Source: Maribacter aquimaris (GTDB taxonomy: Bacteria > Bacteroidota > Bacteroidia > Flavobacteriales > Flavobacteriaceae). Taken from it: a DNA stretch of 48,808 bases. Under the pieces are notes generated by a model, which was not told the DNA's origin, did not search any database, and saw only the letters and a list, made by a program, of their open reading frames with translations. The position numbers and the translations under genes are program-made. Positions 1 to 48,808 of the stretch are shown here, piece by piece. Position 1 is the first letter of the stretch; the number at the start of each line of letters is the position of its first letter. The stretch spans positions 1 through 48,808 of the forward strand of contig NZ_JABTCF010000018.1 of NCBI RefSeq assembly GCF_014596745.1. The letters are read 5' to 3'.

Positions 1-113
1 GTCATTCCGAATGCATATTGAGGAATCACATCCTGCTTTTCAATTACAATGAGCTTTTTAGGATTTTTACTCGCCGTAATGCGATTTCTCAGTCGTGCCT
101 CCTTCGAAATGAC
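1..113. repeat. Inverted-repeat element, copy 1
   Basis: Uninterrupted copy of the short element, starting GTCATTCCGAATG and ending CCTTCGAAATGAC. It is nearly identical to the next copy and separated from it by the 6-nt spacer TGGGAC. The window begins exactly at its left end, so further copies may lie upstream. Confidence 0.85.
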
Positions 114-119
114 TGGGAC

Positions 120-232
120 GTCATTCCGAATGCATATTGAGGAATCACATCCTGCTTTTCAATTACAATGAGCTTTTTAGGATTTTTGCTCGCCGTAATG
201 TGATTTCTCAGTCGTGCCTTCTTCGAAATGAC
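120..232. repeat. Inverted-repeat element, copy 2
   Basis: Uninterrupted copy with the same termini as copy 1 and only a few substitutions. It is followed by the spacer GGGGAG. The close match to copy 1 suggests a recent tandem duplication. Confidence 0.85.
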
Positions 233-238
233 GGGGAG

Positions 239-712
239 GTCATTCCGAATGTATATGGGAATCACATCCTGCTTTTCAATTACAATGAGCTTTTTAGGAT
301 TTTTGCTCGCCGCAATGTAATTTCGGGTCCTGATCAATTGTAGTGTTTATGCCAAAATTGTGGTTAATCTTGAAAGGAAGAATTCTATATTTTCCATACC
401 CCTGAACGGGGTACTAAAGAAGGAACGGCCTATTTTTGATTTCGTTTTAAATCAAGTGGTTTCCGCATTGGGTGGGGAAGCCGTCCATAGAGCATTTCAC
501 TTTAGTGAAAGCGGCCTGGGCGGTGTGGCCGCGGAAAGTGCGTGGATTTAAAGAAATTCAAAATCAGCCTAGCGTTTTTTGGTTCGTTTTTTGGGCAATG
601 CAAAAAAGAACAGAACACGAACTTCGGGATAGTTTATGCTTTCTTTTTCTAAAATACACCCAACTTTTTAGATTGATCCGGGATTTCTCAGTCGTTCCTC
701 CTTCGAAATGAC
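239..712. repeat. Composite element: short element split by ~350-bp insert (copy 3)
   Basis: The left half of the short element (239 to about 323) runs into an insert beginning TTTCGGGTCCTGATC. At about 680 the right end of the short element resumes (GATTTCTCAGTCG ... TTCGAAATGAC). The insert holds small palindromes, including TTTCACTTTAGTGAAA and GCGGCC...GGCCGC, and a 79-codon open frame at 472-711 that I take to be spurious. The whole 474-bp unit recurs at 837-1310. Confidence 0.8.
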
Positions 713-718
713 TGGAAG

Positions 719-831
719 GTCATTCCGAATGAATATGGGGAATCACCTCCTGCTTTTCAATTACAATGTATTTTTTCAAGGATTTTGGTCGCCGTAATGC
801 GATTATTCGGTCGTACCTCCTTCGAAATGAC
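719..831. repeat. Inverted-repeat element, copy 4
   Basis: Uninterrupted copy, more diverged than copies 1 and 2 (for example GATTATTCGGTCG near the right end). It is flanked by the spacers TGGAAG and GGGAA. Confidence 0.8.
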
Positions 832-836
832 GGGAA

Positions 837-1310
837 GTTATTCCGAATACAGATAAGGAATCACATCCTGCTTTTCAATTACAATGAGTTTTTTAGGATT
901 TTGGCTCGCCGCAATGTGGTTTCGGGTCCTGATCAATTGTAGTGTTTATGCAAAAATTGTGGTTAATCTTGAAAGGAAGAATTCTATATTTTCCATACCC
1001 CTGAACGGGGTCTAAAGAAGGAACGGCCTATTTTTGATTTCGTTTTAAATCAAGTGGTTTCCGCATTGGGTGGGGAAGCCGTCCATAGAGCATTTCACTT
1101 TAGTGAAAGCGGCCTGGGCGGTGTGGCCGCGGAAAGTGCGTGGATTTAAAGAAATTCAAAATCAGCCTAGCGTTTTTTGGTTCGTTTTTTGGGCAATGCA
1201 AAAAAGAACAGAACACGAACTTCGGGTTAGTTTATGCTTTCTTTTTCTAATTCACGCCCAACTTTTTAGATTGATCCGTAGTTTCCCTGATGTGCCTCCT
1301 TCGAAATGAC
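837..1310. repeat. Composite element: second copy with insert (copy 5)
   Basis: Near-identical repeat of 239-712 at an offset of 599 bp, falling to 598 bp after a single-base deletion in GAACGGGGTCTAAAG. The left end is altered (GTTATTCCGAATAC) and the right end has drifted (GTTTCCCTGATG before CCTCCTTCGAAATGAC). The insert is much better conserved than the outer arms. Confidence 0.8.
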
Positions 1311-1315
1311 GGGAA

Positions 1316-1427
1316 GTCATTCCGAATGTATATGGGGAATCACATCCTGATTTTTAACTACAACATGCTTTTAAGGATTTTGGCTCGCCGTAATACGATT
1401 TCTCGGTCGTTCCTCCTTCGAAATGAC
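1316..1427. repeat. Inverted-repeat element, copy 6
   Basis: Last and most diverged uninterrupted copy (TTTTTAACTACAACATGC in the centre), still with both terminal motifs. It lies about 70 bp beyond the stop codon of the minus-strand epimerase gene. Confidence 0.8.
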
Positions 1428-1495
1428 AAATATTGCGGGTAATCCATAGCGTGTTGCATTGGAATTTTAAAGATAATTAAATTGAATTCCTAAAT

Positions 1496-2530
1496 TTAAT
1501 TTGGGGTCTTATAATACTTTTTATACCAATTTATAAAATTATGGATTCCTTCACGTATAGGAGTATTGGGGTGATAGCCATAATCTTTAATGAGTTCATC
1601 TACATTGGCCCAGGTTTTTGCGACATCCCCAGGTTGCATGGGTAGCATTTCCTTTTTAGCGATAATTCCTAAGTCTTTTTCGATAGCTTCGATGAAATCC
1701 ATCAACTTTACCGAACGATTGTTGCCTATGTTATATACCTTATATAAACCGGGTATTATCGTTCTTTCTATTTTTGTTTTCTCTATTATGCGGACTACCC
1801 CCTCAACAATATCATCAATATAGGTAAAGTCACGCTCCATATCCCCGTTGTTGAAAACCTTGATAGGTTCGCCCTCGAGGATGGCTTTTGTAAACAGGAA
1901 TAGGGCCATGTCGGGTCTTCCCCAGGGGCCATACACTGTGAAAAATCGGAGTCCTGTAGTTTGTAGACCAAATAAATGACTGTACGTATGGGCCATTAAT
2001 TCATTGCTTTTTTTGGAGGCCGCATATAAACTAATGGGGTGGTCCACATTATCCGATGTCTCGAAAGGGGTTTTTTTGTTCAATCCATATACACTTGAAC
2101 TACTGGCATAGACCAAATGTTTAATACTGTTATTTCGACAACACTCCAGGATATTTAAAAAACCAACGATATTGCTATCTACATAGGCTTCCGGGTTTTC
2201 CAAACTGTATCGTACGCCAGCCTGGGCGGCTAAGTTGCATACGACATCAAAGGCCTCGGACTTAAAAAGTTCAGGTAACTTTTCGCGATCTTCAAGGTTC
2301 ATTCGGATGAATTTATAACTCCCGGAATGTTTTTTACTAGTGGTTAGTTTATTAAGTTGGCTGGCTTGTGACTTTTCGATACCCAATTCCTTTAAACGAG
2401 CGTATTTTAAATCAACCTCATAATAGTCATTGATATTGTCAAGACCCACAACGATATGTTTGTTGGCTACTAATTTTTTAATGGTATGAAAACCAATAAA
2501 ACCAGCGGCGCCTGTAACTAAAATCTTCAT
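1496..2530 (-). CDS. UDP-glucuronate 4-epimerase-like NAD-dependent epimerase
   Basis: Extended short-chain dehydrogenase/reductase that probably interconverts UDP-glucuronate and UDP-galacturonate for glycan synthesis in the cytoplasm. The N-terminal NAD-binding glycine motif is GAAGFIGF (residues 7-14). The catalytic pair is Y169 and K173 in YAASK, preceded by the serine-rich strand YASSSSVYG. The TVYGPWGRPDMA block and the 344-residue length are typical of the CapI/UDP-glucuronate epimerase group. The ATG at 2530 is the natural start, a few residues before the Rossmann fold. The gene is transcribed away from the dehydratase/Wza/Wzc block, across a 696-bp gap. The UDP-hexuronate substrate is inferred from family resemblance; another UDP-sugar is possible. 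Confidence 0.85.
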   Translation of the reverse strand: MKILVTGAAGFIGFHTIKKLVANKHIVVGLDNINDYYEVDLKYARLKELGIEKSQASQLNKLTTSKKHSGSYKFIRMNLEDREKLPELFKSEAFDVVCNLAAQAGVRYSLENPEAYVDSNIVGFLNILECCRNNSIKHLVYASSSSVYGLNKKTPFETSDNVDHPISLYAASKKSNELMAHTYSHLFGLQTTGLRFFTVYGPWGRPDMALFLFTKAILEGEPIKVFNNGDMERDFTYIDDIVEGVVRIIEKTKIERTIIPGLYKVYNIGNNRSVKLMDFIEAIEKDLGIIAKKEMLPMQPGDVAKTWANVDELIKDYGYHPNTPIREGIHNFINWYKKYYKTPN

Positions 2531-3226
2531 GCCGATATTGTATTTATAAATTCAGTGCAAAGTAAGTAATTAATAAATAATTGTTACGGATTTATTAGGT
2601 AGTCCCTTATGTGATTTAGTAGTTTGGTATGGTCTTTGGGTCGTAGGAACAAAGTACATTACGCTATGATGAATATACCATTTATGGAAACTAACAGGAA
2701 TTTAAGTGGTTATCTATTACTTTTTTTAATGTTTAAGGACGCTTGGAACAGGTAAAAAAGCATTAAACCGAGTTTATTAACACATTTACCGAATTATCTT
2801 AATAAAATTCCATCGACTTCGATTTAAGAGGTAACTTTATCTTTAAATTCGCAGCAATTTTGTGGATAGGTATGGGTAATACATATAATTTATTAATGAT
2901 ATGTATCATTTCGACAAGTGTGTTTTATGGATATTTTGGCGTATCTTATAGAATATGGATTATCTGAAAAGATTGTTTTGTAAACGATATTTGGTCTTTA
3001 TACTCCCAAGTTGGGATAAAGAAATGTTTTTTCTGTATAAAGTATATAATATCAATTGGATTATTACTAAAGGTCTATTGTGATGTGGATTTGAAAAGTT
3101 AAAAGCTTTTCAGTGTTGTAATAGGAAAAGGATTTGTGTAAAAGGTGCTTTTTGCTTGTGCACTGGCCCTAATTAATTAAAATAAAATTTGATAAGCTTT
3201 TTTAATATTATCAAGACCCAAATACT
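2531..3226. other. Long non-coding divergent region upstream of the export genes
   Basis: This 696-bp AT-rich stretch separates the divergent epimerase and dehydratase genes, and I see no gene in either strand. It must hold promoters for both directions, but I could not fix a convincing -33/-7 pair. It contains the palindrome listed at 2895-2910 and a looser inverted pair, TTGATAA...TTATCAA, at 3189-3214 just before the dehydratase start. The length suggests a regulated promoter with a long leader. Confidence 0.5.
2895..2910. promoter_or_regulatory. Perfect 7+2+7 palindrome, candidate operator
   Basis: AATGATA-TG-TATCATT is a perfect inverted repeat with a 2-bp centre, about 315 bp upstream of the dehydratase start and 365 bp from the epimerase start. 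Its symmetry fits a dimeric regulator site, but no regulator gene is adjacent. An AT-rich palindrome of this size can also arise by chance. Confidence 0.3.
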
Positions 3227-5161
3227 ATGATACAAAATTACTTGATCAATAATGCTCAACGGTATGCCTCTAAATGGTTGGTTTTAGCCATTGACTTAAT
3301 GGTGGTTGCCGCTTCTTTTTTATTGTCCTATTTTATCCGTTTTAATTTGACCTTCAATTTTGAAGTCAATAAACTATTGGTGCAATTACCTGTCGTATTA
3401 GGCATTGCATTGGTGTCTTTTTTGATTATTGGTTCATACAAAGGGGTTGTACGCCACACGGGGGTTCGTGATGTGTATAACATATTCAATGCTATTTGCC
3501 TGTCAAGTATCCTGGCCATCTTTATGATTATCACCAATAGGCAGTTTGAATTGGTTGATAATTTTACTATTCCATTGTCCATTATCATTATCCATAGTTT
3601 GATCAGCTTTGTAGCCCTGACGGCGTCCCGATATATTTTTAAATCTATCTACTCCAGTTTGTCAAGTGAATTCAAGGCGAGTAAGAAGGTACTTATCTAT
3701 GGGGCGGGGGAGTCTGGTATTTTGACCTATGATGCCATTACCAACCATACTAAAAGTAATACCAAGGTAATTGGCTATGTTGATAGGGACCCTAAAAAGA
3801 TAGGAAAACAAATCAATGGTGTTACGGTTTATGCTCCGGAAGTTTTAACGGAAAGCTTTATTCTGAAAAAGGACGTTTCTGAAGTTGTTTTTTGTATTCA
3901 ACAAATCGAACCCAATAAACTTAAGGAATTGGTTGAAGGTTTGGTCGATTTTCCTGTTCTTGTCAAGAAAGTCCCTCCTGTTGAAGATTGGATCAATGGG
4001 GAATTGAATGCATCACAGATCAAACAAGTCCAGATTGAAGATTTATTGAACAGGCCCCCAATAGATATTATCAATTCAAAAATTAGCCAAGAGGTAAATG
4101 ACAAGGTGGTTTTGGTAAGTGGAGGCGCAGGATCTATAGGTAGTGAAATAGTGCGGCAGCTATGTAAATACAATTACAAAGCATTGATTATCGTAGACCA
4201 GGCAGAATCGGCCCTTTACGACTTGCAGCAGGAATTGAAGCAGAATGGACATGTGAATTTCACACCGATCGTCGCTGATATTCGGGATAAAAATAGAATG
4301 AACAATATTTTTCAGGAATATAAGCCAAACTTGGTTTTTCATGCCGCAGCCTACAAACATGTGCCTTTGATGGAATACAATTCGTATGAGGCCATTAAAA
4401 TAAACGTTGCAGGTACAAAGGCCATTGTGGATTTGTCCATAGCACATAAGGTGGATAAGTTCGTTTTTGTCTCCACGGATAAGGCGGTGAATCCTACCAA
4501 TGTCATGGGGGCTACCAAACGTATTGCAGAGATGTATATCAGTTGTATGCAACAAGAGCGTAAAACAAAATTCATTACAACACGTTTCGGAAATGTTCTC
4601 GGTTCCAATGGGTCTGTAATACCCTTGTTTAAAAAGCAAATTGAAAAGGGAGGACCGTTGACGGTGACACATAAAGACATTACCCGTTATTTTATGACCA
4701 TCCCAGAGGCTTCCCAATTGGTATTGGAAGCAGGGGCCATGGGAAAAGGGGGGGAGATATTCATTTTTGATATGGGCAAATCGGTGAAGATATTCGATCT
4801 GGCCAAAAATATGATCAAATTATCCGGGTTACGATACCCAGAGGATATCGATATCAAGGTTACGGGATTGCGACCCGGGGAAAAATTATATGAGGAATTA
4901 TTGGCCAATGGAGAAAATACGATGCCAACCTATCACAAAAAAATTATGATCGGTAAGGTTAGGGATTTGGATTATAATTTCGTCCGTACCAAGATTGATG
5001 AGCTTTGTGTCAATAACATGTTCTTCAATGGGGATACCGTAAAGTTAATGAAGGAAATCGTACCCGAATACATCTCCAATAATTCCGATTTGTGCAAACA
5101 TGACAAAGCAACTGACGTCAAGGAGCCCAGTAAAAGTAACCTCAAGGTTTTACACTCCTAA
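3227..5161 (+). CDS. Membrane-bound nucleotide-sugar 4,6-dehydratase (CapD/WbpM/PglF-like)
   Basis: Long-form dehydratase that makes UDP-4-keto-6-deoxy-HexNAc, the precursor of sugars such as FucNAc, QuiNAc or bacillosamine. The N-terminus has about four hydrophobic segments (roughly 17-37, 50-70, 88-103 and 113-138). A first Rossmann-like domain follows (GAGESG, 159-164), then the catalytic domain with GGAGSIGSE (299-307). The active-site region has T417-D418-K419 and M427 with K431. A Met in place of the usual SDR tyrosine is normal for this long family. The 644-residue length fits. It heads the plus-strand export operon, with Wza 35 bp downstream. The product sugar cannot be told from sequence alone. 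Confidence 0.9.
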   Translation: MIQNYLINNAQRYASKWLVLAIDLMVVAASFLLSYFIRFNLTFNFEVNKLLVQLPVVLGIALVSFLIIGSYKGVVRHTGVRDVYNIFNAICLSSILAIFMIITNRQFELVDNFTIPLSIIIIHSLISFVALTASRYIFKSIYSSLSSEFKASKKVLIYGAGESGILTYDAITNHTKSNTKVIGYVDRDPKKIGKQINGVTVYAPEVLTESFILKKDVSEVVFCIQQIEPNKLKELVEGLVDFPVLVKKVPPVEDWINGELNASQIKQVQIEDLLNRPPIDIINSKISQEVNDKVVLVSGGAGSIGSEIVRQLCKYNYKALIIVDQAESALYDLQQELKQNGHVNFTPIVADIRDKNRMNNIFQEYKPNLVFHAAAYKHVPLMEYNSYEAIKINVAGTKAIVDLSIAHKVDKFVFVSTDKAVNPTNVMGATKRIAEMYISCMQQERKTKFITTRFGNVLGSNGSVIPLFKKQIEKGGPLTVTHKDITRYFMTIPEASQLVLEAGAMGKGGEIFIFDMGKSVKIFDLAKNMIKLSGLRYPEDIDIKVTGLRPGEKLYEELLANGENTMPTYHKKIMIGKVRDLDYNFVRTKIDELCVNNMFFNGDTVKLMKEIVPEYISNNSDLCKHDKATDVKEPSKSNLKVLHS

Positions 5162-5196
5162 TTTTTTAGTATAATTGCACAATAAAAGCCATAACT

Positions 5197-5973
5197 ATGT
5201 TTAAAAATATGAAGATTTACGTTCGTTCCATTGTATTATTATTGGGTATTACCTTTGTTACCTCTTGTGCATCGCGAAAAGAGGTGGTATACTTTCAAGA
5301 TACAGGGGATTTTGAAACCTTGGTAAATAATAATGATTTTGTATCCAAGTTCAAGGTAGATGATTTGGTTTCCATCCATATTTCGTCATTAAATCCTGAG
5401 GCCAGTGCACCGTTTAATCTGTTTAGAGGAGCTGGTGAAGGTGGTTTTCAAGCAGAACAAGTTGATTATTTGGTGGATCAAGCCGGGGAAATTGATTTCC
5501 CGGTAATAGGTAAATTAAAGATAGAAGGGCTTTCCCCTGAGGAACTGCGTTTGTTATTGCGAGATCGCCTTTCGGACTATTTAAAGGATCCTATTATTAA
5601 TATTCGACTTCGTAATTTTACGGTAACGGTATTAGGGGAAGTTAATAGTCCAGGTACCTATCCGGTCAATGGGGAGCAGATCACCATTTTGGAGGCCTTG
5701 GGTATGGCTGGGGATTTAACTATTCGGGGCGTACGCCAAAACGTTTTGGTCATCCGGGATTTTAACGGAACCAAGGTGTATAACCGTATTGATTTAACAA
5801 CAAAGGAAATGGTAAAGTCCCCGGTGTTCTATTTAACCCAAAACGATGTGGTTTATGTAGAACCAAACCGTTCTGGAATAACCGCTTCATCCTTGGATAA
5901 CAGGGCCAATATTGCCATTTCCATTGCATCAATCTTAATCACGTCTACAGTTCTCATACTTTCAAGACAATAA
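5197..5973 (+). CDS. Polysaccharide export outer-membrane lipoprotein (Wza/GfcE family)
   Basis: Outer-membrane export channel component for exopolysaccharide or capsule. A signal peptide ends in a lipobox with the lipid-accepting Cys at residue 24 (TFVTSC). The poly-export domain follows (KVDDLVSIHISSLNPEA onward, with IDFPVIGKLKIEGLSPEEL), then an SLBB-like segment (VTVLGEVNSPGTYPV). A hydrophobic helix near the C-terminus (about 237-256) resembles the membrane-spanning helix of Wza-type proteins. At 258 residues it is shorter than E. coli Wza, as is common in Bacteroidetes. It lies between the dehydratase and the tyrosine kinase, 11 bp before the latter, so the two export partners are co-transcribed. 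Confidence 0.9.
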   Translation: MFKNMKIYVRSIVLLLGITFVTSCASRKEVVYFQDTGDFETLVNNNDFVSKFKVDDLVSIHISSLNPEASAPFNLFRGAGEGGFQAEQVDYLVDQAGEIDFPVIGKLKIEGLSPEELRLLLRDRLSDYLKDPIINIRLRNFTVTVLGEVNSPGTYPVNGEQITILEALGMAGDLTIRGVRQNVLVIRDFNGTKVYNRIDLTTKEMVKSPVFYLTQNDVVYVEPNRSGITASSLDNRANIAISIASILITSTVLILSRQ

Positions 5974-5984
5974 ACCATATTTTA

Positions 5985-8369
5985 ATGAAAACTGATACTT
6001 CGAAGATGTCCGATAAAAGTATGGACTTAGGTGAAATGCTTAAACCTTATTTAAGGAACTGGAAATGGTTTTTGCTATCAATAATTATTGCAGTTGTACT
6101 TGGGATATTTAATATACGTTATGCGGTTCCCCAATATGAGATACAGACCAAAATCCAAATTTTAGACGATCAAAGTTCTGGTTCGGAACTTGATGTGTTT
6201 CGGGACTTGGATGTCTTTGGTGGTGGAGGAAACAAGATAGAAGATGAAATAGAACTATTGAATTCAAGATCTAATCTTATCGATATTGTCAAACAACTTG
6301 GATTGAATAAAAAAATCATAGCCCTTGGTCAGATAAAGAGTTCGGAGCTTTATAATAATCCACCCTTTAATGTAAACTTTATTGCAGAGGATTCTATAAT
6401 ACATAATTCAAAGAGTGAGTTTTTTATAACCATATCTTCAGAAACAACCTTCCAATTTTCGAATGAGGAAGATGGGCCTATGGAACCCATATCTTTTGGG
6501 AAGCCCGTTACCACAGGTGTTGGGGATGTAATCATCACCCCGAATATACCTAATATAGGAGCATATAATGGGCGTAAGTATCAAGTTGCGGTTAGTCCTT
6601 TGGCCGCAGTAGCTGAGGTATATCAAAGAAAAATTGATATTTCAGTCATTGGTGAAATGTCCAATATTATCTCTATTACATTGAATGATCCGATTATTGA
6701 AAGGGGTAAGGATATTTTAAACGCCTTGGTCGCCAATTACAATCAGAATGCTGTTAATGACAAAAAAGCCATTGCAGATAGGACTTCAAATTTTATTAAT
6801 GATCGTATTGCGGATATTTATGGGGATTTATCTACTGTAGATCAAAGTGCGGAAGATTTTAAGTCTGGTAAAGGCATTGCAGATATAGCGACCCAAACCA
6901 ATGTCAATCTTAATATAGGGGCTGCCAATCAGCAGGAATTACAAAATGCTTCGGTACAGTTGGATATTGCCTCTTCCATGAAGGATATTATCGATAGTCA
7001 GGACGGGTATGAGTTGTTGCCTTCCAATATAGGTTTGGCGGATGCCTCTATTGCGAGTACAACGGCTAGATATAATGAATTGGCCTTGGAGCGCAAGCGA
7101 TTGTTGGAAAGTTCCAATGAAAAAAACCCTATTATTGTAAATTTAGACCAGCAATTGGAGGGTTTAAAACGCAGTATGCAGTCTAGTTTGGGTAGTGTGA
7201 CGAACAATTTAGGAATGCAGGTCAATAGTTTAAGTAGCCAATTATCCAAAATCAATTCACGAATCTATTCGACGCCCAAAAATGAACGGGCCTTACGCGA
7301 TATAACCCGACAACAGCAGACCACGGAACAGCTCTATTTATACCTTCTACAAAAACGGGAGGAATCCCAGATTACCTTTGCATCCGCATCCCCAAAGTCA
7401 AAAATTATAGATAATGCTTATTTATCAAGTCAATTTCCAGTTTCCCCTAAGAAACCACTTATCTTATTGGCAGCAATGATTTTCGGGTTTGTTCTGCCTT
7501 TCTCTGTGATATATGTAAAAGATCTGATGGATAATAAGGTAGAGAATAAGGTGAGTTTGGAAAAATTAACAGGCGATATCCCAGTTTTGGCTGAGTTACC
7601 CAAGATCTCTAAAAAGGAAAATACCTTGGTACAGCTAGGGGAACGTACCGTATTGGCAGAATCATTGCGAATATTGAGAACCAATTTGGATTATATCATT
7701 AAATCCAAGAAGAAACCTGGGGTTAGGGGCAATATTATATATGTGACTTCTAGTGCTTCCGGGGAAGGGAAAACGTTATTGGCATCTAATTTGGCCATGA
7801 TCTTTGCCAATACGAATAAGAAAGTATTGCTTATTGGGGCAGATATACGAAACCCGAAAATCTATCAATTCTATTCTGGTAAAAATGTGGATAAATTAGG
7901 GAAACCCGCCCGAAATAAAGAGAATATTGGACTCACGGAATTTTTAGTGGACACTACAATTGGAGGTAAGGATATTATCTCCTCAATGTTGGCCCATGAG
8001 CAAACCGTCGATGTTATTTATTCCGGGAAAATACCACCAAATCCGGCAGAACTATTAATGAACGGACGGATGAAGGAGTTATTGGATGAGGTAGTTGATC
8101 AATATGATTATATCGTTGTGGATACGGCTCCTTTGTTAGTAGTGACCGACACCTTGTTGATCAGTGAATATGCCGATCAGATACTCTATGTGACACGGGC
8201 GGGAATGACCGAATTAAAGGTATTGGATTATCCACTTAAATTGCATGCTGAAGGCAAGCTAAAAGGATTGGCTTTCGTCGTTAATGGGGTACAGGATTCC
8301 AATTTGGGGTATGGGGGAAAATACGGTTATGGCTATGGTAAAACCACCAAAAAGTGGTGGAAATTTTAA
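5985..8369 (+). CDS. Polysaccharide co-polymerase / tyrosine autokinase (Wzc-like)
   Basis: Inner-membrane protein controlling chain length and export through cycles of tyrosine phosphorylation. The N-terminal Wzz domain starts after a membrane helix at about 27-46. A long periplasmic region with coiled-coil character follows, and a second helix lies at about 490-510. The cytoplasmic BY-kinase domain has Walker A GEGKT (593-597, K596), Walker A' with D620 (LLIGADIRNP) and Walker B VVDTAP with D713. The C-terminal tail has a tyrosine cluster (Y776, Y780, Y782, Y784) for autophosphorylation. A 6-bp hairpin, CCACCA...TGGTGG, falls in the last codons (8344-8360). The CpsB-type phosphatase at 22432-23169 is the likely partner. 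Confidence 0.92.
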   Translation: MKTDTSKMSDKSMDLGEMLKPYLRNWKWFLLSIIIAVVLGIFNIRYAVPQYEIQTKIQILDDQSSGSELDVFRDLDVFGGGGNKIEDEIELLNSRSNLIDIVKQLGLNKKIIALGQIKSSELYNNPPFNVNFIAEDSIIHNSKSEFFITISSETTFQFSNEEDGPMEPISFGKPVTTGVGDVIITPNIPNIGAYNGRKYQVAVSPLAAVAEVYQRKIDISVIGEMSNIISITLNDPIIERGKDILNALVANYNQNAVNDKKAIADRTSNFINDRIADIYGDLSTVDQSAEDFKSGKGIADIATQTNVNLNIGAANQQELQNASVQLDIASSMKDIIDSQDGYELLPSNIGLADASIASTTARYNELALERKRLLESSNEKNPIIVNLDQQLEGLKRSMQSSLGSVTNNLGMQVNSLSSQLSKINSRIYSTPKNERALRDITRQQQTTEQLYLYLLQKREESQITFASASPKSKIIDNAYLSSQFPVSPKKPLILLAAMIFGFVLPFSVIYVKDLMDNKVENKVSLEKLTGDIPVLAELPKISKKENTLVQLGERTVLAESLRILRTNLDYIIKSKKKPGVRGNIIYVTSSASGEGKTLLASNLAMIFANTNKKVLLIGADIRNPKIYQFYSGKNVDKLGKPARNKENIGLTEFLVDTTIGGKDIISSMLAHEQTVDVIYSGKIPPNPAELLMNGRMKELLDEVVDQYDYIVVDTAPLLVVTDTLLISEYADQILYVTRAGMTELKVLDYPLKLHAEGKLKGLAFVVNGVQDSNLGYGGKYGYGYGKTTKKWWKF

Positions 8370-8401
8370 GGGATACTTGAAAGAATAATCCCATTATTCC
8401 C

Positions 8402-9262
8402 ATGAAGACATTGTTATTTGTATATCGTAAAATCAGGTCAACCCTGTCCAATATTATTTATAAGATTCGAAGTATTGGGCAATTTAAAGTTTCAGATGTT
8501 GCGAATTTACATCATATTGGGTTAAATGTCACCAATGTGGATTCGACACTTGCATTTTATGAAAAATATTTTGGTGCCAAAAGAGTAAGATATAATGGCA
8601 ATATCGATGCCCTGTTTGCCGATAATTTATTCTTATTGTTAAACCCTGTCAAGGAACCACCTTCGACCAATCAAGGTACTAGCTTATGGCATATAGGTTG
8701 GTCAGGAGAAGATGCCCAATTGGAGATGGATTGGCGGGTAAAGGAAGGCATAGAAGTACATACGCCCGTAACCGCCCTAGATGATGATCATTTCATGTAT
8801 TTTTTTGGTCCCAACAAAGAAATGGTTGAGGTTTATACCCGTAAAAAAGGACATGCCTTTGAACATATTCACTTATTGGCCTCTGATGTTGATAAAACAA
8901 TGAACTGGTTTAAATCGCACTTAGGGTTAGATCCAGTGTATAGAAAAGCAGCATTAAATCCAAACGGCTTTAAATGGAATTATTTAACCGTAAATACCAT
9001 AGATATTGTGGTATTTGGAAAACCGATAGGGAAAGAAGCCTGGTGGCCTGAAGAAGGTTTAAAGCCAACTACAGGGTCAGCTTTAGATCATATTGGATTT
9101 TCCTTTGGGAATATCGAATCCATTTATAAAGAACTGAAATCTGCAGGTACGATTATTCCCCAAGATATTAAATTTGATCCCGTTTATAATCATAAGAGTT
9201 TTTTGGTACAAGGGCCTGATGGGTTACTTATTGAAATTGTGGAGAAAAACAACCAATTATAG
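8402..9262 (+). CDS. Two-domain VOC (glyoxalase/dioxygenase fold) protein
   Basis: Two vicinal-oxygen-chelate modules are fused, and the VOC superfamily is metal-dependent. Each half keeps a plausible His-His-Glu metal set: H38 (HHIGL), H97 (WHIGW) and E143 (MVEVY) in the first, H155 (EHIHLL), H230 (DHIGF) and E278 (LLIEIVE) in the second. The first ~30 residues are basic and hydrophobic and have no VOC counterpart, possibly a membrane-proximal helix. It follows wzc by 32 bp in the same direction, so it belongs to the export operon, which is an unusual partner. The substrate is unknown; epimerase, isomerase and dioxygenase chemistry are all possible. It faces the GT2 gene tail-to-tail across 56 bp. 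Confidence 0.75.
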   Translation: MKTLLFVYRKIRSTLSNIIYKIRSIGQFKVSDVANLHHIGLNVTNVDSTLAFYEKYFGAKRVRYNGNIDALFADNLFLLLNPVKEPPSTNQGTSLWHIGWSGEDAQLEMDWRVKEGIEVHTPVTALDDDHFMYFFGPNKEMVEVYTRKKGHAFEHIHLLASDVDKTMNWFKSHLGLDPVYRKAALNPNGFKWNYLTVNTIDIVVFGKPIGKEAWWPEEGLKPTTGSALDHIGFSFGNIESIYKELKSAGTIIPQDIKFDPVYNHKSFLVQGPDGLLIEIVEKNNQL

Positions 9263-9318
9263 GTGCAATATCGTTAACAATAGTATAATACTACCTACTG
9301 ATATATATTTATATATGG

Positions 9319-10284
9319 TCATTCGGCCATCTTATAATTCCCATTTTTATTAAAAAATCGATTTGTTTTATACTTTATTTCACTGATAAAATGGAGAATA
9401 ATTAATCTGGATAACACTTTTGAAAGAAAGTTATTTTTGTTTCCAAACAATAGAATTAATTCGGAAACAGCAAAATAATTGTAAAAGTGTAATATAAATC
9501 CAAAATTTCTTTCCTTTAAATTATAGGGAAACAATACGTTTTTTATGTACTTTTTCTTATCTGCATACAGTCTTTCGTTCATAAATAAAGAACTCCTATT
9601 GCCACTTATATTATCTTCATGAAGTCTGTACTGGGTTACGAACTTATCTATAAAATGGAAAGGAATACCATTGTTTATAAACCTTACCCACATAGGTAAA
9701 TCTTCCATTACCTGGTAATTCGTGTCAAAACCACCTATTTCAATAAGTGTTGGTTTATGAAAGAAGCTTGTTGTTGCATTGATTCCTGGCCATGGTCGGC
9801 TGGTAAATACTATTTTTTTTTGTTCCTCTGGTTTGGCTAACGCAATTTTCTGTAATGGCAATGGTGTAAGTTCTTTATTTCTTAAGGCATAGGCCCTTCC
9901 AAAAAGAACTTTACAATCGGGATGGGCATTACAATAATTTACAAAGTCATCAACACAGGTTTCAATTAAAATATCGTCTCCTGCAATTAATTTTAACCAT
10001 ACTCCATTTGCAGCTTTAACACTACGATTACAATTACCGATTATCCCGGTATTCTTTTCAACTTTAACTATTTCCGTTCTCTTAAAGCGATTCTTATTTT
10101 CAGCGAACCATTTTTTGCACAATTCCAGTGTATTGTCCGAGGAGCAATCATCACTAACAATCAATTCTATATTTTTATAGGATTGTGCTTTGGCACTTTC
10201 TAAGGTTTCCAAAACAAATTTGGCCGAATTATACGTAACCACCACAATGGATACCAAAGGGGTTAAGGGATTTTCATTATCCAT
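9319..10284 (-). CDS. Glycosyltransferase family 2
   Basis: Cytoplasmic inverting glycosyltransferase that adds a sugar to the lipid-linked glycan. The GT-A fold start is clear (VSIVVVTYNSAKFV), with the nucleotide-binding region SDDCSSDNT and the metal-binding acidic motif in LIAGDDILIE. A later block (GGFDTNYQVMEDLPMWVRF) matches GT2 acceptor-side features, where ED is the usual catalytic-base position. The C-terminal third is hydrophobic and basic and may lie on the membrane. It is 321 residues, starts at an ATG 34 bp after the flippase stop, and is the last gene of the minus-strand operon. It is the only glycosyltransferase I recognise in the window. Donor and acceptor are unknown. Confidence 0.88.
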   Translation of the reverse strand: MDNENPLTPLVSIVVVTYNSAKFVLETLESAKAQSYKNIELIVSDDCSSDNTLELCKKWFAENKNRFKRTEIVKVEKNTGIIGNCNRSVKAANGVWLKLIAGDDILIETCVDDFVNYCNAHPDCKVLFGRAYALRNKELTPLPLQKIALAKPEEQKKIVFTSRPWPGINATTSFFHKPTLIEIGGFDTNYQVMEDLPMWVRFINNGIPFHFIDKFVTQYRLHEDNISGNRSSLFMNERLYADKKKYIKNVLFPYNLKERNFGFILHFYNYFAVSELILLFGNKNNFLSKVLSRLIILHFISEIKYKTNRFFNKNGNYKMAE

Positions 10285-10318
10285 TAGCTATCCTGTTTTA
10301 CAATTTTATTTAAATGCA

Positions 10319-11812
10319 TTATTTTTTTCTGAATTTATTTATGACCCCTTTCAAATTCATTCTTTTGTCCAATGCTTTAAAGGAATACCATACTGAAGTT
10401 AAGATAAGAGGTATACCTATAACATAAGACCATGGTGCTGCAATAAATTTAGTTGTTAGAAAACAGCCTAGGGCCAAAATAAATTGAAAAACAAATATTT
10501 TCACAAAGCCTCGGTTGAAGGTAAAACCGTATTTGGTTTTGGCAATTAGGAACACTTGTAGAAGGTAAATAACATAGGCAACGATAAAGGATATACCGAG
10601 ACCTGTTAGGCCCCAATAGTAATACCCCAATATATTTGACCCTCCCAAAATAGTTATAGCAACAAGCTCATTCCAAAAGAAAAGCTTACTAGCTCCTTTG
10701 GCAAGAAAGATAAAAGCTATGGACCAACTTGCCGCTTTAAAGAACATACCAAGGGCAGCCCAGTAAACCATTGCGCTTACCCCTATGAATTGACTGGAAT
10801 ATAATAAAATGATTACCCAATCGATAAAAATTAAAAAGATGGCCAATATAGGGGCTAATATTAAAATGGCTATTTCGGCCTGTTGGTTGATCAATTCGGT
10901 AGCCTTTTCATTATCGTGGGCCACTCCAGAGAGTCTAGGGTAGTAATCAGTGGCCATTGCAGTAAAAACTAGACCCACATAATTGGTTATGATGGCGATA
11001 CCGGCATTATATAGTCCTACTTCCTCAATACCTCCTGTATTACTGATGAAAATTCGGATAATATAAGATTCACCATAGGTCATAATACCGCTTAAACTGA
11101 GCATAAACCCCATAAGCATCATTCCCTTTCCTAGAACTTTTGTTTCTTTAAAGGATACATTGATTTTCTGAATATTTATCTTTCTGGAAAAGTGCCAGTT
11201 TACGATAAAAGTCATAAGTGCTGTTAAAATGATGGCAGGAACAATACCCTCTAATTCAAGATAATAGTATAATGGAATTGATATCAATAAACCAAAAGCA
11301 GAACCCAACATATTGGCCTTCGCCAAGTGGTTCAATTTTCGTAAACCCTGTAACAGAACATACTGTCCACTAGTTAGCTGATTAAATATCAAAGTGATTG
11401 AAAGCCACCTAAAGGCTATGGTATAGTCAGTATTTCCAAACGATAATTCACTAAGCCAAGGTGCAAGCACAAGGGTTACCAGAGCACCCAGGAGGCCTGT
11501 AATCCAGACCAATCTTTGCATAACGACAATAACACTTGCAATTTGATGGTTATCCTCACTTTCATTGGCTGCAGCAATATCCTTTACAGCACTGGTTTTC
11601 AAACCAAAATTGGTCAAGGAACCGACCAATGTAATGGTTGAAGTTAAAAGTCCGGCGATACCCATCCCCGCCGGTCCCAATAAAAGCGCTATGACTTTGG
11701 ATCGAACAATGGAAATTATTATGTTGAAAACTTGAACACCCCCAAAAATGGAGGTCGCCTTCATAATCTGTCTATAACTGCTTTTTTTACCTGAAGCACT
11801 GTTTTTAGTCAT
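10319..11812 (-). CDS. Wzx-type O-antigen/lipid-linked glycan flippase
   Basis: Polytopic membrane protein of 497 residues with about 12-14 hydrophobic segments spread over its whole length. This is typical of the Wzx/MATE-like polysaccharide transporter superfamily, which moves undecaprenyl-linked repeat units across the inner membrane. N-terminal features include [18 protein letters not shown] and [15 protein letters not shown], usual for O-antigen translocases of this type. It overlaps the upstream aminotransferase gene by 8 bp, so the two are translationally coupled. The pairing of an aminotransferase with a flippase suggests that the amino sugar is part of the translocated unit. No Wzy polymerase is recognised beside it. 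Confidence 0.88.
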
Positions 11813-12908
11813 TATAACAATTTAGTGATTTGACCACTTGTTCTATTTCAGCATCGGTCATTACAGCACTTATGGGCAAACTCAATACTTCTTTGTGTAT
11901 CTGTTCGGTAATAGGAAGGTGTAAATCCTTATATTCTTTATAGGCTTCCTGTTTGTGGGGAGGAATAGGGTAGTGGATAAGGGTCTGAACACCTTGGTCT
12001 AACAGGTGTTTTTGTAATTTATCCCTATTTTTTGTCCGGATTACGAATAAATGCCAAACGTGCCCATCTTCATGTATAACCTCTGGCAATACGATTGACG
12101 GCGTGGTGATATGCTCCAAATAATAGTTAGCTACTTTTCTCCTGCCCGCTATATCTTCTTGTATATATTTCAGTTTTACATTTAAAAAGGCTGCCTGTAT
12201 TTCATCAAGACGTGAGTTAAGCCCTTGGTAAATATTTTCGTATTTTTTGTGGGAACCATAATTGGCCAATGCCCGTATGGCAAGGGATAATTTTTCATCG
12301 TTCGTAGTGACCGCACCGGCATCACCCAAAGCCCCTAAGTTTTTACCGGGATAAAAACTATGTCCGCCGGCATCGCCAAGAGCACCAGATACTTTGCCAT
12401 GCCATTGTGCCCCATGGGATTGAGCCCCATCCTCAATAAGTTTTAAACCATATTTATCACAGATATCCAACATCTGCTGATCTATTGAGATTTGACCATA
12501 CAAATGCACGGTAAGGACGGCCTTTGTTTTTGGGGTAATGGCAGCTTCAATCTTGGAAGCATCCAAATTAAATGTGTTTATATTGGGCTCAACAAATACA
12601 GGGGTAAGTTCATTATCCGTAACAGCTAAAATTGAAGCAATGTACGTATTGGCAGGAACGATTACCTCATCACCCTTTTGCATGATACCGAGTTCTATGT
12701 ACCCTTTGAGAATCAACCGAAGGGCATCCAAGCCATTGGCAACCCCTATAGTGTGCCCCGTTTTGCAAAATTCATTGTAATCACTTTCGAATGAGGCCAG
12801 TTCTTTTCCCATTAAATACCAACCTGAGTCAATGACCCTGTCAGCGGCCTGTTTTAGCTCTTGGGCATAGCAGGCGTTTATTTTTTGAAGATCTAAAAAT
12901 TTTATCAC
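11805..12908 (-). CDS. DegT/DnrJ/EryC1/StrS sugar aminotransferase (FdtB/QdtB-like)
   Basis: PLP-dependent aminotransferase of nucleotide sugars. With the FdtA-like isomerases and RfbA/RfbB in the same block, the likely reaction is amination of a dTDP-3-keto-6-deoxyhexose to the 3-amino-3,6-dideoxy sugar (Fuc3N or Qui3N type). K189 in [15 protein letters not shown] is the Schiff-base lysine. D160 and Q163 (EDGAQSHGA) bind the cofactor. ANGLDALRL near residue 58 is the phosphate-cup region. The 367-residue length is normal. The 3-position is inferred from the neighbours; family members that act at C4 look similar. The start is an ATG at 12908, 190 bp downstream of the ACP gene. Confidence 0.88.
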
Positions 12909-13098
12909 AAAATATTATTTTAAAAATTACCGGGTTATTTACAAAAGAAGGTTTATTTGAATGATCGGTTTGGTCTCAGGGCAATATAATATGGTGCAAT
13001 GAATCCAAATTTCAATAACCTGTTCTATACTAAAAGGCAATGATTCGCAAACAACCTCAAATTGATATTGGAACATCTATTTTCCCTTTGGGTAAGCC

Positions 13099-13314
13099 TT
13101 ACAATTTAGAGTCGATCAATTCCTTTAATCCAAGAATGGTTTCCGAGCCTTCAATTTCTTCAGCAGACAAGCTAATCCCATATTCACCGGCACAAAAATC
13201 AATAACCATTAAAATGGTCATTGAATCCCAACTCTCAAAGGACGTAAGCGAATCGTTTAAATCAACGCTATCCACTTCCAAAAATTCCGTCATGGTTGAT
13301 AAGTATTTTTCCAT
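13099..13314 (-). CDS. Acyl carrier protein (ACP 1)
   Basis: Small acidic protein of 71 residues. S31 in the ESWDSMTIL motif is the expected site for 4'-phosphopantetheine attachment. Helix 2 follows (MTILMVIDFCAGEYGI), with an acidic loop after it (LSAEEIEG). It is slightly short for an ACP but has all the helices. It lies 5 bp after the KASIII-like gene, which makes it the probable carrier for that enzyme. It is distinct from the second ACP at 14977-15216, so the pathway may hold two different acyl intermediates. It is not a fatty-acid-synthesis ACP by context, since no fab genes are nearby. Confidence 0.85.
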   Translation of the reverse strand: MEKYLSTMTEFLEVDSVDLNDSLTSFESWDSMTILMVIDFCAGEYGISLSAEEIEGSETILGLKELIDSKL

Positions 13315-13319
13315 AAAAT

Positions 13320-14387
13320 CTATTTATAATTAATTTTTTCACAAAAGCTTAGATTCCCTAACGTCATCAACATGGATGTCCAGCTTAATCCTATTCCAAA
13401 TCCGGCCATGCAGATTAAATATGAGTTAGTTTTTAATTGATCACCAAGATTGTGTGCTATTGTGGTAGGGATGGTTACACTACTGGCGTTTCCGAAATTC
13501 TCGACCACATTGGTCGGTAGTTTTTCTTCAGGGACTTCCAATTGCTTGGTTAACTGTTTTAACATGAATTTGTTGGGCTGATGGAACATGAAATAATCAA
13601 TCTGTTCTTTGTTTTTACCCGCTTTATCCAATAAGTTATCGATCATTGGTGGTACTTCCCGTATTACGAAATTATAAATCAAATCGCCTTTCATCTCTAA
13701 ATGATCCAATGATTTGACATTTCCTGATTTATCCGTGACCAACTTTGCCGTTTCTTCAGTGGAAGGCATTTTGAAGCCTCCTGCAGGGATTATCAAGGCA
13801 TCGGCACCGGTTCCATCACTTTTTACGGAACCATGGATGACACCACCGTTAGGGTCGTTCTCAACAATGGTTATGGCAGCGCCATCCCCAGTCAATGGAC
13901 CACTACTTCGATCACTTTTGGAAACCTTGGCACTTAATATGTCGGCATTGAGGACCACAACTTTATTGATTTCATCTTGCTCTAAAAGCATAAAGGCCTG
14001 GCTAAGACCAGTTACGTATCCTCCACAACCTTGATTTATATCAATACAGACCATATCTTGTTTAAGTCCGAGTCTTCCATGTATTATGTAACTGGTTGCA
14101 GGCATCAGATGATCCGGTGATTGTGAAATCAAAATCATCGCATCAATATCATCTTTGTCCAATAATTTTTTATCGAAAAGGTAATTCAATCCAAAAACAC
14201 ATAAATCAGATGTCGTGGTTCCTTGCTTAACAACACGTCGTTTGTTATAACCCATGACCATTTTGAGTTTCATGGATTGACCTTTTGAGAAACCATAGTT
14301 TGCTATTTCGTCGTCAAATTTGATTTCATCTTCACCCAACACGGTTAGGATTCCGGTTATTTTTTTGTTCTTAAATTTTAAATTCAT
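13320..14387 (-). CDS. 3-oxoacyl-ACP synthase III-like (FabH/KASIII family) enzyme
   Basis: Thiolase-fold condensing enzyme or acyltransferase. The triad is intact: C121 (NQGCGGYVTGL), H269 (FHQPNKFML) and N300 (ENFGNASSV). A C-terminal glycine-rich loop reads CMAGFGIGLSW. Its 355 residues are a little longer than housekeeping FabH, with extra sequence at the N-terminus (EIKFDDEIANYGFSKGQ). This is seen in secondary-metabolism KASIII relatives. The genes around it are ACP1 directly downstream and VOC, ACP2 and FkbH-like upstream. It could join an acyl-CoA to malonyl-ACP, or form C-C and C-O bonds on glyceryl-ACP as KASIII enzymes do in tetronate pathways. The choice between these is inference. 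Confidence 0.85.
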   Translation of the reverse strand: MNLKFKNKKITGILTVLGEDEIKFDDEIANYGFSKGQSMKLKMVMGYNKRRVVKQGTTTSDLCVFGLNYLFDKKLLDKDDIDAMILISQSPDHLMPATSYIIHGRLGLKQDMVCIDINQGCGGYVTGLSQAFMLLEQDEINKVVVLNADILSAKVSKSDRSSGPLTGDGAAITIVENDPNGGVIHGSVKSDGTGADALIIPAGGFKMPSTEETAKLVTDKSGNVKSLDHLEMKGDLIYNFVIREVPPMIDNLLDKAGKNKEQIDYFMFHQPNKFMLKQLTKQLEVPEEKLPTNVVENFGNASSVTIPTTIAHNLGDQLKTNSYLICMAGFGIGLSWTSMLMTLGNLSFCEKINYK

Positions 14388-14533
14388 CTTGAAACAATGG
14401 TTTAATTAGTTATAAACGGTAATTTAACTAAGGGCCTATTCTATAATGGATAATTTAATCAACAATCCTATTTCATAAGACCTTTAAACTGTATTGGTAA
14501 CAAACAAAACTTACCAAATACATTTACATATCA

Positions 14534-14956
14534 TTATTTTTCTATCAATTCAATAAGATGACCGTCCGGTGTAAACAAAAATGCACATAGCTTGCCTTCA
14601 AATGCTTCTGAATTGAAAACATCCAACGATTTGTAATTTAACTCTTCTAATTGATGGATCGAATGACGAATATCAATTACTTTATAGGCAACATGATAAT
14701 AGGTAATTCTTTTTTTTAAAAGTTTGGAAACAACGGAATCATCCCCTAAGGGCTGAACAAGTTCTAAAAAACTGTTCTCTCCATTTTTAACGAAACAAAC
14801 TTTAACCTTTTGTGTACTTACCTCATAAATTTCTGAAATACTTTCTTTTCCAAAAACAACACTAAAATGTTCTAGTGAGGATACTATATCGGTAACAAGA
14901 ACACCCACATGATGAAAATCGAGACCAAATGAACTATTTTGAATTGGATTGCCCAT
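14534..14956 (-). CDS. Small VOC protein, methylmalonyl-CoA-epimerase-like
   Basis: Single-chain VOC protein of 140 residues with two beta-alpha-beta modules. Putative metal ligands are H16 (HHVGVL), E65 (SFLELVQ), H88 (YHVAY) and E136 (HLIELIE). Methylmalonyl-CoA epimerases carry His-Gln-His-Glu at the equivalent places, so this protein has Glu where they have Gln. It lies 20 bp after ACP2 and 146 bp before the KASIII-like gene. A natural guess is that it epimerises or isomerises an acyl-ACP or acyl-CoA made by its neighbours. The start is an ATG two residues before NPIQ. The substrate cannot be read from the sequence. Confidence 0.75.
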   Translation of the reverse strand: MGNPIQNSSFGLDFHHVGVLVTDIVSSLEHFSVVFGKESISEIYEVSTQKVKVCFVKNGENSFLELVQPLGDDSVVSKLLKKRITYYHVAYKVIDIRHSIHQLEELNYKSLDVFNSEAFEGKLCAFLFTPDGHLIELIEK

Positions 14957-14976
14957 AGAATTATCCGTTGATATAA

Positions 14977-15216
14977 TTAAATTTTACTACTTATGGAATC
15001 GATGATCTCACTGATATCTTTCCAATTTTGGATTTCATTGGAAGCAAAATGGATATCAAATCTTTTTTCAATGGCCACTACCAATAAAATATGTATAATC
15101 GAATCCCATTCTTCTATATCAGCTGCTTGGGTGGTTTCTTTAAGTACGATATCTTTATCATCCATCGTATCGATGAATATTTCATTTATTCCTGCCAGTA
15201 TTTCATTTCTTGTCAT
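14977..15216 (-). CDS. Acyl carrier protein (ACP 2), partner of the FkbH-like enzyme
   Basis: ACP of 79 residues with S39 in IEEWDSIIHILL as the phosphopantetheine site. The helix VVAIEKRFDIHF follows. It starts 4 bp after the FkbH-like gene stops, a tight coupling that makes it the likely acceptor of the glyceryl (or related) group loaded by that enzyme. FkbH/ACP gene pairs of this kind are established in polyketide glyceryl-ACP pathways. Its sequence differs clearly from ACP1 outside the DS motif, so the two are probably not interchangeable. Confidence 0.88.
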   Translation of the reverse strand: MTRNEILAGINEIFIDTMDDKDIVLKETTQAADIEEWDSIIHILLVVAIEKRFDIHFASNEIQNWKDISEIIDSISSKI

Positions 15217-15220
15217 ATAA

Positions 15221-16945
15221 CTATTGCTTAACTTTAATATAATTGGTTTTAAATTGATATTTGTCTACTTCCAGAGTAAAATAAGAATGGTCTTTAGTAA
15301 ATCCTAAGTTATGATAATGGTCTTTCATCATTGGGTTTTTTGCAGTAGGGATATATTCCCCTTTAATGGTCGTAAATCCATTCTCTTTTGCAAAATCGAC
15401 TATTGTATTCAATACAAAATTCTCCATCCCCCGTTTGAGAACCCTACAACTCATAAACCAGGTATCGACAAATAATGTTTTTTCATTTTCTTTATGTAAA
15501 ATAATAGCGCAAATTAGGCCATTGTCACCGAATTTATCTTCCAAAGTAAATGAAAAAGTAGCATAATCCCCGGAGTTTGAAATTCGCTCAATATCCGCTT
15601 CTGAATAGCGAACGGTCCTAAGGTTAAATTGATTGGAACGTTGTGAGAGTTGCGCTATTCTAGGTGTATTGAATTTATTAAAAGGTTCAACAGTTGAAAC
15701 CATTTCCAAATTTTTCAAAAAGTCATCTTCATTTGTGAACTTTTGAGCGATTTTCGCCCGCTCTGCCTCAATTTGATAAAGCTTGGTACGTTCAGCATCC
15801 TCATTAGAGAAAGAAACGGTTTCAAAAAGATTCAACCCATATAGGAATTCGAGATAGTTGGCAGGATCTTCGGGCATTTCGGGAACACATATTTCTGGAA
15901 TGTTTTCCCTTACAATATTCCGTTCAAATGGGTTGTCATCCAAAAACACCATGGAATCAAAACCTATGTTCAGAATGTTTTGGATTTGCCGAATATTATC
16001 CGCTTTATTTTCCCAATTGGCAATAAAAACAGAAATATCCTCCAACCGTAAAACCATATCCGGATGTTTCTCAAAGGGTTCCTTTGCAACGGACTCCGTA
16101 TTCTTGCTACATACGGCAACAATAATTCCACGGTTTTTTAATTTCTTGATCCAATATTGAAATTCTGAAAAGGCCTTGCCTATGCCCAAGCTTCCAATTT
16201 GAATGTTTTCGAGGCCATCGTCACCGATAATACCCCCCCAGGTCGTATTGTCCAAATCTAGAATTACACACTTTTTGAACTTACCGTTAAGTGTGCTTAT
16301 CAAATCAATTGTTTTTGAAGCAACCTTGGGTAAAATATCAATACCTAAAACCATTTCTGTATTTATATACAGCGCAGGTTGAAACATGTTTGATTTTCCA
16401 ACTTGGTTTTGGATGGAAGAAATATCACAGAGGTATAAATTTGGATTCTTTGAAGCCAATTCCATTAGATTGAAATTTAGCTTCCGTAATTGATACAAAA
16501 ATGAAGACGCTGTTTTGTTGGCATGGTTACCAAAAACGGCATCATCGATTTCAGTATAATTGAAGTAAATGATTTTCGCATCAAGATTATTGGTAATCGT
16601 ATTACAAATGGTTTCAATGGAAGAAATCTCTTTTGTTGCCAACAAAGCATATTCCTCTGGCTTTAATTTGTTGTATTTCCCCAATAGTTTATGCGAGGAT
16701 TGAAATACGATTACATATTCCGGTTTAAAATCATAGAGTTCGGAAGACGGGTCATAAACCTGTCTTTCAATTTGATTGAAATCAGCCTCCCAAATATCAA
16801 GGTTCATGGCGTAATCGTAACCAAGACCTTTTATAGCCTGTGTAAGGAACTGCGTAGCCGTATCCCCTAAAACTGCCAATTTGATAGTCTTAAAACCGGA
16901 GAAATCTTTTTTGATGTTTTTCTTAAGTTGTAAAAAATCTTTCAC
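15221..16945 (-). CDS. FkbH-like HAD-IIIC domain protein (glyceryl-/acyl-ACP loading type)
   Basis: Protein of 574 residues with the three-part FkbH architecture. An N-terminal region begins LAVLGDTATQFL (SGNH-like). A HAD-IIIC domain carries D230-L-D232-N-T234 (DLDNTTWGGIIGDDG), CSKN at about 279-282 and FLDDNPFER (D336, D337). A C-terminal GNAT-like domain includes LEDKFGDNGLI and MSCRVLKRGMENF. In studied pathways FkbH enzymes take 1,3-bisphosphoglycerate, dephosphorylate it and load glyceryl on ACP; some relatives give lactyl-ACP. All HAD motif I residues are intact, so activity is expected. It is coupled to ACP2 by 4 bp. Upstream, a 251-bp gap separates it from the GNAT gene; that gap shows a short coding-like fragment but no gene. 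Confidence 0.87.
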   Translation of the reverse strand: MKDFLQLKKNIKKDFSGFKTIKLAVLGDTATQFLTQAIKGLGYDYAMNLDIWEADFNQIERQVYDPSSELYDFKPEYVIVFQSSHKLLGKYNKLKPEEYALLATKEISSIETICNTITNNLDAKIIYFNYTEIDDAVFGNHANKTASSFLYQLRKLNFNLMELASKNPNLYLCDISSIQNQVGKSNMFQPALYINTEMVLGIDILPKVASKTIDLISTLNGKFKKCVILDLDNTTWGGIIGDDGLENIQIGSLGIGKAFSEFQYWIKKLKNRGIIVAVCSKNTESVAKEPFEKHPDMVLRLEDISVFIANWENKADNIRQIQNILNIGFDSMVFLDDNPFERNIVRENIPEICVPEMPEDPANYLEFLYGLNLFETVSFSNEDAERTKLYQIEAERAKIAQKFTNEDDFLKNLEMVSTVEPFNKFNTPRIAQLSQRSNQFNLRTVRYSEADIERISNSGDYATFSFTLEDKFGDNGLICAIILHKENEKTLFVDTWFMSCRVLKRGMENFVLNTIVDFAKENGFTTIKGEYIPTAKNPMMKDHYHNLGFTKDHSYFTLEVDKYQFKTNYIKVKQ

Positions 16946-17196
16946 TATAATTTTCTTCTAAGGATCTTGATTATTTTTTAATATAACGATCTATTTTATA
17001 ATATCGTCTTCCATATGTCCATTTAGCATGAATATATTGATGGTACCAATAAAAGATTCAAATGATCTGCTTCCCCATTCTTGTTATTTTAAAACGTACT
17101 CAGGGGGCTTAAATCAATAATTTCAATCTTTGGATACAATTTTGGATATGGTTATTGACCCCAAATTTACATTGTATTGTTGTCTTAGTACCGGTG

Positions 17197-17766
17197 TCAT
17201 TCTTCCATTTGAAACAATTTCAAATATTTTGTTCTATGTGCCTTGAAATTTTCATAATCAGACTCGAAGTAATGACTGTGCTCATCCTCTCCTGTGAACT
17301 TAGGATTGTAAGATTTGCAATACCATAAAACACGTTTGTTTTTTTTCATGGTTGACATTTTACAGATCTTGCAATCAAGGTGTTCAAAAGCCAAGGCTTT
17401 TGTAAACAATTCCCCTAGAACGGCTACATTTGAACCTGCATCCGGACTGTATAACCAACTACCGAACTCAAAGGTATCTTCTGAAACATTGTATATTCGA
17501 TTTAATCCAAGTTTGGTCTTTTTGTCCTCCTTTATGCATATGACGTAAAAGTCCTCTCCTTTCGCTTCCCGAATTTTATATTCCTTGATCCATTTGATCT
17601 GTTCTTCAATATCGGTACTTGTTGGATTTATATGCTTGGAAAGTTTTTCATTATTTCGCAGGGAAAGTATGAATTCCGCATCTTCAATTTCTACCAGACG
17701 GAAATAGCAACCATATGCGTTCGCAGGCAAAAGATCATCTATTATTTTTTTTCTATTATTGACCAT
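17197..17766 (-). CDS. GNAT-family N-acyltransferase (sugar-modifying type)
   Basis: Single-domain GNAT protein of 189 residues. The N-terminal part reads YFRLVEIEDAEFILSLRN, followed by HINPTSTDIEEQIKWI. This arrangement is seen in PseH-like and other amino-sugar N-acetyltransferases and in RimJ/RimL relatives. A cofactor-binding region lies around SPDAGSNVAVLGELFTKAL. In this operon the most economical role is acylation of the 3-amino group of the dTDP-sugar, with acetyl-CoA or the ACP-borne acyl group as donor; this is inference. A neighbouring GNAT/FemAB-type gene lies 132 bp away, so the two may share or divide this job. Confidence 0.75.
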   Translation of the reverse strand: MVNNRKKIIDDLLPANAYGCYFRLVEIEDAEFILSLRNNEKLSKHINPTSTDIEEQIKWIKEYKIREAKGEDFYVICIKEDKKTKLGLNRIYNVSEDTFEFGSWLYSPDAGSNVAVLGELFTKALAFEHLDCKICKMSTMKKNKRVLWYCKSYNPKFTGEDEHSHYFESDYENFKAHRTKYLKLFQMEE

Positions 17767-17898
17767 TGGTATTCTTTTTTTAATAAACTTAAATTCTTAT
17801 TTTTCTTTTCAAATCAATACAATCGATTTGTTGGTATCGGAACATTTATTTTATGAACAACTTCAATCAAATTCCATTAAATCATTATTGGGTTTAAG

Positions 17899-18921
17899 TT
17901 AATGGTGATGATGATTCTGAATCAATTTCCGATCATCACAATTAATGCTTTTTTCCAATAGGATATAGTTTTTCGTTTCTATTTCAAAGGTGTCGATCGA
18001 AAAAGCCCTGGCACCAAAACTTTCTTTCCAATTTAATAATCCAAGGTTAAGACCATTATCGTCAAATGAAGTTCCAAAATCAAAATAATTCTTGTGTTTA
18101 AAATACCTTTCAATCAATTCAAGGTATAATAAATCGGAAGCTCCTGAATGCCTTCCTTCTTCATTCGCGGAATTATATTGAACCCGCACAACGTTAGCTG
18201 TCTCGAATAATGTAGCTCCCGCTACAATCGTATCATTCAAATAGGCATTGAATTGATGAATGTTTTTCGGGAATGAATTATGTAACTTGGTGATTTCCTC
18301 TACGGTATGGGCGGGTTTCGCACTATATTTACAATTTAGATTCGGCATCAATATATTGTTCCAATAATCATCAAATGTATCTACCTCCTTAATAACCACT
18401 CCCATCTTCATGGCTCTTCTGGCCAATCTCAATCGGGTTCTGTTCATTTCCAATTTATCATTTAAATTGATTACAGAGGAAAATTGCCGTACTGTTAATT
18501 TAGCCTTGATTAAATATTTGGCATATGTAATTTCTTCTGAACCAATTGAATTGTAAAATTTATGAAATGATTTATAAATAATCTTTTCTATTTTACTCGA
18601 TTTTAGAACAAATAGAATTTTATAAACGATTTGGAGGGTTTTATGGAGAACTTCCGTTTTCCGGAGTATTATGCCACCATAACTTAGTCCAAAATGAGAG
18701 GCAATGGTATTTTCATCAATTTTATGGGCAGGAAACGCGGCTATTGGTAAGTTATTTTCAAAAACAATTAAAGAACAATCCTCATATCGATCTTTATGAT
18801 AATCCATAAAATCCCTTTTAAATAAGAATGTGGAATTTTTGGAATGATCGATGAAGTCATCCCAAATCTCTTTGTCCTCTTTTCGATATTTTCTAACTGT
18901 AATTGTTGGTAACCCTTCCAT
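17899..18921 (-). CDS. FemAB/GNAT_6-like acyltransferase
   Basis: Protein of 340 residues with two GNAT-like halves, as in the FemAB superfamily. The second half is the most recognisable: FNAYLNDTIVAGATLFE, then QYNSANEEGRHSGASDLLY, FDFGTS and LLNWKESFGA. Such proteins transfer acyl or aminoacyl groups to amino groups and are common in Bacteroidetes glycan loci. Its start codon overlaps the stop of the cupin gene by one base (TAATG), so it is translationally coupled. The C-terminus ends in four histidines (QNHHHH), encoded by alternating CAC/CAT and probably only a quirk. The acyl donor is unknown. Confidence 0.75.
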   Translation of the reverse strand: MEGLPTITVRKYRKEDKEIWDDFIDHSKNSTFLFKRDFMDYHKDRYEDCSLIVFENNLPIAAFPAHKIDENTIASHFGLSYGGIILRKTEVLHKTLQIVYKILFVLKSSKIEKIIYKSFHKFYNSIGSEEITYAKYLIKAKLTVRQFSSVINLNDKLEMNRTRLRLARRAMKMGVVIKEVDTFDDYWNNILMPNLNCKYSAKPAHTVEEITKLHNSFPKNIHQFNAYLNDTIVAGATLFETANVVRVQYNSANEEGRHSGASDLLYLELIERYFKHKNYFDFGTSFDDNGLNLGLLNWKESFGARAFSIDTFEIETKNYILLEKSINCDDRKLIQNHHHH

Positions 18922-19331
18922 TATAAAAGCTTCGTATATTCTAAAAATGAATCATAATCCCTTAAATAATCATTTTCATCATAGGTATGGGATGCCAATA
19001 CCAGACAAATGGCGCCCGATGAAAAATTTACTTCCGAAGCCCATATGCCCGGAGGAATATGTAAGCCCCTATAGGGTTGATTCAACATCGCTGTTTTTTT
19101 TACTTTACCATCATCCATTTGTACCTCAAAACTGCCTGATGCGGCAATTAAAAATTGGTGACACTGTTTATGGGCGTGGGCACCTCTACTTTCTCCACCC
19201 GGAATATCGTACAAATAAAAAATTCGTTTGGCTTCAAATGGAATCTCTATATTATTCTCGATGGGCGTAATATTGCCAGACCTATTTTGAATTCGAGGTA
19301 GCTCAATAAGGGAACAATCAAATACCGTCAT
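18921..19331 (-). CDS. FdtA/QdtA-type dTDP-4-keto-6-deoxyglucose 3,4-ketoisomerase
   Basis: Cupin of 136 residues. The signature IPGGESRGAHAHKQCHQ holds H52 and H54 in the H-A-H pattern that contains the catalytic histidines of FdtA and QdtA. These enzymes convert dTDP-4-keto-6-deoxyglucose to the 3-keto isomer, which is then aminated. IPPGIWA and the C-terminal DENDYLRDYD are also typical. It overlaps the paralogous cupin upstream by 14 bp and the FemAB-like gene downstream by 1 bp. I cannot decide between the galacto (FdtA) and gluco (QdtA) product. This member, rather than its paralogue, is the likely catalyst because it keeps both histidines. Confidence 0.85.
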   Translation of the reverse strand: MTVFDCSLIELPRIQNRSGNITPIENNIEIPFEAKRIFYLYDIPGGESRGAHAHKQCHQFLIAASGSFEVQMDDGKVKKTAMLNQPYRGLHIPPGIWASEVNFSSGAICLVLASHTYDENDYLRDYDSFLEYTKLL

Positions 19332-19734
19332 TTTCTTTCAATTTTAGTTTCAAAAATTCATCTTTGTCCCGTATATAATCATTTTCATCAAAGGAAGTGC
19401 TTGAAACGACCAATGCTAACGTGTTTGTTGCAAAATTCTCCATACGACGCCATAATCCATTGGGAATGTATAACCCGTAGTATGAGCGGTTCAATGAGTA
19501 TTTTTTCTCTTCCACGCCATCAAATACGGCAACATCCAAACTACCTGACAAAACTACAATAAATTCGTTTTGTTCTTTAAAGGCATGCCCGCCCCTTGTT
19601 TCACCTCCCGGAACGTCATAAATCCAATAGGTTCGCTTAATGTCGAATGGAATTTGATTGCTACTTTCAAAAAAACTTAAGTTCCCCCTAGGATCAAGAA
19701 TTTTTGGCAGTTCAATAATTTGGGCCTTTTTCAT
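19318..19734 (-). CDS. FdtA/QdtA-like cupin paralogue lacking one catalytic His
   Basis: Cupin of 138 residues, clearly paralogous to the next gene in the operon (VPGGETRGGHAFKEQNEF against IPGGESRGAHAHKQCHQF). H50 aligns with the first catalytic histidine, but the second is replaced by F52. The downstream His (H58 in the paralogue) is N56 here. The rest is well kept, including IPNGLWRRMENF and DENDYIRDKDEFL, so the gene is not decaying. It could be a heteromer partner, an epimerase-like variant or a binding protein. It overlaps rfbA by 4 bp (ATGA) and the next cupin by 14 bp. Confidence 0.82.
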   Translation of the reverse strand: MKKAQIIELPKILDPRGNLSFFESSNQIPFDIKRTYWIYDVPGGETRGGHAFKEQNEFIVVLSGSLDVAVFDGVEEKKYSLNRSYYGLYIPNGLWRRMENFATNTLALVVSSTSFDENDYIRDKDEFLKLKLKENDGI

Positions 19735-20597
19735 GCTTCGGATATTGCTTTCAAGATATAAGTTCCGTAACCGCTTTTTCCATATTTTTCAGCAATCTTT
19801 ATGGCTTGTTTCTTGTCAATATAGCCATGTAAGTATGCGATTTCTTCAATACATGCTATTTTATTGCCCGTACGTTTTTCCATTACCCTCACAAATTCAG
19901 AGGCATCATCCATAGCATCTACGGTACCTGTGTCTAACCAAGCCATTCCTCTCTCCATGATACCAACTTCCAACTCTCCATTGTCCAGATACATTTGATT
20001 AAGACTGGTGATTTCTTTTTCCCCCCTTGCCGACGGTTTTACCTTCTTTGCATATTCCACGACTTTATTATCATAAAAATACAATCCAGGAATCGCATAG
20101 GTGGACTTTGGTTCCTGTGGTTTTTCTTCAATACTAATGACTTTTTGTTCTTTATCAAATTCAACAACCCCGTATCTTTCCGGGTCATTCACAGGATAAG
20201 CAAAAATAGAGGCACCATCAATATTGGTTTTACTCCTTAATAATCTACCTAATCCATGACCATAAAAAATATTATCGCCTAAAACAAGGGCAACCCTATC
20301 GTCACCTATAAATTTTTCTCCTATTATAAAAGCCTCAGCCAATCCGTTAGGTTCTGGTTGTACAGCATATTCGAATTTACATCCTACTTGGGAGCCATCC
20401 CCCAAAAGGTTCTTAAATGCCTCTTGGTCGTGAGGCGTGGTAATTATTAGTATTTCCCGAATTCCGGCTATCATTAAAACCGATAACGGATAATAAATCA
20501 TGGGTTTGTCATATACAGGCAACAATTGCTTGCTAATTGATATGGTAATGGGGAAAAGTCTGGTTCCTGAACCTCCTGCTAAAATTATTCCTTTCAT
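19731..20597 (-). CDS. rfbA: Glucose-1-phosphate thymidylyltransferase
   Basis: Makes dTDP-glucose from dTTP and glucose-1-phosphate. The nucleotide-binding motif is LAGGSGTRLFPIT (residues 6-18). Further family blocks are KPMIYYPLSVLM, LGDNIFYGHG and EEKPQEPKS, then GLYFYDN and AWLDTGTVDAM. The 288-residue length is standard and no key motif is missing. It follows rfbB by 3 bp and overlaps the first cupin gene by 4 bp, so transcription and translation are coupled. No rfbC or rfbD is present, so the pathway leaves the rhamnose route after the 4-keto intermediate and goes to an amino sugar. Confidence 0.95.
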   Translation of the reverse strand: MKGIILAGGSGTRLFPITISISKQLLPVYDKPMIYYPLSVLMIAGIREILIITTPHDQEAFKNLLGDGSQVGCKFEYAVQPEPNGLAEAFIIGEKFIGDDRVALVLGDNIFYGHGLGRLLRSKTNIDGASIFAYPVNDPERYGVVEFDKEQKVISIEEKPQEPKSTYAIPGLYFYDNKVVEYAKKVKPSARGEKEITSLNQMYLDNGELEVGIMERGMAWLDTGTVDAMDDASEFVRVMEKRTGNKIACIEEIAYLHGYIDKKQAIKIAEKYGKSGYGTYILKAISEA

Positions 20598-20600
20598 GTT

Positions 20601-21668
20601 TTATTGATATTGTTTTGTATAATATTTTTGGTAGGCCCCACTCGTTACATTATTGAGCCACTCTTCGTTGTTCAAATACCAATCTATGGTTTTGGATAGG
20701 CCTTCCTCAAAGGTTACCGTAGGGCTCCAATCCAACTCTTTGTTGATCTTACTGGCATCGATGGCATAACGTAAATCATGTCCGGGCCGGTCTTTTACAT
20801 AAGTGATGAGTTGCTCGCTACTGCCTATTTCCCTTCCTAGCTTTTCGTCCATATGTTGGCAAAGTAATTTTACCAAATCAATATTCTTCCACTCATTGAA
20901 ACCACCAATATTATAGGTCTCTTTGCCTTTTCCCTTGTGAAATACCAGGTCGATGGCTATAGCATGATCGATCACATACAGCCAGTCCCTTGTGTAATTT
21001 CCATCCCCGTAAACAGGTAGTGGTTTGTGATGGATTATATTATGTATGAACAAGGGTATTAATTTTTCTGGAAATTGGTTTGCCCCATAATTGTTGGAGC
21101 AATTGGTGATCACATAAGGAAGGTCGTATGTTTCCCCATAGGCCCTTACGAAATGATCTGAACTTGCTTTCGATGCAGAATAGGGGGAATTGGGGTCATA
21201 GGAGGTTGTTTCTTCAAATAATCCGGTTTTTCCCAAGGTGCCATATACTTCATCGGTACTAATATGGTAAAAGCGTTTTCCCTCCCAGTATTTACCCCAT
21301 AATTCCTTAAATGCATTCAAAAGGATCATGGTACCTAAAATATTGGTTTTGGCGAATGCCAAAGGGTCACTTATCGATCGGTCGACATGTGACTCTGCCG
21401 CCAAATGAATTACCCCTTCAAAACGGAATTCCTTGAAAATATCATTTACGAATTTTTCATCGGTAATACTACCTTGGATAAAGGTGTAATTTTCCTTATC
21501 CTCTATATCCTTTAGGTTTTCCAAATTCCCGGCATACGTCAACGCGTCCAGATTGTAAATCCGGTATTCGGGATATTTTGTAACGAATCGTCTAACGACA
21601 TGGGACCCAATGAATCCAGCACCGCCTGTGATTAATATATTCTTGGTCGTTTTACTATGTTCTGTCAT
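20601..21668 (-). CDS. rfbB: dTDP-glucose 4,6-dehydratase
   Basis: Converts dTDP-glucose to dTDP-4-keto-6-deoxyglucose. It is an SDR enzyme of 355 residues with GGAGFIGSH (residues 15-23). The catalytic set is T138-D139-E140 in STDEVYG, with Y163 and K167 in YSASK. SHVDRSI and NNYGANQFPEKLIPL are RfbB-specific blocks. It is the first gene of the minus-strand sugar operon, so its promoter should lie in the 763-bp region toward the phosphatase gene, where two decayed coding stretches are also visible. Confidence 0.95.
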   Translation of the reverse strand: MTEHSKTTKNILITGGAGFIGSHVVRRFVTKYPEYRIYNLDALTYAGNLENLKDIEDKENYTFIQGSITDEKFVNDIFKEFRFEGVIHLAAESHVDRSISDPLAFAKTNILGTMILLNAFKELWGKYWEGKRFYHISTDEVYGTLGKTGLFEETTSYDPNSPYSASKASSDHFVRAYGETYDLPYVITNCSNNYGANQFPEKLIPLFIHNIIHHKPLPVYGDGNYTRDWLYVIDHAIAIDLVFHKGKGKETYNIGGFNEWKNIDLVKLLCQHMDEKLGREIGSSEQLITYVKDRPGHDLRYAIDASKINKELDWSPTVTFEEGLSKTIDWYLNNEEWLNNVTSGAYQKYYTKQYQ

Positions 21669-21728
21669 ATCTTAAACAATTTTGTTTGCATTGTACATGC
21701 CCTTGGTTTTATTGAAACTCACTTATCC

Positions 21729-21918
21729 CTATTTTATTTTGTCAATTTCCTTTTGATGCTGTATTTCGGTGATATATCGCTCGATTAATACATAAACCAC
21801 GACTAAATTCAGGAAGGACAGGTTTATAGGCCATAAAAAACAAGAGTGGTATTCTGTCTAAAACAGAAGGCCACCCGTTAAAACAAATTTTTGAAAATAA
21901 ATCTAACAAGTAGGGCAT
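21729..21918 (-). pseudogene. Probable 3' remnant of a membrane protein gene, frameshifted
   Basis: Two minus-strand frames read like protein and would join by a single frameshift. One opens MPYLLDLFSKICFNGWP (ATG at 21918) and continues SVLDRIPLLFF. The other, ending at a TAG at 21729-21731, gives INLSFLNLVVVYVLIERY, then ITEIQHQKEIDKIK. Neither is long enough to be a gene. The hydrophobic stretch followed by a charged tail resembles the C-terminus of an integral membrane protein of a glycan locus. I cannot name the family. It lies just upstream of rfbB in the same direction. Confidence 0.35.
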
Positions 21919-22162
21919 AATTTGCTATTGGTTCAATTTATTTTCCCGTATTAATTTAATGGATAAACAGTATAAATGTATAAGCTTTTATGTTATCCTA
22001 TTCGAAGGTATTGCTCTTTAAATGAATAACTCCCTAATTCTCGATTAAATACTTAAAAAGTATATAATCGACACATTTTAAATAAATTTAGAAATATCTT
22101 TATTAAATGTCAGAAGTTATTTGCAAAAAAAATAACCCTATTGAAAATTATAAAAATGAATT

Positions 22163-22435
22163 GATATTGGTCGGTATAGATTAAGTATAGATGCTTTGGT
22201 TAAAAAGGATTTGTGCTTTGCTATCGTATTAATGATAAAAGTTATGATTATCAAAGTTTTAGCTTATCGGTGTAATTCATTAAACCCAATTGATCTAATT
22301 TTCATCCTTTGTAAAAAGCGGAATATTTTATTGACAATCGGGATATGGATGCCTTTTTGGATTATGGAGAAAAGCCTCGTCATTATTTTGCATAAGCAAT
22401 ATGGAAATGAAGGAATTGTCGACAATTCACCTTAA
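22163..22435 (+). pseudogene. Decayed gene with several stops and frameshifts
   Basis: Fragments in shifted plus-strand frames look like one broken protein: DIGRYRLSIDALVKKD (frame of 22163), FVLCYRINDKSYDYQSFS (frame of 22207), then after three stops EYFIDNRDMDAFLDYGEK and PRHYFA (same frame, 22321-22392), and KQYGNEGIVDNSP ending at the TAA at 22433. The composition is that of real protein rather than chance. An open frame of 79 codons from a TTG at 22196 crosses the region but mixes these frames. The family is not recognised. The end overlaps the 3' end of the opposite phosphatase gene by 4 bp. Confidence 0.5.
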
Positions 22436-23169
22436 AACGAATTGACTGTTTTATGGAGTATGGGTTTTAAAAGATCCAATGTTTTGGTATCTACCTGTAC
22501 TTCCTTAAGACTATTCAATTGCCGTATGTTGTGCACATCGGTCGCCGCAAAGTCTATTAATCCCTTGTTCAATAGTTTTAGGGCCATTTGCTGGACTTCC
22601 TTCCCATAGTATTTACTGAGGGACAGTAAATTCAATTGATAAAGTACCCCCTGTTGTTTGTATATTTTATGTTGGGACAGTTGCGAATGTAAATAGAGAT
22701 ATCTTTCCGGATGTGCCAAGATGGCAAAGTACCCTTTTTGCCGTATTTTTTCCAAGGCCTGCCCAAAGTTGATCGAGGCCTGTAAATAGGACATTTCCAC
22801 CAATAGGTAATTGCCGCCAAGGGGCATGATTTCCCCACTTTCCAAAATGGGTTCAAAATTATCGTCGATCATATGCTCCGCGGCCGCCTGTATGGAAACT
22901 TCCTTCATTTTTTGCTCCAACAATCCATCTTTTAGGGCCATTAATGCATTTTTTATGGTCTCAGGGGTGTTCGCATAATAATTGTGCATGATATGTGGTG
23001 TGGCAATGAAGTCGGTTACCCCGAAATCGGCAAAGCCCTTGATTAGGTCAATGGATTCCGATACGTTTTTGGACCCGTCATCGATACCCGGTAAGATATG
23101 GTTGTGTATGTCTATAAACCCTTCTAATGAATCTACAAGAAATTGTTTCTTTTTAAAAAAGTCAAACAT
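22432..23169 (-). CDS. CpsB/CapC-family PHP-type tyrosine-protein phosphatase
   Basis: Manganese-dependent phosphatase of the PHP superfamily that dephosphorylates the Wzc-type kinase. The N-terminal metal motif FIDIHNHILPGIDDGS has H22 and H24. Later metal-site motifs are TPHIMHNYY, AEHMIDD, LAHPERY and AATDVHN. It is 245 residues, as expected. The gene is separated from rfbB by 763 bp and stands alone on the minus strand, downstream of the ppdK terminator. Together with Wzc at 5985-8369 it frames the glycan locus. Confidence 0.9.
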   Translation of the reverse strand: MFDFFKKKQFLVDSLEGFIDIHNHILPGIDDGSKNVSESIDLIKGFADFGVTDFIATPHIMHNYYANTPETIKNALMALKDGLLEQKMKEVSIQAAAEHMIDDNFEPILESGEIMPLGGNYLLVEMSYLQASINFGQALEKIRQKGYFAILAHPERYLYLHSQLSQHKIYKQQGVLYQLNLLSLSKYYGKEVQQMALKLLNKGLIDFAATDVHNIRQLNSLKEVQVDTKTLDLLKPILHKTVNSF

Positions 23170-23293
23170 GGTTCAAATCAATTAAAATGATATAACTTAA
23201 GGTGTTTATATCTTTTATGATTTGGCAAAGATACTACTTCTGATTCTACTAAAATCGTTGTACGGTAAACCTTTCTTTTTCATCATTGGTGTG

Positions 23294-23330
23294 ACAAAAA
23301 AATGGCTTTGCGGTGTTGCAAAGCCATTTT
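23294..23330 (-). terminator. Strong intrinsic terminator of the pyruvate phosphate dikinase gene
   Basis: A 13-bp perfect stem, AAAATGGCTTTGC / GCAAAGCCATTTT, closes a 6-nt loop, 20 bp beyond the dikinase stop. On the minus strand it is followed by a run of Ts. A-U pairs at the base make it usable on the plus strand too, but no plus-strand gene ends here. Confidence 0.85.
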
Positions 23331-23350
23331 TAATCCATTTGTATAGAAAA

Positions 23351-26080
23351 CTACGCCATGGCCTTAATAGCGGCTTGGGCAGCTGCCAAACGGGCGATAG
23401 GCACCCTGAAAGGGGAACAGCTAACATAGTTCATGCCTGTCTTATTACAGAATTCAACAGAACTGGGTTCCCCGCCATGTTCACCACAAATACCAACCTT
23501 AAGATTGGGTTTGGTGGATCTGCCACGTTCGGTTCCCATGATCACCAATTGTCCGACACCCTCTTGGTCCAATACTTCAAAAGGATCTTCGGTCAATATT
23601 CCTTTTTCAAGATAAACATTCAGGAATTTCCCCGAATCATCCCTAGAATAGCCAAATGTCATTTGCGTTAAATCATTGGTGCCGAAAGAAAAGAAATCGG
23701 CATGTTTCGCAATCTTATCAGCCATCAAGGCAGCTCGTGGAATTTCTATCATAGTGCCTACCAAGTAATCGATACTATCGTTTCGTTCTTCAAAAATTTT
23801 ATTGGCGGTACTTCTAATTATCTTCTCTTGTTCAATAAATTCATTAACCGTACCTATCAAGGGAACCATTATTTCAGGTTTGGTTTCAATTCCTCTTTCC
23901 TTTAAATTCAATGCAGCTTCGATAATAGCCCTAGTTTGCATTTCTGTAATTTCTGGATAGGTGTTTCCTAATCGACAACCTCTATGGCCTAACATAGGGT
24001 TGAACTCTTCAAGTTCAGCAACTTTGTTTTTAACAGCCGATAGCGATATGTGCATCTCATCAGCCAACTCTTTTTGGGTTGCCATTTGGTGGGGCACAAA
24101 TTCATGTAAGGGAGGATCTAATAAACGTACTGTTACCGGTAAGCCTTGCATGGCTTCAAAAATACCCTCAAAGTCATCCCGTTGCATAGGTAGTAATTCT
24201 TCTAAGGCATGTTTTCTTCCTTTTACGGTATCTGCCAAGATCATTTCGCGCATGGCCTTGATACGGTCGACTTGGAAAAACATATGTTCCGTTCTTGTGA
24301 GTCCTATACCTTGTGCGCCAAAATTACGAGCTATCCTAGCATCTTTTGGGGTATCCGCATTTGTACGAACCTGCATAGTGCTATATTTATTCGTAAGCTC
24401 CATGATTTCACCAAATTCACCACTCAATTCAGGTTCCATAGTGGCAACTTTACCTTCGATAATATTACCGGTTGATCCATTTAAGGAAATCCAATCCCCT
24501 TCGTGGTATTCCTTGCCATCAACCCTAAGGACCCTATTCTTATAATCGATTTTCAAGGCTCCTGCGCCGGATACACAGCATTTACCCATACCACGCGCAA
24601 CAACGGCCGCATGGGAGGTCATACCACCTCTAGCGGTCAAGATACCCTTGGCAATATTCATGCCTTCCAAATCTTCTGGGGAAGTTTCGATACGGGTTAA
24701 AATCGTATTCTTGAACTTATTCGCTTCATCCGCAAAGAAAACGAGCTGACCTGTTGCAGCCCCTGGGGAAGCGGGTAAACCTTGGGCGATTACATGAGCT
24801 CTTTTTAGTGCGTTGGTATCAAAGACCGGGTGTAATAATTCTTCCAATTTATTGGGTTCTATACGAAGAAGAGCTTCTTTTTCATCTATAGCGCCTTCTT
24901 TTAATAGTTCTATGACGATTTTTACCATGGCCGCTCCAGTACGCTTGCCATTTCGTGTCTGCAAGATCCATAGCTTGCCGTCTTGTATGGTGAACTCCAT
25001 ATCCTGCATATCGCAATAGTGCTTTTCGAGCTTGTGTTGGTACTCGTTTAATTCTGCGTATATGGTGGGCATTAATTCTTCTAAGGAAGGATAATTTTCG
25101 GCCCTATCTGTTTCTTCTATTTTCGCTAATTCCGCCCAGCGTTGTGATCCCAATTTAGTAATCTGTTGAGGGGTTCTTACTCCGGCTACAACGTCTTCAC
25201 CTTGTGCATCTATAAGATACTCACCATTGAAAATATTTTCGCCAGTAGCGGCATCCCTAGTAAAGCATACCCCAGTACCTGAATTATCACCCATATTACC
25301 GAAAACCATGGCTTGTACGTTCACAGCAGTACCCCAATCACTGGGATAACCGTGCATTTTACGATAGTAAATGGCCCTATCACCATTCCAACTATCAAAA
25401 ACGGCCATTACAGCACCCCATAATTGGTCCCATGGATCGGTAGGGAAATCATGCCCTGTTTGTTTTTTAACAGCATCTTTAAAGTCATATACCAGATCTC
25501 GTAAATCCTGTACGGTGAATTCGGTATCCAATACAATATTTCTTTTATCCTTAAGGTGTTCCATGATCTCCTCAAAAGGATCTAAATCTTCTTTGGTCTT
25601 TGGTTTCATTCCTAAAACCACACCACCATACATTTGAATGAACCTTCGATAGGAGTCCCAAGCGAATCTGGCATTATTGGTTTTATTGACCAATCCCATA
25701 ACAGCCTCATCATTGAGTCCTAAGTTCAATACGGTGTCCATCATACCAGGCATAGAAACCCTAGCGCCAGATCGTACGGATATAAGGAGTGGGTTTTCGG
25801 AATCACCGAATTTTGTACCCATTGTTTTTTCAATGGAGGCTATAGCCTCTTGCACATTTTCTTTCAATGCCTCAATGACGCTATCTTTTCCCAGAATATT
25901 ATATTCCGTACAAACTTCAGTAGTTATCGTAAACCCTGGTGGTACTGGAATTCCAATGGCACTCATTTCGGCCAAATTGGCGCCTTTTCCACCCAAGAGG
26001 TTTTTCAATTTACTGTTTCCGTCAGCTTTTTTATCTCCAAATAGATATACTCTTTTTTTGATTTCTGTTAAAGTCTCCAT
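23351..26080 (-). CDS. ppdK: Pyruvate phosphate dikinase
   Basis: Interconverts pyruvate + ATP + Pi and phosphoenolpyruvate + AMP + PPi. The N-terminal ATP-grasp part begins KKRVYLFGDKKADGNSKLK and contains LLGGKGANLAEM. The swivelling domain has the phosphohistidine in GGMTSHAAVVARGMGK (near residue 490). The C-terminal TIM barrel holds LGHRGCRLGNTYPEI and the catalytic Cys in VGICGEHGGEPSS. I chose the ATG at 26080 (909 residues), because the longer frame begins at a TTG at 26104 and adds eight residues unlike the family. Two palindromes upstream (26125-26157 and 26162-26177) suggest regulated expression. It stands alone between the phosphatase and a small unknown gene. Confidence 0.95.
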   Translation of the reverse strand: METLTEIKKRVYLFGDKKADGNSKLKNLLGGKGANLAEMSAIGIPVPPGFTITTEVCTEYNILGKDSVIEALKENVQEAIASIEKTMGTKFGDSENPLLISVRSGARVSMPGMMDTVLNLGLNDEAVMGLVNKTNNARFAWDSYRRFIQMYGGVVLGMKPKTKEDLDPFEEIMEHLKDKRNIVLDTEFTVQDLRDLVYDFKDAVKKQTGHDFPTDPWDQLWGAVMAVFDSWNGDRAIYYRKMHGYPSDWGTAVNVQAMVFGNMGDNSGTGVCFTRDAATGENIFNGEYLIDAQGEDVVAGVRTPQQITKLGSQRWAELAKIEETDRAENYPSLEELMPTIYAELNEYQHKLEKHYCDMQDMEFTIQDGKLWILQTRNGKRTGAAMVKIVIELLKEGAIDEKEALLRIEPNKLEELLHPVFDTNALKRAHVIAQGLPASPGAATGQLVFFADEANKFKNTILTRIETSPEDLEGMNIAKGILTARGGMTSHAAVVARGMGKCCVSGAGALKIDYKNRVLRVDGKEYHEGDWISLNGSTGNIIEGKVATMEPELSGEFGEIMELTNKYSTMQVRTNADTPKDARIARNFGAQGIGLTRTEHMFFQVDRIKAMREMILADTVKGRKHALEELLPMQRDDFEGIFEAMQGLPVTVRLLDPPLHEFVPHQMATQKELADEMHISLSAVKNKVAELEEFNPMLGHRGCRLGNTYPEITEMQTRAIIEAALNLKERGIETKPEIMVPLIGTVNEFIEQEKIIRSTANKIFEERNDSIDYLVGTMIEIPRAALMADKIAKHADFFSFGTNDLTQMTFGYSRDDSGKFLNVYLEKGILTEDPFEVLDQEGVGQLVIMGTERGRSTKPNLKVGICGEHGGEPSSVEFCNKTGMNYVSCSPFRVPIARLAAAQAAIKAMA

Positions 26081-26124
26081 AGTGATGTTTCTATTAGTAT
26101 CCAACTAAAATAGAGATTTAAATA

Positions 26125-26157
26125 GCCTTATTACATGACAAATATCATGAATAAGGC
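26125..26157 (-). promoter_or_regulatory. Nested inverted repeat in the ppdK leader
   Basis: GCCTTAT-T-A-CATGA...TCATG-A-ATAAGGC forms an 8+5 bp stem with one bulged base and a 6-nt loop, 45-77 bp upstream of the dikinase ATG. It could be an operator or a leader hairpin. No T-run follows, so it is not a typical terminator. Confidence 0.35.
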
Positions 26158-26161
26158 CCTG

Positions 26162-26177
26162 TGTAACTTAGGTTACA
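26162..26177 (-). promoter_or_regulatory. Palindrome TGTAAC-N4-GTTACA, candidate Crp/Fnr-type operator
   Basis: A perfect 6+4+6 palindrome (TGTAAC TTAG GTTACA) lies 82-97 bp upstream of the dikinase ATG. The geometry, two hexamers separated by 4 bp, is that of Crp/Fnr-family sites. Control of a PEP/pyruvate enzyme by such a regulator is plausible. No regulator gene is in the window. Confidence 0.4.
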
Positions 26178-26389
26178 AAATTGTTCTATTTCTCGAAAAG
26201 GCATTCTAATCCCGATGTTTTCTTTAATAAAATCGTTGTATCAAAATAGAATTTCCAACTTTCTTCATGGAAAAAGGGAAGTGTTTTAGTAGAAAGGATT
26301 CCATGCACGATTTCTTACATAAGGTATCCTTGTTTTCTTTATGTCACTTTTAAAAATAAGATGCTTTCCCGATGGATTGTACTTTATCT

Positions 26390-26809
26390 TTAAGGGATGA
26401 ACGCTATTGTTTTTGAGAATTGGCTGATACGACCGGAATGTTCTTGGATTCTTACCGTGATACTCTTTTTGAATTCATCGGGATTTTTCGGATCGTCATA
26501 GACGTGCAATAATTCGTAGGTTCTATTGGGTACGGAATCCAGTAATCCATATTCTGGCGAATGGGTTAAATTCAGACCAGGATAAACCGATATTTTGTCC
26601 GATTCGAGGTCTCCCCAAAAAACCCATATCATTTTTGTGGATTTGTTGGCCATAAATGAGACTTTAGCCACCATAGTATCCGTGGTTATTTTAAATTCTA
26701 AATTGAAATCGGAAAGCCCTGTAGTCTTATGGCTTTTGAATGCGTCATCCCGATCTTGATAGCCTTTTTGTTGACTTTTTCCCAATTCAAGGTTTCTTAC
26801 TTGTTCCAT
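26390..26809 (-). CDS. Hypothetical protein, 139 aa
   Basis: I do not recognise this protein. It is soluble, with no signal peptide or membrane segment. It looks rich in beta strands from about residue 30 on (FNLEFKITTDTMVAKVSFM, MIWVFWGDLESDKISV, KSITVRIQEHSGRI), which suggests a beta-sandwich of the PKD or Ig type, perhaps one domain. The first 30 residues are polar and charged. The start is an ATG at 26809, and the gene is divergent from selO across 307 bp that contain two inverted repeats. Codon use looks like its neighbours, so it is probably a real gene. The function is unknown. Confidence 0.65.
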   Translation of the reverse strand: MEQVRNLELGKSQQKGYQDRDDAFKSHKTTGLSDFNLEFKITTDTMVAKVSFMANKSTKMIWVFWGDLESDKISVYPGLNLTHSPEYGLLDSVPNRTYELLHVYDDPKNPDEFKKSITVRIQEHSGRISQFSKTIAFIP

Positions 26810-26933
26810 GAGTTATTGTATAAAGGGGGATGTTAAGAGGGAAGTACGCTAAAATTAAGAATAATATTGACTCCCCAATGTACTGGTCGATTAAATGGTT
26901 CGAAACAATCAATTATTAACTTAATATTAACGA

Positions 26934-26965
26934 TTAACAAGGGTAATGGGATTTACCCTTGTTAA
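26934..26965. promoter_or_regulatory. 13-bp perfect inverted repeat in a divergent intergenic region
   Basis: TTAACAAGGGTAA-TGGGAT-TTACCCTTGTTAA has 13-bp arms around a 6-nt centre. It lies between two divergent genes, about 125 bp from the small unknown gene and 150 bp from selO. No T-run follows on either strand and no gene ends here. A terminator is therefore unlikely, and an operator or structured leader is more so. Confidence 0.4.
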
Positions 26966-27062
26966 TTCCCCATACATGATTACTTTTCTTATATTATCAT
27001 TGGTACACCTAGGATAAGGGCTTTGGTTATCAACCAAACAATCCTAAAACCCTAAACTTGGC

Positions 27063-27093
27063 TACAACCTTTTGATGTAAAAGGAAGGTTGTA
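27063..27093 (+). promoter_or_regulatory. Hairpin immediately upstream of selO
   Basis: TACAACCTT...AAGGTTGTA forms a 9-bp stem around a 13-nt loop, ending 23 bp before the assigned selO start. If transcribed it would sit in the 5' leader and could affect translation of a gene that already has a weak, non-ATG start. Confidence 0.3.
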
Positions 27094-27116
27094 ACTTTAT
27101 AACCTAACTTAAACAA

Positions 27117-28688
27117 TTGCTTTTGGCGCTGAAACTCAATATTACCGATAGATTCAACAAGGAATTGCCTGCCGACCCCATTGTGGGGAATTCAAGGCGA
27201 CAGGTGGGCGGAGCGTGTTTTTCCTATGTAACACCCAAGAAACCATCGAACCCTTCCTTGGTGCATGTTTCCCCAGAAATGGTCGGGGCTTTGGGAATTA
27301 CGGAACCCATCACATCAAAAGATTTTTTAGGGGTGTTTTCAGGTTCCAAGGTTCTGGAAGGAACCCAACCTTATGCCATGTGTTATGGTGGCCATCAGTT
27401 TGGAAATTGGGCCGGACAGTTGGGCGATGGTCGTGCCATCAACCTTGCTGAGGTAGCACATAACGATAAAACTTGGGCGCTACAGCTTAAAGGGGCAGGG
27501 GAGACCCCGTATTCAAGAACTGCAGATGGTTTGGCTGTTTTAAGATCTTCCATTAGGGAATATTTATGTGCTGAGGCCATGTATTATCTTGGTGTTCCTA
27601 CAACCCGTTCATTATCAATTGTTTTAAGCGGGGATCAGGTTTTACGGGATGTCATGTATGATGGTAATCCTGCCTATGAAAAAGGAGCCATCGTATGTCG
27701 TGTGGCACCATCCTTTATACGCTTTGGGAATTTTGAGATATTGGCGGCCCAGGATGATGTGGAAACATTGCGTGAATTAGCTGATTTCACCATAAAATAC
27801 CATTATTCCTATTTAGGGGAACCCTCGAAGGAAGTATACATTGCGTTTTTCAGGGAAATTGCCATGAAAAGTTTGGAAATGGTTATACACTGGCAACGGG
27901 TTGGTTTTGTACATGGTGTTATGAATACCGATAACATGTCCATTCTAGGTTTGACCATTGATTATGGCCCTTATGGATGGCTGGAGGGGTATGACCATGG
28001 ATGGACACCCAATACGACCGATAAGGCCCATAAGCGTTATAGATATGGTACACAGCCACAGGTTGTCCTTTGGAACTTATTGAAGCTTGCAAATGCCTTA
28101 TATCCACTGATTGAAGAAGTAGAGCCCTTACAGGCCATTCTTGGTGAATATCAAGATAAGCTGAAAATAACGTATTTGACCATGATGAGGTCGAAGTTGG
28201 GATTATATGAAACAGATACCCACGATCAGGATTTGGTGGATAAATTGGAGGCCGTGTTGCAACGTTCGGAAACCGATATGACCATCTTCTTTAGATTGCT
28301 TGCCGATTTTAAAAAAGACGGTTCCACTGCTGGTTTGGAATTGGTAAAGGAGGCTTTTTATAATCCGGATGAAATAAAGGGGGAAGTCGAATTGGAATGG
28401 AACGGTTGGTTTCTAACTTATAGGGAACGTTTAAAAATAGAGCAGAAAGACGATGCTGAACGCCTTGGGGGAATGAATGCTGTAAATCCCAAATACGTAC
28501 TTCGGAATTATATGGCACAAATGGCGATTGATGCAGCGGATAAAGGGGATTATTCCCTCTTGGATGAATTGTTCAACCTGTTGAAGCAACCCTATGAGGA
28601 GCAATTGAACATGCAGAAATGGTTTGCCAAAAGACCTGAATGGGCTAGGAACAAGGTGGGGTGCTCTATGTTATCCTGTAGTTCCTGA
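27117..28688 (+). CDS. selO: SelO-family protein adenylyltransferase (YdiU/UPF0061)
   Basis: Pseudokinase-fold enzyme that transfers AMP to proteins and is linked to redox stress. Family blocks are clear: YAMCYGGHQFGNWAGQLGD, LKGAGETPYSRTADG, LRSSIREYLCAEAMYYLG, RVAPSFIRFGNFE, the active-site GVMNTDNMSILGLTIDYGP and the C-terminal cysteines GCSMLSCSS. The length is normal. The oddity is the start. After the in-frame TAA at 27105 there is no ATG before the conserved KLNITDRFNKELPADPI; candidates are TTG at 27117 or 27123, or CTG at 27129 directly before AAA CTC. I give the longest frame, but CTG or TTG closer in may be used. MsrA follows 168 bp downstream. Confidence 0.88.
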   Translation: MLLALKLNITDRFNKELPADPIVGNSRRQVGGACFSYVTPKKPSNPSLVHVSPEMVGALGITEPITSKDFLGVFSGSKVLEGTQPYAMCYGGHQFGNWAGQLGDGRAINLAEVAHNDKTWALQLKGAGETPYSRTADGLAVLRSSIREYLCAEAMYYLGVPTTRSLSIVLSGDQVLRDVMYDGNPAYEKGAIVCRVAPSFIRFGNFEILAAQDDVETLRELADFTIKYHYSYLGEPSKEVYIAFFREIAMKSLEMVIHWQRVGFVHGVMNTDNMSILGLTIDYGPYGWLEGYDHGWTPNTTDKAHKRYRYGTQPQVVLWNLLKLANALYPLIEEVEPLQAILGEYQDKLKITYLTMMRSKLGLYETDTHDQDLVDKLEAVLQRSETDMTIFFRLLADFKKDGSTAGLELVKEAFYNPDEIKGEVELEWNGWFLTYRERLKIEQKDDAERLGGMNAVNPKYVLRNYMAQMAIDAADKGDYSLLDELFNLLKQPYEEQLNMQKWFAKRPEWARNKVGCSMLSCSS

Positions 28689-28856
28689 TGCGATTCTTGA
28701 TAAGAAGACCAACGAATGGATTCCTTTATCGAAGCGGTCACTGATGCATTGGTGAAAAATTCCAACAATAAATTATTCAAAACTGTAATTTTTAGGGGTT
28801 AAAATTGACTAATGCTTTTCAAATAATGATATTGCACAACTTTTAATTCAATACTG

Positions 28857-29354
28857 ATGAACAACTATAAAAAAGCATATATAGCGGGTGGATGTTTTTG
28901 GGGAATGGAAGACCTCTTTAGAACACGCCCAGGGGTAATGGACACCGAAGTAGGATATATTGGAGGGGAGAACGAACATCCTACCTATAAAAACCATCCA
29001 GGTCATGCCGAGGGTATTGAAATCACCTACGATCCTTCCATTACCTCATTCAAAGAGCTTTTGGATTATTTTTTTAGGGTTCACAACCCAACTACGGTCG
29101 ATAGGCAGGGAAATGATTTGGGATCCAGTTATCGTTCGGCCATCTTTTTTCAAAATGAAGAAGAAAAAGAAGAAGCCAAGGAAGTGATAGGCATCGTCGA
29201 TGCTTCACAAAAATGGGAAGGGAAAGTAGTGACTACATTAGAGCCCTTCACGGTTTTTTGGCCAGCAGAACCCGAGCATCAAGATTATTTGGTTCGAAAC
29301 CCTAATGGGTATACTTGTCATTTCGAGCGGTTTGCGGAAAGTTTTTTGAAATAG
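28857..29354 (+). CDS. msrA: Peptide methionine sulfoxide reductase A
   Basis: Reduces methionine-S-sulfoxide in proteins. The catalytic Cys is C13 in [12 protein letters not shown]. Other MsrA blocks are [49 protein letters not shown] and [11 protein letters not shown]. At 165 residues it is of normal length for a single-domain MsrA without signal peptide. It sits downstream of selO in the same direction, which fits a shared redox-repair role, although the 168-bp gap could hold its own promoter. A terminator follows at 29405. Confidence 0.95.
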
Positions 29355-29404
29355 GATGTATTCCAAGAGAACCAAAAAGAAAGAGGAATAGTTTTTTAAA
29401 AATG

Positions 29405-29435
29405 AAAGGAGGGTAGTGTACTACCCTCCTTTTTG
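29405..29435 (+). terminator. Intrinsic terminator between convergent genes
   Basis: AGGAGGGTAG-TGTA-CTACCCTCCT is a perfect 10-bp stem with a 4-nt loop, extended by A-U pairs, followed by TTTTTG on the plus strand. The A-rich left flank gives a T-rich tail on the minus strand. It probably serves both msrA and, from the other side, the molybdenum hydroxylase gene that ends at 29467. Confidence 0.88.
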
Positions 29436-29466
29436 TATTCCAATATTCTTCAATAGGGATGTTTTA

Positions 29467-31665
29467 TCAACCTAGTATCTGTCGTTCGGTTGCAAACGGT
29501 TGGTGATAATACCGCTGTCCTGTCGCCTTGTACATCGCATTGGCCAATGCTCCGATAGCTGGGGGCAGACCCGGTTCGCCCAATCCGGTGGGTGCTATTT
29601 CGTTCTCAACGAAGAAAACTTCAATTTCCTCGGGTACTTGGGAATGTCGTATCAATTGGTACCTGTCAAAATTCATTTCACTGACCGCCCCATTGGCAAA
29701 GGTCAATTTACTATACATCGAATGACCGATGCCGTCAATGACACCACCTTCAACCATATTTTTGGCGGCATCCCTGTTTACAACGATACCACAATCAACG
29801 GCACACCATACTTTTTTGATTTTAGGTTGTCCGTTTTGCATGACCATGTCAAACACTTCGGCCACATAGGTAGAGTGGCAAAAATAAGCAGCAACACCGC
29901 GATGCACTCCTGGTATTTTTTCACCCCAATTTGACTTTTCCTTTACCATTTTCAACACGCCCGCATATCGTTCGGCCTCATAATCATGTTCTTCCCCTAC
30001 GGGATTGTTCATGGCCCGCTCAAACAATTCCAAACGGAAATCTATAGGATCCTTACCCGCCAGTTCGGCTACTTCATCGAGGAAGGATTGTTCGGCTCCA
30101 GCGGTAAAGTTGGATCTGGGAGCCCTCCATGCCCCGGTGGTGACATTGGTTTTTCCACCTATTTTTTCGGCCCTATAATTTTCAACGGCCCCTGCTGGAA
30201 AACGTTTTGGGAAAATAGGTCCATCAGGTAACCCAGCCCCCTTTACCGAAAAGGCGATCAAGTTATTGTTTTCGTCCAGACCAGCCTTATACCTTGCCCG
30301 GTACGTGGGTCGGTAGGTACCTTGCGACATATCATCCTCCCTCGTATATATTAGTTTTACGGGAGCCCCTATCTTTTTGGAGATAGCAGCCGCTTCGACC
30401 CCGAAATTGACATAAAGCCTTCTTCCAAAACCTCCACCGATTCGGGTCATGTTCACCGTAATATTTTCAATGGGCATGTTGAGTAATTTAGCGACAGAGC
30501 CCTCTAGTGCCTCCGGGGTTTGGGTCGGACCTATTAATTCGGCCGCATTTTCCGTGACGTTGGCAAAGAAATTCATGGGTTCCATGGTATTGTGGGCAAT
30601 AAACGGGGCGCTGTATGTTCTCTCGATCACTTTTACGGCCTTTTTGAAGGCGGCATCTGGATTCCCATCTACTCTACTTTCCTGAACCTTGCCCGATACA
30701 AGGGCTTTTTCCAAACGCTCTACATGCAAACTGGAATCTTCTAATTCACCAATGGTTTCCCAGTTGGCTTTGATGGCCTTTTTGGCCTGAATCAATGGCC
30801 AAGTGGATTCACCTACAATGGCAATGAGTTGTAGGAAACCTTTTTCATCGAACATTCCCACTTCTTCAAGGGTCGTGTCTATGATAAAGGCATCGGTCAC
30901 CCCAGGCATCTTTTTTATTTCTTCCGCATTAAAATCCTTTACCGTCATACCGAATGCTGGAGGATGTTGGATCATGGCGATTTTCATTCCTTCCCTCTTA
31001 AAATCGAGTCCAAATAAGGGTTCCCCGGTAATGATCTTTTTACCATCAACATTTTTAATACTTGTTCCTATCAGTTTGAAATCCTTTATTTCCTTGAGTT
31101 CAACTTCTTCGGGTATTTCAATACCCACGGCTTTTGAGGCTATTTCCCCATAGGAAACGGTACGTTCCCCATTTGTTTCACTGATTTGTCCGTCCTTCGC
31201 CGTTAGGTCTGCCACCGTTAGGCCCCATTCCTTGGCGGCCGCTTCCATCAACATTCTCCTACCTGTAGCTCCGGCCATTCGCAATGCGTTCCAACTCAAT
31301 CGTATGGAAAGGCTACCGCCCGCAAATTGGTTTTGGTAAAAACCGGTATTCAAGGGCGCTTGCTCCACAATAACATTTTCCCAAGGCACATCCAATTCTT
31401 CGGCTACGATCATCGGCATGGAGGTCTTTACGTTTTGACCTATTTCAGGATTGGGGGAATAGATGGTTACTAACCCCGTATCCCCGATTTTTATATAGCC
31501 GTTTATATCAAACCATTCCTTGGGCACGGCCAATCCTGCTTTTTTGTTTGATGCAGCAGGTACACAACCGTTGAGCCAGCTAAATCCTATAAGCATTCCT
31601 CCACTGGCTGCGGCAGATACCTTCATAAAAGATCGTCGATTATAAGAGGTCTTTATACGTGTCAT
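29467..31665 (-). CDS. Exported molybdopterin-binding subunit of xanthine-oxidase-family hydroxylase (IorB-like)
   Basis: Large catalytic subunit of a molybdenum hydroxylase, closest in layout to the beta subunit of isoquinoline 1-oxidoreductase or periplasmic aldehyde dehydrogenases. The N-terminus has a twin-arginine signal, NRRSFMKVSAAASGG (R10-R11), and a possible lipid-acceptor Cys in WLNGC. Cofactor motifs include FAGGSLSIRLSW, IGGGFGRRLY, NVTTGAWRAPRSNF and the terminal TGLGEPGLPPAIGA, where the Glu of GEP is the expected catalytic base. At 732 residues it is complete. The 2Fe-2S subunit gene lies immediately upstream in the same operon, 30 bp away. The substrate is unknown, and no cytochrome partner is seen. 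Confidence 0.88.
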   Translation of the reverse strand: MTRIKTSYNRRSFMKVSAAASGGMLIGFSWLNGCVPAASNKKAGLAVPKEWFDINGYIKIGDTGLVTIYSPNPEIGQNVKTSMPMIVAEELDVPWENVIVEQAPLNTGFYQNQFAGGSLSIRLSWNALRMAGATGRRMLMEAAAKEWGLTVADLTAKDGQISETNGERTVSYGEIASKAVGIEIPEEVELKEIKDFKLIGTSIKNVDGKKIITGEPLFGLDFKREGMKIAMIQHPPAFGMTVKDFNAEEIKKMPGVTDAFIIDTTLEEVGMFDEKGFLQLIAIVGESTWPLIQAKKAIKANWETIGELEDSSLHVERLEKALVSGKVQESRVDGNPDAAFKKAVKVIERTYSAPFIAHNTMEPMNFFANVTENAAELIGPTQTPEALEGSVAKLLNMPIENITVNMTRIGGGFGRRLYVNFGVEAAAISKKIGAPVKLIYTREDDMSQGTYRPTYRARYKAGLDENNNLIAFSVKGAGLPDGPIFPKRFPAGAVENYRAEKIGGKTNVTTGAWRAPRSNFTAGAEQSFLDEVAELAGKDPIDFRLELFERAMNNPVGEEHDYEAERYAGVLKMVKEKSNWGEKIPGVHRGVAAYFCHSTYVAEVFDMVMQNGQPKIKKVWCAVDCGIVVNRDAAKNMVEGGVIDGIGHSMYSKLTFANGAVSEMNFDRYQLIRHSQVPEEIEVFFVENEIAPTGLGEPGLPPAIGALANAMYKATGQRYYHQPFATERQILG

Positions 31666-31695
31666 TTCTATAGTTTTAGGTGGTTGAAGGTGATT

Positions 31696-32163
31696 TTAAG
31701 CGTTTTCCGTGTTGGCTGCCGCTGTTTTGATGGCTTTCTTTATTCGTGTGTACGTACCACAACGACATATGTTGCCATTCATGGAACCTTCGATTTCCTC
31801 GTCGGTAGGATTTGGATTGCTCTTCAATAGGGCAGAGGCCGACATGATCTGACCAGCCTGGCAATAGCCACATTGGTATACATCGTGCTCCAACCATGCT
31901 TGCTGAACAGGGTGGTCCCCGTTTTCCGATAAGCCTTCAATGGTTGTGATCTCTTGGTTGCCTACGGCAGAAACCGGTAATTGGCAGGATCGTACCGCCA
32001 TTCCCCCTACATGTATGGTGCAGGAACCGCATTGTGCAATACCACAACCATATTTGGTACCCAACAAATCGAGATGGTCGCGCAATACCCATAAAATAGG
32101 GGTAGCGGGATCAACCTCCACTTGCTGTGTCTTTCCGTTGATATTCAGATTAAAACTTGCCAT
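31696..32163 (-). CDS. 2Fe-2S subunit of the molybdenum hydroxylase (IorA-like)
   Basis: Small electron-transfer subunit with two 2Fe-2S clusters. The plant-ferredoxin-type cluster is held by C40, C45, C48 and C60 ([11 protein letters not shown] ... RSC). The second is held by C98, C101, C133 and C135 (CGYCQAG ... NICRC). I start at the ATG at 32163 ([11 protein letters not shown], 155 residues); the frame could extend to a GTG at 32211 but the added residues do not fit the family. It has no signal peptide, so it is probably exported folded together with the Tat-targeted large subunit. It is the first gene of the two-gene operon. Confidence 0.92.
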
Positions 32164-32575
32164 ACCTAATTTGTTATTGAATGATTTTGTGGAAGTTACA
32201 AAATATTCCACTACAAAAATCGGAATAGGTAATAGCGGGGTGCTTAAAAAATGTTAAATGTTTTCCAACATTCTTATGATTCCTTGGTGCATTGTACCGC
32301 TTGTTGGCGTATTACAATTAGATTGTTTTTTTAGTATGAGCAAGTAAATATATATGGATAGTGATTATGTTGGAAAGAGGGATTTCCTGTATACCTATAA
32401 TTTTATAAAATGATGAAAACCCCGATCAAGTACACCCTGCCATATATGTTCAAAGTAAAACGATGATACAATTGTTATACATTACCACGACTTTCATGTT
32501 TTTGACAACATTATTTTTACCAGTGCCAAATAACAGTTTAAGTTTGGCTTGTCAAATTACTAATGTCCATTGTAG
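32164..32575. other. Divergent intergenic region without genes
   Basis: A 412-bp AT-rich region between the divergent hydroxylase operon and the TSP3-repeat protein. I see no protein-like frame or RNA gene. It must contain promoters in both directions, but none matches a consensus well enough to place. A weak inverted pair AATGTT...AACATT lies near 32250-32275. Confidence 0.4.
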
Positions 32576-34492
32576 ATGTATCATCAAGAAAACAGTCGAA
32601 AACCAAGGTTAACATATATTCAAAAATCTGTTTTCATCATTTTCCTTTCTTTTGCTTTTTCCATAAATGGATCGGGCACCTCAAAGGATGGACTAATGAA
32701 AAAAATTGAAGGTAACCACGGCAAAAGCTCTTTTGATTTTCAGCCACTTTTGGATTCGGATAATGATGGACTTACCGACGATATTGACGACGACGATGAC
32801 AATGATGGTATTCCCGATATTTTTGAGAGCCGTTGCGAGACCTCTACACCGTATGGTTCCCCTTCTGCAACCTTGCTTTCATCAAATCATGTAACTTCCT
32901 TATATTCGGATTATAACAGCTTTTGGTCTTCCTCCACAGGGGCTATCAATACGCAAGCCATTGATGACTTCTCTACGTTATTGGCATTCAAGGTAGGCAC
33001 CAAAACTTATGCGACTGGGGTCACTGATGGTGCCATGTTTGATAGTGATGCCAACGGCTATTTGGATTTAATGGATACCAATGGCGATGGTATAGGGGAT
33101 CTAACCGTGGAGGAAACCCTTTGGACAGCTCTTAAGCCGGTTACCAAGATCAAATCAGGAATACGATTGGAGGCAAGGTCAATCGATGGGAATACGAGTA
33201 GCGCTGTTGGACCTTTGCTGACTTCGGGTGGGTTGCCATTCAATCCTTATCTCTATGCCGGGCAACGTGGCCTTGATATGGCTTATGCCATTGCCAATAT
33301 TGGTAACTCTTGGTATTTCCGTTTGGGAGGCAGCAACTTAGCCGCCTACGGGGACGGGATAATGGATATCTTATTGACACAGGGAGCGCAATTGGGAGGA
33401 GGTTCGAATTATAATAGGGTGCACCTACTGGATGAGGACGGCAATTATTTAGGAAACGGGGTTGAAGTGAACTGGAACAATGTACCCGTAGTGGGATACT
33501 CCATGGTAGACCAATACAATGCGGATGATTCGGTAAGCGGCAGAAATCAGCGTAAAGCGATACGTTTCGCAGCGGTTGAACTTTCTGAATTTGGACTTAC
33601 CCCTGCAGAAATGGACAAGGCCGTTATTTTTCGACTTGAGATTTCGGCAAACGCTGATCCTATCTTTTTTGCCGTGAACGAGGAAAGTTTCGTTACCAGT
33701 TGTCCAGCCCTTGATACCGATGGTGATGGAATACCGAATAGCATTGACCTGGACAGTGACAATGACGGGATATTCGATGCCGTAGAGGCTGGTCATGGAC
33801 AGAATCTTGTCGATGGTAGGGTTACGGGGCCTGTTAGTAATGATGGGGTGCCCGACAATGTTCAGGTAGCTTCGCAAAAAAATAATGGTACGATCGATTA
33901 TGAACTGAAAGATTCGGACAACGATAACATTCTGGACTTTCTTTCCCTTGATAGCGATTCCGATGGATGTAATGATGTTCTTGAGGCAGGATTTACAGAT
34001 GTTGACGATGATGGGTTTTTAGGCAGCGGTATATTATCCATCGATTCCTCGGGGCTAGTGACAGGGCAAGGTGGCTACACGGATCCAGATGATCTTGATG
34101 CCAATGGCACTCCTGATTTTCGAGAAACAGGTTCTGCTCCCAATATTACGGTACAACCCCATGATACGGTAATTTTCGATGGTAGTACTGGGACGTTTGC
34201 GGTTACATCCGGGAATACTTCGTCTTATCAATGGCAGATAAGTACCAATGGTGGGGTGGATTTTTCAGACCTTGTTGATTCTGCAGAGTATATAGGGACA
34301 GATACGGCTTCCCTACAGGTCAAAGGAGCCTCGCTCTCGATGAACGGCTATATGTATAGGGTAATACTCTATAACGACGGATTTGCCTGTAGTACCCCCA
34401 TTGTTTCGGAAAATTTACTGTTAGCCGTTAAGGTCGGTACCGTAATTACCAACAAACGAATAACTTACAGGGTAAAAAAGAGCAATCCATGA
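32576..34492 (+). CDS. Secreted protein with thrombospondin type 3 (calcium-binding) repeats
   Basis: Probable cell-surface or secreted structural protein. A signal peptide covers about residues 1-33 (VFIIFLSFAFSING). TSP3-type acidic repeats occur near 59-85 (DSDNDGLTDDIDDDDDNDG), about 380-405 (DTDGDGIPNSIDLDSDNDG) and 445-480 (LDSDSDGCNDVLEAG). A beta-rich region lies between them, and an Ig-like domain near 521-620 (TVQPHDTVIFDG, SSYQWQISTNGG). The C-terminus is a basic strand, ITNKRITYRVKKSNP. No type A or type B T9SS sorting domain is present at the end, although similar proteins often carry one. It is complete as an ORF of 638 residues. The ligand and function are unknown. Confidence 0.75.
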   Translation: MYHQENSRKPRLTYIQKSVFIIFLSFAFSINGSGTSKDGLMKKIEGNHGKSSFDFQPLLDSDNDGLTDDIDDDDDNDGIPDIFESRCETSTPYGSPSATLLSSNHVTSLYSDYNSFWSSSTGAINTQAIDDFSTLLAFKVGTKTYATGVTDGAMFDSDANGYLDLMDTNGDGIGDLTVEETLWTALKPVTKIKSGIRLEARSIDGNTSSAVGPLLTSGGLPFNPYLYAGQRGLDMAYAIANIGNSWYFRLGGSNLAAYGDGIMDILLTQGAQLGGGSNYNRVHLLDEDGNYLGNGVEVNWNNVPVVGYSMVDQYNADDSVSGRNQRKAIRFAAVELSEFGLTPAEMDKAVIFRLEISANADPIFFAVNEESFVTSCPALDTDGDGIPNSIDLDSDNDGIFDAVEAGHGQNLVDGRVTGPVSNDGVPDNVQVASQKNNGTIDYELKDSDNDNILDFLSLDSDSDGCNDVLEAGFTDVDDDGFLGSGILSIDSSGLVTGQGGYTDPDDLDANGTPDFRETGSAPNITVQPHDTVIFDGSTGTFAVTSGNTSSYQWQISTNGGVDFSDLVDSAEYIGTDTASLQVKGASLSMNGYMYRVILYNDGFACSTPIVSENLLLAVKVGTVITNKRITYRVKKSNP

Positions 34493-34535
34493 TTTAATAT
34501 GGAAAGTGTTTACCTAATTTGAAACCACCCAATAA

Positions 34536-34622
34536 GATGTGAGGTATAATGTGTTTTGGAACGATCTCAGAAATCAGAATTTTGCCAAGATTGGTATTTA
34601 TAATTTAGGCTTCTACAGTTAA
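34536..34622 (+). pseudogene. Short coding-like fragment, no start codon
   Basis: Between two in-frame stops, 28 codons read DVRYNVFWNDLRNQNFAK, then IGIYNLGFYS and TAA. The composition is protein-like and unlike the flanking sequence, but no ATG is present. It may be the 3' end of a lost gene that once followed the TSP3 protein. The family is not recognised. Confidence 0.25.
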
Positions 34623-34667
34623 TAATGATGCATTTTTGTATTCAGCGATTGCATGATGGATAAGTAC

Positions 34668-34698
34668 TTCTTTTTAAAATCACTTGTTTTAAAAAGAA
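34668..34698. terminator. 12-bp perfect AT-rich hairpin between convergent genes
   Basis: TTCTTTTTAAAA-TCACTTG-TTTTAAAAAGAA is a perfect inverted repeat with a 7-nt loop, about 175 bp after the TSP3 gene and 345 bp before the stop of the sigma gene. The position between converging genes suggests a bidirectional terminator, though it lacks GC pairs and a clean T-run after the stem. Confidence 0.4.
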
Positions 34699-35042
34699 AT
34701 CAAGAGGGTAGTCTAGCGGTTAGGGTAGCTAAATGGGTAGGCATTCGAATAATAATGGGTATGTTGGCGTAGTTGATCTGGTAGGTAATAGGGCTTAGGA
34801 TGGTGATTTTTTATATGATAGATATTCACTATTGTTTTTGAAAATGCATTTAATTCGGGTATTCCTAATTGCATAACAACACTCGACAACCTGAAAATGA
34901 AATTCTTATTTATTTCCCGATACAGAAATTATTTATCTATATTTCATAGGCGTTTGGAGCATATGGGGTACAATAAGTCCCGGAAAGTAACACGGAAATT
35001 AGCATTTTTATGCTTTTTGTTTTTTGTTTGGAAGCCTCTCCT

Positions 35043-35654
35043 TTAGTTTCTCCTTGAATAATTGATTTTTCCCGTATCAACACCAAAAATAAGTAGGAAA
35101 ACGGTTTCGTATTTTTTTCCTAACTTTTCCCTTAGAAGGGCGAAGGCCTTGGTAATTTGATTTTCAACGGTTTTACGGGATATTTCTAAGTATTCGGCTA
35201 TTTCAATATTGTCCAATCCTTCCTTTTTACTCAAAACAAATATTTGTTTACATCTTGGGGGTAGATCATCTATGGCCAGCGTGACCCTTTTCATGAGTTC
35301 TTTCGTCTTTTGTTGTTCGGGTTGCATCTCAAATTGTATAAGGGTATCCATATACAATTGCTCTAAGGCCATTAGCGATTTAGTACTCCTATATTGATCT
35401 ATAAATTCATTATGGACAGCTCGGTACATAAACCCCTTTATTGAGAAATTGGTTCTAAGGGTATGTCGTCTTTCCCATGTTTTAACAAAAACATTCTGTA
35501 CAATATCCTGTGCCTTTGCCGGGTCATTTACCAAGCTATTGGCATAAACGCATAGTCTATGGTTGTAGTTTTCCACTAAATAGGAATAAGCTTTTTTGTT
35601 GCCTTTTCCCAGTTGATCGATCAGTACGGAATTGATATTAAAATCCCACGTCAT
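35043..35654 (-). CDS. ECF sigma factor, FecI-like, RNA polymerase sigma-70 family
   Basis: Extracytoplasmic-function sigma factor of 203 residues, probably controlling the adjacent SusC/SusD locus. Region 2 is at about 25-90 (AYSYLVENYNHRLCVYA, DIVQNVFVKTWERR). Region 4 is at about 125-180 (LPPRCKQIFVLSKKEGLDN, EIAEYLEISRKTVENQI). The C-terminal tail LLIFGVDTGKINYSRRN is unusually hydrophobic then basic. The gene is divergent from the anti-sigma FecR gene, with starts 100 bp apart. In most such loci sigma and FecR run in the same direction, so a shared divergent promoter region is the odd point. Confidence 0.9.
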   Translation of the reverse strand: MTWDFNINSVLIDQLGKGNKKAYSYLVENYNHRLCVYANSLVNDPAKAQDIVQNVFVKTWERRHTLRTNFSIKGFMYRAVHNEFIDQYRSTKSLMALEQLYMDTLIQFEMQPEQQKTKELMKRVTLAIDDLPPRCKQIFVLSKKEGLDNIEIAEYLEISRKTVENQITKAFALLREKLGKKYETVFLLIFGVDTGKINYSRRN

Positions 35655-35754
35655 TTCTTCTTTTTAGAAAATTATATTCAAATATGTGAATTTTTATTTT
35701 AAAATAATAGGGGATTTGTAAAATAGCTTCGTATTAATTATAAATAATGTATTT
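35655..35754. promoter_or_regulatory. Divergent promoter region between sigma and anti-sigma genes
   Basis: The 100 bp between the start codons of the sigma factor and FecR genes are extremely AT-rich and must hold promoters for both. I cannot assign exact -35/-10 elements. The short spacing makes joint autoregulation by the sigma factor plausible. Confidence 0.4.
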
Positions 35755-36906
35755 GTGAAGCCAAGTAGAGGTGATAGTTTAATAGTAAAATATCTCAATC
35801 ATTCCATTAATAACGATGAATTGGATGAGCTTATTTCTTGGTTGGAGCACCCTGAGAACAGGGAGGTTTTTAAAGATTATTCAAGAATTAATTATACAAT
35901 AGATTACAAATTGAGCACTTATAATACGGAAGAAGTAAAAAAGCACTTGCTTAAAAAAATCCAAAAGGATAAAAAAAGGCAAATTCGAAAACGTGTTTTT
36001 AAGATAACTAAATATGCTGCAATATTGGTTGTCATAGTGGGAGTTGTTTTTTTATTCCGAAAGGAAAATTCAGGTCAGACAGCTATTGTCCCATCCCAGG
36101 ATGATCAAATGATAACATTGGAATTGGAGAATGGGAGATCTGTCAAATTGAAGGAGGATGGTACTCAAGATATTGTTTCGGAGAAAGGGGAAATTATCGG
36201 GAAACAAATTAAGCAGGGCATCCAATATGAAGATACAGAGCTTTTGGAGTTGGTGTATAATACTTTAAAGGTTCCTTATGGTAAAAAGTTTCAAATAACC
36301 CTTTTTGATGGAACCAAGGTGTTTTTAAATTCAGGTTCGAGTATTAAGTTCCCTGTTAAGTTTATTCCGGGTATGAATCGGACAGTTTTTCTTTCGGGTG
36401 AAGCTTTTTTTGATGTAACTAAAGGTACAGACCCCTTTATAGTGAATGCTGAAAATATCGCTGTAAAGGTATTGGGGACCCGGTTCAACGTATCGGCTTA
36501 TCCAGAGGACCCATCCATGCATACTGTCTTGGTAGAAGGGTCTGTTCAGCTATTGGGCAATAACGAGGAAAATAATTCTGCAGTACTTCTTAAGCCTGAA
36601 AACGAAGCCATTTGGAATAAGGTTGAAAAAGAGATGGTGGTTAAGGAGGCTGATATAGCAACAACCATGGCGTGGATGGATGGGCAATTGATATTCAGGG
36701 AAGTGGCTTTTAAGGATATTGTCAAAAAATTGGAAAGGAGTTACAATTGTACCATTATAAATAATAATAAGACACTCAATGATGAAATTTTCACGGCCAC
36801 TTTTAATGTGGAAATTGAAAATATTGAGCAGGTAATGACCTATATCTCTAAAAACACCCCTTATAGCTATGTTATAAGTGAAAATGGAATAATAACTATA
36901 AACTAA
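35755..36906 (+). CDS. FecR-domain anti-sigma factor
   Basis: Inner-membrane anti-sigma protein that receives a signal from the SusC-type receptor and controls the ECF sigma factor. The N-terminal cytoplasmic part (1-80) ends in a basic stretch, followed by a membrane helix at about 83-102 (KYAAILVVIVGVVFLF). The periplasmic FecR domain follows (VPYGKKFQITLFDG, FLSGEAFFDVTKGTDPFIV, VKVLGTRFNVSAYP). The C-terminal DUF4974-like domain reads LIFREVAFKDIVKKLERSY and FTATFNVEIENIEQVM. The start is a GTG at 35755, since no in-frame ATG fits. The gene precedes susC by 134 bp. Confidence 0.92.
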   Translation: MKPSRGDSLIVKYLNHSINNDELDELISWLEHPENREVFKDYSRINYTIDYKLSTYNTEEVKKHLLKKIQKDKKRQIRKRVFKITKYAAILVVIVGVVFLFRKENSGQTAIVPSQDDQMITLELENGRSVKLKEDGTQDIVSEKGEIIGKQIKQGIQYEDTELLELVYNTLKVPYGKKFQITLFDGTKVFLNSGSSIKFPVKFIPGMNRTVFLSGEAFFDVTKGTDPFIVNAENIAVKVLGTRFNVSAYPEDPSMHTVLVEGSVQLLGNNEENNSAVLLKPENEAIWNKVEKEMVVKEADIATTMAWMDGQLIFREVAFKDIVKKLERSYNCTIINNNKTLNDEIFTATFNVEIENIEQVMTYISKNTPYSYVISENGIITIN

Positions 36907-36958
36907 AACGAATGCCTATGATAAAAAACCAATATTAAAACTGTTATATCACATAAAA

Positions 36959-36982
36959 CGGGGAATGTCCGACCATCCCCCG
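36959..36982 (+). promoter_or_regulatory. Hairpin in the FecR-SusC spacer
   Basis: CGGGGAATG-TCCGAC-CATCCCCCG gives a 9-bp stem with one mismatch, 58 bp before the susC start. It is the only GC-rich structure in an AT-rich spacer. No T-run follows, so it may tune susC expression by mRNA processing or partial pausing rather than termination. Confidence 0.35.
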
Positions 36983-37040
36983 AATAGAGATAATGTGATT
37001 TAACGAAGTCTATTGTTAAACCGATTAACCGTGTAAAAAT

Positions 37041-40000
37041 ATGAAAAACATTTGTTTAAAGGGATGGACCAACCCTATTCCTTTCAAAATGACCCTCAAA
37101 ATGAAGCTGACCACTATATTGCTTATAGTTTCACTTTTTAAAATTCAGGCAAATACCTATTCACAAAACACTAAAATATCGCTAGATCACGATCAGATAA
37201 GTATAAGTGATGTGTTTAAGGAGATAGAACTAAAAAGTGAATTTAGATTTCTGTACAAGAGTAAGGAAGTTGATCTTAAAAGAACAGTTTCCATTCATGT
37301 CAACAAGAAAAAAATCTATGATATACTGAATAAATTATTCAAGGAGACCGATACAAATTATGAAGTACTGGATAATCGGCAAATAGTGCTTACCAAGAAG
37401 TTACCACTTATCATAAAGGGGCCGAAGGGGGTATCCATTGGAAATACGATCCAACAGTTTACTGTAATAGGAAATATTGTGGATTCCCATGGAACACCGT
37501 TGCCGGGGGCGAATGTGATTGAAAAAGGTACGCTAAATGGTGTTACCGCAGATTTTGATGGAAATTTCTCGATAGAATTACTAGGGGGCAATGCGATATT
37601 GGTAGTTTCTTATCTAGGATATGCTACAAAAGAAATTGCGGTGAACAGTCAAAATAATCTCAGTATCGTTCTGCAAGAGAGTACTTCCACTTTAGATGAA
37701 GTTGTTATTGTCGGATATGGTAGTGTTAAGAAAAGTGATTTGACGGGTTCCGTTTCTCAGGTAAAAAGTGAAACCCTGGAATCAGTTCCTGTTTACAATA
37801 TGGAGCAAGCACTCAAAGTAGGTGCATCAGGTGTTAGGGTTTCTCAAAACTCAGGTACTCCTGGTTCCAGAATTGAAGTACGAATAAGGGGTGGAAATTC
37901 TTTAATTGGTGATAATCAACCATTATATGTAGTAGATGGTTTTCCAGTAACAGGAGGTATAGATTTCCTTAACCCCGCAGATATAGAATCTGTTGATATT
38001 TTAAAGGATGCCTCTGCAACCGCAATTTATGGATCACGTGGTGCGAATGGTGTAGTAATTATAACTTCGAAAAGGGGTAAGAAAGATCAAGAAAGTAAAA
38101 TTGAAGTAAATAGTTTCTTTGGTATGCAACAGGCCATCAATAAATATGATTTACTTGATGCTAAAGAATATGCGATTGTTGCCAATGAATGGTTGAAAAA
38201 TGAAGGATTAAATCCATATTTCAATGTTTCCGATGTACAAAATCCCGGAACAGATTGGTGGGATGCCATATTTAGAACTTCTCCTGTGCAAAATCATACG
38301 GTTACATTTTCAGGAAGTTCTGAAAAAGGTAGATATTCTATTTCAGGTAATTATTATGATCAGGAAGGAATAATTGAAAGTTCCGGTGTTACTAGGGGTT
38401 CTGTCAGAGTCAATTTGGATCAAGAATTAAAAAGTTGGTTGAAAATGGGTATTAATATCCAATTATCCAGGAATGAAATAAACTCGGTCAATGTGGATAA
38501 TGGATATCGTGGCACATCAATACTTTCTGGTGCTGCTTCTGCGCCACCTACACTTCCAATATATGATGAAGTTGGTCTTCCTACTCAAATTGAACAGGTT
38601 TACAATTTTGGATCAGCGGATATGAGAAACCCTTTATTGTATTCGTATAATAAAGACCAAGATTTTTCAAATAGCATTTTAGCAAATTCAACATTTGATA
38701 TTCAATTAGCACCTAATCTTTCTTTTAGAACATTATTAGGACTGCAATATCGAAATTCCCGTAGTGAAACATTTACCCCAATTGTATATGAAAATGATAG
38801 GGGCTCTGCTACTGAAGGAAATTCATACTTTAATTCCTTCCTAACGGAAAACGTCCTGACCTATTCTAAAACCTTCAATGAAAAGCATAGTTTAAATGTT
38901 ATTGGAGGTGCTACCTATCAAACAAATATGAACCGTTATTCTGGAATTTCTGTAAGTGGTTTTGCCAATAATATTACAGAGAATTTTAATTTAGCCGCTG
39001 CCGAGACCATTGGAAATCCTTGGTCAGGTTATTCAGACTGGACATTGGCTTCTTTTCTTTCAAGGGCAAATTATTCCTTTGATGGTAAGTATATGGTGAC
39101 TGCCAGTATAAGAGCCGATGGTTCGTCCAGGTTTGGTGCAAAAAATAAATGGGGGTATTTTCCATCAGCTGCTTTAGCTTGGCGTGTTTCTGATGAAGAC
39201 TTTCTTAAAAATAGTACCACCATTTCAAACCTAAAATTAAGAGCGAGTTATGGCATTACCGGCAACACTGCACTCAATCCATACCAATCACTAGATAGGC
39301 TAAATTCGGTCAGATATATTTATGAGGATCAAACGGATGTTATCGGGTTTTATCCTGCCGGTATTTCCAACAGTGAATTGAAATGGGAGACGACAGGACA
39401 GTTGGATGTAGGATTTGATTTGAATTTATATAAAAACCGGTTGAGATTTGTATTTGATTACTATAAAAAGAATACTAAAGATTTACTTGCATCCGTGCCG
39501 CTTCCTCCAAGTGTAGGATTTGGTTCGATTTTAAGAAATCTAGGAGAAATTCAAAACTCAGGAATTGAGTTTAGTATTGATGCCGATATTCTAAGAAATG
39601 ACTTTAAATGGAATGCCTCAGCACAAATTTCCGCTAATAAAAACGAGGTTATTGAGCTTGCTGGAGATAGCGATATTTATGGGTCAGCCCAAGGTGCGGT
39701 TTGGCCAAGTGCCAATATTGCAAGAGTCGGTGAACCTTTGGGGGTTTTTTATGGACTTCTTGAAGATGGCTTGGATGAAAATGGGTTCATTAAATATCAG
39801 GACGTAAGTGGTCCCGATGGAGTTCCTGATGGATTGATAAATACGCTGGATCGTGTAATTTTGGGTAGTTATCATCCAGACTTTATATATGGTCTTACCT
39901 CTAATTTTAGCTTTAAAGGTGTAGAACTCAATGTGGTTTTAGAAGGCGTTCAAGGCAATGAATTATTCAATGCAACCAATGGTACACATTTAAATTCTTT

Positions 40001-40397
40001 TCAGAGAGGAAACAATCAATTTAGTGACATCATCGGTAATTATTGGACAGAAGAAAATCCAGATCCCAATGCCAAATACCCAAAAATCAGCAGTGCCACT
40101 CAAATTACTGTTTCTGATAGATTTATCGAGGATGCTAGTTATCTACGTGTAAAATCTATGAGGTTAGCTTATAATTTTCCAGTTTCTAAAATTGGTTTAA
40201 GCGGATTTGATATGGTTCAATTGTATATCTCTGGTACTAATCTTTTCACATTCACGAATTATTCAGGTTTAGACCCCGAGGCAAATACCAGAGGAACTGA
40301 TTCAAGTAATGTTAGTGATCGCCTACGTTTTGGTCATGATCAGAGTAGCTATCCCAGTGCCAAGATTTATGCTATGGGTCTAAAATTTAGATTTTAA
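37041..40397 (+). CDS. SusC/RagA-type TonB-dependent outer-membrane receptor with STN domain
   Basis: Outer-membrane transporter of 1118 residues that imports ligand delivered by the SusD partner and, through its N-terminal signalling domain, relays to FecR. A signal peptide (about 1-41) is followed by the STN domain (about 45-118, FKEIELKSEFRFLYKS), a carboxypeptidase-regulatory-like domain (141-213, GTPLPGANVIEKGTLNGVT, DFDGNFSIEL) and the plug (VVIVGYGSVKKSDLTGSV; IRGGNSLIGDNQPLYVVDG). The barrel ends at the terminal Phe (GLKFRF). The STN domain and the upstream sigma/FecR pair fit trans-envelope signalling. It is followed by susD after 19 bp. The ligand is unknown. Confidence 0.95.
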   Translation: MKNICLKGWTNPIPFKMTLKMKLTTILLIVSLFKIQANTYSQNTKISLDHDQISISDVFKEIELKSEFRFLYKSKEVDLKRTVSIHVNKKKIYDILNKLFKETDTNYEVLDNRQIVLTKKLPLIIKGPKGVSIGNTIQQFTVIGNIVDSHGTPLPGANVIEKGTLNGVTADFDGNFSIELLGGNAILVVSYLGYATKEIAVNSQNNLSIVLQESTSTLDEVVIVGYGSVKKSDLTGSVSQVKSETLESVPVYNMEQALKVGASGVRVSQNSGTPGSRIEVRIRGGNSLIGDNQPLYVVDGFPVTGGIDFLNPADIESVDILKDASATAIYGSRGANGVVIITSKRGKKDQESKIEVNSFFGMQQAINKYDLLDAKEYAIVANEWLKNEGLNPYFNVSDVQNPGTDWWDAIFRTSPVQNHTVTFSGSSEKGRYSISGNYYDQEGIIESSGVTRGSVRVNLDQELKSWLKMGINIQLSRNEINSVNVDNGYRGTSILSGAASAPPTLPIYDEVGLPTQIEQVYNFGSADMRNPLLYSYNKDQDFSNSILANSTFDIQLAPNLSFRTLLGLQYRNSRSETFTPIVYENDRGSATEGNSYFNSFLTENVLTYSKTFNEKHSLNVIGGATYQTNMNRYSGISVSGFANNITENFNLAAAETIGNPWSGYSDWTLASFLSRANYSFDGKYMVTASIRADGSSRFGAKNKWGYFPSAALAWRVSDEDFLKNSTTISNLKLRASYGITGNTALNPYQSLDRLNSVRYIYEDQTDVIGFYPAGISNSELKWETTGQLDVGFDLNLYKNRLRFVFDYYKKNTKDLLASVPLPPSVGFGSILRNLGEIQNSGIEFSIDADILRNDFKWNASAQISANKNEVIELAGDSDIYGSAQGAVWPSANIARVGEPLGVFYGLLEDGLDENGFIKYQDVSGPDGVPDGLINTLDRVILGSYHPDFIYGLTSNFSFKGVELNVVLEGVQGNELFNATNGTHLNSFQRGNNQFSDIIGNYWTEENPDPNAKYPKISSATQITVSDRFIEDASYLRVKSMRLAYNFPVSKIGLSGFDMVQLYISGTNLFTFTNYSGLDPEANTRGTDSSNVSDRLRFGHDQSSYPSAKIYAMGLKFRF

Positions 40398-40416
40398 TTT
40401 ATAAAGACATAACATT

Positions 40417-41868
40417 ATGAAAAATATAGTTTTAGGATTAATAATAATCATATGTTTCTCTGCTTGTGAAAAGACATTGGAGGAAGTTCCAAAAGATTTT
40501 ATCTCCAAGGCAAACTTCTACAATAATGAAGAAGACGCCCAAGCAGCTATTGTCGGTGTTTATGCTGGTTTACAATCTGACTTTTTTGGGATTAACAGTT
40601 ATTTAATGACAGAGTTGCACGGAGATTTTATCTTTGGAAGAGGATCACAGGCCCCAATTACTATTTGGGACCAAATATTAGATCAGACAAGTATAGGAAG
40701 GTGTGCCACAAATTGGTCATCTTTTTATACTACCATCAATCGGGCAAACGCGGTATTGGATAATGTGCCTAATATTGAAAATATGGATACTGGGGTAAAA
40801 GAACAGATTTTAGCCGAAGCACATTTTTTAAGGGCCTTAAGTTATTTTGAATTGGTTCGTGGTTGGGGAGCTGTACCGATAAAGACAAGTGAAAGTATCG
40901 ACTTGAGTGCTGTGGAAGCTCCACGGAAACCGGAAAGTGAGGTCTATGAATTGATCATTGCTGATGCCTTAGCCGCTGAAAGTGGTCTTGGCGAAGTAGG
41001 GGGACAAACAGGTAGGGCGTCTAAATGGGCTGCAAAAATGCTCTTGGCCCATGTTTATTTAACTTTGGAAGAATGGGAAGCCGCAGCTGAAAAGGCAGAA
41101 GATGTAATTGTAAACGGTCCGTTTAGTCTTGTCACAGTTGAAAATTCAGATGATTTTTATAACATTTTTGCTGTTAATACTAGCACTGAGGATATAATGT
41201 CCATACACCATTCTGAAACAAAGACTTCGAGCATCCCGACCTATATTCATAGGGCACAAGCAATACCATACAACTATTCTTCAACTGGATATTATGCATG
41301 GCTTCCAGATTCCAATTCATTTATTGGTGATAGCTGGGACGATAATGACTTACGAAAGGGTTTTAATTTATATACCCAGTATCAGGATTCTGAAGGGTTA
41401 TGGGTTCCTTTACCTGAAACTTTACCTGTACTCTTCAAAAAGTTTATTACGAATGCCTCTGGACAAAGCGTAAATAGCGTTCCTGTTTATAGATTGGCTG
41501 AAGCATATTTATTTTATGCCGAAGCTGCAAGTAATGCAAATGGAAGCCCAACCGCACTTGCGTTGGAGCGGTTGAATATAATAAAGAGGAGGGCTTATGG
41601 TTTTGACCTTAATACAACATCTGTAGAAGATTATTCTTCTGGAATGGGAGCGGATGATTTTAGAAATGCAGTATTACAGGAACGGGCATATGAGTTTTTA
41701 TTGGAACGTAGACGTTGGTTTGATTTAAAACGAACGGGGACAGTTCAGGAAGCTTTTGCTGCTGCGGGTAAAAACATTATAGACGAACGTCTTTTATGGC
41801 CAATACCCGAAGATGAAATAAACAATAATCCAGCAATCAGTCAGTCTGATCAGAATCCAGGATATTAA
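40417..41868 (+). CDS. SusD/RagB-type outer-membrane lipoprotein
   Basis: Surface lipoprotein that captures ligand and closes the SusC barrel. The lipobox ends at C17 (ICFSAC). Family blocks include FYNNEEDAQAAIVGVYAGL, FYTTINRANAVLDNVP, ILAEAHFLRALSYFELVR and RGWGAVPI. TPR-like helices follow (ASKWAAKMLLAHVYLTLEEW). The C-terminal RagB/SusD region reads VLQERAYEFLLERRRWFDL and LLWPIPEDEINNNP. At 483 residues it is complete. It is the last gene before an intrinsic hairpin at 41884, so the downstream oxidoreductase and sulfatase genes probably need their own promoter or read-through. Confidence 0.95.
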   Translation: MKNIVLGLIIIICFSACEKTLEEVPKDFISKANFYNNEEDAQAAIVGVYAGLQSDFFGINSYLMTELHGDFIFGRGSQAPITIWDQILDQTSIGRCATNWSSFYTTINRANAVLDNVPNIENMDTGVKEQILAEAHFLRALSYFELVRGWGAVPIKTSESIDLSAVEAPRKPESEVYELIIADALAAESGLGEVGGQTGRASKWAAKMLLAHVYLTLEEWEAAAEKAEDVIVNGPFSLVTVENSDDFYNIFAVNTSTEDIMSIHHSETKTSSIPTYIHRAQAIPYNYSSTGYYAWLPDSNSFIGDSWDDNDLRKGFNLYTQYQDSEGLWVPLPETLPVLFKKFITNASGQSVNSVPVYRLAEAYLFYAEAASNANGSPTALALERLNIIKRRAYGFDLNTTSVEDYSSGMGADDFRNAVLQERAYEFLLERRRWFDLKRTGTVQEAFAAAGKNIIDERLLWPIPEDEINNNPAISQSDQNPGY

Positions 41869-41883
41869 CATAAATAGTAAGTC

Positions 41884-41913
41884 AATACAGGCCTGGTATT
41901 GGGCCTGTATTTT
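41884..41913 (+). terminator. Hairpin downstream of susD
   Basis: AATACAGGCC-TGGTATTG-GGCCTGTATT is a perfect 10-bp stem with an 8-nt loop, 15 bp after the susD stop, followed by a short T stretch (TTTCC). It is a likely partial terminator. It would allow susCD to be expressed more strongly than the downstream enzymes. Confidence 0.65.
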
Positions 41914-41930
41914 CCTAACATTTTTGTTTA

Positions 41931-42214
41931 CAACGGATTTATGTGTATGACGCAACGGTTATAGGATTAAATACCACTGATTACTACCGAAATGAAATCC
42001 CTCTGTTTGGTTTACCCAGTTTAGAATAGCATTTAGGTATTAAAACTACTAGTTATCTGATTGTTTTCCATTGATAATACTTCAAAAAGAGGTAACGGAT
42101 CTAATTCCGATTTGGAGAAACAATTATGATGGGGTTACAGTAAATTCCATCCAAATAACGGTTACATAGATAGGAGTTTGGTATGATAATACATTGGTAT
42201 ATGATCCAAAATAA
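41931..42214 (+). pseudogene. Gap between susD and the oxidoreductase, with coding-like fragments
   Basis: The 381-bp spacer has no intact gene. Parts read like protein: IYVYDATVIGLNTTDYYR and NEIPLFGLPSLE in one frame up to a TAG at 42027, then VTDLIPIWRNNYDGVTV and NSIQITVT, a TAG, and IGVWYDNTLVYDPK ending in TAA at 42212. A decayed gene, possibly a lost partner of the locus, is one reading. Chance is another, because AT-rich DNA often gives such strings. The family is not recognised. Confidence 0.25.
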
Positions 42215-42249
42215 AACACAATTAAGTATTAATGATAAAATAATGGAAT

Positions 42250-43935
42250 ATGAAAAAATTATTAGGCTTTTTTATACTCATATTAATGATTCAGGCTTTG
42301 GATGCCCAAACAAAAAAATATGATATAGTCATTTATGGGGGGACTTCGGCAGGAGTAGCTGCAGCTATCCAATCCAGTAGAATGGATAAGTCTGTAGTAT
42401 TAATTGAACCAACCAACAGATTAGGAGGGTTGACAACAGGTGGGTTGGGTCAAACAGATATTGGTAACAAACAGGCTATTGGAGGTATATCCAGGGAATT
42501 TTATGAAAATATCAAAAAATATTATGATGACGAAAACAATTGGAAATGGGAGAAATCGTCGGAATATATGGATGGAGGTCAAACAAGAACGGAAAAAGGC
42601 GAACCTACCATGTGGACTTTTGAGCCTTCGGCTGCCTTGTCCGTTTATCATGATATGTTAAAAAAGGAGAAGGTAAAGGTAATATATAACGAGAGGTTAA
42701 ATAGGGATTCAGGTGTAGATAAGGTAAATGGAAAGATATCTTCGATTACAATGGAAAGTGGAAAGAAATTTGTCGGTAAAGTATTTCTTGATGCAACTTA
42801 TGAAGGTGACCTCTTAGCTTCGGCTGGAATCAGCTATGCGTTAGGTCGTGAAAGCAATCAGGAATATGGAGAAACGCTAAACGGGGTTCAACCGAACAAT
42901 TATAATATATCTTTGACCCATTTGATTTCTAAAAATGCTGCAAACCACAATTTTATACCGAGAGTAGATCCCTACATAGTTAAAGGAGACCCAGAGAGTG
43001 GACTTTTGCCTAATGTCAATGAAAAACCCGGCATTGAAGGAGAAGGGGATAATAAAATTCAGGCTTATTGCTTTAGGATGTGTTTGACCGACCATCCTGA
43101 AAACCGAATTTCATTTAAGAAACCTGCTAATTATGATGAACTGAATTATGAGCTTCTATTTAGAAATTATGAAGCTCGCAAAGGTTCGGTACGTGACATG
43201 TACTATAAAGGTGGTCCTTTGTTACCATTAATAAATTCCGGTATGCCAAATCGTAAGACCGATTCTAATAATAGATTTGGTTTTTCAACTGATTATATAG
43301 GAAAAAATTATAACTATCCAGAAGCTTCATATGCTGAGAGGGAAAAAATCATCGAAGACCACCGTAACTACCAAATGGGCTTAATGTGGACATTGGCCAA
43401 TCATCCCAGGATTCCGAAGGAAGTGCGTGATGAGGCTTCCAATTGGGGTACTACAAAAGATGAATTTGAAAGAGAAGATGGTTGGCAACAACAATTATAT
43501 ATTCGTGAGGCTAGACGAATGATCAGTGATTATGTTATGACACAGCATAATTGTGAGGGTCTCGTTGTGGCAGAGGATGTCATTGGGTTAGCCGCATATA
43601 CGATGGATTCCCACAATACACAACGTTACGTAGATGCTAACGGTTATGTTCAAAATGAGGGTAATGTCGAAGCTCATGGTTTTGATCCATATCCAATAAG
43701 TTATAAATCTCTGGTGCCTAAAAAGGAAGAGTGTGAAAACTTGATAGTTCCAGTTTGTCTTAGTTCTACCCATATTGCATTTGGCTCTATTCGAATGGAA
43801 CCGGTATTCATGGTTTTAGGACAATCTGCGGCTACAGCAGCTTCTTTGGCTATTGATTCTAGTAAACCGGTTCAAGACATTTCCTATGAAAATTTGAAAT
43901 CAACTTTGTTGAAAAATGGGCAGCATCTAGAATAA
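42250..43935 (+). CDS. Exported FAD-dependent oxidoreductase (FAD_oxidored family), copy 1
   Basis: Flavoenzyme of 561 residues in the family often labelled FAD-dependent oxidoreductase or xanthan-lyase-like in Bacteroidetes. A Sec-type signal peptide ends near ALDAQ (residue 20). The dinucleotide-binding motif [16 protein letters not shown] is at 29-44 and is followed by [14 protein letters not shown]. Later blocks are [42 protein letters not shown] and [19 protein letters not shown]. It is closely similar to the gene at 45532. The substrate is unknown; oxidation of a sugar or other small molecule before import is an inference. Exported Sec-type flavoenzymes are uncommon, because FAD must be supplied outside the cytoplasm. 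Confidence 0.85.
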
Positions 43936-44000
43936 ATAATTGAAGCAGGAAATATCCTTTAAAACAATAGATATCCTTTAAAACATCAACGTAAAATGTC

Positions 44001-45524
44001 ATGTTTAGAATAGAATATTCAAACCTTAGTAAGTATTTTTTTATTGGTTTAATTTGTTTAGGCTCACTTTTGGCTAATTCATGTGTAAATAAAAATGAAG
44101 AATTAACAGCATCACCTAATATTGTATTGATACTTTCAGATGATCTTGGCTATGGGGACTTGGGGTCATACAATAATAATTCCCTAGTCCCCACACCAAA
44201 TTTGAATAAATTGGCATCTGAAGGAATTAGTTTTACCAATGCATATTGCCCTGTTTCTGTATGTTCTCCTTCTAGATATGCGTTGATGACCGGAACATAT
44301 CCTTTTAGGAGTTGGAAAAGTTCAGGTGTTATGTCCAATTATGAACCCTCAATGATAGATGAAGGTCAATTAACTCTGCCACAAATGTTACAACAGTCGG
44401 GTTATACGACGGCAGGGTTTGGTAAATGGCACTTGGGAGCTACATTTCCTACATTGGATGGGTTAAAACCTGCTGGATTTGGAAAATTTAAGGCAGATAA
44501 TAATGGTGCGAATATTGATTTACAAAAGCCAATCAGTGATGGTCCCGTCGCTCATGGTTTTGAGAATTGGTATGGATTCAGTTGTGCCAGTGAATGTTGG
44601 GTTATGGACGGTGATGATATTGTAGCCGCTTTACAGCATGAATTTTATAATATCGATTCAGCCAAACATAAGGAACATATTGAAATTATTCCGGCCAATA
44701 AATATCTTAAACGTATTACCGAGAAGAGTACTCAATTTTTAACCCAACAATCCAAAACCAAAAAGGAAGCTCCTTTCTTTTTATATTTCGCCCCTTATGT
44801 TCCTCATATACCCTTATCGGTTAGCGAAGAATTTAAAGGTACGACCAAAGCTGGTTTTTATGGTGATTACGTATCTGAATTGGATACCTATATCGGTAAA
44901 ATATTGAATACACTTGACAGTTTGGGACTGGCAGAAAATACGATAATCCTTTTTGCAAGTGATAATGGGTCCCAATTTGAGAGGACCGGAGTTCATATAG
45001 ATAATGCAAATCCAAGTAACAACCTAGAAGATGTTAACGGAAAAAGTCAGAATCCAAATGAACATCATCCTAACGGTAATTTAAAAGGTTCTAAATGGAC
45101 AATTTGGGAAGGTGGTGTGCGTATGCCCTTTATTGCAAAATGGCCTGGTAAGATTCCGGCAGGTATCAAATCAGATAAGATTTTTGCATTAAATGATATA
45201 CTGGCAACCATTAGTTCGGTAATTGGATTTGACTTACCCAAAGATGCTGCCATTGATAGTTATGACCAATTTCCGAACCTTATGGGAGAAGAAAAAATCA
45301 TTAGGGAATCCGTGGTGGTACAATCTGCAAAAAACCGTATGGGTTTTAGAAAGGGGAATTGGAAATACGTTGAGCCAGATAATGATGAGTTGGAAGGACA
45401 ATTATACAATCTGTTGGAGGATGAATCAGAATCAAGAAACCTAATCAGGGAGAATGCTGACGTGGCAGAGGAAATGCGTAAAGAATTACTTAATATAATA
45501 ACAGGAACGGTCTCAGAAAAATAG
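44001..45524 (+). CDS. S1-family sulfatase (lipoprotein arylsulfatase-like)
   Basis: Formylglycine-dependent sulfatase of 507 residues. The N-terminus has a signal peptide with a lipobox ending at C28 (LLANSC), so the enzyme is probably anchored outside the cytoplasm. The metal-binding start is NIVLILSDDLGYGDLGS. C88 in VSVCSPSRYALMTG is the Cys converted to formylglycine (C-x-P-S-R). Further motifs are GFGKWHLG, PFFLYFAPYVPHIPL, ILFASDNGSQ and GSKWTIWEGGVRMPF. It lies between the two FAD oxidoreductases with gaps of 65 bp and 7 bp. No maturase (FGE or anSME) gene is in the window, so it must be elsewhere. The substrate is not deducible. Confidence 0.92.
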   Translation: MFRIEYSNLSKYFFIGLICLGSLLANSCVNKNEELTASPNIVLILSDDLGYGDLGSYNNNSLVPTPNLNKLASEGISFTNAYCPVSVCSPSRYALMTGTYPFRSWKSSGVMSNYEPSMIDEGQLTLPQMLQQSGYTTAGFGKWHLGATFPTLDGLKPAGFGKFKADNNGANIDLQKPISDGPVAHGFENWYGFSCASECWVMDGDDIVAALQHEFYNIDSAKHKEHIEIIPANKYLKRITEKSTQFLTQQSKTKKEAPFFLYFAPYVPHIPLSVSEEFKGTTKAGFYGDYVSELDTYIGKILNTLDSLGLAENTIILFASDNGSQFERTGVHIDNANPSNNLEDVNGKSQNPNEHHPNGNLKGSKWTIWEGGVRMPFIAKWPGKIPAGIKSDKIFALNDILATISSVIGFDLPKDAAIDSYDQFPNLMGEEKIIRESVVVQSAKNRMGFRKGNWKYVEPDNDELEGQLYNLLEDESESRNLIRENADVAEEMRKELLNIITGTVSEK

Positions 45525-45531
45525 AAAACTT

Positions 45532-47199
45532 ATGAAAAATAATAAGCAAATCATATTGTCCATGATGGTGTTACTGATTTCAACATCTATTATGTTTTCC
45601 TGTAAGGAAAAAGCTAATGTACTAAAAGAATCAATTGAAGCGGATATCATTATTTATGGAGGTACTTCGGCAGCCATATCAGCAGCTGTGGAAGCAAAGC
45701 GTTCTGGAAAATCTGTTATTGTGGTATCTCCGGATAAGCACCTAGGAGGTTTGACTTCAGGAGGTTTAGGATGGACAGATACAGGGGACAAAAGCGTGAT
45801 TGGAGGACTGGCAAGAGAGTTTTACCATAGAGTATACAAATATTATAATACAGATGAGGCTTGGCAATGGCAGCCCAAAGAGGAGTATGGGAATACTGGT
45901 CAGGGAACACCTGCGATGGACGGTGAAAATAGAACTATGTGGATTTTTGAACCTCATGTGGCAGAAAAAGTATTTGAAGACTTGGTTAAAGAAGATAGTA
46001 TAAGAGTTGATCGGGATGAATGGTTGGATAGGGAAAATGGGGTTGTGCTTGAGGGCGGTAATATCAAATCATTTTCTACACTATCCGGTAAAACATATTC
46101 TGGTAAAATATTTTTAGATGCAACTTATGAAGGAGACTTAATGGCCGCAGCAGGAGTTAGTTATCATGTAGGTCGCGAAGGTAAAGACGTGTATGGGGAA
46201 GAGTGGAACGGCGTACAAACAGGAGTTTTACATCATAAGCATTGGTTTGAGTCCGATATTTCTCCTTACGTAGTACCAGGTGACCCGTCAAGCGGGCTAT
46301 TGCCTAGGGTTTCTGCGGAAAATCCAGGAGAAAAACATAGTGGTGACGATAAGATTCAGGCCTATTGTTTTAGAATGTGTATGACCGATCATGAACCGAA
46401 TAGAGTTCCTTTTCCTAAACCAGATGGCTATGACCCAATGCAATATGAACTAATGGCACGAGTTTTTGATACAGGAAGAAAAGACTGGTTCCAAAAATTT
46501 GATGCCATACCAAATCATAAGACCGATACGAATAATCATGGTCCGTTCAGTAGCGATAATATTGGTATGAATTATGACTATCCGGAAGCTTCCTATGAGC
46601 GAAGAAAAGAAATTATAAAGGAACACGAACAATATCAAAAGGGACTATTGTGGTTTGTGGCCAACGACCCAAGGGTTCCTAAAGATATACAGTTGAAAAT
46701 GCAAAAGTGGGGGTTAGCCAAAGACGAGTTTACAGATAATGGTAATTGGCCTCATCAAATTTATGTTCGGGAAGCAAGACGAATGGTTGGAGAATTTGTT
46801 ATGACAGAAAATGAATTATTAAAAAAGAGAAAAACCCCAAACCCAATTGGATTAGGATCATATACAATGGATTCCCACAATGTGCAACGCTATATAAAAC
46901 CAGATGGTTTTGTCCAGAATGAAGGCGATATCGGGGTAGAAACAAATGGTCCATATACAATATCTTATGGTTCCTTGGTGCCGAAGAAAAATGAATGTAA
47001 AAATTTATTGGTGCCTGTGTGTGTTTCATCAAGCCATATTGCTTTTGGTTCTATAAGAATGGAGCCGGTATTTATGATTTTGGGTCAATCAGCAGCAGCA
47101 GCAGCAGTTTTGGCAATCAATGAAAATACCACAGTTCAAAATGTGGATTATAATAAATTGAAAGAAGTTTTAGTGGCAAAGGGTCAGATAGTTGAATAA
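45532..47199 (+). CDS. FAD-dependent oxidoreductase lipoprotein, copy 2
   Basis: Paralogue of the gene at 42250, with 555 residues and the same order of motifs: IYGGTSAAISAAVEA (41-55), [55 protein letters not shown] and [19 protein letters not shown]. It differs in having a lipobox (IMFSC, C24) rather than a plain signal peptide, so it is membrane-anchored. It starts 7 bp after the sulfatase stop and ends 13 bp before the transporter. Retention of two copies flanking a sulfatase suggests two steps, or a pair of related substrates, rather than simple redundancy. Confidence 0.85.
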   Translation: MKNNKQIILSMMVLLISTSIMFSCKEKANVLKESIEADIIIYGGTSAAISAAVEAKRSGKSVIVVSPDKHLGGLTSGGLGWTDTGDKSVIGGLAREFYHRVYKYYNTDEAWQWQPKEEYGNTGQGTPAMDGENRTMWIFEPHVAEKVFEDLVKEDSIRVDRDEWLDRENGVVLEGGNIKSFSTLSGKTYSGKIFLDATYEGDLMAAAGVSYHVGREGKDVYGEEWNGVQTGVLHHKHWFESDISPYVVPGDPSSGLLPRVSAENPGEKHSGDDKIQAYCFRMCMTDHEPNRVPFPKPDGYDPMQYELMARVFDTGRKDWFQKFDAIPNHKTDTNNHGPFSSDNIGMNYDYPEASYERRKEIIKEHEQYQKGLLWFVANDPRVPKDIQLKMQKWGLAKDEFTDNGNWPHQIYVREARRMVGEFVMTENELLKKRKTPNPIGLGSYTMDSHNVQRYIKPDGFVQNEGDIGVETNGPYTISYGSLVPKKNECKNLLVPVCVSSSHIAFGSIRMEPVFMILGQSAAAAAVLAINENTTVQNVDYNKLKEVLVAKGQIVE

Positions 47200-47212
47200 T
47201 TAAGATTTTTAA

Positions 47213-48670
47213 ATGATATCATTTTTAATTTCCATTGCAGTTTTGATTTTAGGTTATTTCACCTATGGTAAGTTTGTTGAACGTATTTTCGGTATAGATA
47301 AAAATCGGGAAACTCCGGCAATCAAATTAAGGGACGATGTGGATTATTTGCCACTTCCTGCCTGGCGAATTTTTCTTATTCAATTTTTGAACATTGCTGG
47401 TTTAGGACCAATTTTCGGAGCCATTGCGGGGGCAATGTTTGGACCATCGGCATTTTTATGGATTGTTCTAGGAAGCATATTTGCGGGAGCTGTCCATGAT
47501 TACTTTTCTGGAATGCTTTCCTTAAGGCATGATGGATTAAGCATTAGTGAAGTCGTGGGTATCTATTTAGGTCCAAATATGAAGTATTTTATGAGGTTCT
47601 TCACTATTGTATTATTAATTTTTGTGGGAACTGTTTTTTTAATGGGGCCAGCTAAGATAATAGATGAAATGACCGGTAATTTTTGGAACCTATGGGTATG
47701 GGTGGGTATTATTTTACTTTATTATATCCTATCGACATTACTGCCAATTAATAAAATGATAAGTAAGATCTATCCTATTTTTGGATTGGCAATGCTTTTG
47801 ATGGCAATTGGGTTACTTATTGCCCTTTTGTTTGGGGATTATGTAATACCGGAAATAGTACCTGCCAATTTAAGGAATATGACTACGAATCCTACGGAAA
47901 CCCCCATGTTTCCAATTCTTTTTATAACAATTGCATGCGGAGCTATTTCAGGATTTCATGCAACACAATCTCCGCTAATGGCCCGTTGTATAAAAAATGA
48001 AACTTTGGGGAGGAAAATTTTTTATGGCACTATGATTACGGAAGGTATTGTAGCATTGATTTGGGCCGCAGCCGCAATGGCCTTTTTTGGAAATGTTGAC
48101 TTACTGAATGATGCTATGCTCGCTAATAATAGTAACGCAGCTTGGGCTGCTAATGAAATCTCTACCAATATGTTAGGTAAGATAGGGGGATTTTTGGCAT
48201 TATTGGGTATTGTAGCTGCACCTATTACGTCAGGGGATACAGCATTTAGATCTGCACGACTAATTCTTGCTGATATATTTAAAACGGATCAAAAGAAAAT
48301 AAAGAATAGGCTGTATCTAAGTATACCATTATTTGTGATAGCCTTTATTCTGACACAAGTTGATTTTGGTGTCATTTGGCGTTATTTCGCATGGAGCAAC
48401 CAAACCTTGGCAACAGTAGTACTATGGGCGATTACAGCATATCTAACCTATACCAAAAAGTTCTATTGGATTACCCTTATTCCTGCTATTTTTATGACTA
48501 TGGTATGTTCCACCTATATTTTGATTGCACCGGAGGGATTTGAATTGGATAATACGATATCCTATATTTTAGGTGGAATTATAACTTTAATAGTTTGTGT
48601 TTTGTTTATGACATTAATCGTTAGGAAGCAGAAAGTTTATCAAATTACCGAAACCGAAAATATCGTTTGA
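47213..48670 (+). CDS. CstA-family carbon-starvation/pyruvate-type transporter
   Basis: Polytopic inner-membrane protein of 485 residues with about 13 hydrophobic segments. CstA hallmarks are clear: FLNIAGLGPIFGAIAGAMFG, GSIFAGAVHDYFSGMLSLRH, HATQSPLMARCIKNE and APITSGDTAFRSARLILAD. Characterised family members take up pyruvate or peptides. In this locus it may import the small product made by the exported enzymes, which is inference. It is the last gene of the operon and is closed by the terminator at 48688. The length is that of the shorter CstA group. Confidence 0.9.
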   Translation: MISFLISIAVLILGYFTYGKFVERIFGIDKNRETPAIKLRDDVDYLPLPAWRIFLIQFLNIAGLGPIFGAIAGAMFGPSAFLWIVLGSIFAGAVHDYFSGMLSLRHDGLSISEVVGIYLGPNMKYFMRFFTIVLLIFVGTVFLMGPAKIIDEMTGNFWNLWVWVGIILLYYILSTLLPINKMISKIYPIFGLAMLLMAIGLLIALLFGDYVIPEIVPANLRNMTTNPTETPMFPILFITIACGAISGFHATQSPLMARCIKNETLGRKIFYGTMITEGIVALIWAAAAMAFFGNVDLLNDAMLANNSNAAWAANEISTNMLGKIGGFLALLGIVAAPITSGDTAFRSARLILADIFKTDQKKIKNRLYLSIPLFVIAFILTQVDFGVIWRYFAWSNQTLATVVLWAITAYLTYTKKFYWITLIPAIFMTMVCSTYILIAPEGFELDNTISYILGGIITLIVCVLFMTLIVRKQKVYQITETENIV

Positions 48671-48687
48671 GTTTGTTAGTTAGTTAA

Positions 48688-48721
48688 AGCCGGACTTCAT
48701 TTTTTTGAAGTCCGGTTTTTT
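48688..48721 (+). terminator. Strong intrinsic terminator of the SusC/SusD-like locus
   Basis: CCGGACTTCA-TTTTTT-TGAAGTCCGG is a perfect 10-bp stem followed by TTTTTT, 19 bp after the cstA stop. It is a textbook terminator and marks the 3' end of the operon. Confidence 0.95.
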
Positions 48722-48733
48722 GTTTAAGGGACA

Positions 48734-48808
48734 TCATCCTTTTATATTTTCCATCTTTTTATCAATAAATTTAAGGAGGAGTCCATAAGCTGGTTTGGCC
48801 ATTTCTCC
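48734..48808 (-). CDS. 3' end of an unidentified minus-strand gene (partial)
   Basis: The last 75 bp read, on the minus strand, as an uninterrupted frame that runs off the window edge and ends at a TGA at 48734-48736. The visible C-terminus is GEMAKPAYGLLLKFIDKK followed by MENIKG. It has a protein-like composition, and the frame faces the terminator of the neighbouring operon. Only 24 residues are seen, so no family can be given. Confidence 0.5.
   Translation of the reverse strand, partial: GEMAKPAYGLLLKFIDKKMENIKG

Follow-up and report, generated by a model that had tools for sequence, protein, structure and literature searches.

Related systems and the Maribacter locus

The acyl donor of the FdhC/QdhC pathway is 3-hydroxybutanoyl-CoA. 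The pathway provides Fuc3N(R3Hb) and Qui3N(R3Hb) in E. coli O103, Hafnia and Acinetobacter, where RmlA, FdtA, FdtB and a transferase of the FdhC kind lead to an N-hydroxyacyl 3-amino-3,6-dideoxyhexose (PMC4869667, PMC3726653; PDB 5ktc). The locus described here has the same kinds of enzyme, but its acyl group would come from a dedicated FkbH, ACP, VOC, KASIII and ACP set. In F. psychrophilum, the O-PS R1-group cassette wfpC–wfpG makes 3,5-dihydroxyhexanoyl and shares with our locus the presence of KAS, ACP and acyltransferase R-group genes, strain-variable, in an amino-sugar locus of the Flavobacteriaceae. It differs in having two KAS, one ACP and a reductase, in its sugar (Qui2NAc4N) and in its PglD-like transferase, and the word FkbH does not occur in the main text (PMC6519341). 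A preliminary description of the locus had called such a glycan undescribed for this group, which is too broad, since amino-sugar R-groups made by KAS and ACP are already known in the family. For an FkbH-loaded R-group on an amino sugar, searches of an open-access library found no description.

Glyceryl-ACP is made by FkbH and an ACP in the tetronate glycerate-utilisation operon, where a KASIII-like gene is adjacent (PMC7489565). In C. jejuni flagellin, pseudaminic acid carries di-O-methylglyceric acid; the likeness lies in an amino sugar that bears glyceric acid and the difference in the acid being methylated and not elongated (PMC3068675).

The window analysed here is the whole stretch of 48,808 nucleotides from Maribacter aquimaris. 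Its five-gene module (13099–16945, minus strand; FkbH, ACP, VOC, KASIII, ACP) is surrounded by a dTDP-3-amino-6-deoxyhexose polysaccharide locus. Upstream, on the same strand, are the dTDP-glucose 4,6-dehydratase RmlB (20601–21668) and the glucose-1-phosphate thymidylyltransferase RmlA (19731–20597), names assigned by inspection of their sequences. These are followed by two members of the FdtA family: FdtA1 (19318–19734; PF05523, 163 bits), in which HAF replaces HAH and the active-site His is thus altered, and the 3,4-ketoisomerase-type FdtA2 (18921–19331; 180 bits; PDB 7n67, 5tpu, 2pa7), which has HAH. Next come a FemAB-like GNAT of the Acetyltransf_6 family (17899–18921; PF13480, 28.5 bits; TIGR03019, 38 bits, below cut-off), possibly a second acyltransferase, and an FdhC-like GNAT (17197–17766). 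Downstream, again on the minus strand, are an FdtB-like DegT-family dTDP-sugar 3-aminotransferase (11805–12908; PF01041, 340 bits; PDB 7n63, 5u1z and QdtB 3frk), a Wzx-type flippase (10319–11812; PF13440, 70.5 bits) and a family 2 glycosyltransferase (9319–10284; PF00535, 83 bits). Polysaccharide export and assembly genes occupy 3227–8369 on the plus strand (by Pfam, Polysacc_synt_2 at 3227–5161, Poly_export at 5197–5973 and Wzc-like at 5985–8369). The position, strand and order of the five genes and the amino-sugar genes enclosing them therefore agree with the preliminary description.

A search for the same gene order elsewhere found it in Maribacter luteus (locus L009), whose RmlB and RmlA copies are 91% and 95% identical to those of the window. 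In 10 of the 11 gene pairs dN/dS is 0.026–0.098 (0.031 for FdtA1), the FdtA2 pair giving no value as the lengths differ; dS exceeds 0.8 in all pairs, so that the ratios are rough. They indicate that all five module genes are under strong purifying selection and, together with the shared order, that the arrangement is no accident.

The predicted FkbH loader, the KASIII and their carrier proteins

FkbH (15221–16945) has a GTG start and 574 residues. It carries the FkbH_N domain (PF21211, 269 bits), an intact DLDNT as the HAD DxDNT motif, as first reported, and the C-terminal FkbH domain, each above curated cut-offs; TIGR01686 scores 305 bits (cut-off 146.65) and the solved BF1531 (PDB 3slr) 500 bits. 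ACP1 (14977–15216) does begin 4 bp past it. Its match to ACP models is weak (22 bits, NCBIfam), with no Pfam family, and ACP2 (13099–13314) matched neither Pfam nor NCBIfam at E 0.001. Both proteins have the D-S phosphopantetheine motif and align with other stand-alone ACPs. ACP1 groups with 10 other FkbH-adjacent ACPs, including some from loci without KASIII (92/96). On family, motif and ACP pairing, FkbH is a predicted glyceryl-ACP synthase.

KASIII (13320–14387) starts 146 bp past the VOC gene and ACP2 5 bp past KASIII. The ketosynthase matches ACP_syn_III_C with 80 bits and lies within a 100/100 clade of 10 KASIIIs; its structure model is poor (pLDDT 62). Its Cys-His-Asn triad, earlier said to be intact, is C121-H269-N300, which is invariant in 10/10 close relatives and matches that of elongating KASIIIs of the FabH type; by position in FabH, we take N300, the N of GN, rather than the nearby N297 as the catalytic Asn. 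It is a predicted elongating ketosynthase. ACP2 is 49–58% identical to the ACP that follows KASIII in L010, L013, L015 and L016, and the ACP tree gives it no firm position; it is a predicted carrier of malonyl or product.

The group on the 3-amino sugar had been proposed to be hydroxyacyl or tetronate-like. The hydroxyacyl part is supported by the RmlA, RmlB, FdtA and FdtB homologues and the FdhC-like GNAT; the tetronate-like part is not. For the lipid decoration that had also been proposed, no sign of a long acyl chain was seen. FkbH, a stand-alone ACP and KASIII do form a cluster, as they do in the tetronate operon for glycerate utilisation (PMC7489565), and a tetronate attached to the sugar would fit this. 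Against it, the six tetronate-type KASIIIs make up a 100/100 clade of their own, apart from that of the window, and six tetronate-type FkbHs fall outside the 23-member group that includes the window FkbH (96/99), these rows being classed by gene content and none being from a characterised cluster. At the position of the window's His269, all six of these KASIIIs have Pro, and the remaining 20 of the 26 rows have His. The window also has sugar genes, and in tblastn at E 0.1 it gave no match to Agg4-type acyltransferase or Agg5-type dehydratase queries, whereas tetronate FkbH and KASIII queries do match. The E2-type genes of L069 and L070 and an alpha/beta-hydrolase gene of L069 served as these queries, which we presume to be Agg4/Agg5-like. 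The tetronate reading is thus largely refuted by the sequence comparisons and is very improbable. A methoxymalonyl-ACP pathway was rejected separately: its two dehydrogenases and O-methyltransferase beside FkbH-ACP are not among the 23 window proteins scanned with Pfam, and no polyketide synthase was found among them.

The module probably uses a glycolysis intermediate to make an unusual hydroxylated acid, which becomes attached to an amino sugar of a surface polysaccharide. The reading that we prefer, and judge just short of probable, is a serial assembly line for one sugar substituent in the order FkbH, VOC, KASIII and GNAT. FkbH would load glyceryl from 1,3-bisphosphoglycerate on ACP1. On the hydroxyacyl thioester carried by ACP1, VOC would then work at the alpha-carbon by way of a metal-bound enediolate; this would most likely convert the D-glyceryl centre to L, with elimination to pyruvyl as the other option. 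KASIII would condense this starter with malonyl-ACP2 to 4,5-dihydroxy-3-oxopentanoyl-ACP2, which may be reduced to its 3-hydroxy form. A housekeeping reductase is proposed here because the five-gene module contains no ketoreductase, which counts against the assembly line. The FdhC-like GNAT would attach the acyl group through an amide bond at N3 of the dTDP-3-amino-3,6-dideoxyhexose from RmlA, RmlB, FdtA and FdtB, and the sugar would enter a Wzx-dependent polysaccharide. Such a pathway would join a glycolytic intermediate, by polyketide-type chemistry, to the decoration of a bacterial surface sugar, and it makes testable predictions about a role of FkbH outside antibiotic pathways, the effect of VOC on ACP-bound acyl groups and the N-acyl group of the Maribacter polysaccharide.

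KASIII could instead be a CerJ-like transacylase, by which the glyceryl on ACP1 is passed to ACP2 or the sugar with no C–C bond made, the product being a simple glyceryl amide or its epimer. The un-elongated acid of C. jejuni speaks for this, as its locus holds FkbH, KASIII and ACP genes, and a KASIII then need not elongate. So does L059, where the order is PseH-VOC-FkbH-ACP-PseI (PseH and PseI over cut-off) and KASIII is absent from the fetched stretch. The triad, however, is intact as in elongating FabH, in relatives KASIII is partnered by SDR and MaoC, which suits beta-keto processing, and a separate FdhC-like N-acyltransferase is present, which makes a transacylase distinctly unlikely.

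The VOC protein and the exchange of parts

The VOC protein (14534–14956) matches Glyoxalase_4 (PF13669) with 50 bits. It has H16, E65, H88 and E136, corresponding to the H/E/H/E metal ligands that we assume for VOC metalloenzymes from glyoxalase I; H16, H88 and E136 are kept in 8/8 aligned rows and E65 in 7/8. Identity as a methylmalonyl-CoA epimerase was rejected on its score against the equivalog TIGR03081 (58.6 bits, cut-off 114.95) and on its clade, which is separate from the genome's own other VOC copy. All 11 FkbH-linked Bacteroidota VOCs (nine, the window and L009), five of them found only after the group had been defined, form one 100/99 clade with the VOC of L117 (L094), apart from 25 other VOCs that include this second copy. 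The VOC of L117 adjoins an AMP-binding enzyme; FkbH was found neither near it nor in the other neighbourhoods among 17 further VOC matches, the second copy included. In L055, VOC lies on the strand opposite FkbH and is followed by a 2Fe-2S thioredoxin-like gene. These observations speak against the serial assembly line.

Among 31 non-self Bacteroidota FkbH loci, VOC lies within 3 kb in nine, MaoC in nine and both in none (hypergeometric 0.025; 0.041 without L060, one weak MaoC among the nine), the loci coming from two genome samples and being non-independent, as two of them share a genome and several a genus. MaoC is usually accompanied by an SDR. VOC and MaoC replace each other in the same position in three operon pairs: the window and L009 versus L010; L058 versus L056, in which KASIII (84%), SDR (80%) and FkbH (78%) are alike and VOC and the MaoC-SDR fusion gave no match to each other; and L140/L142 versus L139/L143, within one genus. 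SDRs are present in L010, L056, L058 and L150, the last with a hexapeptide transferase, ACP, KASIII, VOC, FkbH, ACP, SDR, sugar transferase, DegT and RmlB-like and RmlA-like genes. In L150, as in L059, FkbH therefore adjoins genes for the acylation of sugars, in line with the role proposed for it here.

A VOC that is a bystander or a detoxifier, such as a glyoxalase I for methylglyoxal, would agree with its closest solved structures, which are annotated glyoxalase I (3hdp, 2qh0). We give this little credence, as the clade stands apart from other VOC copies, lies near FkbH in 9/31 loci and is replaced in position by MaoC plus SDR. VOC has no KASIII within 3 kb in seven of the nine loci (L140 and L142 have one at 5–6 kb), so that it seems to go with the FkbH product. 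Its family and this exchange suggest, plausibly but tentatively, that the clade acts on ACP-bound acyl groups as an epimerase or dehydratase of glyceryl-ACP (a 2-hydroxyacyl-ACP), and that it and MaoC plus SDR are interchangeable parts of a kit by which Bacteroidota acylate their surface glycans. MaoC plus SDR in its place would then give lactyl-type groups. To our knowledge, ACP tailoring has no precedent in the VOC superfamily, and the activity would possibly be new; we know of no VOC in the C. jejuni pseudaminic acid system.

Loaders vary around KASIII as well. In the 10 KASIII loci, window included, the loader is FkbH in three, an AMP-binding enzyme of the amino-acid adenylation type in six (TIGR01733 over cut-off in both tested, L012 and L015) and absent in one, L013, on a short contig. 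The loader ACPs fall into two classes that match the loader type. An ACP follows KASIII in 8/10 loci, the exceptions being L012 and L043; the gaps flanking the L012 KASIII yielded no ACP reading frame. Gene order shows KASIII as the constant part, in most loci together with the ACP that follows it, and the loader with its ACP as the part that alternates; the tailoring enzyme and the final transferase, like the loader, are each replaced as a unit around this KASIII. Related bacteria thus swap single parts of the set, which suggests a modular kit by which surface chemistry is varied, and this natural exchange shows how surface-sugar decorations diversify. L043, from Paenibacillus, lies among non-glycan genes, which counts against the role in glycan acylation.

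Predicted acyl transfer to the amino sugar

The FdhC-like GNAT has FdhC as its nearest solved relative by sequence and by predicted fold. In phmmer, FdhC scores 87 bits (E 1.2e-23) and the sole other match, PseH, 20.8 bits (E 0.0025); in Foldseek, FdhC takes ranks 1 and 2, with 5ktc first (E 2e-15), and the first non-FdhC match is at 3e-9. In all five KASIII loci that carry the GNAT, an FdtB-like gene accompanies it. By this homology it is the predicted transferase of a hydroxyacyl group to the 3-amino sugar, and FdhC was solved with a 3-hydroxybutanoylamino-3,6-dideoxygalactose product (title of 5ktc). The same title gives CoA, not an ACP donor, which counts against ACP-fed transfer.

The GNAT and the FemAB-like protein make two separate acyl groups possible. 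FkbH-ACP1-VOC could supply a glyceryl-type group to the FemAB-like transferase, and KASIII-ACP2 acetoacetyl or 3-hydroxybutyryl from acetyl-CoA to the GNAT, in line with the 3-hydroxybutanoyl known for FdhC, with the FkbH-ACP-VOC sets that have no KASIII nearby and with FemAB-like proteins beside the L117 VOC and in two KASIII loci, L015 (two over cut-off) and L016 (one, plus a second hexapeptide protein). Two such parallel donors are unlikely, though with an appreciable chance: KASIII is kept whichever of two loader types lies upstream, each type having an ACP of its own, and a KASIII that can do without a loaded starter would not be expected to show this. L010, moreover, has one acyltransferase among its labelled genes, profiling having covered part of the genes there.

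Organization and distribution of the gene set

The locus is built around five consecutive genes on the minus strand (13099-16945), which encode an FkbH-like protein, a first acyl carrier protein (ACP1), a VOC protein, a KASIII and a second carrier (ACP2). The ORF listing, together with sequence and profile searches, bore out both this run and its amino-sugar neighbours. In the order of transcription, FkbH is preceded by RmlB, RmlA, two FdtA-like proteins, a FemAB-like GNAT and an Acetyltransf_3 GNAT, and ACP2 is followed by an FdtB-like aminotransferase, a flippase and a GT2 protein. To the left of the minus-strand locus, Polysacc_synt_2, Poly_export and Wzc-like genes lie on the plus strand. 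The five-gene order was sought elsewhere and is present in the marine strain Maribacter luteus RZ05 (locus L009; L-numbers denote loci or regions from other genomes), which matches the window from RmlB through the flippase and has a KASIII that is 93% identical. Here, dN/dS is 0.026-0.098 for the 10 of 11 gene pairs with a value, RmlB, the flippase and GT2 being outside the comparison.

At E 1e-60 or better, KASIII is found in 4 of 11 other genomes of the genus and in none of 87 further relatives (99 genomes including self), and at E 1e-90 it is found in none of 393 other Bacteroidota genomes (394 including self). A scan of named genomes, which detects close relatives only, returned six KASIII loci, including both Maribacter loci, and a plasmid search returned a Paenibacillus copy (54%). 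FkbH is present at E 1e-20 in 3 of 12 genomes of the genus, self counted, and always beside KASIII. From these counts, the distribution of the set is patchy, which is usual for surface-glycan genes. A blastx search of four intergenic gaps for gene relics gave no match at E 0.01 to the ORFs of the fetched loci. Promoter and terminator scans gave 68 and 14 hits, respectively, versus 54.5 (sd 7.5) and 9.9 (sd 3.3) in shuffles, and were given no weight. A gene for a SelO-type protein adenylyltransferase (27117-28688, plus strand) lies rightward of the glycan locus.

KASIII, its loaders and the tetronate comparison

Ten close KASIIIs form a clade (support 100/100; 53-100% identity), and polysaccharide genes clearly accompany eight of them. 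The other two are L013, on a short contig whose GT2 match is weak, and L043 of Paenibacillus, where the neighbours are not tied to polysaccharides. The enzyme that charges the first carrier, or loader, differs between these loci. The window, L009 and L010 have FkbH; L011, L012, L014, L015, L016 and L043 have an AMP-binding enzyme, as called by Pfam for L011 and L012 and by 42-70% identity to L012 for L014, L016 and L043; the amino-acid adenylation model scores over cut-off for the L012 and L015 loaders. No loader was found in L013, where the contig begins 1 kb upstream. The carriers follow the loaders. In a 31-row ACP tree, 11 FkbH-adjacent ACPs, including ACP1 and some from loci without KASIII, group together (92/96), as do six DltC-like ACPs of non-FkbH loci (100/99). 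An ACP lies behind KASIII in 8 of 10 loci; these carriers are not resolved in the same tree, and ACP2 is 49-58% identical to those in L010, L013, L015 and L016. Thus, loader and loader-ACP are exchanged jointly while KASIII is kept, which is best explained by a KASIII able to accept more than one polar starter from the loader's ACP. The KASIII structure model has a pLDDT of 62, and its fold search gives the sequence result again (4efi, 3gwa).

The preliminary description had proposed a tetronate-like or hydroxyacyl group on the 3-amino sugar. Six KASIII-FkbH-ACP clusters from plasmid records (L065, L067-L070 and L072), none of them characterised, are tetronate-type by gene content. Their KASIIIs form a clade of their own (100/100, 26-row tree) and have proline at the position of the catalytic histidine, which is retained in the window enzyme and 19 other rows. 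Their FkbHs fall outside a 23-row group that holds the window FkbH (96/99, 30 rows) and that comes mostly from glycan-like loci, with L060-L062 lacking an established context. The tetronate FkbHs are themselves not one clade: L070 stands apart, and L071, which has sugar genes, is a long branch among them. PMC7489565 defines the glycerate-utilisation operon by five genes; the window has homologues of its FkbH and ACP, but the KASIII is of another kind, and the operon's two tailoring genes have no match in the window at E 0.1. Tetronate membership was rejected on the tree placements, the histidine lost from the tetronate-type KASIIIs and the missing tailoring genes. The methoxymalonyl-ACP pathway was also rejected, as its dehydrogenases and methyltransferase are absent from the 23 window proteins scanned.

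Exchange of VOC and MaoC beside FkbH

FkbH matches at E 1e-60 or better were counted in 18 of the 392 genomes of a Bacteroidota sample and in 17 of the 395 of a Flavobacteriales sample; the window genome is in both counts, and the two have three further genomes in common. One uniform scan covered 31 non-self loci from 30 genomes. Within 3 kb of FkbH, an ACP is present in 29 of 31 loci, VOC in 9, MaoC in 9 (L060 weakly) and VOC and MaoC together in none. KASIII is within 3 kb in four loci, a count that rises to eight when the whole fetched stretch is considered. An SDR match accompanies MaoC in 8 of 9 cases, and in the ninth (L137) the contig ends there. Given nine of each, zero overlap has a chance of 0.025, or 0.041 without L060; this statistic is modest evidence when taken alone, and some of the loci are related rather than independent.

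Positional swaps are the stronger evidence. First, ACP-VOC-KASIII in the window and L009 corresponds to ACP-MaoC-SDR-KASIII in L010. Second, KASIII-SDR-VOC-ACP-FkbH in L058 corresponds to an L056 order in which a MaoC-SDR fusion takes the place of VOC, the common parts being 71-84% identical. Third, within one genus, ACP-VOC-MBOAT (L140, L142) corresponds to ACP-MaoC-SDR-MBOAT (L139, L143). On chemical grounds, MaoC plus SDR would convert glyceryl to lactyl through dehydration and reduction, and VOC would catalyse an epimerisation. In the VOC versions L140, L142 and L145, a methyltransferase lies between FkbH and ACP, making these FkbH-methyltransferase-ACP-VOC-MBOAT operons candidates for placing O-methylated glyceryl esters on exported glycans. 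In L059, VOC-FkbH-ACP is flanked by PseH and PseI homologues, both over cut-off, and this locus is probably an independent case of FkbH in sugar acylation. Among plasmids, Sinorhizobium accounts for 40 of 108 records with an FkbH match, and S. meliloti pSymB (L047) has an FkbH homologue near an MBOAT-like gene. An Erwinia rhapontici plasmid (L066) carries annotated short fragments of HAD-IIIC (FkbH-like), MaoC, SDR and ACP genes beside an aminotransferase and an AAC(3)-type gene, with the appearance of decay.

All 11 FkbH-near Bacteroidota VOCs, five of them later finds (L140, L142, L145, L149 and L150), form a clade with the L094 VOC (100/99, 38 rows; some branches long). This clade is apart from 25 others, which include the second copy of the window genome, and the alphaproteobacterial L046 VOC is also outside it. 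A search with VOC only gave matches at E 1e-11 in 39 of 392 Bacteroidota genomes, self counted. The top non-self match adjoins FkbH (L057), and no FkbH was found near VOC in 17 further neighbourhoods. The tree accounts for this, the FkbH-near VOCs being a separate clade. As a rough background, the window's own genome (4.86 Mb) holds two VOC matches at E 0.01. The L094 VOC (region L117, genome G386) lies beside an AMP-binding enzyme, two FemAB-like proteins and an NAD-synthase-like protein, with no FkbH found there, and so the FkbH-linked family may serve other loaders too.

A plain methylmalonyl-CoA epimerase was rejected for VOC on a sub-cut-off score (58.6 bits) and a different clade; the nearest solved structures are annotated glyoxalase I (3hdp, 2qh0). 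An aldo-keto reductase was rejected as a VOC partner since, in 35 stretches searched, it appears only in L050 and, as a weak match at a distance from FkbH, in L061. A further VOC gene (8402-9262, plus strand), for a 286-aa protein of two domains, adjoins the Wzc-like gene; homologues occur close to the glycan loci in L009 (67%) and L015 (60%).

Predicted acyl transfer to the 3-amino sugar

The Acetyltransf_3 GNAT, here called FdhC-like, is nearest FdhC by sequence (E 1.2e-23; PseH, 0.0025), and its model (pLDDT 85) is nearest FdhC bound to CoA and 3-[(R)-3-hydroxybutanoylamino]-3,6-dideoxy-D-galactose. According to PMC4869667, FdhC and QdhC transfer 3-hydroxybutanoyl to Fuc3N and Qui3N, and a Fuc3N(R3Hb) gene set also appears in PMC3726653. 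From this likeness, the 3-amino sugar is predicted to carry a hydroxyacyl amide, and homology supports this prediction well. The initial proposal of a hydroxyacyl group is well supported in this respect but not as to which hydroxyacyl it is. The GNAT goes with an FdtB-like gene in all five loci that have it (the window, L009, L011, L012 and L014), whereas L010, L013, L015 and L016 have a hexapeptide transferase; an AAC(3)-like acyltransferase-like gene also occurs in L011, L014 and L043.

Gene content, order, clades, part exchange, conserved residues and selection are what was observed, and every reaction is inferred. Tentatively, and with slightly less than an even chance of being right, one elongated hydroxyacyl would be assembled, from FkbH-derived glyceryl-ACP1 through VOC and then KASIII with malonyl-ACP2, and attached by the FdhC-like GNAT. 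This reading is weakest in three respects: the window module has no dedicated ketoreductase, a second acyltransferase-like gene is present, and the C. jejuni precedent carries un-elongated glyceric acid. The PRK12880 and FkbH families, sought for the C. jejuni comparison, each matched 0 of 14 control genomes. Alternatively, FkbH-ACP1-VOC and KASIII-ACP2 could be two donor routes making separate acyl groups, an arrangement we consider rather unlikely. It is favoured by the second acyltransferase-like gene in the window, which encodes the FemAB-like (Acetyltransf_6) protein (17899-18921). Similar proteins lie near KASIII or VOC genes of the set in L015 (1275-3577), L016 (13454-14608) and L117 (6642-8875), and those in L015 and L016 lowered our estimate for a single elongated acyl and raised that for two. 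The FemAB-like proteins may be a second transferase or may act on something else. In open-access literature, nothing relevant was found on FkbH with O-antigen or polysaccharide, and nothing on glyceric acid with flagellin, ACP and glycosylation; novelty claims rest on that scope.

The sugar-forming part also contains a tandem FdtA-like pair, with HAF in the first copy (19318-19734) versus HAH in the second (18921-19331). The pair and its motif difference recur in L009, L011, L014 and L063; in L063, the first copy has HSY. The altered copy possibly has a changed reaction or forms a hetero-oligomer, and it is under purifying selection (dN/dS 0.031).
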